The notes below the pieces were generated by a model. It worked only from the letters and a program-made list of their open reading frames with translations, searched no databases and had not been told where the DNA came from. A program made the position numbers and the translations under genes. DNA of 64,000 nt from Candidatus Palauibacter polyketidifaciens (lineage in GTDB: Bacteria; Gemmatimonadota; Gemmatimonadetes; Palauibacterales; Palauibacteraceae), in the NCBI RefSeq assembly GCF_947581785.1, contig NZ_CANPVO010000046.1:1-64000 (forward strand). Reading direction: 5' to 3'. Of the stretch, positions 1 to 64,000 are shown one piece after another. How positions within the stretch are numbered: position 1 is the first letter of the stretch; every line of letters starts with the position of its first letter.

Positions 1-12
1 CCGTAAGTTCCG

Positions 13-18
13 TATTAT
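13..18 (+). promoter_or_regulatory. -10-like box of the Phd/PIN module
   Basis: TATTAT (five of six consensus bases) ends 6 nt before the antitoxin ATG, so a transcript starting at the usual distance would begin at or beside the start codon. The -35 region would lie outside the window. The same geometry is seen at the hipBA and RHH/PIN modules here. Confidence 0.35.
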
Positions 19-24
19 CGGCCA

Positions 25-330
25 ATGTCCAATACACGAAACGTGTCTCTGGATGCGCGGAGGGTGAGCGCAACGGAGGCGGCGAAGAACTTCGGATCGA
101 TCCTCACGGAAGTGCGGGAGCGCGGCGCCGAGTACGTCGTGGAGCATCGCGGGAAGGCGGTCGCCCGGATCAGCCCGGAGGAAGATCCGACGCTGACCGT
201 GAAGGAGTTCTTCGAGTACATCGAGAATCGTTCCGTTCCTCCCGTCGGGGAGGAATATCTCCGAGCAGTCGAAGAAGGCATCGCGATCTGGAACCGCGAG
301 GAAGTCCCCGGAGGGTCGTGGGAACGCTGA
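25..330 (+). CDS. Phd/YefM-family antitoxin
   Basis: A 101-residue protein. Residues 14-55 carry the Phd/YefM pattern: SATEAAKNFGSIL, then a glutamate-rich helix, then VEHRGKAVARISP. This fold dimerises, binds the operator of its own promoter and neutralises a partner toxin through its C-terminal part. The next gene, a PIN-domain RNase, overlaps it by 13 nt, which is the usual antitoxin-first order with translational coupling. There is no Shine-Dalgarno sequence; a -10-like box sits directly upstream. Family assignment comes from motif pattern and context. Pairing of a Phd-type antitoxin with a PIN toxin is well known. Confidence 0.85.
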   Translation: MSNTRNVSLDARRVSATEAAKNFGSILTEVRERGAEYVVEHRGKAVARISPEEDPTLTVKEFFEYIENRSVPPVGEEYLRAVEEGIAIWNREEVPGGSWER

Positions 331-722
331 TCGATACCAGCGTTCTGGTCGCGGCCGAACGGGGTCATCTGAATCGCGAAGCGGTGTTCGCGGCTATTGC
401 CGACGAAGATGGCGGAATGGCGATGGCCGCCATCACCGCTTCCGAGCTCATGCATGGCGTCCACAGGCTTCGCGGTGCCGGGCAGGCGGCGGCCGAGCGC
501 TCGTGCAGGACGTGGCTGTCGCTGCTTCCCGTGCTTCCGTTCGATCTCGATGTGGCCCGGGTGCATGCGACGCTGACGACGCACCTACGCGGTGCGGGCA
601 CTCCCATCGGCGCCCACGACCTGATTATCGCGGCCACCGCGGTCCACCACGGTCATGCCGTCGCGACGCGGGATCGGCGGAGCTTTGCCCGGATCGATGG
701 ACTGGAGGTCGAATACTGGTAG
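318..722 (+). CDS. PIN-domain toxin (VapC-like RNase)
   Basis: A 134-residue PIN-domain protein, the usual toxin length. The acidic metal site is recognisable: Asp in LIDTSVLVAAERG near residue 6, Glu in ASELMHG near 42, Asp in IGAHDLIIAA near 98, and a final Asp in ATRDRRSF near 117. Proteins of this family are Mg-dependent endoribonucleases that cut tRNA or rRNA and stop translation until bound by their antitoxin. The start is a GTG inside the end of the antitoxin gene, so expression is probably coupled. All expected acidic residues are present, so it looks functional. Confidence 0.88.
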   Translation: MGTLIDTSVLVAAERGHLNREAVFAAIADEDGGMAMAAITASELMHGVHRLRGAGQAAAERSCRTWLSLLPVLPFDLDVARVHATLTTHLRGAGTPIGAHDLIIAATAVHHGHAVATRDRRSFARIDGLEVEYW

Positions 723-747
723 CCGACCGCAGGCGGGTGAGCCCCGA

Positions 748-763
748 CGTTCCCGCGGGAACG
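748..763. repeat. 16-bp perfect palindrome between convergent genes
   Basis: CGTTCCCGCGGGAACG reads identically on both strands. It lies in the 67-nt gap between the PIN toxin and the convergent lipoprotein gene. It has no T-run, so it is not a standard terminator. It could be a protein-binding site or a loop-poor hairpin. Confidence 0.6.
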
Positions 764-789
764 CGTCCCGGGGGAGCCGTGGACCGGAA

Positions 790-2919
790 TCAGCCTCCCC
801 CGCCCGCGGCGGCGACGCTCTCGCCCGGGGTCTCCAGGTTGCCGCTGTCGTCCACGGCGCGGCTCAGGATCGAGACCTCGTCGCCCGCCGTGGCGGGGTC
901 GTACTCGTAGCTCCAGTCCGTCCGTCCGTGGGCGGGGTGCCACGTCTCGCCTCCATCGAGCGAGACTTCGACGGCCGCGACGACGCCACCGCCCGAATCC
1001 GAAGCTGTCCCCGAGATCGTGACCATTCCGCCTTCGGCGTCCGGCGCCGAAGGCGGCCCGAACGAGGACGCGGGCGCCTCGAAGTCCATCGACGCCGTCG
1101 CGCGAACGAGATCCGGCTGCATCGTGGCGGGCTGGACGCCCATGTCCGCGAACAGGTTCACCGTCGCCTGCTGCAGGACGAGGTCCGGACCGTGCGGATC
1201 CACGCCGACGCGCGTGTCCGCGCCGTTCATCCGTTCCGGCGGCACGCCGGTCTCGGTGTCGTGATGCGCATCGAGGCCCCACGACCACTGCAGCGTCCCC
1301 GAGCCGAACGTGAGTGCGCCGCTCTCGTGTCGATGGAGGACGGCGTGGTGCGTGGCGGTCCCCGTCTCGCAGCCCCGCCCCGGGTGTACGCAGTAGAGCG
1401 TGTTGTCGATCTCCGTCGCGGCCACCCGGAACAATCCGGGCGGGCGGAACCCGTTGTCGATGTCCGAGTCCCACTCGTGGCCCAGGATCCCCTTGATCGA
1501 CACGTACCGCTCGCCGGGCCGCAGCCGGGCGACCTCGGTGTTTCGCCAGAACCTCAGGTCGGCGAACTCCGCGTCCACGATGATGGGGTCGTTCCGCCAC
1601 GCGTTCACCGTGAACAGCGTCCCCGTCAGCGCGTTCTCGGGCCAGGCCCCCTCGGCGTTGATCGAGCGGTGGTCGCGGAACTCTCCCGTCCACTCCACCG
1701 GATCGAGCCGCCGATGATCCTGCGAATCCTTGTACGTGACGAGCGTCCGGTACGGCTCGCCGGAGCCGTCGATGCTCGCCTCCCACCGAACCTTCCAGTA
1801 GACCTCGTTCGAGCTGAAGAAGGCGAGGTGCATGCCGGCGGCCCGGGCCGCCTCCACGTTCCGCCGCTGTCGTCCGCTCCAGTACTCGTCGTGACCGACC
1901 GAAAGGAGGATCCTGTGCTCAAGCAGTTCCTCGCCCCGCCGGTCCGTGTCGATCCCCGAGGAATAGCTCACGTCGTAGCCGTTCCTCTCCAGCCACCGGA
2001 CCATCGGGTATTCGGAGTTGAAAACCATGTTCACGGCCCGGTAGTGCCGCGTCTCGAAGGGCCGGTTGTAGCTCACCTTCGGCGCGCGGGGTTCCCCGCC
2101 GTGGAGGCGAAGGCGCTCCGGGTTGAGGCGTCCGTACACGCTGTGCCCCCCGTACCGGTTGTACGCCTGCCAGGTGACGTCCGACGTCTGGAAGAGCATG
2201 TCGGACTCGCCGTCATCGTCCCGCACGACGAAGTAGATGTGGCTTGCGCGCGGTTCGCGCAGCGGGTTCCGCATCACGGCCCGGAAGCCCGGCGCCTCCC
2301 ACAGCGAGTCCTCTCCTGTCGGCGGGAGCGGCGTCGCCTCGAACTGGTCGTTCTTCACCCAGCCCTCGATCGGGTCCTCGCGCACGAGCCGGGCGAAGTA
2401 GATCCCGGAAGTCGCGTCCTCCGGCGCCTGCCAGGAGGCCGAGACCGCCCAGTTGCCGCAGTCCACAAGCGGGGCGGGCCAGGTTTCCATGCCACCGCCC
2501 TCGGCCAGCACCGGGATCGGGCCCCGCAGGCAGTCCGGCTGGATCTGCGGCAGCGTCGCGGCCGGATCGAAGGAGTCCACTCTGCGCGCACCCATGCCGC
2601 CGTAGTAGCCCATGCGGTAGATGTCGATGCGATAGTCGTCCGAGTCCGTGTCGATCTTGAACTCGATCGTCTCGCCCTGCGCGATCGCGATGTCGGTGCC
2701 GAACCCCTGGATGCTGGGGTCGCCATAGCTGTTGATGTCCCACTCCGTGGGCGGGTGCCCCTCGAGACAGTTCTCGGCCACGATCTCGTTGGCGGGGTTC
2801 ACGCACGGATCACCCGCCATCGAGACCTGCAGTTCGCAGCCGGCCGCCGCGACAGCCGCGACCAGGAAAACGGAGGATGCGGGGAGCGGACGAGAGCGGG
2901 CTGCTACGGACGCGATCAT
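790..2919 (-). CDS. DMFase-beta-like lipoprotein, copy 1
   Basis: A 709-residue exported lipoprotein: the N-terminal hydrophobic stretch ends in VAAAGC, a lipobox. The body matches large proteins annotated as N,N-dimethylformamidase beta-subunit-like: NPANEIVAENCLEGHP, IDIYRMGYYGG and SVGHDEYW (about residue 344). The enzyme namesake has a Tyr/Glu-liganded mononuclear iron, and the conserved HDEYW stretch would fit such a site, but no reaction can be assigned here. The last 80 or so residues are an Ig-like module (VEVSLDGGETW) resembling sulfite-oxidase dimerisation domains. The ATG at 2919 is preferred to a longer frame because GGAG lies 8 nt upstream and the copy-2 leader is the same. Copy 2 lies directly upstream on the same strand. 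Confidence 0.8.
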   Translation of the reverse strand: MIASVAARSRPLPASSVFLVAAVAAAGCELQVSMAGDPCVNPANEIVAENCLEGHPPTEWDINSYGDPSIQGFGTDIAIAQGETIEFKIDTDSDDYRIDIYRMGYYGGMGARRVDSFDPAATLPQIQPDCLRGPIPVLAEGGGMETWPAPLVDCGNWAVSASWQAPEDATSGIYFARLVREDPIEGWVKNDQFEATPLPPTGEDSLWEAPGFRAVMRNPLREPRASHIYFVVRDDDGESDMLFQTSDVTWQAYNRYGGHSVYGRLNPERLRLHGGEPRAPKVSYNRPFETRHYRAVNMVFNSEYPMVRWLERNGYDVSYSSGIDTDRRGEELLEHRILLSVGHDEYWSGRQRRNVEAARAAGMHLAFFSSNEVYWKVRWEASIDGSGEPYRTLVTYKDSQDHRRLDPVEWTGEFRDHRSINAEGAWPENALTGTLFTVNAWRNDPIIVDAEFADLRFWRNTEVARLRPGERYVSIKGILGHEWDSDIDNGFRPPGLFRVAATEIDNTLYCVHPGRGCETGTATHHAVLHRHESGALTFGSGTLQWSWGLDAHHDTETGVPPERMNGADTRVGVDPHGPDLVLQQATVNLFADMGVQPATMQPDLVRATASMDFEAPASSFGPPSAPDAEGGMVTISGTASDSGGGVVAAVEVSLDGGETWHPAHGRTDWSYEYDPATAGDEVSILSRAVDDSGNLETPGESVAAAGGGG

Positions 2920-2977
2920 GGCGACATCTCCGGACCAGAGCAGGGCGTCGGCCGACACCCGGCCGCCGCGTTCCCGC

Positions 2978-3006
2978 AACATGCCCCCGCCGTCGGCCGT
3001 CTACAA
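2978..3006 (-). promoter_or_regulatory. putative promoter of lipoprotein copy 1
   Basis: On the minus strand TTGTAG and CATGTT are separated by 17 nt, about 60 nt before the start codon. The same two hexamers with the same spacing precede copy 2, while the sequence around them has diverged. That conservation is the main support. Confidence 0.45.
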
Positions 3007-3044
3007 CGGCAGCGAAGGCTCGGGTCGGCTCAGGTCGAGTCCGT

Positions 3045-5147
3045 TCAGCCGTCCTCGCCCGGGGTCTCCAGGTTGCCGCTGTCGTCTACGGCGCGGCTCA
3101 GGATCGACACCTCGCCGTCCGTCGCATCCGGATCCCACGCGTAGCTCCAGTTCGCGCGGCCGCGGGCCGGGCGCCACGTCATCCCTCCGTCCAGCGACAC
3201 CTCGACCGCCGCCACGACGCCACCCCCGGCGTCTGACGCCGTCCCCATGATCGTCATCATGCCGCTCTCCGGATCGGGCCCCGAGGGCGCCTCAAACGAG
3301 GAGGTCGGCGGCACCTCATCGGTCGAAGCCGTGGCCGGCACGAGATCCGGCTGCAGGGTGGCGGGTTGCACGCCCATGTCCGCGAACACGTTGAGCGTCG
3401 CCTGCTGAAGGACGAGGTCCGGGCCGTTCGGATCGACGCCGACCCGCGTGTCCATGCCGTTCTGACGCTCGGGGGGGACGCCCGTCTCCGTGTCGTGGTG
3501 TGCGTCGAGTCCCCACGGCCACTGCAGCGTCCCCGTGTCGAAGACGAGTGCGCCGCTCTCATGCCGGTACATGGTCGCGTTGTGCGTGGCCGAGCCCGTT
3601 TCGCACCCCCGCCCGGGATGGACGCAGTACTGCAGGTTGTCGATCGTCGTCGCGGAGAGGCGGAAGAGCCCCGGCGGGCGGAACCCGTTGTCGATGTCCG
3701 AGTCCCACTCGTGGCCGAGGATCCCCTTGATCGACACGTACCGCTCGCCGAGCTGCAGCCGCGCGACCTCCGTGTTGCGCCAGAACCTCAGGTCGGCGAA
3801 CTCGGCGTCGACCATGAGCGGATCGTTCCGCCACGCGTTCACCGTGAACAGCGTCCCCGTGAGTGCGTTCTCCGGCCACGGACCCTCCGGGTTGATCGAA
3901 CGGTGATCGCGGAACAATCCCGTCCATTCGACCGGATCAAGTTTCCGGTGGTTCTGCGTCTCCTTGTAGGTGACGAAGGTCCGGTACGGCTGCTCCGATC
4001 CATCGATGCTCGGCTCCCAGCGCACCTTCCAGAAGACATCGTTCGAACCGAAGAAGCCGAGGTGTACGCCGGCCGCGCGCGCGGCCTCCACGTTGCGCCG
4101 CTGTTGGCCCGTCCAGTACTCGTCGTGTCCGACGGAGAGGAAGACCTTGTGCTCCAGCAGTTCCTCGCCGCGCCGATCCGTGTCGATTCCCGACGAGTAG
4201 CTCACGTCGTAGCCGTTGCGCTCCAGCCAGCGGACCATCGGGTACTCGGAGTTGAACACCATGTTCACGGCGCGGTAGTGCCGCGTCTCGAAGGGACGGT
4301 TGTAGCTCACCTTCGGCGCGCGCGGGGGTCCTCCGTGGAGCCTGAGACGCTCGGGGTTCAGCCGCCCGTACACGCTGTGGCCCCCGTAGCGGTTGTACGC
4401 CTGCCAGTTGAGGTCCGAGGTCTGGAAGAGCAGATCGGACTCGCCGTCGTCGTCCCGCACCACGAAGTAGATATGGCTGGCGCGCGCCTCGCGCAGCGGG
4501 TTCCGCATCACGGCGTGGAAGCCCGGCGCCTCCCACAGCGAATCCTCGCCGGTCGGCGGGAGCGGCGTGGCCTCGAACTCGTCGTTCTTCACCCAGCCGT
4601 CGATCGGGTCCTCGCGCACGAGGCGGGCGAAGTAGATGCCCGAGGTCGCGTCCTCCGGAGCCTGCCAGGAGGCCGATACGGCCCAGTTCCCGCAGTCCAC
4701 CAGCGGCGCGGGCCACTCCTCGATTCCGCCACCCTCGGCCAGCACCGGGATCGGACTCCGCAGACAGTCGGGCTGGATCTGGGGCAGCCTCGCGGCGGGC
4801 TCGAACGAGTCGACACGGCGCGCACCCATGCCGCCGTAGTAGCCCATCCGGTAGATGTCGATCCGGTAGTCAGGGGAGTCTGTGTCGATCTTGAACTCGA
4901 TCGTCTCGCCGCGGTTGATCGCGATGTCGGTCCCGAACCCCTGGATGCTGGGATCGCCGTAGCCGTTGATGTCCCATTCGGTGGCCGGGTGCCCCTCGAG
5001 GCAGTTCTCCGCCACGATCTCGTTGGCGGGATTCGAACACGCCTCCTCCATCGTCATCCGCGGAGGCGCGCAGGCGGTCGCGAGGAGTGCGGCCGAAGTG
5101 GTGAAGGCGAGGAAGGACGGACGGAAGCGCGGGCGTGGCTGGGTCAT
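3045..5147 (-). CDS. DMFase-beta-like lipoprotein, copy 2
   Basis: A 700-residue tandem paralogue of the next gene, collinear over its whole length and mostly identical by eye, including YRMGYYGG, VGHDEYW (about residue 343) and the C-terminal Ig-like module. The signal peptides differ (here LLATAC is the lipobox), as expected when only the mature protein is under selection. The start ATG has GGAG at 8 nt. The 120 nt between this stop and the copy-1 start contain a repeated promoter-like element, so the copies are probably transcribed separately as well as by read-through. Substrate unknown; a periplasmic or surface hydrolase is plausible. Confidence 0.8.
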   Translation of the reverse strand: MTQPRPRFRPSFLAFTTSAALLATACAPPRMTMEEACSNPANEIVAENCLEGHPATEWDINGYGDPSIQGFGTDIAINRGETIEFKIDTDSPDYRIDIYRMGYYGGMGARRVDSFEPAARLPQIQPDCLRSPIPVLAEGGGIEEWPAPLVDCGNWAVSASWQAPEDATSGIYFARLVREDPIDGWVKNDEFEATPLPPTGEDSLWEAPGFHAVMRNPLREARASHIYFVVRDDDGESDLLFQTSDLNWQAYNRYGGHSVYGRLNPERLRLHGGPPRAPKVSYNRPFETRHYRAVNMVFNSEYPMVRWLERNGYDVSYSSGIDTDRRGEELLEHKVFLSVGHDEYWTGQQRRNVEAARAAGVHLGFFGSNDVFWKVRWEPSIDGSEQPYRTFVTYKETQNHRKLDPVEWTGLFRDHRSINPEGPWPENALTGTLFTVNAWRNDPLMVDAEFADLRFWRNTEVARLQLGERYVSIKGILGHEWDSDIDNGFRPPGLFRLSATTIDNLQYCVHPGRGCETGSATHNATMYRHESGALVFDTGTLQWPWGLDAHHDTETGVPPERQNGMDTRVGVDPNGPDLVLQQATLNVFADMGVQPATLQPDLVPATASTDEVPPTSSFEAPSGPDPESGMMTIMGTASDAGGGVVAAVEVSLDGGMTWRPARGRANWSYAWDPDATDGEVSILSRAVDDSGNLETPGEDG

Positions 5148-5210
5148 GGCGACATCTCCGGGCCCGGGTCAGCATGCGGACGGCCGACCCTCCGGCCGCC
5201 CCTTCCCCGC

Positions 5211-5239
5211 AACATGAGCCCGCCGTCGGAAGTCTACAA
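5211..5239 (-). promoter_or_regulatory. putative promoter of lipoprotein copy 2
   Basis: Minus-strand TTGTAG, 17-nt spacer, CATGTT, about 64 nt upstream of the start. It matches the copy-1 element in hexamers and spacing. It lies in the 129-nt gap after the phosphoesterase gene, so copy 2 can be expressed independently of it. Confidence 0.45.
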
Positions 5240-5276
5240 CGCCGCTTGAACGCAGCGGGGTTCTTGCCACGGGCTG

Positions 5277-6773
5277 CTAGGGGAGACGCAGGGCCTCGGA
5301 ATAGGGGCGGCCGAAGCGGTCCGTGGCCTCCACGCGCACCTCCGCCACACCGGGTTCGACGGGCGCGTAGAACATGTGGTTGGTGATGCGGGGCTCGACC
5401 CACGGACGATGCGGGGGCAGGTCGTCGCCGGAGTGAAGCTCGACGCTCAGCGGGTCGCGTCCCGGCCGCCGGGCCATGAGGCCGCGGGGATCGCCATCGG
5501 CGAACCAGCGCACGGTCCACTCGGGGTCCCAGTCCCACACGTTCGCCACGATCTCGTCCGGCGCGGAGGGATCGGTCCCCGGCGCGTAGATCCGCATCTG
5601 GTGGGCCGCCTGGAATCCCGTGGACTTGTAGCGCCACGAGATTTCCTCGCCCGCGGCCTCGTAGACGCAATAGCCGTTCGGGGCGCCGTCCCAGCAGATC
5701 GGTCCGCTCCACCAGGCGCCGCAGATCGCGCCCGCCACATGCTCGTGCGTCCCCGCCTCGAAGACGTGCTCGAGTTCGTGCGTGTGTCCCGTGAGGATGT
5801 GCGCCTGGAAGGGCTCCAGCAGCCGGTACAGCGCGTCGCGGTTCATGATCGCGCCCGGCGGATCGGGCGAGGTCAGGCCGCGTCGAACGTGGTTGCTCCC
5901 GAGCGCCGGGATGTGCGTCGCTACGATGACCGGCGCCCCCGCCTCGACGCGGTTCAGATCCGCCGCCAGCCAGGTCAGCGCGTCCGCGTCCAGATAGCCG
6001 AGGTACCCGCTCCCGTGCCAGAACACGTCGTCCAGCACCACGTAGTGCACGGCGCCGCGGTCGAACGAGTAGTAGCGCGGCCCGAAGTGGCGCGAGAAGG
6101 TGTCCGTCGAGGCCTCGTCCGTACGGCTTTCCATGTCGAGGTCGTGGTTCCCGATGACCTGGAAGAAGGGGACGCCGATCCGCTGCACGCCGCGCTCGTA
6201 CTCCGGATACAGTTCGAGACGGTCGTACATGATGTCGCCGTCGGAGATGCCGAAGACGTGCGTGTCACCCAACTCCCGCACTGTCTGCTGGAGGTCGGGG
6301 ACGGAGCGCTCGTGGAACCACCCCATCTCTTCCTCGGTCTGGGTCTGGATGTCCCCGAGGAGGAGCAGCGTGTGCCGCTCATCCGACACGCCCAGCGGCG
6401 CGAGGTCGAAGGCGACGGACATCTCGCTCGCGGACGGATCGATGCGCTCGTAGAAGCGCGCGGTGCCGGACGGGTTCAGCGGGATCTCGTATCCTGCCGG
6501 CACCCGAACCCACACGAAGTCGCGGTCCGCCGAGGTCACGAGTTCGAAGCGGCCATCGGCGTCGGAATCCACGACCTGGAGTCCATCGGAGACCGACACG
6601 CGGCCCAATCCGCGACCTTCCCCCCGGACCATCCCTCGCACGCGAATCCGGTTCGCGGTCCGGCGAGCGACGGGAAGAGGATCGCAGGGCGCCGCGAGGA
6701 GGGACTCCGCACGAGTCGCCAGCGCGGCCGCGGAGAGGGCGCCGGTCTTCAGGAACGTCCGCCGGTTCAGCAT
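5277..6773 (-). CDS. Tat-exported calcineurin-like metallophosphoesterase
   Basis: A 498-residue protein. The N-terminus has a Tat-type signal (NRRTFLKTGALSAAALA). An N-terminal beta domain precedes the metallophosphoesterase core, and a C-terminal beta domain follows. The core shows the dimetal ligands: LLLLGDIQT (about 139), SDGDIMYD (179), QVIGNHD (208), ATHIP (284) and ILTGHTHE (329). The enzyme should hydrolyse phosphomono- or diesters in the periplasm; substrate unknown. The start was placed at the Tat signal because the longer frame upstream reads into the previous gene. The symporter stop is 11 nt upstream, so the two probably share an mRNA. Confidence 0.87.
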   Translation of the reverse strand: MLNRRTFLKTGALSAAALATRAESLLAAPCDPLPVARRTANRIRVRGMVRGEGRGLGRVSVSDGLQVVDSDADGRFELVTSADRDFVWVRVPAGYEIPLNPSGTARFYERIDPSASEMSVAFDLAPLGVSDERHTLLLLGDIQTQTEEEMGWFHERSVPDLQQTVRELGDTHVFGISDGDIMYDRLELYPEYERGVQRIGVPFFQVIGNHDLDMESRTDEASTDTFSRHFGPRYYSFDRGAVHYVVLDDVFWHGSGYLGYLDADALTWLAADLNRVEAGAPVIVATHIPALGSNHVRRGLTSPDPPGAIMNRDALYRLLEPFQAHILTGHTHELEHVFEAGTHEHVAGAICGAWWSGPICWDGAPNGYCVYEAAGEEISWRYKSTGFQAAHQMRIYAPGTDPSAPDEIVANVWDWDPEWTVRWFADGDPRGLMARRPGRDPLSVELHSGDDLPPHRPWVEPRITNHMFYAPVEPGVAEVRVEATDRFGRPYSEALRLP

Positions 6774-6784
6774 TCGTCGTACCG

Positions 6785-8170
6785 TCAGCTGAAGTCGCGG
6801 CCCAGGATGACGGCGACGATGATCGCGCCCACCGCGATCGGCGCCACCCAGCGGATGAAGAAGCGCCACGCCCCGTAGTGGAACCAGCGCGGCTCCGTGC
6901 CGTCCACCAGTTCCTGCTCCGTCGCCTTCCGGGTCATGAACCACCCCGCCGCGAGCGTGATCGCGAACCCGCCGGTGGGCAGCATCCAGTTGGAGACGAA
7001 ATGGTCGACGGTCGAGAACCAGCCCACCTTGCCTGCGAAGATCTCCAGCGTGGCCAGGAACGGCGTGCCCGTGAACGAGAGCGCCGCGAAGATCGTGAAC
7101 ACGAAGATCGCCGCGCCGCAGAGGACCGTCGCCTTGTGTCGAGGGATGCGGTGCTCATCGATGACGTAGCTCGACACGACCTCGAGCAGCGAGATCGTCG
7201 AAGTCAGCGCCGCCAGCGCCACGAGCACGTAGAAGAGCGGCCCCAGCACGACGCCGAACGGCACCGCGGTGTAGAACAGCTCCGGCAGCGAGATGAAGAG
7301 CATCCCCACCGGTGAGCCGCTGACCTGGTCGCTCATCCCCGTCACCGAGAAGATGACGGAGAACATGATCACCGTCGCCACGAGGGCGATCAGCGTGTCC
7401 AGCGCCACGATCGCCCCCGACGCCTTCACGATCGAATGCTTGCGCGAGATGTAGGAGCCGTAGGTGATCATCGCCCCCATCCCGAGGGAGAGGGTGAAGA
7501 AGGAGTGCCCCAGGGCCTCTAGAACCCCGCTCATCTCCAGTTCCCCGAAGTTGGCGCGGAAGATGAAGCGCATCGCCTCCCCCGACCCGCTCATCCCCAG
7601 CGCGCTCACCAGGAGGAGGAGCAGGATTCCGAACAGGATGGGGAGGAAGATGCGGGCGATCCGTTCGATCCCCTTGCTCACGCCGAAGTAAACGACCGCG
7701 ATCGTGGCGACGCTGAAGCTGAGGGAGAGCGCGAGCTGGAGGCCGGCGTTCCCCACCTGCTCGTTGAAGAGGTCGCCCGCCGCCATCCCGGCGGGATAGC
7801 CGCCGAACGTCCAGCCGAGGGACTGGGCGAAGTAGTACAGCGACCAGCCCGCGATGACGGTGTAGTAGCTGAGGAGGATGAACCCCGCGAGCACGCCCCA
7901 GCCGCCGACGACGCCCCACCAGGGCCCGGCCGCCTCCTTGAGCGCCCCGACCGCGCTCTTCTGGCTCCTGCGCCCGATGAGCAGTTCCGCCATCATGATG
8001 GGCAGGCCCACGGCGAGGATGCAGACCAGGTAGACGAGGACGAAGGCGCCCCCTTCGTTTTCCCATGTGATGAACGGGAATTTCCACAGGTTGCCGAGGC
8101 CGATCGCGCTGCCGGTCGCGGCCAGCACGAGGCCGACGTTCGAACTCCAGTTATCGCGGGGTTGGCTCAT
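6785..8170 (-). CDS. sodium-dependent symporter (NSS/SNF family)
   Basis: A 461-residue polytopic membrane protein with about 11-12 hydrophobic segments. The first helix has GSAIGLGNLWKFPF, the family signature that forms part of the sodium and substrate sites in LeuT-type transporters. Bacterial members import amino acids or related amines with sodium. The ATG at 8170 gives the standard N-terminus (NWSSNVGLVLAATGSAIG); the 140 codons upstream in frame are antisense to the adenine deaminase gene and were rejected. The Shine-Dalgarno sequence is weak. It is divergent from the deaminase, 105 nt away, and probably co-transcribed with the phosphoesterase. The substrate cannot be read from the sequence. 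Confidence 0.9.
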   Translation of the reverse strand: MSQPRDNWSSNVGLVLAATGSAIGLGNLWKFPFITWENEGGAFVLVYLVCILAVGLPIMMAELLIGRRSQKSAVGALKEAAGPWWGVVGGWGVLAGFILLSYYTVIAGWSLYYFAQSLGWTFGGYPAGMAAGDLFNEQVGNAGLQLALSLSFSVATIAVVYFGVSKGIERIARIFLPILFGILLLLLVSALGMSGSGEAMRFIFRANFGELEMSGVLEALGHSFFTLSLGMGAMITYGSYISRKHSIVKASGAIVALDTLIALVATVIMFSVIFSVTGMSDQVSGSPVGMLFISLPELFYTAVPFGVVLGPLFYVLVALAALTSTISLLEVVSSYVIDEHRIPRHKATVLCGAAIFVFTIFAALSFTGTPFLATLEIFAGKVGWFSTVDHFVSNWMLPTGGFAITLAAGWFMTRKATEQELVDGTEPRWFHYGAWRFFIRWVAPIAVGAIIVAVILGRDFS

Positions 8171-8275
8171 GGGACATGTCCAGTCGGGCGTTATCCGGGC
8201 AGGGGACTTCCGCCCCTGCATGAGTTCGACGATCCAACCTACCCCGTCGTCACGAGAGGCCACCAGACGCACGCC

Positions 8276-9232
8276 ATGCCGAACCTGAACGAAGTCATCC
8301 GGAGCACGCCCAAGGCGGAACTCCACATCCACGTCGAAGGCTCGCTGGAGCCCGGAATGATGTTCGACCTCGCCCGCCGGAACGGCGTGCCGCTCCCCTA
8401 CGGCAGCGTCGAGGAGGTCCGCCGGGCCTACTCGTTCGGCAACCTCCAGGAGTTTCTCGACCTCTACTACGAGGGGATGAACGTCCTCCGGACCGAGGAG
8501 GATTTCTTCGATCTCGCCGACGGCTACCTGCGGCGGGCGGCTGTGGACGGTGTCGTCCAAGTCGAGATGTTCTTCGATCCGCAGGCCCACACCGGACGCG
8601 GCGTGCCGCTGGTGACGCTGATGGACGGGCTCGAGCGGGCCATCGTCCGCTCACGGGAGCGGGGCGTGAGCGTCTCCCTCATCCTCTGTTTCCTGAGACA
8701 CCTCACCGAGAGGGAAGCGTTCGAGACGCTCGAGGCCGCGGAACCCTGGCGGGACCGGCTCCTCGGCGTGGGTCTCGACTCGAGCGAAGTCGGACACCCG
8801 CCCTCGAAGTTCGCGCGCGTGTTCGAGGCGGCGCGTGACATGGGCCTCCGGCTCGTCGCCCACGCGGGGGAGGAGGGTCCGCCGGAGTACGTATGGGAGG
8901 CGCTCGACATCCTCGGCGCGGAGCGCATCGACCACGGCAACCGGGCCCTCGAGGACGACGCCCTGGTCGCCCGACTGCGCGACGACCGCATCCCGCTCAC
9001 GGTATGCCCGCTGTCGAACCTCGAACTCCGCGTCGTGGAGGACCTCGCCGCCCACCCGATCAAGCGCATGCTGGACCTCGGCCTCCTCGCGACCGTGAAC
9101 TCCGACGACCCGGCCTACTTCGGCGGCTACATCAACGACAACTTCCGCCGGGTCGCCGCGGCCGTCGGCCTCACTGCCGACGACATCGAAACGCTCGCCC
9201 GCAACTCCCTTGAAGCCTCGTTCGTCGCTTGA
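8276..9232 (+). CDS. adenine deaminase-type aminohydrolase
   Basis: A 318-residue Zn-dependent purine deaminase. Motifs: KAELHIHVEGSLEP (HxH metal site, residues 14-20), LVAHAGEEG, ERIDHGNRALED, LTVCPLSNLEL and ATVNSDDPAYFGG. The EGSLEP and LDSSEVGHPPSKF wording is that of the adenine deaminase branch (yeast Aah1-like) rather than classical adenosine deaminase, so conversion of adenine to hypoxanthine is the likelier reaction. The start at 8276 precedes the conserved N-terminus; the Shine-Dalgarno sequence is weak. A purine permease and a Tsx-like nucleoside porin lie 8 kb downstream on the same strand, consistent with purine salvage. Confidence 0.88.
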   Translation: MPNLNEVIRSTPKAELHIHVEGSLEPGMMFDLARRNGVPLPYGSVEEVRRAYSFGNLQEFLDLYYEGMNVLRTEEDFFDLADGYLRRAAVDGVVQVEMFFDPQAHTGRGVPLVTLMDGLERAIVRSRERGVSVSLILCFLRHLTEREAFETLEAAEPWRDRLLGVGLDSSEVGHPPSKFARVFEAARDMGLRLVAHAGEEGPPEYVWEALDILGAERIDHGNRALEDDALVARLRDDRIPLTVCPLSNLELRVVEDLAAHPIKRMLDLGLLATVNSDDPAYFGGYINDNFRRVAAAVGLTADDIETLARNSLEASFVA

Positions 9233-9312
9233 CGCGACAGACGTTCGTGACAACCGTCGGGCTTGAACTCCACGCCGAGGAGTTGACTATCGCTTCGTCC
9301 GGATCCTGACGC

Positions 9313-12300
9313 GTGACTCTCAACGTAGTTCGAGCGCCGGCGGCGGCCCCGCTGTGGGAGGGGTGCGTCGACCGTTTTCTGGCACAGGCCGCCTCATCGG
9401 CCGAGGCGGGCGCGGGGGCTGGCGCGTGGATCTGGCTCAACCACCGGAGCCTGCGGGATCTCCTGTTCGAGGCCGCGCATGAACGCGGCCTCCCCGGCTG
9501 GCTCGATCCTCCCGTTACGCTGTTCGGAGAGCTGACCGACCGTTTCGGTATCCGGGAGAAGTCCGTCGGGCTCCTCACGCGCCGCCGGCTCGTGAGCCGG
9601 CACGCGGCGCGGCTGGGGCAGCGGATCCTCGGGCGGGAGCCCGGCCGCGGGGACGGCGTGATCCGCGGACACATGCTCGACCGGCTGTTCGGCGACCTGC
9701 TGCCGGAGGGCGTACCGCCGGACGAGTTGGAGCGGGCGCTGGCCCGGCTGGGCGGCGACGACTTCGCGCGCCGCCGCAACGACTGGGCTGTGGCCGTCTA
9801 CCGCGCGTATCTCGCTGCGCTTGAGAAGCGCGGGTTCCTCGACCGGCGCTCGGTGAACGCCCGCATCGCGGAGCGGATCGAGGCGGGAGGACTGGCGGCG
9901 GCGATCGGCGGCGCCCGGGAATTGCACGTGTACAGCATCGCGAGCCCTCGAACGCGCCGACGCATGCTTGAGGCCCTCTCCCGTCAGGAGGAGGTGGACG
10001 TCCATCTCTACCTCCCGTCCGAATCGGAGCCTGACCGCTTCTTTGACGAACTCGCCGACCGGACCGAGGTGATCGGCGTCCCCCGCGATGGCGGCGAAGA
10101 TGGTGGGGGCGGTGCCGGGGCCGGGGCCGGGCCGGTGACGGTACAGCCGGTTCCGGATGCCGCGCGGGAGATGGCCTGGGTGGCACGGCAGGTCAAGGAG
10201 ATTCTCGCGGCGGGTACCGCGGAACCGCATCGGATCGCCGTCGTCGCGAGGTCGGGTCGCGAGAACACGCATCGCGCGTACCGGGCGCTGCGGCGGGCGG
10301 GCGTCTCCGCGACGGCTCGCATCCGGACGCCGCTGGACGAGGTCCCGGCGCTCAGAGCGCTCCTCCTCGTGCTGCGGGGCGTCGGGCGGAACTGGGACTA
10401 CCGGTCTCTGCGCGCCCTCCTCGCGCACCCCTACTTCGACACCCGCGTCGATCTGCGCAGCATCGACGCCATCGCGGCGCTCCGGCGCGTGGTGGGGCTC
10501 GAGAGCTGGACCGGTGCCCTCGAGCAGTTGCGTCCGCTCGTCGAGAACAAGGCGCGCGAGGTCCGCGGACGGGGGCTCTTCCTCGATCGTGTGGAGAAGG
10601 ACATCGAGGCCTTTGGCGCCTTGCGGGAGGTGCTCGATCCGCTCGCCGACGCCCGCTCCGAGGCGGACTGGATCGATCTCACGCTCGCGCTCCTCAGGGA
10701 GGATCGCGGCGTGTTCCGGCTGAGGCGCCGCGTGTGCGACCCGGTCGAGGAACGGTGGGAGGTCGTGCGCTCCGACCAGCGCGGAATCCTTCTCCTGGAA
10801 CGACTGCTGCGGGAGTGGAGGGAGCTCGACCACCCGGACGACCCGCTCCCACCGGCGGGGTGGCACGCGCTGCTCGGCAAGCTGTTGCAGGCGAACGAAC
10901 TCGTCCTCTCGACTCCCGGGCAGAAGGGCGTCCAGGTGCTGGAGGCGCACGACGCGGCGCTCGTGCCCTTCGCCCATACCTTCGTCGTGCATGCGAACGA
11001 CCGCGAGTTCCCCCGCGCCGGGGGCGCCACGGGCGTGTTCACGGACACGGAGCGCCGCCGCCTCGCAGCTCTCGGGTTGCCGCTGGCCCACCGGGACGAG
11101 ACGCTGCGCCGCGAGCGGGGCCTATGGCGCGCGGTCACGCAGCAGGCCGGCCCGGTCTGCATCAGCTACCGCACCACGGACGCGGGCGGCACGCCGCTCC
11201 TTCCGTCGCTCATGGTCCCGAGTCACGAGGACGCCGCTGAGCTGCCCCGGATCCGTCGCCCCTCGGACGAGCTCGACCCCGTGACCCCGGCCGAGGCGGA
11301 CCGGCGGGCCGCCTTCGCGATCCACAGGGCTCTCGGGGTTCCGGACCCGACGGAACGGCCGCGAATCGCGCCCGCCCGCCCGGAACGCGTCGCGCGTGCG
11401 ATCGTGGCGGCGGCGGCCGAGATCCACCGCGGTCCGGGACTCGAGCGCTATCCCGGATTCCTCCTTCCGGCGCCATCGCCGGGCCCGGCGATGGCCGTGC
11501 ACCCGGCCTTTCGGCCGAATCCATGGAACGGCCACCTGCGCGATCCGGATGTGCTCCGGGAACTGGAGCGCCGCTTCCACGACGACTATCGATGGTCCGC
11601 CGGCCAACTCGAGGCCTACGCCCGGTCTCCCTTCACCTTTCTCGTCGAACGCGTGCTCTGGCTGGAAGGCGTGGAGGAGGCGGAGGAGGAGACGACGCCC
11701 CTCACCTTCGGCAGCGTCGCGCATGAGATCCTCGAACGCTTCTACGCCGAGTTCATGGGGAGGCTTCCCGTCGCCCTGGAGGGGTCGGTCGAGGACCGCC
11801 TCGCGGAGATCTCCGCTGAAGTCTGTGCCGAGCGCGCGGAGAAGGGGGAGTGGCTCGGCGTCGCCAGCCTGTGGGAGCAGACCCGGGAGGGGATCGTCGC
11901 CGCCGTCCGCAACTACATCGAGTGGGAACTCGGACACATGGCCAGGAAGGGCGAGTGTCCCATCGAGACCGAGGTCGGGTTCGGCTTCGACGACGAGCGT
12001 GCGATGCTCGCGGGCACCGACATCCGCGGCCGCGCGGCCCGCCTGCGCATCTGCGGCCGCATCGACCGGCTCGACCGGGACGCGGGCGGGACCGGGGTAT
12101 TTCACGTCCTCGACTACAAGAGCGGCAAGCCCCCGCCGGCGCCGAGATTCGATGACGCGACCGCCCTGCAGGGGGTGCTCTACGCGCAGGTGATGGCCGA
12201 CCGGGGCTACGCGATGGGCAGCTGCCGGTACCGGTCCATCAGGAGTCCCGGGAGTCCTCTCAACGGAGGGCTGGTCAGATTCGGAGAGGAACGGTACGAC

Positions 12301-12480
12301 CGGGCGCTCACAATGGCGCTCTCCATCCCCGCCCGCGTGCGGGCCGGGTGCTTCGAGGCGGTCGTCTCGCGGAAGGGGGACTGGTGGTCCTGGGATCCGC
12401 CTCGCGAGGTGCGCCGCAGCGACGCCCAGATCGCCGAGGGCCACCGCTTCGACGACTTCGGGGACGACGCCAGTGGCTGA
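9313..12480 (+). CDS. addB: AddB-like nuclease subunit without iron-staple cysteines
   Basis: A 1055-residue protein with GTG start, overlapping the AddA gene by 8 nt. It has the AddB layout: a helicase-like body with no recognisable Walker A at the N-terminus, and a C-terminal PD-(D/E)XK nuclease (LTFGSVAHEILERFY, then HVLDYKSGK near 931). With AddA it should process double-strand ends and load recombinase. The cysteines that bind a 4Fe-4S cluster in classical AddB are missing: the usual CPF element is SPFTF (about 772), and the C-terminal CxxC...C stretch reads WWSWDPPREVRR. The nuclease residues remain. Only the assignment within the AddB/RexB group is open. Confidence 0.85.
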   Translation: MTLNVVRAPAAAPLWEGCVDRFLAQAASSAEAGAGAGAWIWLNHRSLRDLLFEAAHERGLPGWLDPPVTLFGELTDRFGIREKSVGLLTRRRLVSRHAARLGQRILGREPGRGDGVIRGHMLDRLFGDLLPEGVPPDELERALARLGGDDFARRRNDWAVAVYRAYLAALEKRGFLDRRSVNARIAERIEAGGLAAAIGGARELHVYSIASPRTRRRMLEALSRQEEVDVHLYLPSESEPDRFFDELADRTEVIGVPRDGGEDGGGGAGAGAGPVTVQPVPDAAREMAWVARQVKEILAAGTAEPHRIAVVARSGRENTHRAYRALRRAGVSATARIRTPLDEVPALRALLLVLRGVGRNWDYRSLRALLAHPYFDTRVDLRSIDAIAALRRVVGLESWTGALEQLRPLVENKAREVRGRGLFLDRVEKDIEAFGALREVLDPLADARSEADWIDLTLALLREDRGVFRLRRRVCDPVEERWEVVRSDQRGILLLERLLREWRELDHPDDPLPPAGWHALLGKLLQANELVLSTPGQKGVQVLEAHDAALVPFAHTFVVHANDREFPRAGGATGVFTDTERRRLAALGLPLAHRDETLRRERGLWRAVTQQAGPVCISYRTTDAGGTPLLPSLMVPSHEDAAELPRIRRPSDELDPVTPAEADRRAAFAIHRALGVPDPTERPRIAPARPERVARAIVAAAAEIHRGPGLERYPGFLLPAPSPGPAMAVHPAFRPNPWNGHLRDPDVLRELERRFHDDYRWSAGQLEAYARSPFTFLVERVLWLEGVEEAEEETTPLTFGSVAHEILERFYAEFMGRLPVALEGSVEDRLAEISAEVCAERAEKGEWLGVASLWEQTREGIVAAVRNYIEWELGHMARKGECPIETEVGFGFDDERAMLAGTDIRGRAARLRICGRIDRLDRDAGGTGVFHVLDYKSGKPPPAPRFDDATALQGVLYAQVMADRGYAMGSCRYRSIRSPGSPLNGGLVRFGEERYDRALTMALSIPARVRAGCFEAVVSRKGDWWSWDPPREVRRSDAQIAEGHRFDDFGDDASG

Positions 12481-15400
12481 GATCCGGTGGACGCCCGAGC
12501 AGGTGCGGGCGATTCGGTCGGAGGACGACACGTTGCTCGTTGCGAACGCGGGCACGGGAAAGACGACGACCGTCGTGGGCAAGATCATGTGGCGGCTGGG
12601 CCTTCCGTTCGGCGTGAATGGGGAGACGGGAGAACCGCTCGCGCCGCCGGCCGTCTCCTGCCGGCTGGATGAGATCGCCGCGATCACGTTCACGGAGAAG
12701 GCGGCCTACGACCTCAAGCGACAGCTTCGCAAGCGCATCGAGGCATCCCCGCGTGCGGACGACCTTCGCTGGGACATCGACCGCGCCTCGGTCGGCACAA
12801 TCCATTCCTTCTGTGGCGAATTGCTGCGCGAACACGCCCTGCGGCTCGGGATCGACCCCACCTTCGAGATCCTCGATGAGGACGAGGCGTGGGCGGAACA
12901 GGACGACCTGATCAAGGCGCTCCTGCTCGAGCGGCTGGACGAGGAAGACCCCGCCGCGCAGAGGCTCCTGCGACGCTGGAAGCTCACCGGGTGGCAGCAC
13001 TCCAAGGGGGCGATCGACCACGTACGGGACGTACTGCGTGACCTCCGCTGGCGGGAACAACGATACACAAAGTGGCTCCGCGGCGACCCGCCGCCGGAGA
13101 CCGGCGACACGCTCGACCTGTTCCCGCACGAAGGCCCCGGCCTCGACCTGCCCGTGCTGAGGACCCTGTGCAGGGAGAGTGAGGCCAGCGACGAGGAAGC
13201 GCTCGCGATCTGCGCGGACCTCGTCGAACTGGGCCTCGAGGCCCGCGCGCGCTGGGACGCATGGCTGGAGGAAGAGAACCGGCGCGATTTCGACAGCCTG
13301 GTGCTCGGCGCGGCCGACCTCCTGGCCGGCCCCGCGGGCGAGGCCGCGCTCGCCGCGATCCGCGACCGCTACCGGATCCTCATCATCGACGAGTTTCAGG
13401 ACACCGACTTCACGCAGCGCGACATCGCCTTCGCGATCGGGCGCGGCGTGGATCGCCCGCAGCTCTTCCTCGTCGGCGACCCGAAGCAGAGCATCTATCG
13501 CTTCCGCGGCGCGGATATCTCGGTCTGGAACGCGGTCGCCGACGATTTCGCCGAGAGCGGCGAGATCCTCGACCTCCCGAGGAACTTCCGCAGCGCTCCA
13601 CCGATCGTCGACTTCGTGAACGTCGTCGGCCGCGTCTCGATGGACGAGACGGGCCGCGCGCTCGCGGAGGAAGAGCTCCCGAGCCGGATCGACTACGCCG
13701 AGCTCGTGGCCGGCGTGCCCGACCATGCGCAGACCGGCGTCGAGTGGGTCCGCGCCCAGGGGAACAACGTCGCCGAACGCCGGGAAGCCGAGGCCGTTCG
13801 CATCGCGTGCCGGATCCTCGCCTCGGTGGGCCGCGACGAGGTCCGCGACCCCGACAGCGGCGAGCTTCGCCCGCTCGCGTTCCGCGACATCGCCGTCCTC
13901 TACCGCGCCCGCACCGGTATCGAGCATGTCGAGACGACGCTCAAGCGCTATGGCATCCCCTACTTCGTTTCCGGGATGGCGCACCTCGGCGAGCGCCAGG
14001 AGATCCTCGATGTCCTCAACGCGCTGCGTCTGCTTCAGAACGAGCGCGATGACGTACGGGCCTTCGGCTACCTGCGCTCGCCCTTCGTGGGTCTCCGGGA
14101 TGAGACGATCGCCCGCATGCACCTGCTCCAGCGGTCCGGGCCGCTGCTCCGCCGCGCGAAGCGGTGGCTCGCGGAAGGGGAGTGGCCCGAAGCTCCGGAC
14201 CATCCGGAGCTGACCGACATTGAGCGGGGCGCGCTGGCGCAGGGCCTCTCGGTGCTCGACGGCCTGCGGCAGCTCGCGCCGCGGCTCGCGCTGGACGAGA
14301 TCATCGAGGAGTTGCTGGAGCGGACCGGATATCGTCTCCACGTCCTGCTCATGGAGGGCGCGGAGGAGGTTCTCGCGAACCTGCAGAGCCTCATCCACTT
14401 CGCGGAATCCCATCGCGCCAGCGACCTCTCCACCTTCTTCGAAGTGTGGGATCGATCAACGAACCGGGAAATCGGACTTCCGCAGGCCCCGCTGTACTCG
14501 AAGGAAGACGATGTCGTCACGCTCTCGACGGTCCACCAGGCGAAGGGGCTGGAGTGGCCGCTCGTCTTCCTGATCCGCGTCGAGCGGAAGCTCTGGACCC
14601 CCCGTACGAACGAGTACTGGTCCGATCCCGAACTCGGACCCCTGTTCTGCCTCAAGGCGTCCGACCGGGGGGCGCGGGGCCATCGCATCCTGCGTCGCGA
14701 GGAACTCGAAGCGACGGCGGAGGAAGCCCGCCTCCTGTACGTGGCCGCGACGCGGGCCCGGGACCGGCTCGTCCTTGCGGGACCGAAGGAGGGCAAGGGC
14801 TACGACCGCTGGCTCGTCGAGGGGGAGGCTCCCGAGCGGGGTGATCCGGCCGCGCGCGCCGCCCCGGAGACGAGCCGACCCCCGACGCTCGCGTGGCTGG
14901 ACGGATACGAGGTCGCCGAGCCCCCGGCGCTGATCCAGCCGCTCCCCGAGCCGCCGTTGCGCTGGACCCGCTCGGCGACCGAACTCATGCTCCTGGAAGA
15001 AGATCCGGAAGAATGGGAGCGCCGGTACAGGCACGGCGCCCTCGCCCCATGGCACTTCGCGCCCGAAACCTCGGCGCAGGAGACGGGACTCCCGGCCCTG
15101 GTCCGGGGCCAGATCATCCACGGCGTGCTGGAGCGGCTGGAGGCGGAGGCCGAGATCGCGCGCGTCGTCGAAGAGACCATCGGTTCGCTGGACGAGCCCG
15201 AACTCGAGGCCATGCTTCGCCCGGGGAGCGAATACCGCGAGCAACTGGAGGATGAGATCCGCCGCGTGGCGGCGAGCGAGGAGTGGGCCTGGTACACGGA
15301 GGGCGACCTCGGACGCGACTACTGGAAGGAACTCACCTTCACCCACCTCGTGGGAGCGCGGGATTGGCGGTTCGGCGCCTTCGACCTGTACCGGCGCCTC

Positions 15401-15673
15401 CGCGGCTCCGGCGCCGCCCCGGACCACGGCACCCCGCCCTCCTTCCTGGCCGGAGCCCTCGGCCTGAAGGAGGGACTGGACGCCCTCGTCATCGATTTCA
15501 AGACGCACGACATCACGGCGCCCCAGGCACCGCACGCGGCGCGCAGCTACCGGATCCAGGCCGACGTGTACCGGGCGGCCGCCTCGAGCATGGCCGGCCG
15601 GGTCGCCGTCGGCCTGCACTTCACCCACGCCAACGCGCTCGTCCCCATGCGCAAGAAGCCGGATCCGACCTGA
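12473..15673 (+). CDS. addA: AddA-like UvrD helicase-nuclease
   Basis: A 1066-residue superfamily 1 helicase. Motif I is ANAGTGKTTT (about 25-34), motif II IIDEFQDTD (305), motif III GDPKQSIYRFRG (337), motif V STVHQAKGLEW (684) and motif VI AATRARDRL (759). A C-terminal PD-(D/E)XK nuclease follows (ALVIDFKTH, about 1005). This is the motor and second nuclease of an AddAB complex that unwinds and resects broken DNA and degrades foreign linear DNA. The GTG start lies within the end of addB, giving coupled translation. A Fic gene follows after 61 nt on the same strand. Confidence 0.93.
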   Translation: MAEIRWTPEQVRAIRSEDDTLLVANAGTGKTTTVVGKIMWRLGLPFGVNGETGEPLAPPAVSCRLDEIAAITFTEKAAYDLKRQLRKRIEASPRADDLRWDIDRASVGTIHSFCGELLREHALRLGIDPTFEILDEDEAWAEQDDLIKALLLERLDEEDPAAQRLLRRWKLTGWQHSKGAIDHVRDVLRDLRWREQRYTKWLRGDPPPETGDTLDLFPHEGPGLDLPVLRTLCRESEASDEEALAICADLVELGLEARARWDAWLEEENRRDFDSLVLGAADLLAGPAGEAALAAIRDRYRILIIDEFQDTDFTQRDIAFAIGRGVDRPQLFLVGDPKQSIYRFRGADISVWNAVADDFAESGEILDLPRNFRSAPPIVDFVNVVGRVSMDETGRALAEEELPSRIDYAELVAGVPDHAQTGVEWVRAQGNNVAERREAEAVRIACRILASVGRDEVRDPDSGELRPLAFRDIAVLYRARTGIEHVETTLKRYGIPYFVSGMAHLGERQEILDVLNALRLLQNERDDVRAFGYLRSPFVGLRDETIARMHLLQRSGPLLRRAKRWLAEGEWPEAPDHPELTDIERGALAQGLSVLDGLRQLAPRLALDEIIEELLERTGYRLHVLLMEGAEEVLANLQSLIHFAESHRASDLSTFFEVWDRSTNREIGLPQAPLYSKEDDVVTLSTVHQAKGLEWPLVFLIRVERKLWTPRTNEYWSDPELGPLFCLKASDRGARGHRILRREELEATAEEARLLYVAATRARDRLVLAGPKEGKGYDRWLVEGEAPERGDPAARAAPETSRPPTLAWLDGYEVAEPPALIQPLPEPPLRWTRSATELMLLEEDPEEWERRYRHGALAPWHFAPETSAQETGLPALVRGQIIHGVLERLEAEAEIARVVEETIGSLDEPELEAMLRPGSEYREQLEDEIRRVAASEEWAWYTEGDLGRDYWKELTFTHLVGARDWRFGAFDLYRRLRGSGAAPDHGTPPSFLAGALGLKEGLDALVIDFKTHDITAPQAPHAARSYRIQADVYRAAASSMAGRVAVGLHFTHANALVPMRKKPDPT

Positions 15674-15734
15674 CCACCGGTGACGGTTTCCTGGCGTTTG
15701 GCGCTCATCGTGAAACGATTCGCAAATCCGTGAA

Positions 15735-17168
15735 GTGTTTTTGACGCCCAGCGGCCAACTTGCGAGCTTTTCTCCCGCCTCGACACGCGAGTGGCTGTTG
15801 CTTCCTCCCGGCCACGCCCCGGAGGAGAGTCTTCGAGGACACCTGGAGTTCGCTTTGAAGTGGGAGGGCGTGAGTTTGGGGGTGCTCTCCGCCCTTTTTG
15901 GGAAAATCGACCCTCGCGAGATCGTCCGTATCGTGCGTGACACGCCGACGGGCGCTTACGCTCGCCGCATCTGGTTTCTGTATGAATGGCTGACGGACAA
16001 ACCTCTGGGCCTCCCTGAAGCCGCAAAAGTGAAGGCCGTTCCGGTGGTGGATCCAAAGCAACAGTTTGCTTCGGCGAGCGGCCCTCTCTCACGACGGCAT
16101 CGTGTGCGCAACAACCTGCCCGGCACGAACCGGTTCTGTCCGCTCGTCCGGCGGACTCCCGAGCTTGAACGCTATTCGGACATGCGCCTCGGCGAGCAGG
16201 CTCAAGATGTCGTTGGTCATACTCAGCCGGATATCATTCGCCGCGCCGCGTCGTTTCTACTCCTCGAGGACAGCCAGGCATCGTTTCAGATCGAAGGCGA
16301 GCATCCGACGCCGGCCCGTGGGCTCCGTTGGGGCCAGGCGATCGGCGAGGCCGGCCAGCGAGACCTTGAGGTCGATGAACTGGAGCGCCTTCAGGAACTC
16401 GTGATCGGGGACTCGAGATTCGTCGAGCTCGGGCTCCGGACCGAGGGCGGGTGGATCGGCGAGCGCAACCGGGCGACGGGTGATCCGATTCCGGAACATA
16501 TCAGTGCACGTCCGGATGACCTGGCCGATCTCATGCGAGGAGTGGTCGAGTATGGCCGACGGACGGAACAGGCGGCCGTCGATCCGGTCGTATCGGCGGC
16601 CGTTGTGTCGTTCGGGTTCGTATACATCCATCCCTTCGAAGATGGGAACGGCCGCCTTCACCGCTGGCTGATTCATCACGTCTTGGCACGTGCCGGATAT
16701 AACCCGCCTCATGTCGTGTTCCCCGTGAGCGTCCCCATGCTGAGGCGGATCTCGGAGTACCGTGAGGTGCTTCGCAGCTACTCCTCGCAGGTGCTGCCCC
16801 TGATCGAATGGCGCGCGACGAGACGACACAACGTCGAGGTCCTGAACGAGACGGGCGACTTCTACCGGTTCTTCGACGCCACGGCCCACGCGGAGTTTCT
16901 GTATGGCTGCGTCGAGGAGACGGTGACACGGGATCTCCCCGAAGAAGTCGAATACCTGGAGCGGTACGACGAGTTCTCGCGGCGCGTCCAGGAGGAAGTG
17001 GCGGACATGCCGGACCGGACGATCGACCTGCTGTCCAGGTTCCTGCGGCAGAATCGCGGCACGCTGTCGGAGCGGGCGCGCACCGGCGAGTTCGAGCGAC
17101 TTACTGCGGATGAGGCGGAGCGGGTCGAGGCGCTCTATGCGAGTTGCTTTTCCGCAGAGGTCTCTTGA
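15735..17168 (+). CDS. Fic-family AMPylase-like protein, class II
   Basis: A 477-residue Fic protein. The catalytic motif HPFEDGNGRLHR is at about 299 and matches HPFx(D/E)GNGRxxR in full, so nucleotidyl transfer to a protein hydroxyl is possible. SFQIEGE at about 181 fits the (S/T)xxxE(G/N) inhibitory helix, placed N-terminal to the Fic core as in class II enzymes, so activity is probably self-inhibited. The C-terminus continues as a helical region, possibly DNA-binding. The start is GTG at 15735 with no good Shine-Dalgarno sequence. The gene is 61 nt after addA on the same strand, which may mean co-expression. The target is unknown. Confidence 0.9.
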   Translation: MFLTPSGQLASFSPASTREWLLLPPGHAPEESLRGHLEFALKWEGVSLGVLSALFGKIDPREIVRIVRDTPTGAYARRIWFLYEWLTDKPLGLPEAAKVKAVPVVDPKQQFASASGPLSRRHRVRNNLPGTNRFCPLVRRTPELERYSDMRLGEQAQDVVGHTQPDIIRRAASFLLLEDSQASFQIEGEHPTPARGLRWGQAIGEAGQRDLEVDELERLQELVIGDSRFVELGLRTEGGWIGERNRATGDPIPEHISARPDDLADLMRGVVEYGRRTEQAAVDPVVSAAVVSFGFVYIHPFEDGNGRLHRWLIHHVLARAGYNPPHVVFPVSVPMLRRISEYREVLRSYSSQVLPLIEWRATRRHNVEVLNETGDFYRFFDATAHAEFLYGCVEETVTRDLPEEVEYLERYDEFSRRVQEEVADMPDRTIDLLSRFLRQNRGTLSERARTGEFERLTADEAERVEALYASCFSAEVS

Positions 17169-17204
17169 GGGACAGATCACCACGGAACAGTCGGAGGTGA
17201 ACCG

Positions 17205-18503
17205 ATGACCGGGAAGCTGGAACGCTGGTTCAGGCTGTCAGAGCGCGGCTCCGACGTGCGGACGGAGGTGACCGCCGGGGTCACGACCTTCCTGACGATG
17301 GTCTACATCGCCTTCGTCAATCCGTCGATCCTCTCCGAGGCCGGCATGCCGTTCGGCCCCGTGTTCGTCGCGACCTGTCTCGCGGCGGCCTTCGCGACGC
17401 TCGTGATGGGGCTGTACGCGAACTATCCGATCGCCCTGGCGCCCGGGATGGGGCTGAACGCCTTCTTCACCTACGGCGTCGTACTCGGAATGGGGTACCC
17501 TTGGGAGGTCGCGCTCGGGGCTGTATTCCTGTCCGGGACGCTGTTCGTCACGCTGAGCGTGCTCCCGGTTCGGCGCTGGATCATCGACGCGATCCCGCGG
17601 GGCCAGAAAATGGCGATCTCGGCCGGCATCGGTCTCTTCCTCGGCGTGATTGCACTGCGGAACGCGGGCATCATCGAGGGAAGTCCGGCCACGCTCGTCA
17701 CCGTGGGAGAACTGACGTCGGCGCCGGCCATGCTCGCCCTGCTCGGCTTCTGTGCGATCGCGGCGCTCTCCGCGCGGCGGATCCCGGGCGCGGCGATCCT
17801 CGGGATGCTCGGCGTGACGGCGCTTGGCCTGATTCTGGGCGTTTCGGAGTGGCACGGGTGGGTGTCCCTGCCCCCGGATCCGACCCCCACGCTGCTCGCG
17901 CTGGACATCGGCGCCGCGCTGCAACTGGGCATGATCGCGGTGATCTTCACCTTCCTCATCGTCGACCTCTTCGACACCGCCGGCACGCTGATCGGCGTCG
18001 CGCACCAGGCGGACCTCCTCGATGAGGATGGGAGACTGCCGCGCATCCAGCGCGCGCTGATGGCCGACTCGACCGGGACCGTGGCGGGGACGCTGCTCGG
18101 GACCTCGTCGGTCACCAGCTACATCGAGAGCGCCGCTGGCGTGAGCGCGGGCGGCCGCACCGGTCTGACCGCCGTCGTCGTGGCCGGCCTCTTCCTCGTC
18201 TGTCTGTTCCTCGCGCCGCTCGCCGAATCCGTCCCGTCCTTCGCGACCGCGGCGGCGATTCTCTACGTCGCCTGTCTCATGGCCCGCGCGTTGAAGGATG
18301 TGGAGTGGGACGACATCACCGAGTCCGCGGCGGCCGTCGTAACCGCGATCGCCATCCCCCTCACGTACTCTATCGCCGACGGAATCGGACTCGGCTTCAT
18401 CACGTACGTCGCGATCAAGATCCTGGCCGGCCGCTGGCGCGAGTGTCCGCCGATGCTGGTCCTGGTGGCGCTGGTGTTCGCCGCAAAATTCATCTGGCTG
18501 TAA
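17205..18503 (+). CDS. NCS2-family purine permease (AzgA-like)
   Basis: A 432-residue membrane protein with many hydrophobic helices. The opening DVRTEVTAGVTTFLTMVYI, ALAPGMGLNAFFTYGVV and the later FDTAGTLIG block are signatures of AzgA/GhxP-type purine:proton symporters, which import adenine, guanine or hypoxanthine across the inner membrane. The ATG has a strong GGAGGTG 5 nt upstream. It is followed after 52 nt by a Tsx-like outer-membrane channel, giving an outer-plus-inner membrane route for purines that would feed the upstream adenine deaminase. Exact base specificity cannot be judged. Confidence 0.92.
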   Translation: MTGKLERWFRLSERGSDVRTEVTAGVTTFLTMVYIAFVNPSILSEAGMPFGPVFVATCLAAAFATLVMGLYANYPIALAPGMGLNAFFTYGVVLGMGYPWEVALGAVFLSGTLFVTLSVLPVRRWIIDAIPRGQKMAISAGIGLFLGVIALRNAGIIEGSPATLVTVGELTSAPAMLALLGFCAIAALSARRIPGAAILGMLGVTALGLILGVSEWHGWVSLPPDPTPTLLALDIGAALQLGMIAVIFTFLIVDLFDTAGTLIGVAHQADLLDEDGRLPRIQRALMADSTGTVAGTLLGTSSVTSYIESAAGVSAGGRTGLTAVVVAGLFLVCLFLAPLAESVPSFATAAAILYVACLMARALKDVEWDDITESAAAVVTAIAIPLTYSIADGIGLGFITYVAIKILAGRWRECPPMLVLVALVFAAKFIWL

Positions 18504-18555
18504 CGTCACGACGTGTGAGCGCCCTGGCCCCGATCTTCCTCGACAGAGAGGCTGA

Positions 18556-19341
18556 ATGAATCTCAGCACACGGCTTTCCGCCGGACTGCCCGCCATCGTC
18601 CTCCTCCTCGCCGCGCCGGGAGCCGCGGCCGGCCAGACGGAGTTCCAGCTCCAGCTCGGCAAGCTGGTGAATCCCTTCTCGGATACGGGGCACGGGACGA
18701 CGGTCGTCACCTTCCAGAACGCGTCGCAGTGGTCGTTGGGCGACCACTTCATGTTCTTCGACTACACGGCGGACGGGGGGAACGACGGGTTCAACGAGAA
18801 GGACCTGTACGGCGAGTGGTATCCGTCGCTGAGCCTGGGGAAGATCAGCGGGAGCCACGTCGGGTTCGGCCCGATCCGCGACTTCGCCCTGCTCGGTGGC
18901 GTGAACTACGGCTCGCAGGCGAAGGTGCTGAAGTACACGCCCGGCCTCCGGGCGTCGTGGGACATTCCGGGGTTCATCTTCCTTAACACGGAATTCGCCC
19001 GCATGGTCGACGCCTCGAGCGGTGTGGACAACGGCGGTGCGCCGGCGACGGACGACGGCTGGATGTTCGACGTGAACTGGCTCGCGACGTGGGAGATGCT
19101 GGGGCAGACGTTCACGTTCACCGGCCATGCGGAGTACATCAGCGCCGTGACGAACGAGTTCGGCGACGAGGTTCGCGCCTGGATTCTCGCCCAGCCGCAG
19201 CTGACCGTGGACGTGGGCCGGATCATGGGCGGCGACGGAGGTCGTCTCATGAGCGGGATCGAATACCAGTACTGGCGCAACAAGCTGGGGACCGACGTGT
19301 CGGAGAGCGTGGTCCAGTTTCTCGTCGTGTGGCGGTTGTGA
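18556..19341 (+). CDS. Tsx/OmpK-like outer-membrane channel
   Basis: A 261-residue protein with a cleavable signal peptide (VLLLAAPGAAAGQ) and amphipathic beta strands. FMFFDYTADGG and LYGEWYPSLSLGKISG are typical of Tsx/OmpK nucleoside-channel family barrels, and the chain ends in an aromatic/hydrophobic C-terminus (FLVVWRL) as barrels do. It should let nucleosides or nucleobases cross the outer membrane. It lies between the NCS2 permease and an M24 peptidase whose GTG start overlaps its stop by 4 nt, so the three are probably one operon. Family assignment rests on pattern recognition. Confidence 0.78.
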   Translation: MNLSTRLSAGLPAIVLLLAAPGAAAGQTEFQLQLGKLVNPFSDTGHGTTVVTFQNASQWSLGDHFMFFDYTADGGNDGFNEKDLYGEWYPSLSLGKISGSHVGFGPIRDFALLGGVNYGSQAKVLKYTPGLRASWDIPGFIFLNTEFARMVDASSGVDNGGAPATDDGWMFDVNWLATWEMLGQTFTFTGHAEYISAVTNEFGDEVRAWILAQPQLTVDVGRIMGGDGGRLMSGIEYQYWRNKLGTDVSESVVQFLVVWRL

Positions 19342-20750
19342 ACGCCAGCCCCGCCCCTCGCGTGACGAACCGGCGGCCTGGACGCTGCCTGCTCGCGGGT
19401 TCTTTGCTTGCCGCCGCGGCTGCGGCCACGGGAGACATCGGCCGGCTCTCGGCGCAAACGCCGGAGCAGCGCTACTCGGACTGGGTCCGCCCGGGCTTCC
19501 GCCCGCAGGAATACGAGTTTCGCCGCAACCGGATCCTCGACGGCCTGCGCGCCACCGGAGGCGGCCTCCTGCTCGTTCCCTCCTCGGACGGGATCACGCA
19601 CGGCGAGACCTTCCGGCAACTCGAGGACTTCTGGTACCTGACGGGACTGGAAGTCCCACAATCGATGCTCGTCCTCGATGCGCGACGCGACGCTTCAATT
19701 CTATTCATGCCGCAGCGCGACCCGCGCTTCGAGAACCCGGGCCGGCCCAACGATTTTCCGGGCCGGCCGCTGCTGGACGACTACCGGATCCGCGGCATCG
19801 GCGGCGCCGACGACTACCGCGACATCGCCGAACTCGGCGGCTTTCTCCGCGAACGCGCGGAAGCGGGGGAGGTGCTTCGGGTCAACGCGGGCGCCCCGGG
19901 TGAGGTCCCCGACCCGGTCGTCCCCGTCGTCGGGAGTCTCGACCCCATGGCTTCCCTGATCCGGCGACTTCGGGACGACCATCCGGACGCGCGCCTGGTG
20001 AACGCCTTCGAGATCGTCGCCCGCCTGCGCATGGTAAAGTCGCCCGCCGAGATCATGCGCATGCGCCGCGCGGCGGACGCCACCATGGCCGGAATCCGGG
20101 CCGCTGCCGCCCTCGTTCGGCCGGGGGTCGACGAGCGCACGCTGCAGGGTGAGTTCGAGCGCGCCTGCCGACAGGCGGGCGCCCAGTCCATCCCCTTCAC
20201 GCCCATCATCAAGTCGGGTCCGAACAGCCTCTGGCCGTGGCGTGTTCTCGCGGCCCACTATGACCGACGCAACCGGCGGCTGGAGGATGGCGACCTCGTC
20301 ATCTTCGATGTCGGGTGCGAACTGAACGGATACGTGAGCGACGTGGGACGGACCTTCCCGGCGAACGGGGCGTTCACCGACGTCCAGCGGGAGAAGCTCC
20401 TCGTGAGCACGCGGGCCGCGGAGGCCGTAATCGCAGCCATCCGTCCGGGCGTCACCCTGCGCGAACTCACGGACGTGGCCTACGATGCGATCCCCGACGA
20501 GGAGGAGCCGTACATGCAGACGCCCTCCTTCTTCGGCCACCACATCGGGCTTTCGACGGGAGATCCCGCACTTCTCGACGAACCGCTCGCGCCCGGAATG
20601 GTCTTCACCGTCGAGCCGTGGTACTACAACCACGACATCGGCGTCTCGGTGTTCGTGGAAGAGGTCGTCCTCGTCACCGAGGATGGTGCCGAGGTCCTCA
20701 CCGACGCCCTCCCCCGCGACCCGGACGCCCTGGAGGCGCTCGTCCCCTGA
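19338..20750 (+). CDS. secreted M24 Xaa-Pro aminopeptidase-like protein
   Basis: A 470-residue protein with an N-terminal hydrophobic signal (LLAGSLLAAAAAATG). An N-terminal creatinase-like domain precedes the M24 pita-bread fold. Metal ligands are visible: the two Asp of FDVGCELNGYVSDVGRTFP, His in FFGHHIGLS, Glu in FTVEPWYY and Glu in FVEEVVLVTEDG. It should remove N-terminal residues from Xaa-Pro peptides outside the cytoplasm. The GTG start forms a GTGA overlap with the Tsx-like gene; the longer frame upstream is a shadow of that gene. Its place in a purine operon is unexplained. Confidence 0.88.
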   Translation: MNASPAPRVTNRRPGRCLLAGSLLAAAAAATGDIGRLSAQTPEQRYSDWVRPGFRPQEYEFRRNRILDGLRATGGGLLLVPSSDGITHGETFRQLEDFWYLTGLEVPQSMLVLDARRDASILFMPQRDPRFENPGRPNDFPGRPLLDDYRIRGIGGADDYRDIAELGGFLRERAEAGEVLRVNAGAPGEVPDPVVPVVGSLDPMASLIRRLRDDHPDARLVNAFEIVARLRMVKSPAEIMRMRRAADATMAGIRAAAALVRPGVDERTLQGEFERACRQAGAQSIPFTPIIKSGPNSLWPWRVLAAHYDRRNRRLEDGDLVIFDVGCELNGYVSDVGRTFPANGAFTDVQREKLLVSTRAAEAVIAAIRPGVTLRELTDVAYDAIPDEEEPYMQTPSFFGHHIGLSTGDPALLDEPLAPGMVFTVEPWYYNHDIGVSVFVEEVVLVTEDGAEVLTDALPRDPDALEALVP

Positions 20751-20779
20751 AGGACCCTCGGCGTCAGGCGTAGCGGGCG

Positions 20780-21313
20780 CTACCCTGGGGGTTCCTCCGT
20801 TCCCTCCCGGAGAACGGCGAGGTAGCTGTCGCAGGCGAAGATCTTGCCCCGCTGGCGGCCCGTGATTTCGCTTACGAAGCCCAACTCTTCGAGGGACTGC
20901 AGAGCGGCGGCGACCGTCGGACCGGAGAGACTCGTGCGCTCAGCGAGTCCGTTGATGCTGTCGACCGGGCGTTCCACCAGCGCACGGTGTACCCGTAGAG
21001 TTGAACTTGCCCGTCGTCTCTCCTGGATCCGGGCACGGTTGTCCGCGACGAGTTCGAGTGCGGATCGGGCGGTCGCGACGGCACCCTCCGCCACCTGGCG
21101 CACGCCTTCGAGGAAGAAGCGCAGCCACATCTCCCAGTCTCCCGTGCGACGCATTTCGTTCAGGAGTCGGTAGTAGGTGTCCCGATGCTGTTTGAAGTAG
21201 AGGCTGAGATACAGGAGGGGCTCACGCAGAAGCCCTGCATCGCACAACATCAGGGTAATCAACAGGCGCCCCAATCGTCCGTTGCCGTCCTGGAATGGAT
21301 GGATCGTCTCAAA
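20780..21313 (-). pseudogene. 5'-truncated Fic gene
   Basis: The frame reads FETIHPFQDGNGRLGR directly after an in-frame TAA, then continues through REPLLYLSLYFKQHRDTYYRLLNEMR and a C-terminal winged-helix-like part. This is the C-terminal 40-50% of a Fic protein with an intact catalytic motif. Everything N-terminal to it is missing and is replaced by unrelated AT-richer DNA. The first usable ATG (21274) falls after the catalytic His, so any product would be inactive. It is a different Fic subtype from the full-length gene 4 kb upstream and most likely a deletion remnant. Confidence 0.82.
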
Positions 21314-21359
21314 TTATGCCCTCTCGGGACGCCGCTAAGAAAAGAAAACGACGCCTTTT

Positions 21360-21382
21360 TTCGTTACGCGTCGGCTAACGAA
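21360..21382. repeat. 7-bp inverted repeat beside the Fic break point
   Basis: TTCGTTA and TAACGAA are separated by 9 nt. The dyad lies in the AT-richer 137 nt between the truncated Fic and the DUF1684 gene. On the plus strand a T-run precedes the stem rather than following it, so it is not a normal terminator. Nothing else was found in this gap. Confidence 0.4.
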
Positions 21383-21450
21383 GGAACTTTTCCTTACGCC
21401 CCTCCTGCCGCCGGGTTGCACGGCCCGGGTTGCCGGGCGCATGCTGCGAC

Positions 21451-22428
21451 ATGAGAACGGTGCGGAGGTCGACCGGTACCGGCTGGAAGGCAGTCATCGG
21501 ATTGGCGGTGGCGCTGCTTTGCGCCGCCACGGTTGGCTGCACCCGCACCGGGTGGCCGGATCCGCAGCCGGTGGAGTCCGAGGTGCTGGCGGCCGAGCAT
21601 GAGGAGTGGCGCGAGGGGCGGCGGCGCAGCCTCGCGAACCCCAACGCGGGCGTCATCAGTTGGGACGGGCTCTTCGAACTGCGCGAAGGCGCGAATGCCT
21701 TCGGGTCCGATCCGGCGTCGTCCATCGTCCTGCCGGGGGAGGACGCGCCGCCCCTGGCCGGAACGCTGTACCTCGAGGATGGGGCCGTGCGGCTCGTCCC
21801 CGAAGCCGGGAGCGGTCTGCATCTGAGAGAGCCGGTTTCCGGCGCGGCCGGCGACGCCGTCACGGAACCGATGCCGCTGCCGGACGACCGGAGCGAGGGG
21901 ACGATCCGCCTGGGGCTGGGGTCGCTCGGGATGCGGGTCCACGCGGAGCCGGGAACCGAGAGGCTGTGGCTCCGGGTCTGGGATACGGACGCCCCGCGCC
22001 TCGCTGCCTTCGAGCTTCCCGAGTACTTCCCGATCACGAACGAATGGCGCGTGACGGCACGGTTCGAACCCTATGCGGAGCCGCGCACGGTCACGCTGGG
22101 GGATGTGCGGGGCGGTACGCTCGAGAACACGGCGCCGGGGGACCTTGTCTTCCGCGTGAACGACGCCGAACACCGCCTCATGGCCTTCGCCGGCGCGTCG
22201 AGCCGCTCCTACTTCATCAGCCTGTGGGACTCGACCGCGGTAACCGACACCTACCAGGCGGGCCGCTACATGCGCGCGCCCTTCCCGGACGACGACGGCT
22301 GGACGACGATCGACTTCAACCGGGCCTACAATGCCCCGTGCGCCTTCACGCCCTACTCGGTGTGCAGCCTCCCACCGCGCGAGAACTACCTCCGCTTCGC
22401 CGTCACCGCCGGAGAAAAGCGGCCGTAA
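21451..22428 (+). CDS. DUF1684 lipoprotein
   Basis: A 325-residue protein with a lipoprotein signal (AVALLCAATVGC). The C-terminal half has the DUF1684 hallmark: DGWTTIDFNRAYNAPCAFTPYSVCSLPPRENYLRF, here a little altered from the usual NPPCAF. Family members are conserved in many bacteria and have no assigned reaction. The ATG at 21451 was chosen over an upstream TTG because it sits directly before a typical signal peptide. It stands alone between the Fic remnant and hipBA, 108 nt from hipB. Confidence 0.85.
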   Translation: MRTVRRSTGTGWKAVIGLAVALLCAATVGCTRTGWPDPQPVESEVLAAEHEEWREGRRRSLANPNAGVISWDGLFELREGANAFGSDPASSIVLPGEDAPPLAGTLYLEDGAVRLVPEAGSGLHLREPVSGAAGDAVTEPMPLPDDRSEGTIRLGLGSLGMRVHAEPGTERLWLRVWDTDAPRLAAFELPEYFPITNEWRVTARFEPYAEPRTVTLGDVRGGTLENTAPGDLVFRVNDAEHRLMAFAGASSRSYFISLWDSTAVTDTYQAGRYMRAPFPDDDGWTTIDFNRAYNAPCAFTPYSVCSLPPRENYLRFAVTAGEKRP

Positions 22429-22487
22429 TCGACGACGCTATAAGCGGCAATATTTGGCTGTTTATCTTCCATCGAGGTCTGTAAAAT

Positions 22488-22499
22488 GCCATATATGGC
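22488..22499. promoter_or_regulatory. putative HipB operator
   Basis: GCCATATATGGC is a perfect 12-bp palindrome just upstream of the hipB -35 box. Weaker look-alikes occur at 22446-22458 and 22523-22537. HipB-type repressors bind several palindromic sites in their own promoter, so this is a natural candidate. Confidence 0.5.
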
Positions 22500-22502
22500 C
22501 TC

Positions 22503-22531
22503 TTGACGTATCGACCATCCGGCGACAATAT
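22503..22531 (+). promoter_or_regulatory. putative hipBA promoter
   Basis: TTGACG, 17-nt spacer, CAATAT. The -10 box ends 5 nt before the hipB ATG, so transcription would start about at the start codon and the mRNA would be leaderless. No Shine-Dalgarno sequence precedes the ATG, in agreement. Confidence 0.5.
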
Positions 22532-22536
22532 GGGGC

Positions 22537-22887
22537 ATGGCGGACGAAACTCTGACTTCCCGGGCGCTGCGGATCGAACTGGGGCGTCGCCTTGCGAAGC
22601 TGCGCCTTGCGAGAAACGTGACACAGCGGACGCTGGCCGAAGATGCCGGAATAGGACTGCGTACGCTTCGCCGTATCGAGGCCGGACAGTCGTGCGGTGT
22701 GGACAGCCTGCTGCGCGTCGCGATTGCGCTTGACTTGGGGGAGGGTCTGCTGAACGCGGTGCCGCCGCGGGAGGTTCGACCCATCGAACGCGTGGACTCG
22801 GGCGGCAAGGAACGGCAGCGCGCGCGCCCTCGGAAGGGTGCGTCGCCCGACGATCCCTGGTCGTGGGCCGAAGATCCGAATGACTGA
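22537..22887 (+). CDS. hipB: HipB-like HTH antitoxin
   Basis: A 116-residue XRE-type DNA-binding protein. Residues 13-67 form the helix-turn-helix: RRLAKLRLARNVTQRTLAEDAGIGLRTLRRIEAG. The C-terminal 35 residues are basic then acidic and probably disordered, ending in DPWSWAEDPND. Such proteins bind the operator and sequester the HipA kinase. The stop overlaps the hipA start by 8 nt. The start is supported by promoter position rather than a Shine-Dalgarno sequence. Confidence 0.88.
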   Translation: MADETLTSRALRIELGRRLAKLRLARNVTQRTLAEDAGIGLRTLRRIEAGQSCGVDSLLRVAIALDLGEGLLNAVPPREVRPIERVDSGGKERQRARPRKGASPDDPWSWAEDPND

Positions 22888-24172
22888 CGCCAGCGTGAAC
22901 CTGTGGGGTCGCCGAATCGGCGCGGTGTCCTGGGATGCGGGGCGGCAAGTCGGCGTGTTCCAGTACGATCCCGCCTTCCTGTCGGCCGGCATCGAGGTCT
23001 CTCCGATGGCGATGCCCGTGCGGGAGACTCCGTATGCCTTCCCGGCACTCGGGGAGGCGTTCAGGGGATTGCCCGGCCTGCTCGCGGATGCGTTGCCGGA
23101 CCGTTTCGGCCACCGGCTGATCGATGTCTGGCTGGCGGAGACCGGGCGCCGCCCCGAGGAGTTCAGTCCAGTGGACCGCCTTTGCTACATCGGCGGGCGC
23201 GGCCTCGGGGCGCTGGAGTTCGAACCGGCGCTGCGTAGCGGCGACGGGGGCGAGGTTGAGATCGCCCAACTCGTCGATCTCGCCAATCGGGTTCTCGACG
23301 AACGGGGACGGCTGTCGGGCAGGCTCGATGGCGAAGACGATGGCGGAGCGCTCCAGGACATCCTCAGCGTGGGAACCTCCGCGGGCGGCGCACGGGCGAA
23401 AGCGGTGCTTGCGTGGAATCCGGCTACGGGCGAGTTCCGGTCCGGTCAGGTCGACGCGGAGGTCGGCTTCGAGAACTGGATCCTCAAGTTCGACGGCGTC
23501 TCCAACAACCGGGACCGGGAACTGGCCGACCCGCTCGGTTACGGGCGGATCGAGTACGCGTATCACCTGATGGCGCGCGAAGCCGGGATCGAGATGGCGG
23601 AGTGCCGTCTGCATCATGAAGGCGACCGGAGCCACTTCATGACGCGGCGGTTCGATCGCGACGCGAAGGGACGGAAGATCCACATGCAGTCGCTCGCGGC
23701 GCTGCGCCACTTCGACTACAACCTGCCGGGCGCGTATGCCTACGAGCAGGCGGTGGAGACGATCCGGAGGCTTGGGCTCGGCATGGCGGTCGTCGAGGAG
23801 CAGTACCGCCGGGCGGTGTTCAACGTCATCGCGCGGAATCAGGACGATCACGTGAAGAACATCGCGTTCCTGATGAGCCGCAGCGGGATGTGGCGACTGT
23901 CGCCGGCGTATGACATCGCGTACGCCTACAACCCGCAGGGGAGATGGACAGGCCGGCACCAGATGAGCATGGCCGGCAAGCGCGACGGTTTCGAACGCGC
24001 CGACCTGCTGAAGTTCGCGGAGACTTCCGGACTCAGGATTCCGACGGCGGGCCGCGTCGTCGACCAAGTACTAGCCGCGGTCGGGAGTTGGCCGCGTTTC
24101 GCATCCCAAGCGGGCGTCGAGGAAAGGGATGCCGGGCGGATCGCGAAGACGCATCGCCCCGACCTGAGGTGA
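22880..24172 (+). CDS. hipA: HipA-like serine/threonine kinase toxin
   Basis: A 430-residue HipA-family kinase, full length. GTSAGGARAKAVLAW (about 164) is the glycine-rich region, NWILKFDG carries the ATP-site lysine, VIARNQDDHVKN (318) is the catalytic loop and LSPAYDIAY (340) the metal-binding segment. Known HipA toxins phosphorylate GltX or other tRNA synthetases and cause dormancy; the target here is unknown. The start was moved to the ATG overlapping hipB because the longer frame is a shadow of hipB. All catalytic motifs are intact. Confidence 0.92.
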   Translation: MTDASVNLWGRRIGAVSWDAGRQVGVFQYDPAFLSAGIEVSPMAMPVRETPYAFPALGEAFRGLPGLLADALPDRFGHRLIDVWLAETGRRPEEFSPVDRLCYIGGRGLGALEFEPALRSGDGGEVEIAQLVDLANRVLDERGRLSGRLDGEDDGGALQDILSVGTSAGGARAKAVLAWNPATGEFRSGQVDAEVGFENWILKFDGVSNNRDRELADPLGYGRIEYAYHLMAREAGIEMAECRLHHEGDRSHFMTRRFDRDAKGRKIHMQSLAALRHFDYNLPGAYAYEQAVETIRRLGLGMAVVEEQYRRAVFNVIARNQDDHVKNIAFLMSRSGMWRLSPAYDIAYAYNPQGRWTGRHQMSMAGKRDGFERADLLKFAETSGLRIPTAGRVVDQVLAAVGSWPRFASQAGVEERDAGRIAKTHRPDLR

Positions 24173-24176
24173 CCGC

Positions 24177-25808
24177 TCAGGCCGAGGGGAGTTCCTTTTG
24201 CATCTCCTCGGCGGACATGAGGGAGAGGGCGCAGAAGGTGAGCGTCCCGTTCGCGCAGCCGCCGCTGACGATGGTCGGCGCGCCCACGACGAAGAGGTTC
24301 TCGTGGTCGTGGGTGCGACCCCGGCGGTCCACCACGCTCGTGGACGGATCGTCGCCCATCCGGCATCCGCCGCCCGGGTGCTCCCACAACTCGGACGGCT
24401 GCCCGATGCTTCTCATGGAGCCCCCGGCGGCGCGCGCCAACTCCTCGAAACGTCCCGAGATCGTCCCGACCGTGTGGTCCTCGAGGTCGATGCTCTCCTG
24501 CGCCGGGCGGTAGTCGATCCGGGGCATCGGGTCGCCCAGCTCGTTCGTCTTTCCGGCGTCGAGCGTGAGGCGGCTCTCGCGGTCCGGGAGCAGGTCGTAG
24601 TAGGCGCGGACGCGCGCGGTGGACTCGGACTCCGTGCGGGCCCTCCAGTCCGCCATGATTTCGTCGCCCCACAGGAGCTGTCCGTCTTCGTCCCTGAGTT
24701 TCGCGGTGCGGCCGACGTTCGACTCCCACAGGCGGAGGTCATGGCGCACGTAGCGGTCCAGGGGTCCCGGACTCGCGAAACGGCGGGACAGGAGGCTGTT
24801 GTAGACGAACATGCCGGGATAGAGCCGCATCGGCAGGTTGATGAAGCCGCTGAGGTACCAGTGCCCCGTCATGTACCGTCCCACGTTTCCCGCGCGGTTG
24901 GCGAGGCCGTCCGGGAAGCGGCTGTTCGCCGAGAGCAGGAGCAGGTGGGAGCTCCAGGCGTGCCCGGAGGCGATCACGAAGGTGCCCGCGCGAAACTCGA
25001 CGGGCTCATCGGGCGCGTCCCGGTCGACGGCTTCCGCGACCGCGATCCGATCCGAACCCGGCTCCAGGCTCAGGCGCCGGACGAGCGTGCGCGTGACGAG
25101 GTCGATGCGCCCGTCCGCCAGCAGTCGGTCGAAGGCGAAATCGGGCGTGTACTTGGCGCCCGTCGGACAGACGGAGCAGGTGTCGCACCGCCGGCAGACG
25201 TTCCGCCCCTGCCAGGGCTCCGTGTTGCGGGCCCAGGGCTGCGTCCAGAAGGGGATGTCCGTCTTCTCGGTCCACTCCCGCATGCGTTCGAGGCTGTACG
25301 ACAGGGGCAGCGGGGGCATGGGGTAGGGCTTCGAGCGCGGGTCGTACTCCGGCGGACCCTGTTCGCCCGCCACGCCGATGCGCTCCTCCGCCTCCTGGTA
25401 GTACGGCTCGATGTCGTCGAAGGAGATGGGCCAGTCGGACGCGACGCCGTACAGCGACCGCAGACGGAAGTCCTCCGGCGAAAAGCGCGGGACCGCGCCG
25501 CCCCAGTGCATCGCCGCGCCGCCCACGAGCATGGAATTGTACATGGCGCCCGTGCCCGTCTGGCCGCGGATATGGTCGTTGGGCCAGGGATTCTCACCGT
25601 AGGCCAGCATCCGCGCCCGGGTGTCGGACCGTTCCTCGAGAGCCGCCGTCCGTCCGCCGGCCTCGACCACGGTGATCGAGGCGCCGGTGCGCTCGGCGAG
25701 CCGTTCGGCCACCATCGCGGCCGTGATCCCGCCGCCGATGATGCAGACGTCGCTCTCGACGACGCGCCTCGCCGCCCGCCCACCCGCGGGGCTGCGTGGG
25801 CGGCTCAC
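24177..25808 (-). CDS. GMC-family flavin oxidoreductase
   Basis: A 543-residue FAD enzyme. SDVCIIGGGITAAMVAE near the N-terminus is the dinucleotide fold; YNSMLVGGAAMHWGG and the C-terminal EHPGGGCRMG and PTIVSGGCANGTLTFCALS fit the GMC fold. A C-x2-C-x2-C-x2-C cluster (RNVCRRCDTCSVCPTGAKY, about residue 204) could bind an iron-sulfur centre. It should oxidise a sugar or alcohol and pass electrons on. The GTG start gives a 4-nt overlap with the upstream partner, whose Tat signal could export both. Substrate unknown. Convergent with hipA, 4 nt away. Confidence 0.88.
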   Translation of the reverse strand: MSRPRSPAGGRAARRVVESDVCIIGGGITAAMVAERLAERTGASITVVEAGGRTAALEERSDTRARMLAYGENPWPNDHIRGQTGTGAMYNSMLVGGAAMHWGGAVPRFSPEDFRLRSLYGVASDWPISFDDIEPYYQEAEERIGVAGEQGPPEYDPRSKPYPMPPLPLSYSLERMREWTEKTDIPFWTQPWARNTEPWQGRNVCRRCDTCSVCPTGAKYTPDFAFDRLLADGRIDLVTRTLVRRLSLEPGSDRIAVAEAVDRDAPDEPVEFRAGTFVIASGHAWSSHLLLLSANSRFPDGLANRAGNVGRYMTGHWYLSGFINLPMRLYPGMFVYNSLLSRRFASPGPLDRYVRHDLRLWESNVGRTAKLRDEDGQLLWGDEIMADWRARTESESTARVRAYYDLLPDRESRLTLDAGKTNELGDPMPRIDYRPAQESIDLEDHTVGTISGRFEELARAAGGSMRSIGQPSELWEHPGGGCRMGDDPSTSVVDRRGRTHDHENLFVVGAPTIVSGGCANGTLTFCALSLMSAEEMQKELPSA

Positions 25809-26437
25809 GGCGCGGCTCCCAGCGGCGCGGGTTCGTCCTCGGCCCCCTCGATCGAGCGGCAGAGTTCCCTCCGAATGGACCGCCCGTAGCAAATGTCCGT
25901 CGCGATCGCGGAGCCGAAGAAATGGGCCGCCAGGGCCAGCGCCACGTGGTCCGCGTTCTCGGGCGCCCCCAGGTCGGGCCCGGTGTCCGCGAGCGGACGC
26001 GCGAGGAGTTCCCGCCGACCGGATACTCCTAGGTCGGAGAGGGACACGCCGTGGCGGCTCTCACACTCCTTCTCGATGCCGTCGAGTTGCGCCACCCATC
26101 CCGGGCGGGGATCCGGCCCCGAATACCGGATCTCGGGTACCAGGTACGCGTGGCTCAGTTCGGCGACGGGCTCCAGCGCCTCGGACCAGCGCTCGAAGGC
26201 GCGCACGGCGCGTTCGCGACCGTCCTCCCCCAGTTCGTCCGGGAGGACGGCTTCGGCGACGGCCCGGAGGGTCTCGGTGGGGAGGGGGACCGGGGTGGCG
26301 CCGTCGGCGCGGGAGAGCGCGTCTCCGCCGGTCTCGGCCGCTCGCGCGCCAGCGGCTTCGGGAGCGCAGCCCGTCAGGGAGACGGCGGCCACCGTCGCGG
26401 CAGACTGCTTCAGGAACGTCCTGCGAGACTCGGCCAT
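25805..26437 (-). CDS. gluconate 2-dehydrogenase subunit 3-like protein, Tat-exported
   Basis: A 210-residue protein with a Tat signal that also has a lipobox-like end (ESRRTFLKQSAATVAAVSLTGC). The remainder resembles the small subunit of membrane gluconate/sorbitol dehydrogenases (LRAVAEAVLPDELGEDGRERAVRAFERW). In known systems this subunit carries the flavoprotein through the Tat pathway and stabilises it. It precedes and overlaps the GMC gene, the usual order. No cytochrome c subunit gene is adjacent, so the electron acceptor is unclear. The start was placed at the Tat signal. Confidence 0.82.
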   Translation of the reverse strand: MAESRRTFLKQSAATVAAVSLTGCAPEAAGARAAETGGDALSRADGATPVPLPTETLRAVAEAVLPDELGEDGRERAVRAFERWSEALEPVAELSHAYLVPEIRYSGPDPRPGWVAQLDGIEKECESRHGVSLSDLGVSGRRELLARPLADTGPDLGAPENADHVALALAAHFFGSAIATDICYGRSIRRELCRSIEGAEDEPAPLGAAP

Positions 26438-26587
26438 GGCCACCGGCCTTCCGGAAGTTGAGCTAATCGAGTCCTCAAGTGAGCGTAGGTGCCAGGCTTG
26501 AAGCGTCGCAACCCCGACCGGCCTCGACCGAAGCGGGGTGCTACGAAACTGGCGAGCGGAGCGCGGGCGCCCCATCCTTCACCACCC

Positions 26588-26605
26588 GGGACACCGCTGT
26601 GTCCC
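26588..26605. repeat. 7-bp hairpin upstream of tRNA-Ala
   Basis: GGGACAC and GTGTCCC flank a 4-nt loop, 11 nt before the tRNA. No upstream plus-strand gene ends nearby, so terminator use is unlikely. The rest of the 26438-26616 gap shows no gene. Confidence 0.4.
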
Positions 26606-26616
26606 GCTTGTGTCGA

Positions 26617-26689
26617 GGGGCCGTAGCTCAGTTGGGAGAGCGCCTGCTTTGCAAGCAGGAGGTCGTCGGTTCGAATCCGATCGGCTCCA
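26617..26689 (+). tRNA. tRNA-Ala (anticodon TGC)
   Basis: A 73-nt cloverleaf. The acceptor stem GGGGCCG/CGGCTCC has the G3:U70 wobble that identifies alanine tRNA. The D arm is GCTC...GAGC, the anticodon stem CCTGC/GCAGG with loop TTTGCAA (anticodon at 26650-26652), and the T loop is TTCGAAT. The 3' CCA is not encoded. The 3' half is a common attachment site for tyrosine recombinases, and a recombinase relic lies 57 nt downstream, facing it. Confidence 0.97.
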
Positions 26690-26745
26690 TTGGACTTACG
26701 CGATTCGGGATGACCGAATTCCCGCCATTATTCCCGCTGAACTGG

Positions 26746-27115
26746 TCATGAGCGGGCTATCCGGCGGTCCTCGCCGGCCTTCGCGAGCTGGTCCTGATCG
26801 GCTGTCTGGTAGCGACGGAGCACCGTTCGGGCGGTCTTCCAGCCCCCGAGTTCGCAGAGGATCTTGAGCGGCTGGTCAATGAGGTCGGAGGCGAACTTCC
26901 GCCTCAGGGAGTGCCACCCGCACCCGCGCCTCCTCCAGCACTTGAAGCACCTCGGCCGTCACCGGTGTCCGGTGCTCGTAGCCTGTCTTCTCATGCTCGC
27001 CCCGCCACCGGATGGTCTCGTGCTCCATGTCGACGTCCGACCACCGCAGTTGACTGATGGCGCCGATGCGGTGTCCCGTCTCGTGAGCGATCACCAGGGC
27101 CACTCGAAGCGCCAG
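26746..27115 (-). pseudogene. decayed tyrosine recombinase (integrase)
   Basis: Two pieces of one catalytic domain are readable in different frames. The first, LALRVALVIAHETGHRIGA then ISQLRWSDVD, has the box I arginine and runs to VLQVLEEAR. The second, CGWHSLRRKFASDL then CELGGWKTARTVLRRYQTAD, has the HxxR motif and the nucleophilic tyrosine, ending at a stop at 26746. Between them (about 26915-26930) some 35 residues are missing and the frame changes. The N-terminal core-binding domain is absent; the 5' side is fused to a lipoprotein fragment. Position and direction beside tRNA-Ala suggest it once integrated an element there. Confidence 0.88.
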
Positions 27116-27206
27116 TCAGTTTGCCGGTTGTGATGTCGCCGCACGCGGTCGCCGCGAGCGCTGAGGCGATCAGTGCGACGGAGGCCAGTCTCATCCGGCG
27201 CCTCAT
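27113..27206 (-). pseudogene. N-terminal fragment of a small lipoprotein gene
   Basis: MRRRMRLASVALIASALAATACGDITTGKL is a clear lipoprotein signal with lipobox ATAC. After about 30 codons it runs into the recombinase relic in a different frame, so it is cut by a deletion junction near 27115. It follows a 51-codon gene after 6 nt, suggesting a former operon of small genes of the kind found in prophages. Confidence 0.6.
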
Positions 27207-27212
27207 TGGGGG

Positions 27213-27368
27213 TCAGCCACGCCTCTTTCGGTTGCAGCCACGGGGCTTGTATGCGTTGGTGTAGCGCTCCAGAAGGTCGGCCTGTTCGTTGAGGCGGTTC
27301 GTCGCGCTTGAGTTGCGATGGCAATGGAAGGGAGTCGCGCCCTTCCAGGTGCAGGTCTTCGGACTCAC
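27213..27368 (-). CDS. small basic Cys/His protein, phage-like context
   Basis: A 51-residue frame with GTG start overlapping the previous fragment by 4 nt (GTGA). The sequence has Cys and His near the N-terminus (KTCTWKGATPFHCHRN), a helix (RLNEQADLLERYTNAY) and a basic tail (CNRKRRG). No family recognised. The coupled overlap and helical pattern suggest a real small gene, probably from the same degraded element as the recombinase. Confidence 0.4.
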   Translation of the reverse strand: MSPKTCTWKGATPFHCHRNSSATNRLNEQADLLERYTNAYKPRGCNRKRRG

Positions 27369-27484
27369 TGGGCTCCTCCGCTTGTCGTTGGGCGCTGCGG
27401 GTCTTCGGTACGCTCCTCCACCCGCGCCATCCGCTCGCGGAGGTCGCCGATGTCCCTCAGGGCCTTGAGTTGGAGCGGCCAGGA
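27365..27484 (-). pseudogene. 3' end of a coiled-coil small gene
   Basis: The frame reads LQLKALRDIGDLRERMARVEERTEDPQR to a stop overlapping the next gene. The heptad-like pattern suggests a coiled coil. A TAA at 27485 and no start codon show that the 5' part is lost, at about the point where a fragment on the opposite strand begins. Confidence 0.45.
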
Positions 27485-27488
27485 TTAC

Positions 27489-27566
27489 AATCCCCTTTCG
27501 TTTGCGCTGGCTGCATGTGAAGGACCGATGGGGCCAGTTGGTCCACCGGGACCGCATCTAGATTGA
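27489..27566 (+). pseudogene. fragment of a collagen-like lipoprotein
   Basis: The plus strand reads FALAACEGPMGPVGPPGP: a lipobox followed by Gly-X-Y repeats, as at the start of collagen-like surface lipoproteins. There is no start codon in a credible signal and it stops after four triplets, so it is a scrap, probably left by rearrangement. Confidence 0.4.
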
Positions 27567-27595
27567 TCGTCGGAGAACCGGCTTCTTCATTCCCG

Positions 27596-28759
27596 TTACC
27601 GCTCGTGATGTTCTTCGTAGTGCTTGCCGAGCCAGTCCTCGCCGTAGTCGTTGCCGGGATCGCGCATGATGCTGTGCACATGGTTCGCGGCGTTCCCGCC
27701 GACTCCTTCCTCGACGATGTACTCGATCAGGACCGAGGGGCCGTGGACCCGGTAGTAGTAGCGTGCCGTCCGGTCATCCGTCGGACCGATCCAGGCGAAA
27801 TGAAGCGCATCCAGACCATCGGCGCGGATCTTATCGAGCTGCGCGTCGGCTGCGGCGTCGTCCGCGTTGGCCGCGTATTCCTGCACCAGTTCCCACATCA
27901 GCGTCCGTTGCACCTCATTCAACGAGGACGCTCGTAGCCCGGAGAACTCGCTCAGGCTTCCCTTGCGGCCCGGGCCGGTCAGCACGTCAAACGGGATTTC
28001 GCCACCGAGTACCGCGACCGCCCGCTGCTCCGCGCTCAAGGCCTGCAACAGCCGCCACCCGCGTTCGCCCTCGTTGGCGAGCACCCTCCAGCCCGCCTCG
28101 AGGCCGCGCTCGATCTCGTGCGGCTCGGCGCCGAGGAACAGCGGTGTGAACGCGATCCTGTCGCCAACCACGGTGAAGCTGGCCGCCATGTGGTGCCCGT
28201 TGATCAACCAGCCCCAGGCCGGGTCGCCGGGCTGCCCGAAGACCGCGATCCAGTAGTTGGCCGACGTCCAGCTTTCGAGCAGGCGTTCCGGGACCCGCTC
28301 TTCACCGCTCTCTACGGCCGCCGATGCTTCCTCGTGGAGCACCTCGTCCAGCCGGATCACGCCGGCGATCTTCTGATACCCCTGACTGCTCGTCGACGCG
28401 CGCAGCAGATGGTGCAGCCGGCGCCGCTGCTCATCGGTCAGGTCCCCCAACCGCGCGCCGGACCGGGTGACGATCGACGCCGGAAGGTTGCTCCAGCGAG
28501 TGCGTTCCGCATCGGCGTCGAAGGCGAACTCGGCCGCCTCCCGCTGCTCCGGGGAGAGGGCGGCGAGGAAGTTGCGCGCGGCGTCGGCCATGCGCTCCGG
28601 CGACATGCCCGTCGCGGCGGAAGGCGCATCGGAAGATGGTGGATCGGGAAGCGCCGGCCTCCCCTCGGCGGCGTCGCCGCGGCAGCCGCCGAGTGCCAGA
28701 CCGGCGACGAGAGCGAGCGGGCCGACGGCCATTACGGAACCTGCTTGCGTGCGCTTCAT
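27596..28759 (-). CDS. DUF3500 lipoprotein
   Basis: A 387-residue lipoprotein (ALVAGLALGGC lipobox). The body fits DUF3500: FDADAERTRWSNLP, GYQKIAGVIRLDEVL, WGWLINGHHMAASFTVVGD, and a C-terminal His-rich end (HVHSIMRDPGNDYGEDWLGKHYEEHH) that may bind metal. The family has no proven function. GAGGAA lies 5 nt before the ATG. It is last in an apparent operon with an exported dioxygenase and a barrel protein, 46 nt from the barrel stop, so a role in handling the same compound outside the cytoplasm is likely. Confidence 0.85.
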   Translation of the reverse strand: MKRTQAGSVMAVGPLALVAGLALGGCRGDAAEGRPALPDPPSSDAPSAATGMSPERMADAARNFLAALSPEQREAAEFAFDADAERTRWSNLPASIVTRSGARLGDLTDEQRRRLHHLLRASTSSQGYQKIAGVIRLDEVLHEEASAAVESGEERVPERLLESWTSANYWIAVFGQPGDPAWGWLINGHHMAASFTVVGDRIAFTPLFLGAEPHEIERGLEAGWRVLANEGERGWRLLQALSAEQRAVAVLGGEIPFDVLTGPGRKGSLSEFSGLRASSLNEVQRTLMWELVQEYAANADDAAADAQLDKIRADGLDALHFAWIGPTDDRTARYYYRVHGPSVLIEYIVEEGVGGNAANHVHSIMRDPGNDYGEDWLGKHYEEHHER

Positions 28760-28805
28760 GAGTTCCTCTTTCGTTCATTCCCTGCGGTTCACGTCCGAAT
28801 TCGGG

Positions 28806-30125
28806 TCAACCGAAGAATCTGCGCCCTCTGTTGGATCCCATGCGCGGATTGACCACATTGTTGAAGACCGAGCCGAAAGTGAAGCTGAACCCGACATCCA
28901 GGTTGTACTCGAAGTCGGTTCCCAGCTGGCGACGCCGCAGGAGGATATCTTCGTCGGAAGTATTTTCCCGGCTCACGTAGATCTGGTCTTTCACCCGGGC
29001 TACACCTCCACGCACGTTGAGGTTCAGGCCCCTCACGAGCCGGTATTCCACGCGCGCGAACAGGTCGATCCGATGCAGCGAGGGGTCGTGGACGAAGCTC
29101 GAGGCTTCGAGCGAGCCGTTGATCTCACCCCAGGGTTGTTGAAACGCGGCCGACACCTCCATGCGCTGTTCCGGGTGCGTTTCCCCGGTCTTTCCGAAGA
29201 GTGTCACCTCCTCGTAGTCGAAGGACGCAAGGCCCAGCGAGTACAGGAACGTGATCTGTCTTCGCGTCGACTCGGCGTAGGGGAAGATGCTGTACTGCAG
29301 CGCCGGGGCCGCCCGAAGGGTCAGGTCCTGATTGACTCTCGTCGATGTGAGGGCCGACGCGCGGGCGCCGGCGGACCAGTGCGGCCCGAGACTCCAAACG
29401 ATGAGGCCTTCGTGGTTGACATTGCGTGACCTGCTTTCCAGCACCTCGCCGTCGTTCAACTCGAACTCCTCCCTCTCGAACCAGGCGAACGAACTGACGT
29501 CGATCTTCAGGTCTTCGGTCGTGCGGCCTGCGGAGAACAACCCGTCGAAGGCCCGCGAGGTCTGGCGGCTCTCACCGTCGATCTCGGCGCCGGCCCGAAC
29601 GCGAAACACCCACTGCTTCCAGGGATCTGTCGCAGCCGCTTCCTGCTGTGGGGTTTGCGCCGCCTCCGGGTATCGGATGTCCAGCAGAGGAGCGGCGGAC
29701 GTGTGCGCGACGTGCCGGACGAGACCCAGCTTGAACGTCTGCGTCAGACCGGCTCGAACCTCGTCTTCCGAGTCGCTATCCTGCGAGAAGAAGCGCAGGG
29801 TGTCCTGTTGTTCGGCTCGCTCCTCGATCCCCATGAAATACATCTCGTAGGCTTCGCCGCCCGCGGTTTCCTGCGATGTGACCAGCACGTGGAGTTGCGC
29901 ATCCACCCGGTCCCGAACGTAGTTCACGAACGAGACTTCGCGACGGAAGTGATCGAAGTCGCACATCCACGACTCGCAGTCCAGGAAGACGCGCAGGAGT
30001 GCGTCCTCCGGACCAGCCTCGGGCGTCTGTCCCTGCGCGCTTCCCGTCGACGGCGTCAGGGACACCGCCAAGACCGCCAACAGCAAGGCGTTGGCTCGTA
30101 GAGTTCCCGTGAGACGTGGGCTCAT
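28806..30125 (-). CDS. uncharacterised outer-membrane barrel protein
   Basis: A 439-residue protein with a signal peptide (LLLAVLAVSLTPSTGSAQ). Residues 40-110 hold a conserved-looking domain (RVFLDCESWMCDFDHFRREV, then VNYVRDRVDAQLHVLVTSQ), and the remaining two thirds are alternating amphipathic strands with many aromatics, ending FFG, as in outer-membrane barrels. The pattern recurs in uncharacterised proteins of Gram-negative phyla; no function is known to me. ATGA overlap with the dioxygenase stop shows co-translation. It may be the outer-membrane component for the dioxygenase substrate. Confidence 0.75.
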   Translation of the reverse strand: MSPRLTGTLRANALLLAVLAVSLTPSTGSAQGQTPEAGPEDALLRVFLDCESWMCDFDHFRREVSFVNYVRDRVDAQLHVLVTSQETAGGEAYEMYFMGIEERAEQQDTLRFFSQDSDSEDEVRAGLTQTFKLGLVRHVAHTSAAPLLDIRYPEAAQTPQQEAAATDPWKQWVFRVRAGAEIDGESRQTSRAFDGLFSAGRTTEDLKIDVSSFAWFEREEFELNDGEVLESRSRNVNHEGLIVWSLGPHWSAGARASALTSTRVNQDLTLRAAPALQYSIFPYAESTRRQITFLYSLGLASFDYEEVTLFGKTGETHPEQRMEVSAAFQQPWGEINGSLEASSFVHDPSLHRIDLFARVEYRLVRGLNLNVRGGVARVKDQIYVSRENTSDEDILLRRRQLGTDFEYNLDVGFSFTFGSVFNNVVNPRMGSNRGRRFFG

Positions 30126-30949
30126 CGGGTCCTCCGGGATCCGCGGCGCCTGCTACGACGGCCATCGGGCCGGGCGGCGGCGGGATCGGTGAGATCGAGA
30201 CCCAGGTCGAAGGTCGCGGCGTAGCCGCTGCCGTTCTCGCGTACGCTGGCCATCAGGCTCTCGCCGCCGTCGCGGTAGATCCCGTCGTCGGCGTTGGTCG
30301 TCCTGCGCCGTCCCCGCGCCGCATAGGGCGCCAGCGCGTGCACCTGGTCGGTGAGCGCGTCGTCGAAGTAGAGCTGCGACGTGAACTCGTACGGCTGTCC
30401 CGCGACATCGGTGCGCACCTTGAAGTGCACGTGGACGGTTCGCCCGGGGTACCAGCCCGGATAAATCGTGGTAAAGCGGACGACTCCGTCGTCGTCCGTT
30501 CGCCGGTAACCCCGCAGGAACGTCCGTTCGCCCGTCCCGGCGGGGAAATCGTCGTCCGAGACGCCGGAGTACACGCCGGCGGCGTCGCACTGCCACACGT
30601 CGATCAGCGCGCCCGGCAGCGGCGAGCAGGCGCCGTCGGAGATTTGCGACAGGTTGAACGTGAGCGTGAGCGGCACGCCCTCGCTGACCGCACCGGTCGA
30701 CGGATCGAGCCTGATATCGGAGCGGTCGAGCCGCGCGTCGACGAAGAAGGGTCCTTCGGTCTGTTCGGGCCTCGCCACGCAGGCCGGCAGGGCGCGAGCG
30801 GTCCCGTCCGCTTCGGCGGCCATAGCCACGTCCGCGCCCCTCCCGAGAACCCAGCGGCCGGCGGCCAGGGCCCCGCCGCCCACGCCGAGAGCGGCGAGAA
30901 CCTCGCGCCGCGTCAGCAGCCGTCCCAATTCAATGTCGTCGTGTTTCAT
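30122..30949 (-). CDS. exported intradiol ring-cleavage dioxygenase
   Basis: A 275-residue protein with a Tat-like signal (TRREVLAALGVGGGALAAG). The core is an intradiol dioxygenase: LIDVWQCDAAGVYSG carries the first Tyr ligand, and IYPGWYPGRTVHVHFKV the second Tyr and both His ligands of the non-haem Fe(III). It should open catechol or hydroxyquinol-type rings between the hydroxyls, here outside the cytoplasm, which is unusual compared with cytosolic CatA/PcaGH. The C-terminal tail is rich in Arg. GGAGG precedes the ATG by 6 nt. First gene of an operon with the barrel and DUF3500 lipoprotein; a two-component system lies 180 nt upstream on the same strand. Confidence 0.88.
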   Translation of the reverse strand: MKHDDIELGRLLTRREVLAALGVGGGALAAGRWVLGRGADVAMAAEADGTARALPACVARPEQTEGPFFVDARLDRSDIRLDPSTGAVSEGVPLTLTFNLSQISDGACSPLPGALIDVWQCDAAGVYSGVSDDDFPAGTGERTFLRGYRRTDDDGVVRFTTIYPGWYPGRTVHVHFKVRTDVAGQPYEFTSQLYFDDALTDQVHALAPYAARGRRRTTNADDGIYRDGGESLMASVRENGSGYAATFDLGLDLTDPAAARPDGRRSRRRGSRRTR

Positions 30950-31129
30950 GCCATACCTCCAGCGCCTGGATCCGTTTCAAGGGCCTGACGTTTGCCAGGG
31001 CGCGGAAGCATAGGGGCTCGGGGAGGCGTAGAGGTGGAGTCCGGGTCCGGAAGTGGTCAGAGAAATGTCAAGCCCGGTCCGGCGGGCCAATCTGGTTCGC
31101 TTTGCGAGGAGGCGCCTGAGGAATCGGAG

Positions 31130-31810
31130 CTAGCTTCGCAGCCTGTAACCGTATCGGTGGACCGTCAGGATGTGACGGGGCTCGCGTGGCTGCTCTTCGA
31201 GCTTTCGACGAAGCTCGGCGATGTGTGTGTCGACTGTCCGGCTCAGGATCGACGCCGGGTAGCCCCATACTTCCTTCATGAGCTGGATCCGGGTCGCCAC
31301 CGCGCCGCGGCGTCTGACCAGCGCAACCAGAAGGTCGAACTCCTTGGGCGTGAGGCGTACCTCCCGGCCGTCACGCAGCACCGACCGTTGCTCGAGGCGA
31401 ACCTCAACCTTTCCGAAGGTCTCCACCCGAAGTGGCTGCTCGTCCTTTCCGACTCTTCTGAGAATCGCGGATACGCGCGCCAGGAGCTCCAGGACTCCGA
31501 AGGGCTTGGTGACGTAGTCATCGGCCCCGAGGCGAAACCCCATGACCTTGTCGGCCTCCTCCCCCTGGGCGGAGAGGATCAGGACCGGAACGCTGAGGCC
31601 CTCGTCGCGAAGCGAGCGGAGGACCTGGTAACCGTTCATCTGCGGCAGCATGAGGTCCAGGACCACGAGATCGGGCTCCCAAGACAACGCGGCCTCCAAG
31701 CCTCGAGCGCCGTCCTCCGCCACATCGACCACATGGCCATCGATCTCCAGGTTGTTTCGAAGACCGTAGGCCAGCTGCGCGTTGTCCTCCACGATCAGAA
31801 TCCGCGCCAT
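31130..31810 (-). CDS. OmpR-family response regulator
   Basis: A 226-residue regulator. The receiver domain has the acidic pocket (RILIVEDN), phospho-acceptor Asp in PDLVVLDLMLP (about 51) and the lysine in DYVTKPF. The C-terminal winged helix has VRLTPKEFDLLVAL, ILSRTVDTHIAELRRKL and VHRYGYRL. Phosphorylated by the upstream kinase, whose stop is one base from its start codon. The nearest downstream targets are the dioxygenase operon on the same strand. Confidence 0.95.
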   Translation of the reverse strand: MARILIVEDNAQLAYGLRNNLEIDGHVVDVAEDGARGLEAALSWEPDLVVLDLMLPQMNGYQVLRSLRDEGLSVPVLILSAQGEEADKVMGFRLGADDYVTKPFGVLELLARVSAILRRVGKDEQPLRVETFGKVEVRLEQRSVLRDGREVRLTPKEFDLLVALVRRRGAVATRIQLMKEVWGYPASILSRTVDTHIAELRRKLEEQPREPRHILTVHRYGYRLRS

Positions 31811-31811
31811 C

Positions 31812-33437
31812 TCAGGCCTCCGTCGACCTGTTGGCAAGCGGCAGTTCGATGACGAACCGGGCGCCGGTCTCGGAGGTTCTCCTACTTTCTTCGACGCGCA
31901 CCGTCCCTCCCTGAGCCTCGATGACCTCGCGAACCACCGCGAGGCCGATGCCCGAGCCGGCGGTCGCGGAGGCGCGATCGCGGTCGAGTCTCACGTAAGC
32001 CTCCCAAATCCGATCCCCCTGTCCAGGGGGGACGCCAGGCCCTTCATCCTCAACCCAGACCGTCGCGAAACCGGCCCGGGCCCCTGATCGCACGCCGAAC
32101 TCAACTACCTGGCCGGCCGGACCGTACTTGACCGCGTTGTCGAGCAGGTTGAGCACGGCCTGGCGTGTCGCTTCGACGTCCGTCACGCACACGATGCCGG
32201 TCTCGATGCGCCGCTCGACGGTGACGTCGGCGACACGCGCGAGCGGCTCGAAGCTCTCGGCGACACGCTCGACCAGGGCGCCGAGATCCGCTTCGACGGG
32301 ATTCAGGTTCAGCGCGTCCCGCTCGCCCCTGGAAAAGAGCAGAACGTTCTCCACTTGGTGCGCGAGCCGGTCGGCCTCGTCCACGATGATCTCCGCCGCC
32401 CGCGACCGCTCCGCTTCATCCCTCACCCGACCGAGCACCAGCGTCTCGCCAAACATGCGTATCTGGGTCAGGGGTGTGCGGAGCTGATGGGACACGCTCG
32501 ATACAAAGTCTTCTCGCAGAGTGGCCAGTTCCGCCTCTCGGCGGAGTTGCCATAGGGCCGTGGCGAGCAGGCCGCACGTCAGAACCAGCAGCGCGACGAT
32601 ATACGGCATGCGCAGCTGCGGAACGCCGCCGCTGACGAGCTGATCGATGGCCTCTGCCCGCACACCCAGTTCCAGCACCATCCCGCCGAAGCTCTCGTCC
32701 AAGTCGTACCGCACCGCGATCCCGGACAATGAATCACCGGCGGATTCGTATACGACTTCGCCGTATGGCCCTCGGACGCGGGCGAGAAAAATATCCTCGT
32801 TCGCCCGCCCGCCCGAGATGGCCTCCGGGAGCAGGGGCTCCTCACGGAACGCCCTGTCGAGAGCCGGGCGGAATGCGGTCGGCGACAGAATCATGCCTCG
32901 TACCGTGTAGTCTCCCCGCCCTTCGTAGGAGAGACCGTGCACCATCACGCGGCTCCCTCCCGCTGCGAACAGCACGCGCACGTCGAAGTCGTCCGGGTTC
33001 CGCCGGGTGTGCTCCCGCACCTCGCCCACCGCCCAAGCCACCTCGGCGGAATCCGCCTCCCCGGCCACGGAGAGTTCGCCACCGCGAGGGTCGAGACGGA
33101 AGAACAGCGCCGCCTGGTCCATGGCATCCCACCGCCGGGCTCTCGCCGCCTCACGCACGCGGCCCAGAGTCAGGGGACGATTGCCGCGGCGGCCCTCGCT
33201 AGACTCGATGACCGCGAGGCCCTCTTCCAGGAGTTCGAGCCCCACTTCGCCACGAGCCTCGAAAGCGAAGTTCGAGGCGGCGAACAGCGCCTGATCGCGA
33301 ACGCTTTCCTCGGCCAGCCGCACGCTCGAGCGACTGGCGTCCCAAGCCTCATAGGCGAGAACGGCGGTCAGGACCCCGGTGCACCCGAGGAGCGTGAGTG
33401 TCCAGCGTGGACGGCTCGTCTTACGATGTCTGCCCAT
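31812..33437 (-). CDS. membrane sensor histidine kinase
   Basis: A 541-residue kinase. One helix at 12-30, an extracytoplasmic sensor of about 240 residues, a second helix (YIVALLVLTCGLLATALW), then HisKA with SSVSHQLRTPLTQIR (His about 315) and HATPase with NLLDNAVKYG, EDEGPGVPPG and GSGIGLAVV. The sensor domain is not one I recognise. It signals to the response regulator directly downstream. The ATG at 33437 begins a basic stretch before the first helix; no strong Shine-Dalgarno sequence is present, and a longer frame was rejected. Confidence 0.93.
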   Translation of the reverse strand: MGRHRKTSRPRWTLTLLGCTGVLTAVLAYEAWDASRSSVRLAEESVRDQALFAASNFAFEARGEVGLELLEEGLAVIESSEGRRGNRPLTLGRVREAARARRWDAMDQAALFFRLDPRGGELSVAGEADSAEVAWAVGEVREHTRRNPDDFDVRVLFAAGGSRVMVHGLSYEGRGDYTVRGMILSPTAFRPALDRAFREEPLLPEAISGGRANEDIFLARVRGPYGEVVYESAGDSLSGIAVRYDLDESFGGMVLELGVRAEAIDQLVSGGVPQLRMPYIVALLVLTCGLLATALWQLRREAELATLREDFVSSVSHQLRTPLTQIRMFGETLVLGRVRDEAERSRAAEIIVDEADRLAHQVENVLLFSRGERDALNLNPVEADLGALVERVAESFEPLARVADVTVERRIETGIVCVTDVEATRQAVLNLLDNAVKYGPAGQVVEFGVRSGARAGFATVWVEDEGPGVPPGQGDRIWEAYVRLDRDRASATAGSGIGLAVVREVIEAQGGTVRVEESRRTSETGARFVIELPLANRSTEA

Positions 33438-33918
33438 GTCGTGGAGTATCGCTAGTACGGCGTCTGATCCCAAATCTAAGGTGTTCTTCGGGGGATCGGC
33501 GCGCGCCACCACGACGGAGGCTGGCGGGTGGACGGGCGGGGCCGCCTAGCGGCTCGGCTACGCTCCAAGCTCTTGGCGAGGCCCTGCTAATGGTCAACGA
33601 TTTGATCGGCATGCACACGAGAAGCCATGAGTTGCGTCAAGGCGTCCGTGAACAAGCCGACCTTCTTACGTCTGAGCCGTCTTCCAGCCTCCGAGTTCGC
33701 AAAGCACCTTGAGCGGTTGGTTCATGAGATTCGAGGCGAGGGTCCTTCGGCGCGGGCAGCAGGGGAATGTCCCCGGTGCCGTGGTTCCGCTTCCGATTCG
33801 AGGAGAAGCCTGCCCTCCTCGTCCGAAAGAAGTCCGATGTCAGTGCGTGACGATGAATTGAGAGGCCGTACGTCTTCCGGAGTTCCGCCGCGGCCCGCCG
33901 GTACCATGCGGTGGAGCA
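33438..33918. other. 481-nt gap with one recombinase relic
   Basis: Apart from the recombinase scrap at 33666-33752, no gene, RNA or clear regulatory element is visible. Short frames here lack a credible start and coding pattern. This gap is the right-hand edge of the possible integrative-element scar. Confidence 0.5.
33666..33752 (-). pseudogene. second tyrosine recombinase relic
   Basis: The minus strand reads RRTLASNLMNQPLKVLCEL then GGWKTAQT and a stop. It matches the C-terminal block of the first relic (RRKFASDLIDQPLKILCEL, GGWKTART) at protein level and at about 80% of bases over some 65 nt. The catalytic tyrosine region is lost. It lies in the same direction as the first relic, 6.9 kb away. 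Confidence 0.8.
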
Positions 33919-35076
33919 TCAGGGTGAGCGAGGGGATCCTCGTACGGCCTCCAGCGACAGGATCCGCCGCGCGAGTTCGGTCTGGCCCTTGATCCCCAGC
34001 TTGCGATAGGCGTGCTTCAGGTGTACCCGCACGGTACCCTCCGCCACGCCCAGAGTCTGCGAGATCTCGGCCGCGGAGCGGCCGGCGGCCAGCGCCACCG
34101 CCACACGGCTCTCCGTGGGCGTCAGGCCCAGGACCGTGGCCGCCAACGCCGGATCTATACGGGATCGACTCGCGGGGTCTACGATGAGCACCAGCACGCC
34201 GACCTTCCATGCCCGATAGTCCGCACGCATTCCGCCGACGGGATGGACTTCGACGACCAGCGGCGTTCCCGTGTCCGGGCGCGTGATCTTCATCGAGCCT
34301 CCGGCGCCCTGTGTGCCGTACGGGGGCAGGGCGGCCGCCAGCAGACGCTGTAGCCGGTCGTCTTCCGCCGGCAGCTCGGCGGTCAGCGAACCCTTCCTGT
34401 CGCGGAGCCCATCGCCTTTCAGCAGGAGGGCCCGGGCCTGGTCGTTCGCCTCCCGAATCCGTCCGCGACGGTCGAGCTGGACGATCCCCGGCCGTCTGTT
34501 GTCCAGCAGATCGGCAAGCGATGCACCCAGCGCCTCGGTGTCCATCATCAGGCGCCGGACGCGCGCGAAGTGGCGCATATGGGGCGCCAGGCGCTTGATG
34601 TCCCGGATCTGGTCGTATCCCCAGCCTCCGGATTTCATGGAGTCGGCAAAGGACCACACGATTCCGCACCCGTCGAGTCCGTCGAGCACCATGAAGAGGC
34701 CGTTCTGCGATCGGGTGGTGCGCCGAAAGTCGTTGTACACGGGCGAGGTCTTTTTCTCTTCGTCCGTGTAGAGATCCGGCTTGTGGGCCAGTTCGTCGGG
34801 ACGAAGCGTGCCGAGCCGCAGCAGCGCCTCATCCTGGCCCCAATAGCGGCCGAAATACAGCTCTTCCCAGTCCCTGCGACGCTGCCGGCCGGAGAACGAC
34901 CGTGCGAGGAAGACCTCGGGATCGCTCCCCGGACGCAGTTCGCCGTACCCCAGGCTGTGGCCGCTCGCCCGGATCAGGGAGTTGACGGAGGCGGCGGCCG
35001 AGACCCACGTGGCATCGCCCAGCGCCGCCCGGTGCAGCAACGCCAACGTCCGCTCGAACCTGTCCTGCGCGATCAT
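33919..35076 (-). CDS. LuxR-type transcriptional regulator
   Basis: A 385-residue regulator. The C-terminal 65 residues are a LuxR/GerE helix-turn-helix (LGLTPTESRVAVALAAGRSAAEISQTLGVAEGTVRVHLKHAYRKLGI). The N-terminal 170 residues form an unrecognised sensory region (RYWGQDEALLRLG, SQNGLFMVL), followed by a PAS-like segment (DNRRPGIVQLDRRGRIREANDQARALL). It does not look like an acyl-homoserine-lactone receptor. Divergent from a P450 gene with 284 nt between and a dyad in that gap, so it may control the P450. The start at 35076 (MIAQDRFERT) was preferred to a longer frame. Confidence 0.88.
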   Translation of the reverse strand: MIAQDRFERTLALLHRAALGDATWVSAAASVNSLIRASGHSLGYGELRPGSDPEVFLARSFSGRQRRRDWEELYFGRYWGQDEALLRLGTLRPDELAHKPDLYTDEEKKTSPVYNDFRRTTRSQNGLFMVLDGLDGCGIVWSFADSMKSGGWGYDQIRDIKRLAPHMRHFARVRRLMMDTEALGASLADLLDNRRPGIVQLDRRGRIREANDQARALLLKGDGLRDRKGSLTAELPAEDDRLQRLLAAALPPYGTQGAGGSMKITRPDTGTPLVVEVHPVGGMRADYRAWKVGVLVLIVDPASRSRIDPALAATVLGLTPTESRVAVALAAGRSAAEISQTLGVAEGTVRVHLKHAYRKLGIKGQTELARRILSLEAVRGSPRSP

Positions 35077-35167
35077 GCTGTTTCTGCCGCCAGCCCTGTT
35101 TCGTGTGTGTCCCGGAGATCGTGGCCTCAAATCATGTGATACGACCATTCAGGCAAGCGCCAGCGTC

Positions 35168-35185
35168 CTACCTCAAATGGGGTAG
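35168..35185. promoter_or_regulatory. 18-bp dyad between LuxR-type regulator and P450
   Basis: CTACC and GGTAG flank 8 nt, giving an 18-bp site of the CT-N-AG form used by many LuxR-family regulators. A TTGACG hexamer starts immediately after it on the plus strand, though no good -10 is found at 17 nt. It lies 91 nt upstream of the regulator start and 175 nt upstream of the P450 start. Confidence 0.4.
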
Positions 35186-35360
35186 TTGACGGGCGAGTCG
35201 TATGACAGTCCGCAATCTTGACGCGACATGCGGACGCGGCTGCACGTGCGGGGCGCGGAACTTGCTCGGCAACGGGTGTATTGGTGCGGTGTCGGCCGAG
35301 GGACGGATAGAGTCTCTTGCGCGACATCGCCTGTACCGTGAAGGGAGTTGGGAGAGCAAC

Positions 35361-36647
35361 ATGCCTCGACGAGCCGTTCGTGAGACCATCTCGCGAGTAA
35401 ACCGGCAACGATGGCGCAGCGTGGGCGCACGCGCCGTCGGCATTGGAGAGAGGGCAACGAGCGGAGCAACCTACAACCCTTTGTCGCCGAGCGTGATCCA
35501 GGACCCCTATCGGACCTATGCCAGGCTTCGCAGGCGCAGCCCCGTGCATCGGAGCGCCATTCTGGGCAGCTGGCTGTTGACCCGCTACGAGGATGTGCTC
35601 GAGGCGGCAAAGGACCACGAGCGCTTTTCCAACAACCCGAGATGGCGCGAAGCGACGCGAAGCGTGCTCCCGCCGGCCCCGGACGACTACAGCATCCTGC
35701 TCGTGGATCCGCCCGAACACACGCGGCTGCGCAGGTGCGCCGCGAAGGCCTTCACGAGTGCGCGCCTGCGGACACTGGACGAGACCATCGCGCGCGTTGC
35801 GGCCGAACTCGTGGAGGGGGCGGCTGGACGGCGGACGATCGACTGGATCGCCGAAGTGGCGGAGCCGCTTGCCATGCGGGTGATGCTGGCGATGTTGGGG
35901 CTCCCCGAGAAGGACCACCGCCGATGGGAGGTATGGTCACGGAGGCGTGCCCGGCTCCTCGAGATGATCGCGACGCGCCGCGAGCGCAAAGCCGCGCACA
36001 TCGCGGGGTCGGAGATCCGGCGCTACTTCACGGCCCTGCTACGTCAGCGGACGCAATCGAGCGAGGACGACGCCGTCAGCACGCTGGCCAGGCTGGCTGC
36101 TGCGGGCGACGGGATCAGCATGACCGAAGCCTCCGACATGTTGAGCGTGCTGATGATCGCCGGCAACGAAACCACGACCCACCTCATCGGCAACGGCATG
36201 CTCGCCCTCGTGCGCGATCGGGAACAAATGCAACGCCTGCGCGAAGAACCGAAGCGGACGCGCGCCGCGATCAACGAGATGCTGCGCTTCGACAGCCCGG
36301 TGCAGACGGACTTCCGGGTCGCAAAGGCGGACGTCGTGGTTCGTGGACGGACGATCAGGGCGGGCGATGGCGTGATCCTGCTCACCGGATCGGCGAACCG
36401 GGACGGGGCGGCGTTCGAGAATCCCGACACCTTCGACATTACCCGCACGGGTCCAAAGCACGCGGCGTTCGGACACGGGGTCCACCGGTGTATCGGCGCC
36501 GAACTCGCGCGCATGGAGGCAAGCGCGATCTTCACCGAGGCGCTACGCAAGCTTGGTACGATTGAACTCGCCTCGGGCAGCCCGCGCTACCGTAAATCAA
36601 CGGTGATCCGCGGACTCGCCGCGCTCCCTCTGCGAGTCGCAGCGTGA
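35361..36647 (+). CDS. cytochrome P450 (class I bacterial type)
   Basis: A 428-residue soluble P450. I-helix AGNETTTHL (about 266) with the usual acid-alcohol pair, ExxR in INEMLRFDSP (305), and the haem loop FGHGVHRCIGAELARME (370) with Cys ligand. LLVDPPEHTRLRR is the C-helix region typical of CYP107-like bacterial enzymes. It should hydroxylate or epoxidise a small hydrophobic molecule using ferredoxin; none is encoded nearby. GGGAG lies 7 nt before the ATG. The 53 codons upstream in frame were excluded. It is divergent from the LuxR-type regulator, its likely controller. Confidence 0.94.
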   Translation: MPRRAVRETISRVNRQRWRSVGARAVGIGERATSGATYNPLSPSVIQDPYRTYARLRRRSPVHRSAILGSWLLTRYEDVLEAAKDHERFSNNPRWREATRSVLPPAPDDYSILLVDPPEHTRLRRCAAKAFTSARLRTLDETIARVAAELVEGAAGRRTIDWIAEVAEPLAMRVMLAMLGLPEKDHRRWEVWSRRRARLLEMIATRRERKAAHIAGSEIRRYFTALLRQRTQSSEDDAVSTLARLAAAGDGISMTEASDMLSVLMIAGNETTTHLIGNGMLALVRDREQMQRLREEPKRTRAAINEMLRFDSPVQTDFRVAKADVVVRGRTIRAGDGVILLTGSANRDGAAFENPDTFDITRTGPKHAAFGHGVHRCIGAELARMEASAIFTEALRKLGTIELASGSPRYRKSTVIRGLAALPLRVAA

Positions 36648-36649
36648 AG

Positions 36650-36868
36650 TCACGTCTTAACGTCGCATCCGGGCTGCTCGGCCAGCGCATCCACAGCCCA
36701 GGACGGCGGCTCGACGTCGATTCGGCGGGCGGCTTCCACGACGCAACGGGGGCAGGCCTTCAAGGGCTGGGTGCGACTGGAGCCCACGGAGCCGGGCGTC
36801 GGAGGTGGCTTCACGGTGAACGCCGTGCATCGGGGCCTGGCGCAGGTGTTTCCCCATTTCCCGGGCAC
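36650..36868 (-). CDS. possible zinc-ribbon small protein
   Basis: A 72-codon GTG frame converging on the P450 gene. It contains C-x4-C (TCARPRC) and, 25 residues later, C-x2-C (ACPRC), as in a zinc ribbon, then a short helical tail. About 84% of third codon positions are G or C, which fits coding use. No Shine-Dalgarno sequence was found and the start is uncertain; it could instead be the end of a decayed longer gene. No family recognised. Confidence 0.3.
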   Translation of the reverse strand: MPGKWGNTCARPRCTAFTVKPPPTPGSVGSSRTQPLKACPRCVVEAARRIDVEPPSWAVDALAEQPGCDVKT

Positions 36869-37243
36869 GCTGCCTAGCCTGACCCTTCCGGCAACACCCT
36901 GCCGGAAGCGGCGAAGGTCTTCTGAATCAACGGTTGCATGCGGACAGGCTCCGCCAGTCGCCGAAGCCGCGCAATTGCTCAAATGAGGTAATCCGGATCC
37001 GTGGACGCCGCGCAGACGGCGAAACTGCATCCCGAGGCCGCCGCGATGACCGCGCTCATGAGGTTGAACCCACAGCTCGAATAGAAACATTCGGTCCCGG
37101 GCGTCGCCCTCGGACCACACGACGAGGCGGACCACACGACGAGGCGCTCCACCCGAAACCGAGATGGAAAGCCCGGGGATGGCCCCGCGTGCCGTCTTCT
37201 CAACGCGCTTCCAGACGATCCGAGAGGAGCGCCCCCGGTGACG
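36869..37243. other. 375-nt stretch without a clear gene
   Basis: No credible coding frame, RNA or terminator is visible. The only structured element is a 17-bp tandem repeat at 37112-37145. Frames that cross this stretch have no homology I can recognise. Confidence 0.5.
37112..37145. repeat. 17-bp perfect tandem duplication
   Basis: GGACCACACGACGAGGC occurs twice in direct succession, 98 nt past the end of the beta-propeller gene on its 3' side. It is probably a slippage duplication. Confidence 0.85.
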
Positions 37244-38467
37244 TCAGTTCACCGTCGGCGGCAGACGCTTCACGACCACAATCTCGATGTCGAGTTCGTC
37301 CCGTTCGATGAAGGCCGCGAGCCCAGCGGGTCCGAACGCGGCCGGGATCGTCGCTTCCCGAGGATAGCTGCCGACGTAACGCCCGTCCGCTTCGAGGACA
37401 TCGAGGGGGCCGCCTTCGTGGGGTTGGTCGCCGCGGCGGCGGACCCAGATACGACCGTTCCAGGTCGTACGCAGTCCCCGGACCACCGGCACCTCTTCAA
37501 AGAACTCCTGCGACTCGATCATCTCCACCCATCGATCGCCGCTGCCTCCCCCCGTCACTGTCACTCCCCCAGGGGTCCGCGTGATGGAACTTCGACCCAT
37601 TTCGCTGAGTCGACGGTCCCTGTCGGCTCGTTCCATGCGTTCGGTCACGGGTTCGGGCACGAACGGCCGCCTGAGGATGTGTGAGACTCCGCTTTCCCGG
37701 CCCGCGATCTTGATCTCGTAGGCGGAGGAATCCGAGAAGGCGACTCTCGCGCCGGGCAGCGTGCCCACCCAGAGCTCCGGCTCGAAAGCGCGACGCTCGT
37801 TTTCCTCTCCGCGTGGAGGCATCCAGGCCTCCATGATCGTGTCCCGCGCCACCTCCTCTCCCGCGAGGCCGAGGCGCACGATCGGACGCGTGGGAGGACC
37901 GGGCCCCCTTTCCGGAGCTCCAATGTACGAGGCGCCAGCCAGTCGGGTGCCCACGACAACCGACTCGCCGCCGCGCTCGGGCCACATCCACGGGACTCGG
38001 GCCACGCTGGCGTCACCGCCGAAGCGAACGTGCCGTTCGTACTCACCATGTTCGTCAAAGATCAGGTAGGCGCGATGGCGGGCGTCCGCGACCACGACCT
38101 GCCCATCGGCCAGGACCGCCATGGCGAGCGCAAACTGGAACTCGCCCGGCCCCTCGCCCAGGCGCCCGAACTCGCGAACCAGGCTTCCGTCCGGCCCCAC
38201 GACCACGATGCGGCCGGCCAGGCTGTCGAATACGTAGAGGTTGCCGGCGCCATCAAACCCCAATCCGCGGATCCTGCCAAACTCTTCCCACTGCTCTCCA
38301 TCGGCGGCACCGACGCGGTAGACCTCCTCGAAGTCGGCCTCGAGCCAGCGGTCCTCGCCCGGAAGCTCGATGACTTCCTGAGCGAGTCCCCCGCTCGCGG
38401 TCGCAGGTGCCGCCAACGCGGTCAGCAGCGTGGCAGCGATTCGGGTCGGCCTCCCTCTTGCGAGCAT
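37244..38467 (-). CDS. exported six-bladed beta-propeller protein
   Basis: A 407-residue protein with a signal peptide ([16 protein letters not shown]). Repeats such as [43 protein letters not shown] are typical NHL/6-bladed propeller blades. These usually form binding or structural scaffolds in the periplasm; no catalytic motif is visible. The ATG at 38467 has AGAAGG at 8 nt; a GTG 9 nt upstream is the alternative. A SRPBCC gene ends 19 nt upstream, so the two probably form an operon. Confidence 0.82.
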
Positions 38468-38486
38468 GTCGGTCACCTTCTTCCCG

Positions 38487-38933
38487 CTATCCCGCCGCCT
38501 CGGCGTATGCCTTCACGGCATCGAGGTCGGCGTCGATCGCCCTGGCGATCACTCTCTTCATGAGCGGCGTGGCGAGTCTGGCCAGGAGCTTGTGGGGCCG
38601 CGCCTCCATCACCATGACCAGCCGCGTCCCGCGGCCATCCGGGTCCGGCTCGACGGTGAAGGTCGTGTCCCAGACCGTGCCGCCCGCGTCGGACACGAAG
38701 CGAACGTGCTCGTCCTGGACGTATTCGGTCACCTCCAGCTCCGTGGTCGCCCTTCTGCTCCCCATGAGCCGTGTCTCTCGGAAGCGGGCACCGACGCCTG
38801 TCCTTGTCTCCGACAGGAACTCCACGTGCTCGATGTGCGGCACGGCCTTGGAAAAGTTGGAGATGTCGGCGACGGTCGCAAAAACCGTTCCGACCGGGGC
38901 GTCGATGGTCCGGCTGAGTTCGGTGCGCGTCAT
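38487..38933 (-). CDS. SRPBCC (START/Bet v1-like) protein, copy 1
   Basis: A 148-residue protein of the helix-grip fold: opening strand [20 protein letters not shown], central [16 protein letters not shown], and a long C-terminal helix ([20 protein letters not shown]). Such proteins bind hydrophobic ligands in a cavity; some are polyketide cyclases. It closely resembles the gene at 63.1 kb (both have [18 protein letters not shown] and [22 protein letters not shown]), so the two are paralogues. No signal peptide, so cytosolic. The propeller gene follows by 19 nt. Confidence 0.88.
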
Positions 38934-39064
38934 GGCGGGAGGCTTTCCGGTCGATGGCCTGTCGGGTCGATGGGGGATTCCCCGGCTTGTTTCGTTCGGG
39001 CCGACGTCCTAGGTATCGGCCCCGCTCATCATACCCGTCTCCCCAGCCGACGAGCCACCGTGCA

Positions 39065-39748
39065 ATGACCGCCTACTTCACGCCCGACACCTTCAGCTTC
39101 CTGAGCGAGTTGGCCGCGAACAACGACCGCGAGTGGTTTCTGGCCAACAAGTCGCGGTACGAGGCGGAGGTCAAGGAGCCGGCGCTCCGCTTCATCTCCG
39201 ATTTCTCCATGCCCCTCGAGGAGATCAGTCCCCACTTTCGCGCCGACCCGAGGGCGAACGGCGGCTCGCTCTTCAGGATCTACCGCGACACGCGTTTCTC
39301 CCGGGACAAGAGCCCGTACAAGACCCACACCGGCATCCAGTTCCGGCACGAGGCGGGCAAGGACGCCCACGCCCCCGGCTTCTACCTGCACATCCAGCCC
39401 GGACACTGCTTCACGGGTTGCGGCTCGTGGCGCCCCGGCGGGCCGGCGCTCCGCAAGATCCGCGCGTCCATCGACGAGGATCCGGAGGCCTGGAAGCGGG
39501 CATCGCGCGACGCCGATTTTCGCGGGACCTTCGAGCTCTCCGGCGACTCGCTCGTCCGGGCCCCGCAGGGGTTCAGCGTGGACCATCCCCTGATCGAGGA
39601 CCTGCGGCGCAAGGACTTCATCGCGGTCGTGCAACTGGGCGAAGAAGATCTGATGTCGGACGACTTTCTCGACCGGTTCAACGCCCTGTGCCGCACCGCC
39701 GCGCCGTTCCAGCGCTGGCTGTGCCAGGCGACCGGCGTATCGTACTGA
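39065..39748 (+). CDS. DUF2461 protein
   Basis: A 227-residue cytosolic protein of the DUF2461/TIGR02453 family: FTPDTFSFLSELAANNDREWFLANKSRYEAEVKEPA at the N-terminus, FRIYRDTRFSRDKSPYKTH in the middle, GFYLHIQPG and GSWRPGGPALRKIR. Its function is unknown, though it is widespread. Length is normal for the family. The ATG at 39065 starts exactly where family members do. It stands alone, convergent with the barrel gene 50 nt on. Confidence 0.92.
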   Translation: MTAYFTPDTFSFLSELAANNDREWFLANKSRYEAEVKEPALRFISDFSMPLEEISPHFRADPRANGGSLFRIYRDTRFSRDKSPYKTHTGIQFRHEAGKDAHAPGFYLHIQPGHCFTGCGSWRPGGPALRKIRASIDEDPEAWKRASRDADFRGTFELSGDSLVRAPQGFSVDHPLIEDLRRKDFIAVVQLGEEDLMSDDFLDRFNALCRTAAPFQRWLCQATGVSY

Positions 39749-39798
39749 AGGCGCTGGCCAACCGGCCCGGCTGGAGTGCCTGACCTGAATCACGGTCT

Positions 39799-40653
39799 TC
39801 AGGGGATCGTCGGGTTCGGGTACGGGGGGACTCGCGTCAGCCCCGGGATCCCGAACGAGCGCGACACGCCGATCACGATCTCGACGTTGGCGTGCCCATG
39901 GTCCCATTCGTCGAGCCTCGTGGCGAGGCCGAAGTCGAGGACGCTCCAGTTGCTGACCTGGAGGCGAGTACCGATCTCGGCCCAGACCCGCGCTCGCCCC
40001 GCAGCAACCGGAGCCTCCACGTAGAGGTCGGCCAGGATCGCCCGGCTGAACAGTCCCAGGGGGTAGTCCGCGCCGAGGCCGAAGCGCAAGTAGTCGCCCC
40101 CGTCGCCCTCGGCGGCGAACCGGTAGCCGCCGTTGCCGTGCAGACGGAGTCGACCCAGGGAGCGCGTGGCGATTCCCATCACGCCGAACTGCCAGTCCTC
40201 GTGGCCAACGGCGCCGGCACCCGGCGTGCTCGCGTTGAGGCGCACGGCGACAGCGGGGAGCGAGATCGTCTCGCGGGCCAGTCCGTACAGGACGTGGGCA
40301 GAAACGGACTCGATCCCGCCGCCAGTCCCGTGCGCCGACGAGCGTTCGACGCCGCCCTCGATCTCGACTCCGAACTGTCCGTTGCGGAACAGCCCCGTCT
40401 TGAACTCGAGCAGACCGAGCAAGCCGCGGTCGCCCTCTCCCAGCGAGCCGCGGAGCCCACTTTGGAATTCCCACTCCCGGAACTTGATCGGATACGCATC
40501 CTCGACGCGTGTCGGGCGGTCGAGTTCCGCGGCGCGAAAGTCCTCTTGAGCGGCGACCGGCGCCGGCGCGGCGGCGGACCCCAGTCCCAGAGCGATCGTC
40601 GCCGAAACGCCCCGTATGGCGGTCGCCACGATACTCCTCGCGGCGGCCCTCAT
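39799..40653 (-). CDS. outer-membrane transporter-like barrel
   Basis: A 284-residue protein with a signal peptide (IALGLGSAAAPAPVAAQ). The rest is amphipathic strands with Gly and aromatic residues (KFREWEFQSGLRGSLGEGDRGLLGLLEFKTGLF and similar), like the MetA-pathway/transporter barrel family. It probably forms an outer-membrane pore. GAGGTG lies 5 nt before the ATG, which overlaps the stop of the preceding lipoprotein gene by 4 nt (ATGA), so the two are co-translated. Confidence 0.7.
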   Translation of the reverse strand: MRAAARSIVATAIRGVSATIALGLGSAAAPAPVAAQEDFRAAELDRPTRVEDAYPIKFREWEFQSGLRGSLGEGDRGLLGLLEFKTGLFRNGQFGVEIEGGVERSSAHGTGGGIESVSAHVLYGLARETISLPAVAVRLNASTPGAGAVGHEDWQFGVMGIATRSLGRLRLHGNGGYRFAAEGDGGDYLRFGLGADYPLGLFSRAILADLYVEAPVAAGRARVWAEIGTRLQVSNWSVLDFGLATRLDEWDHGHANVEIVIGVSRSFGIPGLTRVPPYPNPTIP

Positions 40654-41747
40654 CGGACACCTCGCTCCGAGACGCCAGCTGGCCGGCCCGCCTGGGGTGC
40701 GGGGAGCGGTCGCATGAACTCGCCCATCGGAGCCATCCGCGCCTCGGGGTGCCCCTGCGGCAGCCATCGTCCCGTTGGAAGCTCCGTCGGGACGCGCATC
40801 GCTCCGTCGCTCATGCGATGGTCCCCGCCCATCGGCATCCCGGGCGCTTCAACCGTGTCCTGACCCGCGTAGACCATCTGCCGCCGCAGGCGCTCGATCT
40901 CCGCTGCTTTCTCCGACAGGGAGTAGGAAGGCTCGGCCATGATGTCGTTCACCACATCGTGCATCATGTGGAGGTTGTCGAAGATGTGCGCGGCGGCCGG
41001 GAACAGGCGCGAGAAACGCGGCGCGACCTCGGCCGTGAGCGGCATGACGTGCGGAAGTTCCACGAGGACGGAGTCCGTGAAGACGTCGATCACCCGGTCG
41101 AGTTCCGCGCGCCGTCGATCCGGGTCGGTCTCCATCAGCGCCTCGTACACGGCCGCGTGGTGCCAGTGGTAGGCCCACAGAATCCCGTTGATGTCGGGGT
41201 ACGCGATGCGGAAGTTGCCGGCCCACTCGCCGCCCCCCTCCATGAAGCGGTGTCCGTAGCCGCGTGTGGAGAACGCCGCCTCCGTCTCCGACAGGTAGTA
41301 GGCGATGGCCCGCTCTCCGGCCGTTCGCTTATCGGTGATCCGGTCGTCCGTGAGGATGTCGTAGAGCTGGGAGTGCAGCATGTGCGCCCAGTCCATCGAC
41401 TGGGCGGTTTCGAACGCGACCCGCGTCCAGCGCGGCGCGATGATCTCCGCGGGCGGCTCGAACTTCGGCGGCTCCGCGATGTACGCCCGGACCCGGGCCT
41501 CGAACTCGGACATCCGTCCGGGCGTGTCCTGCCCCGGGCTCATCAGAATCTCGTAGGTGGCGAAGTGAGTGAAGTGCGCGGCGTAGAACGATCGAGCCGC
41601 CTCTTCGTGCGTGTCGTAAAACGCAAAATTGTACGGCGCGGCCAGGCGGTAGACGTCGTTGCGCTGAGCCGATCCGCAGGCGGCTGCGGCGAACGCGACG
41701 AACCCGACGATCCCCGCGGGACGCCGGAAGAGATGCGTGGATGGCAT
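40650..41747 (-). CDS. uncharacterised lipoprotein
   Basis: A 365-residue lipoprotein (FVAFAAAACGS lipobox). The body is helical and rich in His, Tyr and Trp (HFTHFATYEIL, AYHWHHAAVYEAL, FDNLHMMHDVVNDIM), suggesting a metal- or haem-binding helical bundle. The C-terminal 60 residues are Pro/Met/Gly-rich (APGMPMGGDHRM), perhaps another metal-binding tail. No family recognised. GAGGGG precedes the ATG. It lies between a small His/Cys secreted protein and the barrel, all minus strand, so a metal-handling role is a reasonable guess only. Confidence 0.72.
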   Translation of the reverse strand: MPSTHLFRRPAGIVGFVAFAAAACGSAQRNDVYRLAAPYNFAFYDTHEEAARSFYAAHFTHFATYEILMSPGQDTPGRMSEFEARVRAYIAEPPKFEPPAEIIAPRWTRVAFETAQSMDWAHMLHSQLYDILTDDRITDKRTAGERAIAYYLSETEAAFSTRGYGHRFMEGGGEWAGNFRIAYPDINGILWAYHWHHAAVYEALMETDPDRRRAELDRVIDVFTDSVLVELPHVMPLTAEVAPRFSRLFPAAAHIFDNLHMMHDVVNDIMAEPSYSLSEKAAEIERLRRQMVYAGQDTVEAPGMPMGGDHRMSDGAMRVPTELPTGRWLPQGHPEARMAPMGEFMRPLPAPQAGRPAGVSERGVR

Positions 41748-41831
41748 GGCTTGCCCCTCGTCTGAACGATGATACTCCACCGCGGCCCGCCATCGCAGCG
41801 GCGGTCGCGGCGCCTGCTGGACTACGTCCGT

Positions 41832-42158
41832 TCAGGCGGTTCTTGGAGGGGGCGTGTCCGGAGAGGCGCGCGAGGGAATCGGGGCGACGCTGCCCTGCAG
41901 CGCGGGATCCCATGCCTCCGAGAAGGCGCGGAAGCCGGCGCCGGTCTCCGCGAGTGACGCCAGGAGCACGACAGTGCACGCCATAAGCGTATGGCAGTCT
42001 CCCGGCGTCCCTGCCTCGTCACCCGCGACGGGGGTCAACGCCGCGGCGATCGCATGGTTGTGCGACGGGTGGTCGTGCGACCCCACCTCGCAGAGCGGGG
42101 CGCGCGCGTACGGCAAGACGACCGCGATCAGAAGCAGGGAGATGGCAAACCGGCGCAT
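41832..42158 (-). CDS. small secreted His/Cys protein
   Basis: A 108-residue protein with an N-terminal hydrophobic signal (RRFAISLLLIAVVLPYARA). The mature part begins with LCEVGSHDHPSHNH and has DCHTLMACT with a following hydrophobic stretch, so both Cys and His could bind a metal such as copper. Such layouts resemble DUF2946-like proteins, but I cannot confirm that. It is 84 nt upstream of the lipoprotein gene and 61 nt downstream of the MFS/spermidine-synthase-like gene. Confidence 0.6.
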   Translation of the reverse strand: MRRFAISLLLIAVVLPYARAPLCEVGSHDHPSHNHAIAAALTPVAGDEAGTPGDCHTLMACTVVLLASLAETGAGFRAFSEAWDPALQGSVAPIPSRASPDTPPPRTA

Positions 42159-42219
42159 GGCCGCAGTCTACCGGGTCCTCGTCGATGTGTCGATGCCCGC
42201 GAACCCGGATCAGCCGACG

Positions 42220-44520
42220 CTAGCGCGCGGGCATGAAGAAGGCGTCGTTGTCCGTGATGACGGGGCCGCGGCCGATGTAACCCGTCAGGTCCGCCTCGGC
42301 CATCGCCACGTAGCCTGCGATGGTCTCCGGCGGCCCGAGGTCGCGGGTGACGATCGGGTTGGCGGCCGCCCGCGTGAGCACCGACTGCATCACGACGGAC
42401 GACATCGGCTCCCGCGTCGCGACGACGTAGCTGTGCGTCGACCCGGTAGACCACAGCACCATGTTGGGGAAGATGTCCCATACGGTCCGCAGGATGTCGC
42501 GATAGTCGTCTTCGCGGACGCCGTGGATCGGGATCCACTGCATGAAGACGCCGTCCGCGGCGAGCCGGCTTTCGATCAACTGATAGAACTCGCTCGTGAA
42601 CAGCGCCCATGAACTCGCGTTCGCGGGGTGCGTCGCGTCCACGGAGATGATGTCGTACGACTCCTCCGTCCGGAGAAGGAAGTTCCGCCCGTCCTCGACA
42701 TGGAGCCGCAGCCGGTCGCTGTCGAGAACATCGTAGTTCTCCTCGGAGTAGACCGCGGCCGCCTCCATCATCTCGGGAGAAAGGTCGACGGCGTCGATGA
42801 CCGGGATGTCGTGCGTGTTCATCGTCCCGGTTGCGATCCCGTTGCCGAAGCTGAGGACGAGCGCGTTGCGGGCGCCGGGCCGGAGCAGCGGCGGCAGATG
42901 TCCGAGCAGCCGGAAGGCCGACATGCTCGCGCGGTCCGTCGGCACTTCGTCGCGGCCGTTGACGAAGGAGATCTTGAAGTTGTCCTCCGGGACCTCGAGC
43001 ACGGCGACGGTGGTCTCGACGCCCTCCTTGTAGAAGATGAGCCGGTCCGTCTCCGTGTAGTACGAGCCGAGATAGAAGCCGGTGGGGAGGATCGCGACGG
43101 CCAGCAGCGTGGCCACCATCGCGCCCGCCGGCGCAAATCGCAGCGTCCGCCGGCCCCCGCGGTCGAAGCGCAGGGCCACGGCCCCGAGTGCGAGGTTCAG
43201 CACCGCCAGCGCAACCGTCGTGTTGCGCAGTCCGAGGAGCGGCACGAGCACGAACCCCGCGCCGAGGGAGCCGGCAATCGCTCCCACCGTATTGAACGCG
43301 TTCACGCGGCCGATCCGAAGCCCGACGACTTGGGTCCGCTCGCGCGTGTACAGGCTCCCGACGACGGGGAACAGCGCCCCGAGGAGAAGGGTGGGAGGAA
43401 AGAGCGTGACAAGGGCGATGAGGAACTCGTAGGCGACGGTGTAGCCGCCGAACCAGTCCTCGAGGTGGAGCGCGGGAAGTCGCGCGAAGGCGTGGAGGAT
43501 GATGACGGCGAGCAGCCCGAGCGCGAGCTGGATCGCCCCGAAGTGCCTCAGCGTCGCCCGTTTCCGCCGCAGGACCCAGCTCGCGCCGGCGCTTCCGAGC
43601 GCGAGCCCGGTGAGGAAGACCGTCAGCATGAGCGAGAACGAGTACGAGGCGTGCGAGGAGTGGATGTAGAGGATCCGCGCCCACACCACCTCGTAGCCGA
43701 GGGCGATGAAGCCGGAGATGCCGAAGGCGACCGCGACGTAGCGCAGCGCCCCGGCCGAGATCGGGAGCGCGCCTTCCGCGGGTCCGGTCGCGGGCCGGCC
43801 CCCAACCGCCGAATCCGTTGCGGAACCGCGGGCCCCGCCCACTGCGGAGTCGCCGGCCTCCCTCGCCGCGTCGCCCGCCAGCCGGGCCGGAGCCAGCCGG
43901 GTGAGCGCGAGGGCTCCCCCCGCGACGAGCAGATTGATCGCCGCGCCGAGGAAGATGGTCTCCCGCGCGCCCAGGTACCGGAGGAAGACGAGTCCGGTGA
44001 GGACGCAGCCCAGGGCGGCGCCCGCCGTGTTCACGAGGTAGAGCCGACCCACGTCGCTTCCCACGCGCCCGCCGTGAGTCGCGTAGATCCGGCTCATGAC
44101 GGGCAGCGTGGCCCCGATGAGGAAGGTCGTCGGCGTGAGCACGGCCAGGGAGAAGACAAGCCGGCCCAGCGTGAGCCAGAAGCCTCCGGCCGGCAGGGCG
44201 TTGCTGAGCCCCGGATAGATTGTATGCAGGGCCCCGAGCAGGAAGGGCGACAGTGCGGCGAGCGCGGCGATCCCCACTTCGAGTGCCGCGTACGTGCGCA
44301 GGGGCCGTGCGTGCGCGTCGATGCGCCGACCCATCAGGTAGCTGCCGAGCGCGAGCCCGATCATGTAGGCCCCGATGACCGTGCTGTAGGCGTAGATGCT
44401 GACGCCGAACGTGAAGACGGACTGCCGCACCCAGGCGATCTGATAGATGAGCCCGCTGACCCCCGACAGGAAGAAGAGGGCCAGCAGCGCGATCCGCCGT
44501 ACACGGCTATCGGACGTCAT
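42220..44520 (-). CDS. fused MFS-like/spermidine synthase-like membrane protein
   Basis: A 766-residue protein. The N-terminal two thirds have many hydrophobic helices (LLALFFLSGVSGLIYQIAWVR, IGAYMIGLALGSYLMG). The C-terminal third is a spermidine synthase-type Rossmann domain: LVLSFGNGIATGTM, VDLSPEMMEAAAVYSEENYDVL, VEDGRNFLLRTEESYDIISVDATHPANASSWALFTSEFYQL. The D and E of the amine site are not obvious, so aminopropyl transfer is uncertain. Such fusions are common in marine bacteria and their substrate is unknown. An upstream ATG at 44532 is possible. Divergent from the amidohydrolase with 220 nt between. Confidence 0.88.
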   Translation of the reverse strand: MTSDSRVRRIALLALFFLSGVSGLIYQIAWVRQSVFTFGVSIYAYSTVIGAYMIGLALGSYLMGRRIDAHARPLRTYAALEVGIAALAALSPFLLGALHTIYPGLSNALPAGGFWLTLGRLVFSLAVLTPTTFLIGATLPVMSRIYATHGGRVGSDVGRLYLVNTAGAALGCVLTGLVFLRYLGARETIFLGAAINLLVAGGALALTRLAPARLAGDAAREAGDSAVGGARGSATDSAVGGRPATGPAEGALPISAGALRYVAVAFGISGFIALGYEVVWARILYIHSSHASYSFSLMLTVFLTGLALGSAGASWVLRRKRATLRHFGAIQLALGLLAVIILHAFARLPALHLEDWFGGYTVAYEFLIALVTLFPPTLLLGALFPVVGSLYTRERTQVVGLRIGRVNAFNTVGAIAGSLGAGFVLVPLLGLRNTTVALAVLNLALGAVALRFDRGGRRTLRFAPAGAMVATLLAVAILPTGFYLGSYYTETDRLIFYKEGVETTVAVLEVPEDNFKISFVNGRDEVPTDRASMSAFRLLGHLPPLLRPGARNALVLSFGNGIATGTMNTHDIPVIDAVDLSPEMMEAAAVYSEENYDVLDSDRLRLHVEDGRNFLLRTEESYDIISVDATHPANASSWALFTSEFYQLIESRLAADGVFMQWIPIHGVREDDYRDILRTVWDIFPNMVLWSTGSTHSYVVATREPMSSVVMQSVLTRAAANPIVTRDLGPPETIAGYVAMAEADLTGYIGRGPVITDNDAFFMPAR

Positions 44521-44740
44521 CGATCGGGGCATCCAGGGCGGCGGGTTCGTTCTGGACGGGAGATGAGGTGTCGGTCGGCGGCAACGTAGTCTGCCTGCCG
44601 GGCAGTCGATAGCCCGACCCGGTGCGCCGCGCCGGCCCAACGCCGGGCGCTTCCCGCCGTCTGGCCGCGCTCGGACCCGGACGACAGGTTTCGCAGGTGC
44701 CGACCACGCGATGATCACCCGCCGACTTGAGGAGCGTCCG

Positions 44741-46126
44741 ATGCGAACGACAGCGATGAGCCTTCGGACCGCGGTGCTGGCCGCGGCCTTCGTCCCCCCC
44801 GCTCCCTCCCCGGCGTACGGCGCCGTTCCCGCGATGGCGGTGGCCGACCATCCGGCGGCCCAGGAAGTGACCGCGATCCGGGCCGGCCGACTCATCGACG
44901 GCACGGGCCGGCCGGCTCGCGAGAACCAGGTCATCATTGTACGCGGAGAGCGGATCGAAGCCGTGGGCGACGCGTCGGCCATCGCCATCCCGGACGGCGC
45001 CCGGGTCGTCGACCTGGGCGGCCACACCGTGATGCCCGGGATCGTCGACGCGCACGCGCACCTCTCGATCCGGCCCGACATTCGCACGCTTCGGGGTCAG
45101 CTGGAAGGCATGGAGCAGCACGACGCCATGCAGATGGCGCGCATCGTGCGGAACATCCGGGTCCAACTCATGTCCGGTGTCACGAGCATCTACGTGGTCG
45201 GCGAGGTCCATTACAACGACATCCAGGCGTCGCAGGCCGTGGAGCAGGGGATCATTCCGGGCCCCCGGATCTATCCCAGCGGGAACTTCATCTCGACCAC
45301 CGCCGGCCACGGCCCGGCCGAGTACCGGACGACGAACGGGCCCTGGGAGATGCGCACATTCGTCCGACAGAACTACGAGATGGGCGCGCACCACATGAAG
45401 CTGACGATCACCGACCGCGCCAGGGTGGGTCCCAACAACGGCACCCCGTACGCTCCCGGCGAGAGCAACTACACGAAGGAAGAGATCGACGCCGCCGTGA
45501 ACGAGCTGCACCGGCTCGGGATCGAGGCCACCGCGCACGCGAACGGTCAGTCAATCCGCCTGGCGGTCGAGGCGGGAGTCAACTCGATCCAGCACGGGGG
45601 GAACCTCGACGAAGAACTGATGGACCTCATGGCGAGCCGCGACGTGGGGTTCGTGAACACGTACACCATCGGCTTCCAGAGCGTCTTCAACGAGTGGGGC
45701 TTCCTCGACAACGAAGCGGGCGACATCGGCGACTGGCTCGAGCGCGGACGCCAGGTGCACGAGCAGGAGCTGTCACGGAACGAGGGTCGTGCGCAGCGGC
45801 GCGTGGCCCGCCTGGGACAGCTCAGCCGCTCCAAGGAGAAGGGGGTCAAGGTCGGCATCGGGACGGACAGCATGCACGGCTACATGCTGCTCGAAATGGA
45901 GAATCTCGTCGCCGCCGGGTTCACGCCGCTCGAGGCGATCACCGCGGCCACGGGGCTGAACGCCGAGATCGTGGGGATCGAGGATGAAGTGGGCACGGTC
46001 GAGGTGGGCCGCTTCGCGGACATCATCGCGATCGATGGCCGGCCCGACGAGAATATCCGCGACATGGGGAACGTGGCGTTCATCATGGTCGGCGGCCGCG
46101 ACCAGTCCGCCCTCAGCTTCCGGTAA
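44741..46126 (+). CDS. exported amidohydrolase
   Basis: A 461-residue metal-dependent hydrolase with a signal peptide. GIVDAHAHLS is the HxH metal site, HHMKLTIT has the lysine that is carboxylated in binuclear members, followed by His in EATAHAN, His in SIQHGGNLD and Asp in VGIGTDSMHG. It is of the imidazolonepropionase-like group that includes prolidases and other peptide or amide hydrolases; substrate not predictable. The ATG at 44741 has GAGGAG 6 nt upstream, better than the ATG 30 nt earlier. The next gene is convergent, 9 nt away. Confidence 0.9.
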   Translation: MRTTAMSLRTAVLAAAFVPPAPSPAYGAVPAMAVADHPAAQEVTAIRAGRLIDGTGRPARENQVIIVRGERIEAVGDASAIAIPDGARVVDLGGHTVMPGIVDAHAHLSIRPDIRTLRGQLEGMEQHDAMQMARIVRNIRVQLMSGVTSIYVVGEVHYNDIQASQAVEQGIIPGPRIYPSGNFISTTAGHGPAEYRTTNGPWEMRTFVRQNYEMGAHHMKLTITDRARVGPNNGTPYAPGESNYTKEEIDAAVNELHRLGIEATAHANGQSIRLAVEAGVNSIQHGGNLDEELMDLMASRDVGFVNTYTIGFQSVFNEWGFLDNEAGDIGDWLERGRQVHEQELSRNEGRAQRRVARLGQLSRSKEKGVKVGIGTDSMHGYMLLEMENLVAAGFTPLEAITAATGLNAEIVGIEDEVGTVEVGRFADIIAIDGRPDENIRDMGNVAFIMVGGRDQSALSFR

Positions 46127-46135
46127 CCGGCGCGT

Positions 46136-47311
46136 CTACCAGGAGCGTGACGCTTCGTCGTGGAGCGTGGTGGGCAAGCTGTAGGACTGTTCGAAATCGC
46201 CTACGTTGGAGATGTCGAGCATCTCCATGTAGTCGTAGCCTTGGTCGAGTTTGTGGAATCCCGGAATCCACTCCAGTGCCGCCCTCCTCAACCGGTGCTT
46301 CAACCACAGCAGGGGAACCTGCGGGACCTTCCCGGATGGGGGAAACAGGAACTGGTCGGCCAGCTCGTCTCCGACCAGTTCCCGGCAAACCTGGTAGATG
46401 AACGTGGCGAACGGCCGGCGTTCCTTGGGATCCTTTACACCCAGCAGGAGCGGGGCACTGTTTACGATGCTGTTCGCCATGATGATGGCGTCGTCGTCCG
46501 GGATGGGCTCGCACAGCATCCCGATCTCGAATCTGCGGCGCGCCACGTCATAATCCTCGAAGAGGAGCGCCTCCGGGACGCCCATGATCCAGGCGGTGTA
46601 TCTCCACACATGGACGTAGCCTTCCCATTCCATGTCGCTGAATTTTGCGCCGAGGCGCTTGGCGTGCTGCAGGAGACGCGCCGAGAAAGTCGTGGAGGCG
46701 AGCATGATGTGAGCCGCACTGAGGGGCATGCCGTGAGCCGCCGCGTCCCATTCGTCCGAAGCCTCGAGCAACATCCTGGACTGTGCATGCACGAGTCGGA
46801 TTCGAAGCGTCAGCCTCCAGCCATCCCCGCCCGGTTCCATCCCGCCCGGGAGATACTGGTCGGCGAGGTGCAGCAGGTTCTGGCGAAGGCGGCGAACCCC
46901 GTTCTGCGTGATGCGCCCCCGGATCCTGAAGGACTTGCTGATCAGCGTCGAAAAGCCCTCGACGATCGCGGCCCCGGCCAGGGCTGCCGGAATGATGTTG
47001 GAATTGCGGATGAAGCCGCGCGTAGCCGCCTGGGCGAGGTCCGGATCGTACCAGTCCGGAACGACGGATACCTCGGCCACCAGTTCCCTGAGAGAGTCCG
47101 GGAGACCATCGGGCAACCGGAACGGATCCCGCAGGGCGGACGCTATGAGCGCGTGTACCTCGCCGGGGGCACAGGACGCCGCAAGATCCTCGACGACCCG
47201 ATCGGCAAGGGGATCTCCGAGCGTGGTATGACGGATGTAATCGTCCGCAAGCCGGGAATCGATGGCCCGCGCGGCCTCGTACCCGGGAACGTAGCTGGAC
47301 GGAATCCTCAT
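46136..47311 (-). CDS. DUF2236 / MpaB-type oxygenase-like protein
   Basis: A 391-residue protein of the family that includes latex-clearing protein and MpaB haem oxygenases: SSYVPGYEAARAIDSRLADDYIRHTTLGDPLAD at the N-terminus and WEGYVHVWRYTAWIMGVPEALL in the core, with a His/Arg pattern fitting haem binding. The ATG at 47311 starts next to this conserved part; a TTG at 47341 would add ten residues but overlaps a direct repeat. It is divergent from an RND permease gene. Enzymatic role unproven. Confidence 0.8.
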   Translation of the reverse strand: MRIPSSYVPGYEAARAIDSRLADDYIRHTTLGDPLADRVVEDLAASCAPGEVHALIASALRDPFRLPDGLPDSLRELVAEVSVVPDWYDPDLAQAATRGFIRNSNIIPAALAGAAIVEGFSTLISKSFRIRGRITQNGVRRLRQNLLHLADQYLPGGMEPGGDGWRLTLRIRLVHAQSRMLLEASDEWDAAAHGMPLSAAHIMLASTTFSARLLQHAKRLGAKFSDMEWEGYVHVWRYTAWIMGVPEALLFEDYDVARRRFEIGMLCEPIPDDDAIIMANSIVNSAPLLLGVKDPKERRPFATFIYQVCRELVGDELADQFLFPPSGKVPQVPLLWLKHRLRRAALEWIPGFHKLDQGYDYMEMLDISNVGDFEQSYSLPTTLHDEASRSW

Positions 47312-47327
47312 ACGTGAGTTGATCTCA

Positions 47328-47365
47328 TCTCCCCAATTCAACCCAAATGTCTCCCCATCTCAACC
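47328..47365. promoter_or_regulatory. pair of 16-bp direct repeats, 22 nt apart
   Basis: TCTCCCCAATTCAACC and TCTCCCCATCTCAACC (14 of 16 identical) lie two helical turns apart in the 237-nt divergent region between the DUF2236 and RND genes. The spacing suits an activator or repressor binding on one face of the DNA. Confidence 0.4.
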
Positions 47366-47548
47366 GAAGAGAATACGTTCGGACAACGAATGGCAAAAGT
47401 TTCGGGGACATGACGCCCGGGATCCGTCCGCCCGGCGCTCTGGCGAATCGGTCGCGCGCGGCGTAAACCGTTAGGCCTGCGAGCGTCGACAGTCAGGCCT
47501 GCGAGCGTTGGCTGAGGGGAGGTGGGACACATCACGGAAGAGCGCCGT

Positions 47549-50500
47549 GTGAGTGACGACGGTCACTTCGACCGAAGCAGTGTCCGGGGCCCCATCGGCT
47601 TCATGGCGAAGAACGGCATCGCCGCAAACGTGGTCATGCTGTTCCTCGTCCTCGCCGGCCTGGCCTCGGCCCGGAACCTGGTCCAGGAAGTCCTGCCCGA
47701 TTTTTCCCTGGACCGCGTCCAGATCGTCGTACCCTATCCCGGTGCGGCTCCCGAGGAGGTCGAGGAATCCATCGTCCGCCGGATCGAGGAGCAGATCCGG
47801 GCGGTGGACGGCCTGAGCCGGGTGGAAGCCACCGCGTCCGAGGGGCTCGCGTCGGTGATTGCGGAGTTCACCTCGGGAACGGACGTCAACCGCGCCCTCA
47901 ACGAGGTGAAGGCCGAAGTCGACCGCATTCCGACCTTCCCCGCCGCCGCCGAACGGCCCGAGATACGGGAGATCACGAGTCGGCAGAGCGTCCTTCGTCT
48001 CCTCGTGTACGGCGATGTCCCGGAGCGCACGCTCAAGGAGCTGGCGTACGGCATCGAGGAGGGCCTCTCCGCCCTTCCCGAGGTGTCGCTGGCCGAGATC
48101 AGCGGCGCCCGTCCGTATGAGATCTCGATCGAGGTGCCCCAGAGACGGCTCCGCGCCCTCGGTCTGACTCTGGACGACATCGCGTTTGCGGTGCGGCAGA
48201 GTTCGCTCGAACTGTCCGCCGGCCGGGTATCCACCAGTGGCGAGGACATCCTGGTTCGCACGCTGGGGCAGAACTACGAGCAGGTGGATTTTGAGGAGAT
48301 CATCCTCCTCGGCCGTCCGGACGGCACGTCGGTGCGGCTCGGCGAGGTCGCGACGGTGCGGGACGGCTTCGCCGACACCGATCTGAGCGTGCGCTACAAC
48401 GGGCAGACCGCGGTTCGGGTCGATGTCTACCGGACCTCCGATGAGCAGGTGCTGGACATCGCCGAAGCCGTAAAGCGGTATCTCGACATCGAAGTCGTGC
48501 CGGCCCTGCCCGAAGGCGTCTCGGTGGACCTGTGGAAGGATGATTCGGAGGAAGTCAGCGGGCGTCTCGGCCTCATGACGGAGAACGCTCTGATCGGGTT
48601 CGCGCTCGTCTTCGTGGCGCTGGCGCTCTTCCTGGAGATCCGACTCGCCATTTGGGTGGCCGTGGGTTTGGCCGTCTCCTTCATGGGCGCGTTCCTCGTG
48701 ATGGGCTTCCTGGGCATCTCGATCAACATGTTCTCGCTGATGGCGCTCGTGCTGGCGCTGGGCATCGTCGTGGACGACGCGATCGTCGTTGGAGAGAGCA
48801 TCTTCGCGGAGAGAGAGCGGGGATACCGGGGACTTGCGGCCGCCATCCGCGGCACGCGCCGCGTCAGCACTCCCGTCATATTCTCGGTTCTCACGACGAT
48901 CACGGCCTTCGCCGCGCTGCTGAACGCCCCCGGCCCGCAGGGAGAACTCGGCCGCGGGATTCCACTCGTGGTGATCGCGGTGCTCGTGATCTCGCTGATG
49001 GAATCGCTGCTCGTTCTCCCGAACCACCTCTCCCACCTGGCGGCCCCCGGCCGCGTGCGGAGGTCCGGCGCCGCCCATCGGATGCTGGAGCGGGCCCAGG
49101 GTGCGGTTGACCGGACCATGAAGCGAATCGCGGACGGACCCCTCGACCGCGGGCTCCGCGTTGCGACGGAGCAGCCCTCCATCATCCTCGCCGCGGCGGC
49201 CGGTCTGCTCGTGATCTCGATGGGGACGGTGGCGTCGGGCATCGTACCCAACCAGTTCATCACCCCGATCGAGGGCGATGTCGTCTCGGCGAACCTGGAG
49301 ATGCCGACGGGGACCCCGGCCGAGCGCACCGCCCGGATCGTCGCGGAAATCGAAGCCGCGGGACACCGGGCCGTGGCCCGCCTCGCGGAGGATGAGGCTG
49401 GAGGCGAGGATCCGCTGGGGTTCGACGTCGCCGTCACCGTGGGCGAGTTGGCGGCGCTGTACGATCCTCTCGGCGGGGACGCGGTGGAGGCGGCTCGAGG
49501 CCACCTCGGCACGGTGCAGTTCAAGCTCCACGACTGGAACAGCCGGGGCATCGCCGCGTCCACCTTTGAACGCGTGTGGCGGGAGGAGGTCGGCGTCGCG
49601 GCCGAAGCGAAATCGCTCTCGATCTCATCGAACCTTCTGGGTCTGGGGCTGCCCGTTCACTACGAACTGTCCCATCCGGATCCGGATCGCCTGGAGGCTA
49701 TTGCGGGTGAATTCGCGGCTGAACTGACGGCCATGGAGGGGACCTTCGACGTTCGGAGCAACCTCGATGAAGGGTTTCGGGAGCTTCAGTTGGAGTTGAA
49801 TCCGGAGGGCCGCTCCCTGAACCTGACGCTCGACCGCTTCGCGACGCAGGTGCGCTCGGCCTTTTTCGGGACGGAAGCGCTCAGGGTGCCTCGGGGGCGC
49901 GAAGACATGCGCGTGTGGGTCCGGCTTCCCGAGGAGGAGCGTAACTCGGCGGCCGACGTCGAGAACTACCTCGTCCGCACGCCGGGGGGCGAAGTGCCGC
50001 TTGGTCAGATCGCGTCCGCCGGATTTTCCCGCTCGTCAGCCGCCATCCACCGGGTCGACGGACGCCGCGCCGTGACGATCACCGCGGACGTGGATCCGCG
50101 CATCGCCACTGGCCAGCAGGTGAACGCCAAGCTGGACAACGAAGTCCTCGCGCGACTGACGGGCGAGAACCCGGATCTCGCCTACACGTACGGCGGTCAG
50201 AGGAAGGAGCAGGATCACGCGATCTCCGTGCTGGGCCGGTCGCTCATTCTCGCTCTCCTCATCATGTACAGCCTGATGGCGATCCCGTTCGGCTCGTACA
50301 CGCAGCCCCTCATCATCATGGCCGCCGTTCCGCTCGGCGCGATCGGCGCGCTCGCCGGCCACATGCTGCTCGGTCTCAGTTGGGGACTGTGGTCGCTGTA
50401 CGGACTCGTCGGCGTCTTCGGCGTGGTCGTGAACGACTCGCTCATGATGATCCGGTTCATCAACGACCTCAGGGACTCCGGCCTCGAGCCCGCGGATGCG

Positions 50501-50746
50501 GTCATCAGCGGGGCCAAGGAGAGATTCCGGGCAATCATGCTCACGTCGATTACCACATTCCTGGGCGTGGCCCCGCTGGTTTTCGAGACGAGCACGTACG
50601 CTCAGCACCTCGTTCCGCTGGCGACCTCCGTCGGCTTCGGCGTGTTCATCGCTACGATCCTCCTCATGGTCGTCGTGCCCGCGCTGGTGATGACGCAGTA
50701 CAACCTCGAGGCGCGGCGGGAACGCTGGCGGCTGGCGCGCGCCTGA
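47549..50746 (+). CDS. RND efflux permease, copy 1
   Basis: A 1065-residue HAE-type RND pump. Twelve predicted helices with two large periplasmic loops; TM4 has LALGIVVDDAIVVGE with the proton-relay Asp pair, and the C-terminal half repeats the fold (VVNDSLMMIRFINDL). It should export hydrophobic compounds using proton flow. Such pumps need a periplasmic adapter and outer-membrane channel; neither is encoded nearby. The GTG at 47549 has GGAAGAG at 6 nt; a GTG at 47522 is an alternative. The squalene synthase-like gene converges 27 nt past its end. Confidence 0.93.
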   Translation: MSDDGHFDRSSVRGPIGFMAKNGIAANVVMLFLVLAGLASARNLVQEVLPDFSLDRVQIVVPYPGAAPEEVEESIVRRIEEQIRAVDGLSRVEATASEGLASVIAEFTSGTDVNRALNEVKAEVDRIPTFPAAAERPEIREITSRQSVLRLLVYGDVPERTLKELAYGIEEGLSALPEVSLAEISGARPYEISIEVPQRRLRALGLTLDDIAFAVRQSSLELSAGRVSTSGEDILVRTLGQNYEQVDFEEIILLGRPDGTSVRLGEVATVRDGFADTDLSVRYNGQTAVRVDVYRTSDEQVLDIAEAVKRYLDIEVVPALPEGVSVDLWKDDSEEVSGRLGLMTENALIGFALVFVALALFLEIRLAIWVAVGLAVSFMGAFLVMGFLGISINMFSLMALVLALGIVVDDAIVVGESIFAERERGYRGLAAAIRGTRRVSTPVIFSVLTTITAFAALLNAPGPQGELGRGIPLVVIAVLVISLMESLLVLPNHLSHLAAPGRVRRSGAAHRMLERAQGAVDRTMKRIADGPLDRGLRVATEQPSIILAAAAGLLVISMGTVASGIVPNQFITPIEGDVVSANLEMPTGTPAERTARIVAEIEAAGHRAVARLAEDEAGGEDPLGFDVAVTVGELAALYDPLGGDAVEAARGHLGTVQFKLHDWNSRGIAASTFERVWREEVGVAAEAKSLSISSNLLGLGLPVHYELSHPDPDRLEAIAGEFAAELTAMEGTFDVRSNLDEGFRELQLELNPEGRSLNLTLDRFATQVRSAFFGTEALRVPRGREDMRVWVRLPEEERNSAADVENYLVRTPGGEVPLGQIASAGFSRSSAAIHRVDGRRAVTITADVDPRIATGQQVNAKLDNEVLARLTGENPDLAYTYGGQRKEQDHAISVLGRSLILALLIMYSLMAIPFGSYTQPLIIMAAVPLGAIGALAGHMLLGLSWGLWSLYGLVGVFGVVVNDSLMMIRFINDLRDSGLEPADAVISGAKERFRAIMLTSITTFLGVAPLVFETSTYAQHLVPLATSVGFGVFIATILLMVVVPALVMTQYNLEARRERWRLARA

Positions 50747-50773
50747 TCGCCGGCTGCCGAATCGCGGTGGCTG

Positions 50774-51745
50774 TCAGGCGCCCCGGGCGGCGAGCCGCCG
50801 GCAGTACCGCGCGATCCAGCGATTGGAGAAGCCGAAGAGCTTCGCGCGGCGCGTGATCGCGAGGACCTCCCGCCGGGACATCTTCGTCTCCCGGTCCAGC
50901 ACCTCCGGATTCGTGCGGCTGATGGCCAGGGTCCGCACGGCGAAGAGGAGCGGGAGCAGGCAGAAGAGGCGCACCCGGTGGTACCGTCGTGGGATCATCC
51001 GCATGTAGCTCCGCGCCGCCGCCAGGTGGCGGTCGGCCTTCTCCACGAGTCGCTCGAGCACGGTCATCGCCGCCGCGTGGTTCGCGGGCTCGAACAGTTC
51101 GCGGGGATCCATGCCGTCGGGGAGGAAGGACGCGGGCACGTACACCCAGCCGCGATGCCGGTCTTCGTGCAGCCCCCTGATCACGTTGACTGTCTGCAGC
51201 GCGAGGCCGAACTCCCGTCCCAACGCCATCATTCGGGCATGGTCCCTCCCGACGCCCGGCAACCGATGGACGAACAGTTCCGTCAGCAGATGGCCCACCC
51301 GCCCCGCGACCTCGTGCATGTAGTCGTCCAGATCCTCCTCGGTCTCGAACTTCGACCCCCGCTCCGTCCACCGCGCCATCCCGGCGCTGGATTCCCGCAC
51401 TCGGCGCACGACGATCTCCCGGGCCTCGGGCGCCAGACGGTCGAGTCCCTCCAGAACGCGCGCCGTGTGCCGGGCCACGGACGCGTCCGGGGTGTCTTCC
51501 GCGGCTTCTCCCAGGCGATCGATGAGCGCCGCGCGACCGGGACCTCCGTCGAGCACGCGCCGCCACTCTTCCAGCAGGAAGACCTTCTCGTCCCCCGCGA
51601 TTTCCTGGTTGTCCTCCAGGTAGTCGGAGACGCGCAACAGCAGGTAGGCCACGGTGATCTCGCCCCGCAGCGGGTGCGGGAGGATCTCGATGCCGACCGC
51701 AAACGTGCGGCTCGCACGCACGAGAAGTTCGTGAAGGGTGGTCAT
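50774..51745 (-). CDS. squalene/phytoene synthase-like protein
   Basis: A 323-residue head-to-head prenyl synthase fold. SDYLEDNQEIAGD has the first Asp-rich motif. The second reads NVIRGLHEDRHRGWVYVP, where canonical enzymes have RDxxED, so one Asp is replaced by Gly. It may make a squalene- or phytoene-type product or a related condensation, or may have lost the first half-reaction. The ATG forms an ATGA overlap with the stop of the broken M24-like gene. The longer frame upstream is a shadow of that gene. A FAD enzyme of the amine oxidase/desaturase type is 4 kb away. Confidence 0.85.
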   Translation of the reverse strand: MTTLHELLVRASRTFAVGIEILPHPLRGEITVAYLLLRVSDYLEDNQEIAGDEKVFLLEEWRRVLDGGPGRAALIDRLGEAAEDTPDASVARHTARVLEGLDRLAPEAREIVVRRVRESSAGMARWTERGSKFETEEDLDDYMHEVAGRVGHLLTELFVHRLPGVGRDHARMMALGREFGLALQTVNVIRGLHEDRHRGWVYVPASFLPDGMDPRELFEPANHAAAMTVLERLVEKADRHLAAARSYMRMIPRRYHRVRLFCLLPLLFAVRTLAISRTNPEVLDRETKMSRREVLAITRRAKLFGFSNRWIARYCRRLAARGA

Positions 51746-52462
51746 ATCCCGGGACGGCTCCGGGTCAAGAAACGGTCGCGCGCGGTGATGCCGACCCGGA
51801 TCGCGCGGCGCGACACTTCCCGCGCTTCCATCGCCCGGTCGAACGCGTTCTGCACGCCCGGCATCGCCTCCGTCTCCTCCGGCCGCATCACGTAGGCGAC
51901 ACGCTCGAGCAGCCGGTCCATGAGCCACCATGCCACGTCCCGTAGCGTCGTGACGCCGGGCGTGACGACTTCGTTCGAGAGGGCCGTTCCGCGAGTTCGC
52001 GCGAGATCTCGCCCGCCTCGGCGAAGCCCGCGATCTCCGATGCGACGCGGCGTGACCCGAAGTCGGAGACGAGCTTCTCCGCGGAGACGAAGCGCGACGC
52101 CCACGGTTCGCCCAGCGTCTCCGCGAGGTGCTGGTAACCGGTATGGGAGAGTCCGTCGGCCGCGCCGATGTTGGATCCCATGTTGAGGCCGATCCGCTCC
52201 GGATCCCGCTCGGCGACGAACTCCCGAAGATCGAAGTTGCCGCTGACGATGTCGTAGGCGCCGTTTCCGGCCAGCAGGTATCCGCCGATTCCCAGGGCGG
52301 CGCGTTCGACCCGGTCTCCGCCGCGGTCGGTGAAGATGTAGTACCCGATGGGATTCACGTACCCGGGCCCGAAGTCGGGGGTGAGCGGATCGTCGAGTCC
52401 CTCCTTGCGCACGGTGATCCACATGTCGATCCCGTTCTCGCGCATCTCTTCTAGAGATCTCT
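51742..52462 (-). pseudogene. broken M24-type peptidase gene
   Basis: The N-terminal part reads EEMRENGIDMWITVRKEGL, then LGIGGYLLAGNGAYDIV, then GYQHLAETLGEPWASRFVSAEKL as in Xaa-Pro aminopeptidase-like proteins. Near 51983 a single G appears to be lost, shifting the frame; the second frame continues LSNEVVTPGVTTLRDVAWWLMDRLL and NAFDRAMEAREVSRRAI. The 5' end is cut at the PIN gene and the metal-binding C-terminal part is missing. It cannot be active. Its stop overlaps the synthase start by 4 nt. Confidence 0.82.
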
Positions 52463-52864
52463 CGGCCAGAGTTGCGGCTGCCCCTCCAGGGATACGGCTC
52501 CAAAATCGCCCAAGTCGACAGTCGCAATCGCCCGCGCGCGTAGGCGTTCGGCCACGGCCATGACCACGCCGTCCACCAGCCCGAGACGCAGAGAACGGTA
52601 GGATACGTTCAACTCCTCCGCTCGCTGCAGATCGGCGAATCTTCCCCACTCGATGGTGAACTTTCCACGGGCGAGGTCCTCACGCAGAGCAGCCGCTACA
52701 CCCCGCCCCAGCCTCGCTGCGGCGATGTAGTCCAGTTCCGGGAGGATGGCCCAGGGGAGGATCCACTCTCCGGGTCGCAGCTCGTAGGCATCGCGTAGCG
52801 TGTCATGATCCCGTGCCCCGCGGTCGAGCAGCGCCACCATTGCGCTGGTGTCCGCGACAATCAC
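52451..52864 (-). CDS. PIN-domain toxin, second module
   Basis: A 137-residue PIN protein. Acidic residues: Asp in MIVADTSAMVALL (5), Glu in LPELDYIAA (about 43), Asp in LGLVDGVVMAVAE (98) and Asp in ATVDLGDFG (116). It should be a Mg-dependent RNase toxin paired with the RHH protein upstream, with which it overlaps by 4 nt (ATGA). Its 3' end runs into the start of the broken M24-like gene, so insertion or loss of DNA there left the toxin intact. Confidence 0.88.
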   Translation of the reverse strand: MIVADTSAMVALLDRGARDHDTLRDAYELRPGEWILPWAILPELDYIAAARLGRGVAAALREDLARGKFTIEWGRFADLQRAEELNVSYRSLRLGLVDGVVMAVAERLRARAIATVDLGDFGAVSLEGQPQLWPRDL

Positions 52865-53175
52865 GCGCGGTCGCCGTGCTGCCCGGTGCGGCCGTCCGGC
52901 GCTCCCGGTTCACCGTCCGCTTCCAGCCCGTCTCCGACGGGCGTGTCCTCACCGAATCCGTGGAGGTAGTCTTCGTATCGTTCGGCCAGATGCGGCATGC
53001 CGCTGTCGCCCATTCCGATGCTGCGCGGCAGAAGGGCCCGTACCTTGCGTGTGGTGTATTCGCCCACCGCTTCACGGATCAGTTCCGCCGCCGAGCGGTT
53101 CTCGGCGTCGGCGATTGACTTCAGCCTCCCGTAGTCCGTCGCGCGCAGGTAAACCGTCGTCTTGATTCTACTCAT
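52861..53175 (-). CDS. ribbon-helix-helix antitoxin
   Basis: A 104-residue protein. The first 45 residues form a ribbon-helix-helix DNA-binding fold: IKTTVYLRATDYGRLKSIADAENRSAAELIREAVGEY. The acidic C-terminal tail (ERYEDYLHGFGEDTPVG) should wrap the PIN toxin. The start at 53175 matches the fold; a longer frame upstream was rejected. The region before it has promoter and operator features and no Shine-Dalgarno sequence, so a leaderless transcript is likely. Confidence 0.88.
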   Translation of the reverse strand: MSRIKTTVYLRATDYGRLKSIADAENRSAAELIREAVGEYTTRKVRALLPRSIGMGDSGMPHLAERYEDYLHGFGEDTPVGDGLEADGEPGAPDGRTGQHGDRA

Positions 53176-53181
53176 TTGTAT

Positions 53182-53210
53182 ATGGTATATGGCTACCAGC
53201 CATCGGGCAA
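53182..53210 (-). promoter_or_regulatory. putative promoter and operator of the RHH/PIN module
   Basis: On the minus strand TTGCCC and TACCAT are separated by 17 nt, and the -10 box ends 6 nt before the start codon. An inverted repeat, GGTA and TACC around 6 nt (53184-53197), overlaps the promoter, as expected for autorepression. Confidence 0.45.
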
Positions 53211-53309
53211 CACGGCTCGCGACCGGCTCGTTCGGTGCCGTGCTCGCCCCGGAGTGACGCTTCTTCTCTCTCCACTGGCAGCGGGTGGGCGAGGGGGACA
53301 TTATCGGGC

Positions 53310-54608
53310 ATGCCCATCCTGGCGCAGCGCCTCGCCGATCTCGGGACCGAGAACGCCTTCAAGGTCAACGACGACATCCAGGTGTGTCTCGACCGCGGGA
53401 TGGACGTCATCCGCTTCAACATCGGCGCGCCGGACTTCCGCAGCGCGCCGCACCTGAATCGCGTTGCCGTCGCGGAACTCGAGGCCGGGAACTCGGGGTA
53501 CTGCGACGCGGCGGGACTCCCGTCCTTCCGCGAGGCGATCGCACGTCACGTTTCGGCTACGCGCGGGATTTCTGCGGGGGCGGATCAGGTCGTCGTCACC
53601 CCCGGGGCCAAGCCGCCGATCGGCTACACCTTCCAGACGTACGTGGACCGGGGCGACGAGGTCGTCTACCCGAGTCCCGGATTCCCCATATACGAGTCGT
53701 GGGCGACGTTCGTGGGGGCGCGTCCCGTGCCCCTGCACCTCTCGGAGGAGAAGGGCTTCGCGTTCACGGCGGACGACCTCGGGGCGCTCCTCACCGAGCG
53801 CACCCGGCTCATCATCCTCTGTTCGCCCTCCAATCCGACCGGAGGCGTGCTGTCGGCGGAAGATCTTGCGGGCGTCGCGGCCGTGATCCGCGAACGCTGT
53901 CACCCGGACATCCGGATCTACTCCGACGAGATCTACGAGCACATCCTCTTCGACGGCCTGGAGCACCACAGCATCGCGTCGCACGAGGGCATGGCGGAGC
54001 GGACGGTCATCGCGAGCGGCCATTCGAAGGGGTTCGCCATGACGGGGTGGCGTCTGGGCTGGGCCGTCCTGCCGACGGCGGAGGAGGCCGACGTCTTCAA
54101 GAATCTGAACATCAATATCATGTCGTGCGTGCCGCCCTTCCTGCAGGAAGGTGGGCGGGCGGCGTACGAGGACCCGGCCACGGCCGGCGTCGTGGCGCAC
54201 ATGGTGGGGGAGTTCGAACGTCGGCGGGACTTCATCGTACCCGCGCTCAACGCGATCGAGGGCCTGAGTTGCCAAGTGCCGAAGGGAGCGTTCTACGTCT
54301 TCCCGAACATCTCCGGCGTGTGCGAGCGGCTGGGCGTGTTCGAGGCGTACGGCGCCATGCCGCCGGAATCCCGCGCGCGGACGACGCCGTCCGGCATGCT
54401 GCAGATGTTTCTGCTCTACCGGTACGGCGTGGCGACGATGGACCGGGCCTCCTTCTGCCGCATCGGCTCCGGGGGCCAGCACTTCCTCCGCATCTCGATC
54501 GCGAACAGCATGGAGGACATCGAGCGCGGCGTGGCTCGGATCGAGTGCGCCGCCGACGATCCGGATGGATTCAGGGAGTTCCTGGAGACGGAGCGCCTGT
54601 GGGGCTGA
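53310..54608 (+). CDS. class I/II aminotransferase
   Basis: A 432-residue PLP enzyme of the aspartate-aminotransferase fold. FNIGAPDFRSAPHL, VTPGAKPPIGYTFQTYVDRGDEVVYPSPGFPIYESW and CSPSNPTGGVL are typical. The PLP lysine is in ASGHSKGFAMTGWRLGWA (about 240). It should transfer an amino group from an amino acid; the substrate is uncertain. The ATG at 53310 begins the conserved N-terminus; the Shine-Dalgarno sequence is distant. A barrel protein gene overlaps its stop by 10 nt. It is divergent from the RHH/PIN module. Confidence 0.9.
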   Translation: MPILAQRLADLGTENAFKVNDDIQVCLDRGMDVIRFNIGAPDFRSAPHLNRVAVAELEAGNSGYCDAAGLPSFREAIARHVSATRGISAGADQVVVTPGAKPPIGYTFQTYVDRGDEVVYPSPGFPIYESWATFVGARPVPLHLSEEKGFAFTADDLGALLTERTRLIILCSPSNPTGGVLSAEDLAGVAAVIRERCHPDIRIYSDEIYEHILFDGLEHHSIASHEGMAERTVIASGHSKGFAMTGWRLGWAVLPTAEEADVFKNLNINIMSCVPPFLQEGGRAAYEDPATAGVVAHMVGEFERRRDFIVPALNAIEGLSCQVPKGAFYVFPNISGVCERLGVFEAYGAMPPESRARTTPSGMLQMFLLYRYGVATMDRASFCRIGSGGQHFLRISIANSMEDIERGVARIECAADDPDGFREFLETERLWG

Positions 54609-55549
54609 GGACCGCGGCGACCCTGCCGCTCGCCGTCCTGGCCATCGGGGCCATCGCGGGCGAGGGCAGGGCACAGATCGTCCAGCCGGCCCGGGACGCC
54701 TACCGCGCCCTCGTGCTCCAGGCGCCGGCCAGCGTGGAAGCGGCCGCCTACGGGAACGCGCCCTACCTGCGCGGTGGCGGAGCGGACCTCCTCTTCTACG
54801 CACCTGCCCTCATAGGGCGCGCGGGCGGCATGGCGGCGAGTCTGCACCGATACGGCTCGGAGGGCACCCTCGCGACGCTCGCCTCGAAGGGCAGCGTCGG
54901 CCTGGGCGACTTCGCGGTGGGTCTGCAGTACATGCGCTACGGCGGCTCCGGTACCGCCGCGCTTCCGGACCTGCAGTACGCGGCGTTCGGCGACGGCGAA
55001 CCCGTGACCGAGTTCGCTGCCTCGCTCGGCTACGCACGCACGCTGTTCGGCGTGGTCGATGCCGGTGTCGTAGCAAAATACCTCGAACTTCACTTCCTGC
55101 GCGCGCTCCGGGATCGCGCGCTAGTGGTGGACCTGGGGGTGGCGCGCGAGTTCGGACCGACGATGGTCAGCCTGACGGCCCGCAACCTGGGATCGGATGT
55201 GAAGACGAGGACTGTCACGGACATCACGGACAGAATCCCCACGCAACTGGCCCTGGGCATCTCGACGGAGAGCTTCGAGGTCGGGGAACTGGACATGTTC
55301 CTCACCAGCCAGATCGCCCGGCGTCGGGATGGCGAGATCATTCCGGCCGGCGGCGTCGAGATCTCCTACTGGCCCGTCCAGGGCTACACGTTCCGCCTCC
55401 GCGCCGGACTCCAGCGCGTCGTGGAGGACGAACGGAGCCCGTTCACCTTCGGCCTCGCGTTCACGGGCGACGCCCTGACGCTGGAGTACGCCTTCCAGGC
55501 CTTCGACGTGGACGGAGACGCCCACCGCTTCGGCCTCAGCTTCCGCTAG
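54599..55549 (+). CDS. PorV-like outer-membrane protein
   Basis: A 316-residue protein with a signal peptide (LPLAVLAIGAIAGEGRAQ). The rest is amphipathic strands in the pattern of the PorV/UPF0164 barrel group (SLGYARTLFGVVDAGVVAKYLELHFL, YTFRLRAGLQRVVED), ending in LSFR. The GTG at 54599 overlaps the end of the aminotransferase gene, so it is probably co-translated. Function unknown; PorV-like barrels often act in surface-protein export. Confidence 0.72.
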   Translation: MGLRTAATLPLAVLAIGAIAGEGRAQIVQPARDAYRALVLQAPASVEAAAYGNAPYLRGGGADLLFYAPALIGRAGGMAASLHRYGSEGTLATLASKGSVGLGDFAVGLQYMRYGGSGTAALPDLQYAAFGDGEPVTEFAASLGYARTLFGVVDAGVVAKYLELHFLRALRDRALVVDLGVAREFGPTMVSLTARNLGSDVKTRTVTDITDRIPTQLALGISTESFEVGELDMFLTSQIARRRDGEIIPAGGVEISYWPVQGYTFRLRAGLQRVVEDERSPFTFGLAFTGDALTLEYAFQAFDVDGDAHRFGLSFR

Positions 55550-55579
55550 ACGTTTCGGCGGGAAGCCTGCCGGCGCCAT

Positions 55580-55600
55580 CTACCATGATGTTGATGGTAG
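55580..55600. repeat. 7-bp perfect inverted repeat in a convergent gap
   Basis: CTACCAT and ATGGTAG around 7 nt, in the 198-nt gap between the PorV-like gene and the convergent FAD enzyme gene. It could form a hairpin acting as a bidirectional end signal; there is no T-run. Nothing else is clear in the gap. Confidence 0.5.
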
Positions 55601-55747
55601 AACGGACCTTGAATACCCTCTCCACCGTCGGCGACACGATTCCACTCGACTCCGCCAGCACGGTTCCCCCGGCGCGCTCACGTTTCGTCCGCCCTTCCGC
55701 GGTCATTTCTCCTGCCTGCGTTGCGTCATCGAAACCGGGAACGGTGG

Positions 55748-57130
55748 CTACCGTCCTGCCGGCTGCGAGAAAAAGGCCGCGCAGTCTTCAGCCGTATCAA
55801 TGCCGCTTCGCAAGGCGCCGTTGGTCGAGGGAACCCCCATGTACTCGCCCGCGAGAAACAGCCCCCTGACGTCGGCGAGGTCTTGCCCGCGCATCCGATC
55901 CAGCGCCGTCATCATGCCGCCGGGTGCCAGACACACGGCTTCGTCCCAGCGATGGACGTGGGTGAACAGCGGCCGGGCCATCGTCGGGAAGTAGTTGCGG
56001 ATCTCCGCGAGAACCTGCTGCGACGCCTCTTCGTCGCTCAATGCGAACAGTTCCTCGGCCCGCCTCCCGATCACGAGCGCGTCCACGAGCGCCCTCCCCT
56101 CCGGCACGGTCTCCGGCGCCATCACCGCGGAGTCGCTCATGCCCGTCATCAGCGCTCCCGTCTCCCTCGGGAAGGCGACGGCGTACCAGTCGGTGGGGAA
56201 CGGGCTCGAATCGACGCCGAAGAACACGCGGCAACACTTGGAATAGGTGACCCGGCGCAAGACGTCGCGGATGCCGGATGGGAGCCGGGGGATGATCTCG
56301 AGGGCCTTGGTGGCGGTCGTTGCGCAAACGACCGCATCGGCCTCGATAAAGCCCGCTTCCGTGACCACGCCACGCACCGCACCGTCCTCGAGAACGATCC
56401 GGTCCACGGGCGTGGATACCCTGATACCACCACCTCCCTCGGCACAGGCCCGCGCAAGGGCGTTCACGAAAACGCCGGGACCACCATCGGGCAAGCAGGG
56501 CCAGGCGCCGCCGTTCAGGCCAAAATCCCAGGCGGCTACCATCGCGTAGGCCGCGCCAACCTCCTCGGGATACCCGAGCGTGTAGCTGCTCAGGTTCGGC
56601 TGGATAAACCTCTCGAGGACCTCGGTGCCGAAATTGGACTCAAAAAACTCAGTAGTGCTGACACCCGTATCGAGGTCAAGTATGCGCCGATGATCGTCGA
56701 AGCTCAGGTCGTTGGCTCGCGCTTTCAGCATCTTGACGAACCGGAGCGCCTGCCGGAGTCCCCTGGGCGACAGCAAACGGAACTGCAGAAACGTCCCGGC
56801 CGTCTTCAACTGACTTGCCGGTGATCCGCCACCATAGAAACCATGAAACCTGCCGCTGCGGTACACGCCGCCGTTTATCGGAACGGGGGTTCGCTTTAAC
56901 GAAACGCCAAGTTCGCTCGCCAACTGCCTGATCGTGCCGTACGACTCGAGGAAGACGTTCGCCCCGACATCCATATGGAAGCCATCAATCTGCTTTCCCG
57001 TGACGCGGCCTCCGATATCAGGAGAAGCCTCGAAGACGGTGACGTCCAATCCGTGTTTGCGGAGAGTGTATGCGGCGCCCAATCCTGCCATTCCGGCACC
57101 AACCACAACGACGTTCCGATTCCCGCTCAT
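55748..57130 (-). CDS. FAD-dependent amine oxidase-like enzyme
   Basis: A 460-residue flavoenzyme. NVVVVGAGMAGLGAAYTLRKHGLDVTVFEASPDIGGRVTG is the FAD-binding N-terminus with the GG doublet, and GLFLAGEYMGVPSTNGALRSG the C-terminal FAD motif. The layout is shared by protoporphyrinogen oxidases, amine oxidases and phytoene desaturases, which oxidise C-C or C-N bonds. Which one is not decidable, though a squalene synthase-like gene is 4 kb away. No signal peptide. An HTH regulator lies 180 nt upstream on the same strand. The intergenic region and start of this gene are found again, decayed, at the right edge. Confidence 0.88.
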   Translation of the reverse strand: MSGNRNVVVVGAGMAGLGAAYTLRKHGLDVTVFEASPDIGGRVTGKQIDGFHMDVGANVFLESYGTIRQLASELGVSLKRTPVPINGGVYRSGRFHGFYGGGSPASQLKTAGTFLQFRLLSPRGLRQALRFVKMLKARANDLSFDDHRRILDLDTGVSTTEFFESNFGTEVLERFIQPNLSSYTLGYPEEVGAAYAMVAAWDFGLNGGAWPCLPDGGPGVFVNALARACAEGGGGIRVSTPVDRIVLEDGAVRGVVTEAGFIEADAVVCATTATKALEIIPRLPSGIRDVLRRVTYSKCCRVFFGVDSSPFPTDWYAVAFPRETGALMTGMSDSAVMAPETVPEGRALVDALVIGRRAEELFALSDEEASQQVLAEIRNYFPTMARPLFTHVHRWDEAVCLAPGGMMTALDRMRGQDLADVRGLFLAGEYMGVPSTNGALRSGIDTAEDCAAFFSQPAGR

Positions 57131-57320
57131 ATGTCACCCATATAGATACTTCAGCTTGATGCACGGGCTTCTTTGGAAAGGAAGCTGTTGTAACTTCGGG
57201 TGATGCCGGAACGAAGGAAGGGACGACTTTTATGAATATGGAACGAAGGACGAAGGAAGGGGGCGATTCTTATTGAGGGCTCGGAGCGGCCATGGAACCT
57301 TCGGCCCAGGTCAGTTGCCG
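57126..57320. repeat. dispersed repeat, copy A (intact locus)
   Basis: This region, from the FAD enzyme start through the intergenic gap to the HTH regulator stop, aligns with 63711-63890. Shared blocks include GGAAGGGACG, TTTTATGAAT, TGGAAC, GGGCGATTCTTATTG and CAGGTCAGTTGC. It is AT-richer than its surroundings and probably holds the FAD enzyme promoter. No other gene is seen in the 180-nt gap. Confidence 0.8.
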
Positions 57321-58096
57321 ACTGTCTCCCGATCTGGTCCGCTCAGCAACGGCCGTACGAACTTTTCGTTGAACGCGGCGAAGAGCTGGTCCGGGTCCAT
57401 ACACTCAAGTTCCCGCAGCGTGCATCCGGGCCATCGCTGGCTTTTTCGCGTCAGCGTCGGGCGGGCGAAGCGGACGATCCTGCTCACGCTCTCCCAGTTC
57501 AAGCCCGACAGGTGAAGCTGATGGGCGCGCAGCAGCACGAGACCGCCGAGGAACCGGTTCAGCGTCGTCGCGCGCGCAGTGGCGTCGGCGAACTGCTGGG
57601 AGAGCGTGACCGGAGAGCAGCGGATGGCACGGGCTAGTTCGCCGGCGCAGCGTACGGGCGTACCCTGGGCTTTGCGGAGGCTATGGGCCAGGCCCGTGCG
57701 AAGGAGGCGGGGGAGGTCCGACCGGTGTATGACACCGGCCAGATGAGACAGTCCCGATGTGCTACGCGCTCGGACGATCTCATCGGGGAGTTGCGTCTCG
57801 AGTTCGTCGAACCAGACGAGCGCGGACACCCGCACATTGCTCAACCAGCGCGCAACCGCCGAGTCGCGATCCGTCACCAGGATGACCGGAACCAACGGCA
57901 GCGTCCGCTCGATCTCCCTGAGAAGCTCGACCGCCTCGGGCATAACCCAGCGGCGATATGCGATGATCAGACAGGTGGTGTCGCCGCCTTCGGCCGTGGC
58001 GACGGCAGCCGCATCTTGCACTACGGCGACAGGGCCGTCCACGGCGGCCTTGACCTGCGCGGCATCACCGATCGAATGGCTGAAGACGCGGATCAC
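57311..58096 (-). CDS. HTH regulator with an N-terminal receiver-like domain
   Basis: A 261-residue protein. The first 115 residues alternate strand and helix like a degenerate receiver (GGDTTCLIIAYRRWV, TLPLVPVILVTDRDSAV) without a clear phospho-Asp. The C-terminal half is AraC-like: VRCAGELARAIRCSPVTLSQQFADATARATTLNRFLGGLVLLRA then a second helix-turn-helix. It likely controls the FAD enzyme and perhaps the P450/RND operon on the same strand. The start is the only one available, a GTG with no Shine-Dalgarno sequence. Confidence 0.72.
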   Translation of the reverse strand: MIRVFSHSIGDAAQVKAAVDGPVAVVQDAAAVATAEGGDTTCLIIAYRRWVMPEAVELLREIERTLPLVPVILVTDRDSAVARWLSNVRVSALVWFDELETQLPDEIVRARSTSGLSHLAGVIHRSDLPRLLRTGLAHSLRKAQGTPVRCAGELARAIRCSPVTLSQQFADATARATTLNRFLGGLVLLRAHQLHLSGLNWESVSRIVRFARPTLTRKSQRWPGCTLRELECMDPDQLFAAFNEKFVRPLLSGPDRETVGN

Positions 58097-58475
58097 TTCA
58101 GGGGGTCCGTAACCGGCGACATGTGGTGCCGCTCGTCGGGACGGCTCTCATCCGTGGGCCCGGGCCCTCGGCGCCTCACGCCCGACGAACTCGCAATCGA
58201 TGACGATACGCCCGTCCGCGCGTCACGTCTCCATGGCTCCATCAGTGGCAATCCGCCCGTCGGAGGGACATGTGCATAAAATCCAATTCCCTAATTCTTG
58301 CCACTCGAAGTGCCTCCGGCAACCACCAAAACGGGGGAATGGCGGCTTGTATGTGATCGTAGCGCGACAAAAAGGTATAATTTGACGACGATTACGCGAT
58401 ATGCTGGAGAATTGCGGAGGTGCGGTGCGAGCCGGACCCGATCGAAGAGCACGTCGTTGCTGGTCGGCGGCGCGG
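58097..58475. other. 379-nt intergenic region, AT-rich in part
   Basis: This gap lies between the P450 stop and the HTH regulator start, both minus strand. A perfect TATAAT is at 58376-58381 on the plus strand, with no -35 at a good distance. The segment 58133-58165 recurs at the right end of the window. Small frames here do not look coding. A promoter for the regulator is expected within it but I could not place one. Confidence 0.45.
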
Positions 58476-59828
58476 TCACGGCCTGCGCTGCCGGACGGTG
58501 ACGGTGATCGGCCCTTTGACGCCGATCCCGTTGCTGAACTGCTTCGGAGCGTCGCTCGAAGCCGGTTCGAGGCGCAGGCGCTGAGCGAAGCTGGCGTGGG
58601 CGAACACGAACATCCTCTCCGCAAACCCGCCGAACGGGCAGCTCCGGTCCGCGACGCCGAACGGAATGTAGCCGTGTTCAGGGCATCCGCGATCCCTCGG
58701 CCCCGGTTCCTCCAGCCAGCGTTCCGGTCGGAAGTCCTCCGGGCGGTCCCAGTAGTCGGTTCTGCGGTGCAGCACACGCGCCCCGACGTTGGTGACGGTC
58801 CCCTTCGGAACGAGATGGCCGCCTACGATGCGGTCCTCGCGCGGGCGCACCGGCAGCAGGACATAGGCCGGCGGGGCCAGTCGAACCGTCTCCTGAAAGA
58901 CGGCCCGGGCGTAGGACAGCTTCTCGAAGTCGGCGACTTCGACGGGGCGGTCTCCCAGGACCTCGTCAACCTCCTGCTCCAGGCGGCGTTGCGCTGCGGG
59001 TGCCTGGGCGAGGAAATGGACACCGTAGGTCATCGCGGCGGCGGGCGCGTCCGGGTAGCCGCAGAGGAAGGCGAGCGCCTCGTCGCGGATCTCCTTGTCG
59101 GTGAGGTGGGACGCGCCGTGGACGCCCTCGTCCCTCGCCCGGACGTAGTGGGCGACCATGTTGTCGACGGGCCGGGCCTGATCCTTCGCCCGTCGGATGG
59201 CTTCTTGAACTACATCGTCCATCGCCCTGAGCCAGCGCCGAATCGGAATGTAGAACGGCGAGTACTGCTTCGTGAGCACGGATGCTCCCGGGAAGAGCGC
59301 CAGAAAGAGATCCACCTTCACGGCCTTCAGAACGTTCAGCTGAACGGACGTCGGGACGGCCAGGTCCCGGCCGACGACCGCGTCGAGCAGCGTCCGCGAG
59401 GTGAAGACGTCGAACTCCTCTTTAATGTCGATCGTGGTTCCCGGCCGGCACCTCTGGCGCATGGCCAGGGCACCGTCCCTGATGATGTCGCCGTAGCCGC
59501 GCATGCTGCTCTCGTCGAGCCCCGCCAACATCAGCGAACGTCGCTGTTCGTGCTCCTGGTCGAGGAGCGTAGCGAGACAGCTCTCGAGCATCGGGCCGGT
59601 CGGAAACCACTTCAGGAAGTGGGGCTCCTGGACGTCCGGTACGAGACGGGCGTCGAACACGGCGCAGCACTTGAGAAACGGAAGCTCGTAGAACACGATG
59701 TCGCCGTATTCCCGGTGGAGTTCTTCCATGAACCCGGGGAAGTCGGACTGTCGCCGGAGCAGATTGCCGAATCGGCGCCCCTTGGGACCAGGGGGCAGGC
59801 TCGGCGATTCCGAATTGGTTGATGTCAT
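58476..59828 (-). CDS. atypical cytochrome P450
   Basis: A 450-residue P450. ExxR is ETVRLAPP (about 314), then PERWLEE, and the haem region reads FGVADRSCPFGGFAE (about 389). The Cys ligand is present, but the usual Gly residues of FGxGxRxCxG are Ala and Phe. The I-helix reads ALAFLCGYPDAPAAAMTYG (about 251) where the A-G-x-(D/E)-T-T oxygen-activating pair is expected, so normal O2 activation is doubtful. It could act as an isomerase, dehydratase or peroxygenase-like enzyme. GAGAGG precedes the ATG. The RND gene ends 17 nt upstream, same strand. Confidence 0.88.
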   Translation of the reverse strand: MTSTNSESPSLPPGPKGRRFGNLLRRQSDFPGFMEELHREYGDIVFYELPFLKCCAVFDARLVPDVQEPHFLKWFPTGPMLESCLATLLDQEHEQRRSLMLAGLDESSMRGYGDIIRDGALAMRQRCRPGTTIDIKEEFDVFTSRTLLDAVVGRDLAVPTSVQLNVLKAVKVDLFLALFPGASVLTKQYSPFYIPIRRWLRAMDDVVQEAIRRAKDQARPVDNMVAHYVRARDEGVHGASHLTDKEIRDEALAFLCGYPDAPAAAMTYGVHFLAQAPAAQRRLEQEVDEVLGDRPVEVADFEKLSYARAVFQETVRLAPPAYVLLPVRPREDRIVGGHLVPKGTVTNVGARVLHRRTDYWDRPEDFRPERWLEEPGPRDRGCPEHGYIPFGVADRSCPFGGFAERMFVFAHASFAQRLRLEPASSDAPKQFSNGIGVKGPITVTVRQRRP

Positions 59829-59845
59829 CGCCACCTCTCCTCGAT

Positions 59846-62800
59846 CTAGTCGTCTGCAACTGCTCTCGGTGCAACGCGGATTTCTGCTACGGACCGCAGG
59901 GAGTTGACGACGGTGGACCGTGTGCGCCGCGTCGTGGCGCGGAGGTGCAGGGCCGTCAATGCAGGCACGACAAGCATTAGGATGCCCGTCGCGAAGACGA
60001 TGCCGAAGCCGATGGACGCGGCGAAGGGGATGAGAAACTGCGCCTGAATGGCCGATTCGAGCAGGAGCGGCGTGAAGGCCAGGAACGTCGTCGCCGACGT
60101 GAGAAAGATCGGACGGAAACGGGCCTTCGCCCCATCGATAATCGCGTTCCTGGCGGGAACCCCATCCCGCAGTTTCCTGTTGATGAAGTCGACCATGACC
60201 AAGGAATCGTTCACAACGACCCCGTTGAGGCCGAGGATTCCCATCATGGAAACGATGCTCAGGTCGATGCCGATGATCAGATGACCGAGGATGGCGCCGA
60301 TGAGGCCGAAGGGAATGACGGCCATGATGATGAGAGGCTTCGTGTATGACCCCAGAGGAATCGCGAGTAGCGCAAAGATGACCAGCAGCGCAAGAACGAA
60401 GCCTCTCCCCAGGGCGTCCGTGGACTCGACCTGTTGCTGCTGTTCGCCTCCGAACGCATAGGTCAGTCCGGGGTTGGCCCCGGCGAGTTCCGGGAGAATC
60501 GTGTTCGCCAGGATCGCGGTGACCTCGGCGCCGGTCGTCACGTTCGTGTCCACGTCGGCGGTGACCGTGACCGTGCGCTGACCGTTCTTCCGCCGAATCG
60601 ATGAGGGTGATATCTCCATCCTCACCGTGGCGACGCGGCTCAGGGGCACCGTGAAGCCGGTGGGCGTGCGGACCGTGTACCGTTCGACGTCGGCCGCCGT
60701 GTCCCGCTCGTCCGATGGAAGGCGCACGTAGACGCGGACATCCTCCGGGCCCCGCTGGAGGCGCAGCGCCTCGGTGCCGAAGAACGCCGCTCGCACCTGT
60801 CGGGCGAGCTCGCCCAGAGTGAGACCCAGCGTTTGCGCCTCGGGTCGCAGTTCGATCTGAATCTCCTGGAAGCCGGCCGAATGATCCGACTGGATGTCGA
60901 ACACGCCCTGCAACTCCCGAAGACGCTCGACCGCGGAGTCGCCGATGGGACCCAGCCGCTCAGGGTCCGGATGCGAGAGGTCGATATGGACAGGGAGGCC
61001 AAGGTTGAGCAGCTCGGCCGTGAACCTGAGGCCTCGGGCCTCGGGCACGGCGCCGACTTCTTCCCGCCAATGCTGAAGAAAGGTGCTGGCGCTGATGTCC
61101 CGCTGCTGGGCACCAAGCAGCTTGAACTCCACGCTGCCGATGTCGCCACCGGGTTTCAGATTCGGCTCCTGAACCAGTCCGCCTCCCCGTTCCAGTCCCG
61201 TCTTCATGCCGACCGCAAGCGTGACCGCGCTCAGGAGGGGCTCCGCCTTCTCGGGTCGACCGCTCGACAGCCGGTCGATGGTCCGGCGGCCGGCCGCTTC
61301 GAGTTCCTCCGCGATCTCTGTCGTGCGCCATGCGGGCGTTCCCACCGGCATCTCGAGGTTCGCGGTCACGATGTCGCCCTCCACGGGCTCGGAGAGGATC
61401 ACGTCGATGATTCCCGCCGGCACCAGCGACACGCACAGGATGACCACGCCGACGGCGGAGGCCAGAACCAGCTCGGGCCGACCGGTGGCGAGGCGCAGCC
61501 CCCGGTCCAGGGGGCCGGAGAGGAACCACTGGAACCCGTCGTTGACACGTTTCTGGGTCCAGGCAAGGAAACGATCCAGGGAATTGGAAGGCGTCCATTC
61601 CGGGCCCGGGAGATGGGACAGGTGGTTCGGCAGCACGAGAAGCGACTCCACCAGCGAAAGGAGGAGTACGGAGATCACGATGATGGGAAACGCGCCCATC
61701 ACCTCTCCGAAACCGCCGGGAAGGAAGAGCAGCGGAGAGAACGCCGCCACGGACGTCAGGACCGCGAAGATCAGGGGCTTCTTGATTTTCTGAGTGCCTC
61801 TGATCGCGGCGACGACCCCGCTGGCGCCTTTCTGGCGTTCCAGATGCACGTGCTCGGCGACGACGATCGCGTCGTCCACCATGATGCCGATGGCCAGGAC
61901 GAAGGCGAACATCGAGATGGCGTTGATGGAAACGTCGAGGACGAGCATCACGGCCAAGGCACCCGTGGCTGCAACAGCGATCCCGAGCGCGACCCAAAGA
62001 GCCAGCCGGATGTTCAGGAAGAGCGTCAGCGCAACAAAGACGAGCAGCAGCCCCAGGAAACCGTTCTTGACCAGAACGTAGACCTGTTCCCCGTAGATTT
62101 CCGCGTCGTTGTTCCAGATGGCGACCTCGACGCCGGTGGGCAGCGAAGGGAGGATCTCCCGCTCCAGGTGGTGCACCACCGCGTCCGCGACGTCCAGGAC
62201 CTTCTCGCCGGCAGCCCGGTACACTTCGACGAAAGCCGCCGGCTGGCCGTTGTAGCGCGTAATCAGGTGAACGTCCTGAAAGCCGTCCCGCACGTCGGCC
62301 AGGTCGCCCAGACGTACGAGGGTCCCGTCGCCCTTGCTCAGGACGACGATCTCTTCGAAGTCGTACTCGCTGTAGCTCTGACCCGTCGTACGGACCCGCA
62401 TTTCGGCGCCGACCGTCTCGATGCTGCCTGCCGCGAGGTCGAGCGAGCCGTCGCGGACCGCGCCGGCGATGTCTTCCAGCGTCAGGCCGAGAGCTTGCAA
62501 CCTGTTCCGAGGCACTTCGACCGAGATCTCGTAGTCACGTACTCCTCGTGTTTCCACGTAGGAAACTTCGGGAAGCGAGGCGATCTGCTCCTCGGTACGG
62601 TATGCCAACTCCTTGAGAGCGCGCTCGGGAACGTCACCGTACAGGACCAGGCGGATCACGCTCTGACGGTTGGCGCGCTCTCGAACCTCGGGACGCTCGG
62701 CGCCTCCGGGAAATGACTGGATGCTGCCGACCGCGGCCTCGATGTCGTTCAACGCACGGTTGATGTCCGCACCCGTCTCGAGCACCGCCATGACGGACGC

Positions 62801-63088
62801 CATGCCCTCGGCCGCGACGGAGGTCACATCCTTCACGCCGTTGACCGTCCCGACCCGCTCCTCGATTTTCAGGATGATCGACTCCTCTACCTCGTGCGGA
62901 GTCGCGCCGGGATAGGGCACGGTGATTTCGATGTGGTTGGAAGAGGGAACTGGATACATCTCCTGCACGAGGCCGGGAAGCGAGGCGAGCCCCGCGGCCA
63001 AAATGAAGGCCATCAGGAGGTTGGCGGCCACCCCGTTTCGCGCCATGTAGGCGACGGCACCGCGCGGGTACGCGTCGTCGTTCTTCAC
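59846..63088 (-). CDS. RND efflux permease, copy 2
   Basis: A 1080-residue HAE-type RND pump, a paralogue of the one at 47.5 kb over its whole length (VAYMARNGVAANLLMAFIL matches IGFMAKNGIAANVVMLFLV). TM4 has IGIMVDDAIVVAEHV with the Asp pair. No adapter or outer-membrane channel gene lies nearby. The GTG start is 17 codons before the conserved region, with a weak Shine-Dalgarno sequence. Followed 17 nt later by the atypical P450; the second SRPBCC gene is divergent, 47 nt from its start. Export of the P450 product is plausible. Confidence 0.92.
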   Translation of the reverse strand: MKNDDAYPRGAVAYMARNGVAANLLMAFILAAGLASLPGLVQEMYPVPSSNHIEITVPYPGATPHEVEESIILKIEERVGTVNGVKDVTSVAAEGMASVMAVLETGADINRALNDIEAAVGSIQSFPGGAERPEVRERANRQSVIRLVLYGDVPERALKELAYRTEEQIASLPEVSYVETRGVRDYEISVEVPRNRLQALGLTLEDIAGAVRDGSLDLAAGSIETVGAEMRVRTTGQSYSEYDFEEIVVLSKGDGTLVRLGDLADVRDGFQDVHLITRYNGQPAAFVEVYRAAGEKVLDVADAVVHHLEREILPSLPTGVEVAIWNNDAEIYGEQVYVLVKNGFLGLLLVFVALTLFLNIRLALWVALGIAVAATGALAVMLVLDVSINAISMFAFVLAIGIMVDDAIVVAEHVHLERQKGASGVVAAIRGTQKIKKPLIFAVLTSVAAFSPLLFLPGGFGEVMGAFPIIVISVLLLSLVESLLVLPNHLSHLPGPEWTPSNSLDRFLAWTQKRVNDGFQWFLSGPLDRGLRLATGRPELVLASAVGVVILCVSLVPAGIIDVILSEPVEGDIVTANLEMPVGTPAWRTTEIAEELEAAGRRTIDRLSSGRPEKAEPLLSAVTLAVGMKTGLERGGGLVQEPNLKPGGDIGSVEFKLLGAQQRDISASTFLQHWREEVGAVPEARGLRFTAELLNLGLPVHIDLSHPDPERLGPIGDSAVERLRELQGVFDIQSDHSAGFQEIQIELRPEAQTLGLTLGELARQVRAAFFGTEALRLQRGPEDVRVYVRLPSDERDTAADVERYTVRTPTGFTVPLSRVATVRMEISPSSIRRKNGQRTVTVTADVDTNVTTGAEVTAILANTILPELAGANPGLTYAFGGEQQQQVESTDALGRGFVLALLVIFALLAIPLGSYTKPLIIMAVIPFGLIGAILGHLIIGIDLSIVSMMGILGLNGVVVNDSLVMVDFINRKLRDGVPARNAIIDGAKARFRPIFLTSATTFLAFTPLLLESAIQAQFLIPFAASIGFGIVFATGILMLVVPALTALHLRATTRRTRSTVVNSLRSVAEIRVAPRAVADD

Positions 63089-63135
63089 GAACCTGCGCCG
63101 TGCCTCTGTCCATCGGGACTGGAATCGGGAGCGCC

Positions 63136-63594
63136 ATGGAGCCGACGAAACGGAGTCTGACGATCAACGCCTCGTGCGGAACCGTGTTCCGCGCCGTTGC
63201 CGATCTGGGTCACTTTTCCAAAGCTGTGCCTCAAATCGATCGCATCGAAATCCTGTCCGAGAGCACCGCCGGCGTCGGAACGCGTTTCCGCGAGACGCGG
63301 CTCGTGCGGGGCAGGGAAACCGCATCCGAGCTCAGGGTGGCCGAACTCGTGGAGAACGAAAGGGTTCGGTACGTCTCGGACACCTTTGGTACTCGCTGGA
63401 ACAGCACGTTCACCGTCGCTCCGGCCGGCGACCGGACTCGGCTCACCATGGTGATCCAGGGGCGACCGTACAGGGTGCTGTCCAGGTTGGCGGCGCCCCT
63501 CATGAAGTTCCTCACCGCCAAGGCCGTTGCCGCCGACATGAAGGGCATCAAGGCATACGCGGAGAGCCTGGAGGAGTCTGCGGCGTCGGCGTGA
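63136..63594 (+). CDS. SRPBCC (START/Bet v1-like) protein, copy 2
   Basis: A 152-residue helix-grip protein, paralogue of the 38.5-kb gene: SLTINASCGTVFRAVADLGHFSKAVPQID, GVGTRFRETRLVRG, TRLTMVIQGRPYRVLSRLAAPLMKFL, and a C-terminal helix (GIKAYAESLEE). It should bind a hydrophobic ligand. The ATG at 63136 has GGGAG 4 nt upstream and fits the paralogue start; a GTG 36 nt earlier is less likely. Divergent from the RND gene, so the two may share control. Confidence 0.87.
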   Translation: MEPTKRSLTINASCGTVFRAVADLGHFSKAVPQIDRIEILSESTAGVGTRFRETRLVRGRETASELRVAELVENERVRYVSDTFGTRWNSTFTVAPAGDRTRLTMVIQGRPYRVLSRLAAPLMKFLTAKAVAADMKGIKAYAESLEESAASA

Positions 63595-63710
63595 GGGCCA
63601 GACGTCCGCTTCCTTCCTTACCTCCATGCGGCAGGGCCTTCGGACCCGACCATGATGATGCCGACAATGAGCCGGTCGGTTCTGCGACTCATTCGCTCGT
63701 TCGGTTTTCC

Positions 63711-63942
63711 GCTCATACGGTCACCATATTCGTCCTTGCTCTGAGGCACGGTTTCTCCAGGAAGGAAGCTCGATGGGATTGCTTCTGGAGGAAGGGACGG
63801 TTTTTATGAATTTGGAACAAAAACCGATGAGAGAGGGCGATTCTTATTGGGCGCTCGAGGCCGCTACACAGCTGCGGCGCAGGTCAGTTGCAACGTCGGG
63901 CCGCTCGGTGGGACGGCTCTCATCCGTTGGCCCCGGGCTGAC
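63711..63942. repeat. dispersed repeat, copy B (decayed locus)
   Basis: Aligns with 57126-57320, and its right part (63902-63940) with 58133-58165. On the minus strand it retains the first few codons of the FAD enzyme (ATGAGCGG, then AACCGAACG-like) and the last codon of the HTH regulator, but the regulator body is deleted and the FAD frame diverges at once. It is a deletion remnant of a second copy. No gene is seen in 63595-64000. Confidence 0.75.
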
Positions 63943-64000
63943 GGTAAGGAACTCGGTCCGAAGCCTCTCCGTTCGCGGATCAGCCCGATCAGCCGGGCTC

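Follow-up and report, generated by a model that had tools for sequence, protein, structure and literature searches.

The 64,000-nucleotide stretch of DNA from Candidatus Palauibacter polyketidifaciens that we analyzed as a whole (the window) carries near its end a three-gene cassette encoding a START-like protein, a dedicated RND permease, and a cytochrome P450 from a clade that has lost the threonine but kept the acid of the I-helix acid-alcohol pair. We read this cassette as a transferable module that oxygenates an isoprenoid lipid by substrate-assisted O2 activation and then exports it, a reading to which we give about an even chance when taken as a whole. The START-like (SRPBCC) protein would hand a hydrophobic substrate to the P450, the Thr-less P450 would oxidize the substrate so presented, and the dedicated RND permease would carry the product across the envelope. 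The substrate itself is likely an isoprenoid lipid such as a triterpenoid, an apocarotenoid, or a sterol-like molecule. The cassette and its genes are located as follows:

58462-63594, both strands: three-gene cassette SRPBCC-RND-P450, 84.4% identical in DNA over 5134 bp to positions 6279-11367 of a locus in another phylum (L062)
58476-59828, minus strand: Thr-less cytochrome P450 of 450 aa, with Asp260-Ala261-Pro262 in the I-helix, heme peptide FGVADRSCPF, and Cys397
59846-63088, minus strand: RND permease (ACR_tran) of 1080 aa, 17 nt upstream of the P450 gene
63136-63594, plus strand: SRPBCC/START-like lipid-binding protein (Polyketide_cyc2), divergent from the RND gene

The Thr-less P450 and its clade

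ORF calls and Pfam bore out the P450 coordinates, the gene order, and the 17-nt gap after the RND gene that had been described from the sequence, and the P450 start is an ATG at 59828 behind a good ribosome-binding site (GAGGAGAGG). The protein belongs to the P450 superfamily by its profile match (PF00067, E 3.6e-44), its predicted P450 fold, and the residues already listed in the original prediction, all of which are present (ExxR as E313 and R316, PERW, and the heme ligand Cys397). That prediction had further held that the acid-alcohol pair is missing from the I-helix, which proved right for the alcohol and wrong for the acid. Gap-free phmmer pairings of CGYPDAP with IAGHETS of CYP97A3 (LUT5) and FAGYETT of CYP3A4, both solved P450s, place Asp260 in register with the Glu/Asp of the canonical pair, with Ala261 standing in for the Thr, Pro262 next to it, and Tyr258 taking the place of the usual second I-helix Gly. 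A 106-sequence P450 alignment agrees, and a Thr in register, which the original prediction had named as evidence against itself, appeared in neither comparison. GYPDAP thus departs from the canonical monooxygenase motif [AG]Gx[DE][TS] in having the acid but not the alcohol.

The heme peptide FGVADRSCPF deviates from the canonical signature FxxGxRxCxG at both glycines, just as had been noted. The FxxG glycine is Ala393, a substitution specific to the window's species or lineage because the 85%-identical orthologue (L062) keeps Gly there. The CxG glycine is Phe399 in the window P450 as well as in the orthologue, where 90% or more of 64 relatives carry Gly. Among the 7 P450 matches in the window's genome, the one at 35.4 kb is an ordinary P450 (AGNETT, FGHGVHRCIG), again as anticipated. 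With models of terpene-oxidizing P450s (CYP170-type albaflavenone synthase and pentalenene oxygenase), the window P450 scored far under the cut-offs.

In a tree of 79 P450 rows computed without the motif columns, 39 sequences including the window P450 form a single Thr-less group (SH-aLRT 100). All 39 have the Asp, and Thr/Ser is absent from 37 of them, which carry Ala, Gly, Pro, or His instead, with Ser in the other 2; sister P450 groups show an acid or His followed by Thr/Ser, Asn being the single exception. As far as these sequences tell, loss of the Thr with retention of the Asp is therefore a trait of the whole clade. One clade member from a Gammaproteobacteria MAG (L078:9962-11257), lying at a contig end, has Phe in place of the heme-ligand Cys (PFGLGPHFFQGM) and may represent either an inactive enzyme or an error in the sequence.

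Low dN/dS values point to purifying selection on both the P450 gene (0.147) and the RND gene (0.130), and we rejected a P450 pseudogene given the open frame and a dN/dS of 0.15. An AlphaFold2 model built from a 64-sequence alignment and containing no heme has the canonical P450 fold (pLDDT 90.6, pTM 0.92) with the I-helix interrupted at residues 258-259; its closest solved folds are CYP184A1 (TM 0.86), CYP102A1, and CYP3A4 (TM range 0.80-0.86). By these measures (dN/dS 0.15, AlphaFold pLDDT 91), the P450 is a genuine gene under selection.

The loss of the Thr had been taken as a sign of chemistry other than ordinary monooxygenation, which our comparison does not support. The counter-example is P450eryF (CYP107A1), which has Ala at the same position and is a normal monooxygenase by way of a 5-OH group on its substrate (PMC10741444), so Thr loss alone would not reveal non-monooxygenase chemistry. 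In P450cam, by contrast, the Thr-to-Ala mutation T252A uncouples the enzyme cycle (PMC10750395), and sequence alone cannot decide between monooxygenation as in P450eryF and uncoupling as in this mutant. By analogy to P450eryF, O2 activation has probably been kept, with Asp260 and a substrate hydroxyl or an ordered water standing in for the Thr.

The P450 might instead be a peroxide-using or rearranging enzyme (a peroxygenase, hydroperoxide isomerase, or dehydratase) that processes a peroxide made by an MpaB/Lcp-like dioxygenase and activates no O2 of its own. The clade-wide Thr loss, the cysteine pocket changed by Phe399, and the translational coupling of an MpaB-type heme protein to the P450 in L062 all fit such an enzyme, and there is precedent in the CYP152 peroxygenases, which substitute the acid-alcohol pair; higher peroxygenase activity has been reported when this pair is altered (PMC10750395). 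Unlike in CYP152, however, the acid is kept in 39 of 39 clade members including the window P450 with its Asp260, and the CYP152 model gives no match to the window P450. CYP74 enzymes have an extended heme loop that the window P450 lacks, and Lcp-type enzymes cleave their substrates to carbonyls rather than to stable peroxides. We consider a peroxide-using enzyme unlikely and, because no clade member lacks the acid, favor substrate- or water-assisted proton delivery over peroxide chemistry with modest confidence.

A cassette shared across phyla

Scanning named genomes for relatives of the cassette revealed another assembly of the species in the window (L061, Gemmatimonadales MAG SB0661_bin_41) with an identical gene order and 99.6% identical DNA, which makes an assembly artifact unlikely. 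The close copy in L062 comes from a MAG named Holophagales (Acidobacteriota), and the match there stops at the outward-facing ends of the SRPBCC and P450 genes; the 47 bp between the SRPBCC and RND genes are conserved as a spacing as well. In L062, the start codon of an MpaB/Lcp-like gene overlaps the P450 stop codon (ATGA), genes for an outer-membrane factor (OMF) and a membrane-fusion protein (MFP) come next, and a second MpaB gene and an SQS/PSY gene lie nearby. Other genes on the L062 contig are 52-92% (several of them 84-92%) identical to a Thermoanaerobaculia MAG, and since the rest of the contig thus resembles Acidobacteriota, a mis-binned Gemmatimonadota contig is an unlikely explanation. 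No relatives of the cassette were found on viral contigs and plasmid P450s are just approximately 30% identical to the window P450, so we rejected carriage by a phage or plasmid.

The RND permease is a member of the HAE1/ACR_tran group (PF00873, E 2e-152, 509 bits, residues 19-1044), while its match to the HpnN hopanoid transporter models reaches only approximately 21 bits, where the cut-offs are 1100 and 752; identification as HpnN or BstA is therefore unsupported. Its description as an orphan pump held within the window's insertion, which contains no membrane-fusion or outer-membrane partner to complete a tripartite system, but not at the orthologous L062 locus, which has both. We assume export rather than internal placement of the product because of the HAE1-type homology and these MFP and OMF genes in L062. 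The cassette contains no redox partner.

Compared to four congeners, which lack the cassette genes at the same site, the window's genome carries an insertion of approximately 8.5 kb:

55553-64000: the part of the insertion inside the window; it continues to approximately 64049, 49 bp past the window
55748-57130, minus strand: FAD amine-oxidase/HpnE/CrtI-like oxidoreductase (PF01593), within the insertion
57311-58096, minus strand: 261-aa protein, regulator-like by eye, within the insertion
57112-57318, plus strand: left copy of a flank repeat, matching 63789-63891 over 104 bp at approximately 77% identity
63698-63936, plus strand: right copy of the flank repeat, equivalent to 57112-57318 joined directly to 58123-58164

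The insertion comprises the genes for the FAD oxidoreductase, the regulator-like protein, the P450, the RND permease, and the SRPBCC protein, and no other 8.5-kb segment on the contig has a GC content as low as its 64.0%. Two genomes (G014 and G007) match the window at 42-55.55 kb (86-95%) and, after approximately 20 bp, again from 64.05 kb, while the junction in G009 is 55552/64320. In G002, the same gap is filled by approximately 2.5 kb with an ABC-transporter-like gene (L211:13472-15937), which suggests an insertion hot spot. The 261-aa protein matches nothing in Pfam or NCBIfam, and the genome encodes two full-length paralogues of it (43-45%). The right flank repeat reproduces the borders of its gene without the coding region, beyond the far side of the cassette, and may be a scar of insertion or duplication. 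Although the flank repeats bracket the cassette, the full bracketed element has no second copy in the genome, and we do not claim a composite transposon.

In our best reading, the cassette was acquired horizontally by a Gemmatimonadota bacterium that probably lives as a symbiont in sponges. We infer a sponge origin of the MAG sets from record names (SB06xx, COS, RHO, and APA), and the COS and RHO labels fit sponge hosts named in PMC8163846. A cassette for putative lipid chemistry moves between phyla that probably have sponge hosts in common.

Linkage of RND permeases to oxygenases

The cassette landed beside resident genes that apparently belong to the same type of pathway (the first three below; the fourth is a further gene of the window):

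46136-47311, minus strand: MpaB/Lcp-like heme protein (PF09995, E 1.5e-19), in genus-core DNA beside the insertion
47522-50746, plus strand: another RND permease of this subfamily (51% identity to the window cassette's), transcribed divergently from the MpaB gene
50774-51745, minus strand: squalene/phytoene-synthase-family protein (PF00494), the sole one in the genome
38487-38933, minus strand: second SRPBCC protein

The MpaB, SQS, and second RND genes lie in genus-core DNA, so that neighborhood is all that ties them to the pathway of the inserted cassette. Both MpaB genes that the window's genome contains lie at RND-oxygenase loci, as does its only SQS/PSY gene, which we take as a hint of an isoprenoid substrate. 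The SQS-like protein has an intact first Asp motif and a Gly for the first Asp of its second Asp-rich motif, and the search for a cyclase in the genome yielded a weak partial match and nothing more. Taken together, the START-like protein, the P450, MpaB, and the RND permease suggest the handling, oxidation, and movement of a hydrophobic isoprenoid, and further hints of this kind come from an SQS operon in L063 and the neighbors of a sister RND, both described below.

Adjacency of RND and P450 genes in other genomes, which the original prediction implied, is present in L061 and L062 and goes wider than proposed. Counting RNDs at least 50% identical to the window's once per locus, a P450, GPP34-P450 fusion, or MpaB-like gene lies within 1.5 kb at 24 of 33 loci, compared to 0 of 11 for more distant outgroup RNDs from the same genomes (Fisher p 2e-5, for a count that includes orthologues and not independent events); two of the 9 subfamily loci without an adjoining oxygenase are at contig ends. 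The association of P450 and RND genes is real, conserved, and recurrent, in line with the proposed link of product and exporter. An ordinary divergent monooxygenase next to an unrelated multidrug pump by chance is conceivable in a genome with 7 P450 matches and several RNDs, both being common genes. Yet a cassette that is 84% identical in DNA across phyla and ends at gene boundaries, the 24/33 versus 0/11 adjacency, and the 17-nt spacing on the same strand make such a coincidence very improbable.

Diverse arrangements recur among these loci. The P450 is fused to SRPBCC in L065 and to a sulfotransferase in a single 799-aa ORF near MpaB and CysDN genes (L055:9244-11643), and L063 has a P450-P450-SQS operon. 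Thr-less P450 pairs, tandem or divergent, occur beside MpaB, SRPBCC, and aldehyde dehydrogenase genes, and a Nitrospirales genome shows the order MpaB-sulfotransferase-P450-sulfotransferase-MFP-RND-CysDN. A GPP34 (Golgi phosphoprotein 3-like) domain is fused to a P450 at L057:11459-13486 (contig C6 of the window's genome, G000), an arrangement that recurs in many other genomes, and the sister RND on this contig (61% identical to the window's) adjoins this fusion, a sterol-methyltransferase-like protein, and a KshA-type Rieske oxygenase. Separately, a superlocus on G100 contig C25 (L169, L170, and L062) combines three subfamily RNDs, several P450/MpaB genes, a sulfotransferase, GSTs, and a ketosynthase; L172 (G103 contig C8) adds an ACP, an LpxL-like acyltransferase, and a ketosynthase and resembles an aryl-polyene-type biosynthetic cluster.

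These neighbors also bear on the idea of a self-protection or detoxification unit, in which the P450 would modify and the RND permease expel a toxic lipid or terpenoid from the host or neighbors. A mobile three-gene unit common to different phyla, an HAE1-type RND related to multidrug pumps, and GST genes adjoining sister RNDs would suit this role, but the recurrent biosynthesis-type neighbors (SQS-like, sulfotransferase with CysDN, ketosynthase/ACP, and sterol methyltransferase-like) and the P450 fusions to SRPBCC and sulfotransferase argue against it, so we regard detoxification as unlikely.

Returning to the oxygenate-and-export reading, unrelated bacteria from the same type of habitat have a close copy of the cassette as well as related pairings, which points to an undescribed route by which a terpene- or sterol-like lipid is oxidized and moved; in the open-access literature, we found no prior description of P450/RND/sterol clusters from sponge symbionts. 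More broadly and more tentatively, at less than an even chance, an undescribed system may be shared horizontally among bacterial symbionts, at a minimum those in Gemmatimonadota and Acidobacteriota, while looser relatives occur in Proteobacteria and Nitrospirota. In this system, the Thr-less P450 clade, MpaB/Lcp-like heme oxygenases, and START-like proteins together with the dedicated RND subfamily would oxidize a triterpenoid or sterol-like lipid and either export it or place it within the holobiont. An RND subfamily that travels with oxygenases could allow pump cargo to be predicted from neighbors, and a natural P450 clade with the acid but without the alcohol lets the long-standing question of which half O2 activation needs be tested on natural enzymes.

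Comparison with known systems

The companion MpaB proteins share with the MpaB/Lcp heme oxygenases their PF09995 membership and the proximal His, which in the window's protein is His175, aligned with His198 of Lcp. The distal Lys167 and Thr168 of Lcp are not conserved in the companion MpaB alignment and Arg164 is uncertain, and none of the tests made supports the character of a secreted rubber oxygenase like Lcp.

HpnN (hopanoid) and BstA (sterol) are transporters of the RND superfamily encoded beside triterpenoid genes (PMC10942540). The window's locus resembles them in placing RND permease genes beside isoprenoid-lipid enzymes, but its RND is ACR_tran/HAE1-like with the approximately 21-bit HpnN match, whereas BstA is assigned to the MMPL family.

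Among P450s, the nearest solved folds are of the CYP184A1/CYP102A1/CYP3A4 type, yet these are just 19-24% identical to the window P450. Wild-type CYP184A1, CYP102A1, and CYP3A4 keep the I-helix Thr. P450eryF is like the window P450 in keeping the acid and in having Ala where the I-helix Thr would stand, and it is an active monooxygenase. Unlike P450eryF, the window P450 has a Pro behind this Ala and carries Tyr258 and Phe399 in place of the I-helix and CxG glycines, and while P450eryF is the single exception in its family and of another subfamily, the window P450 belongs to an entire Thr-less clade.
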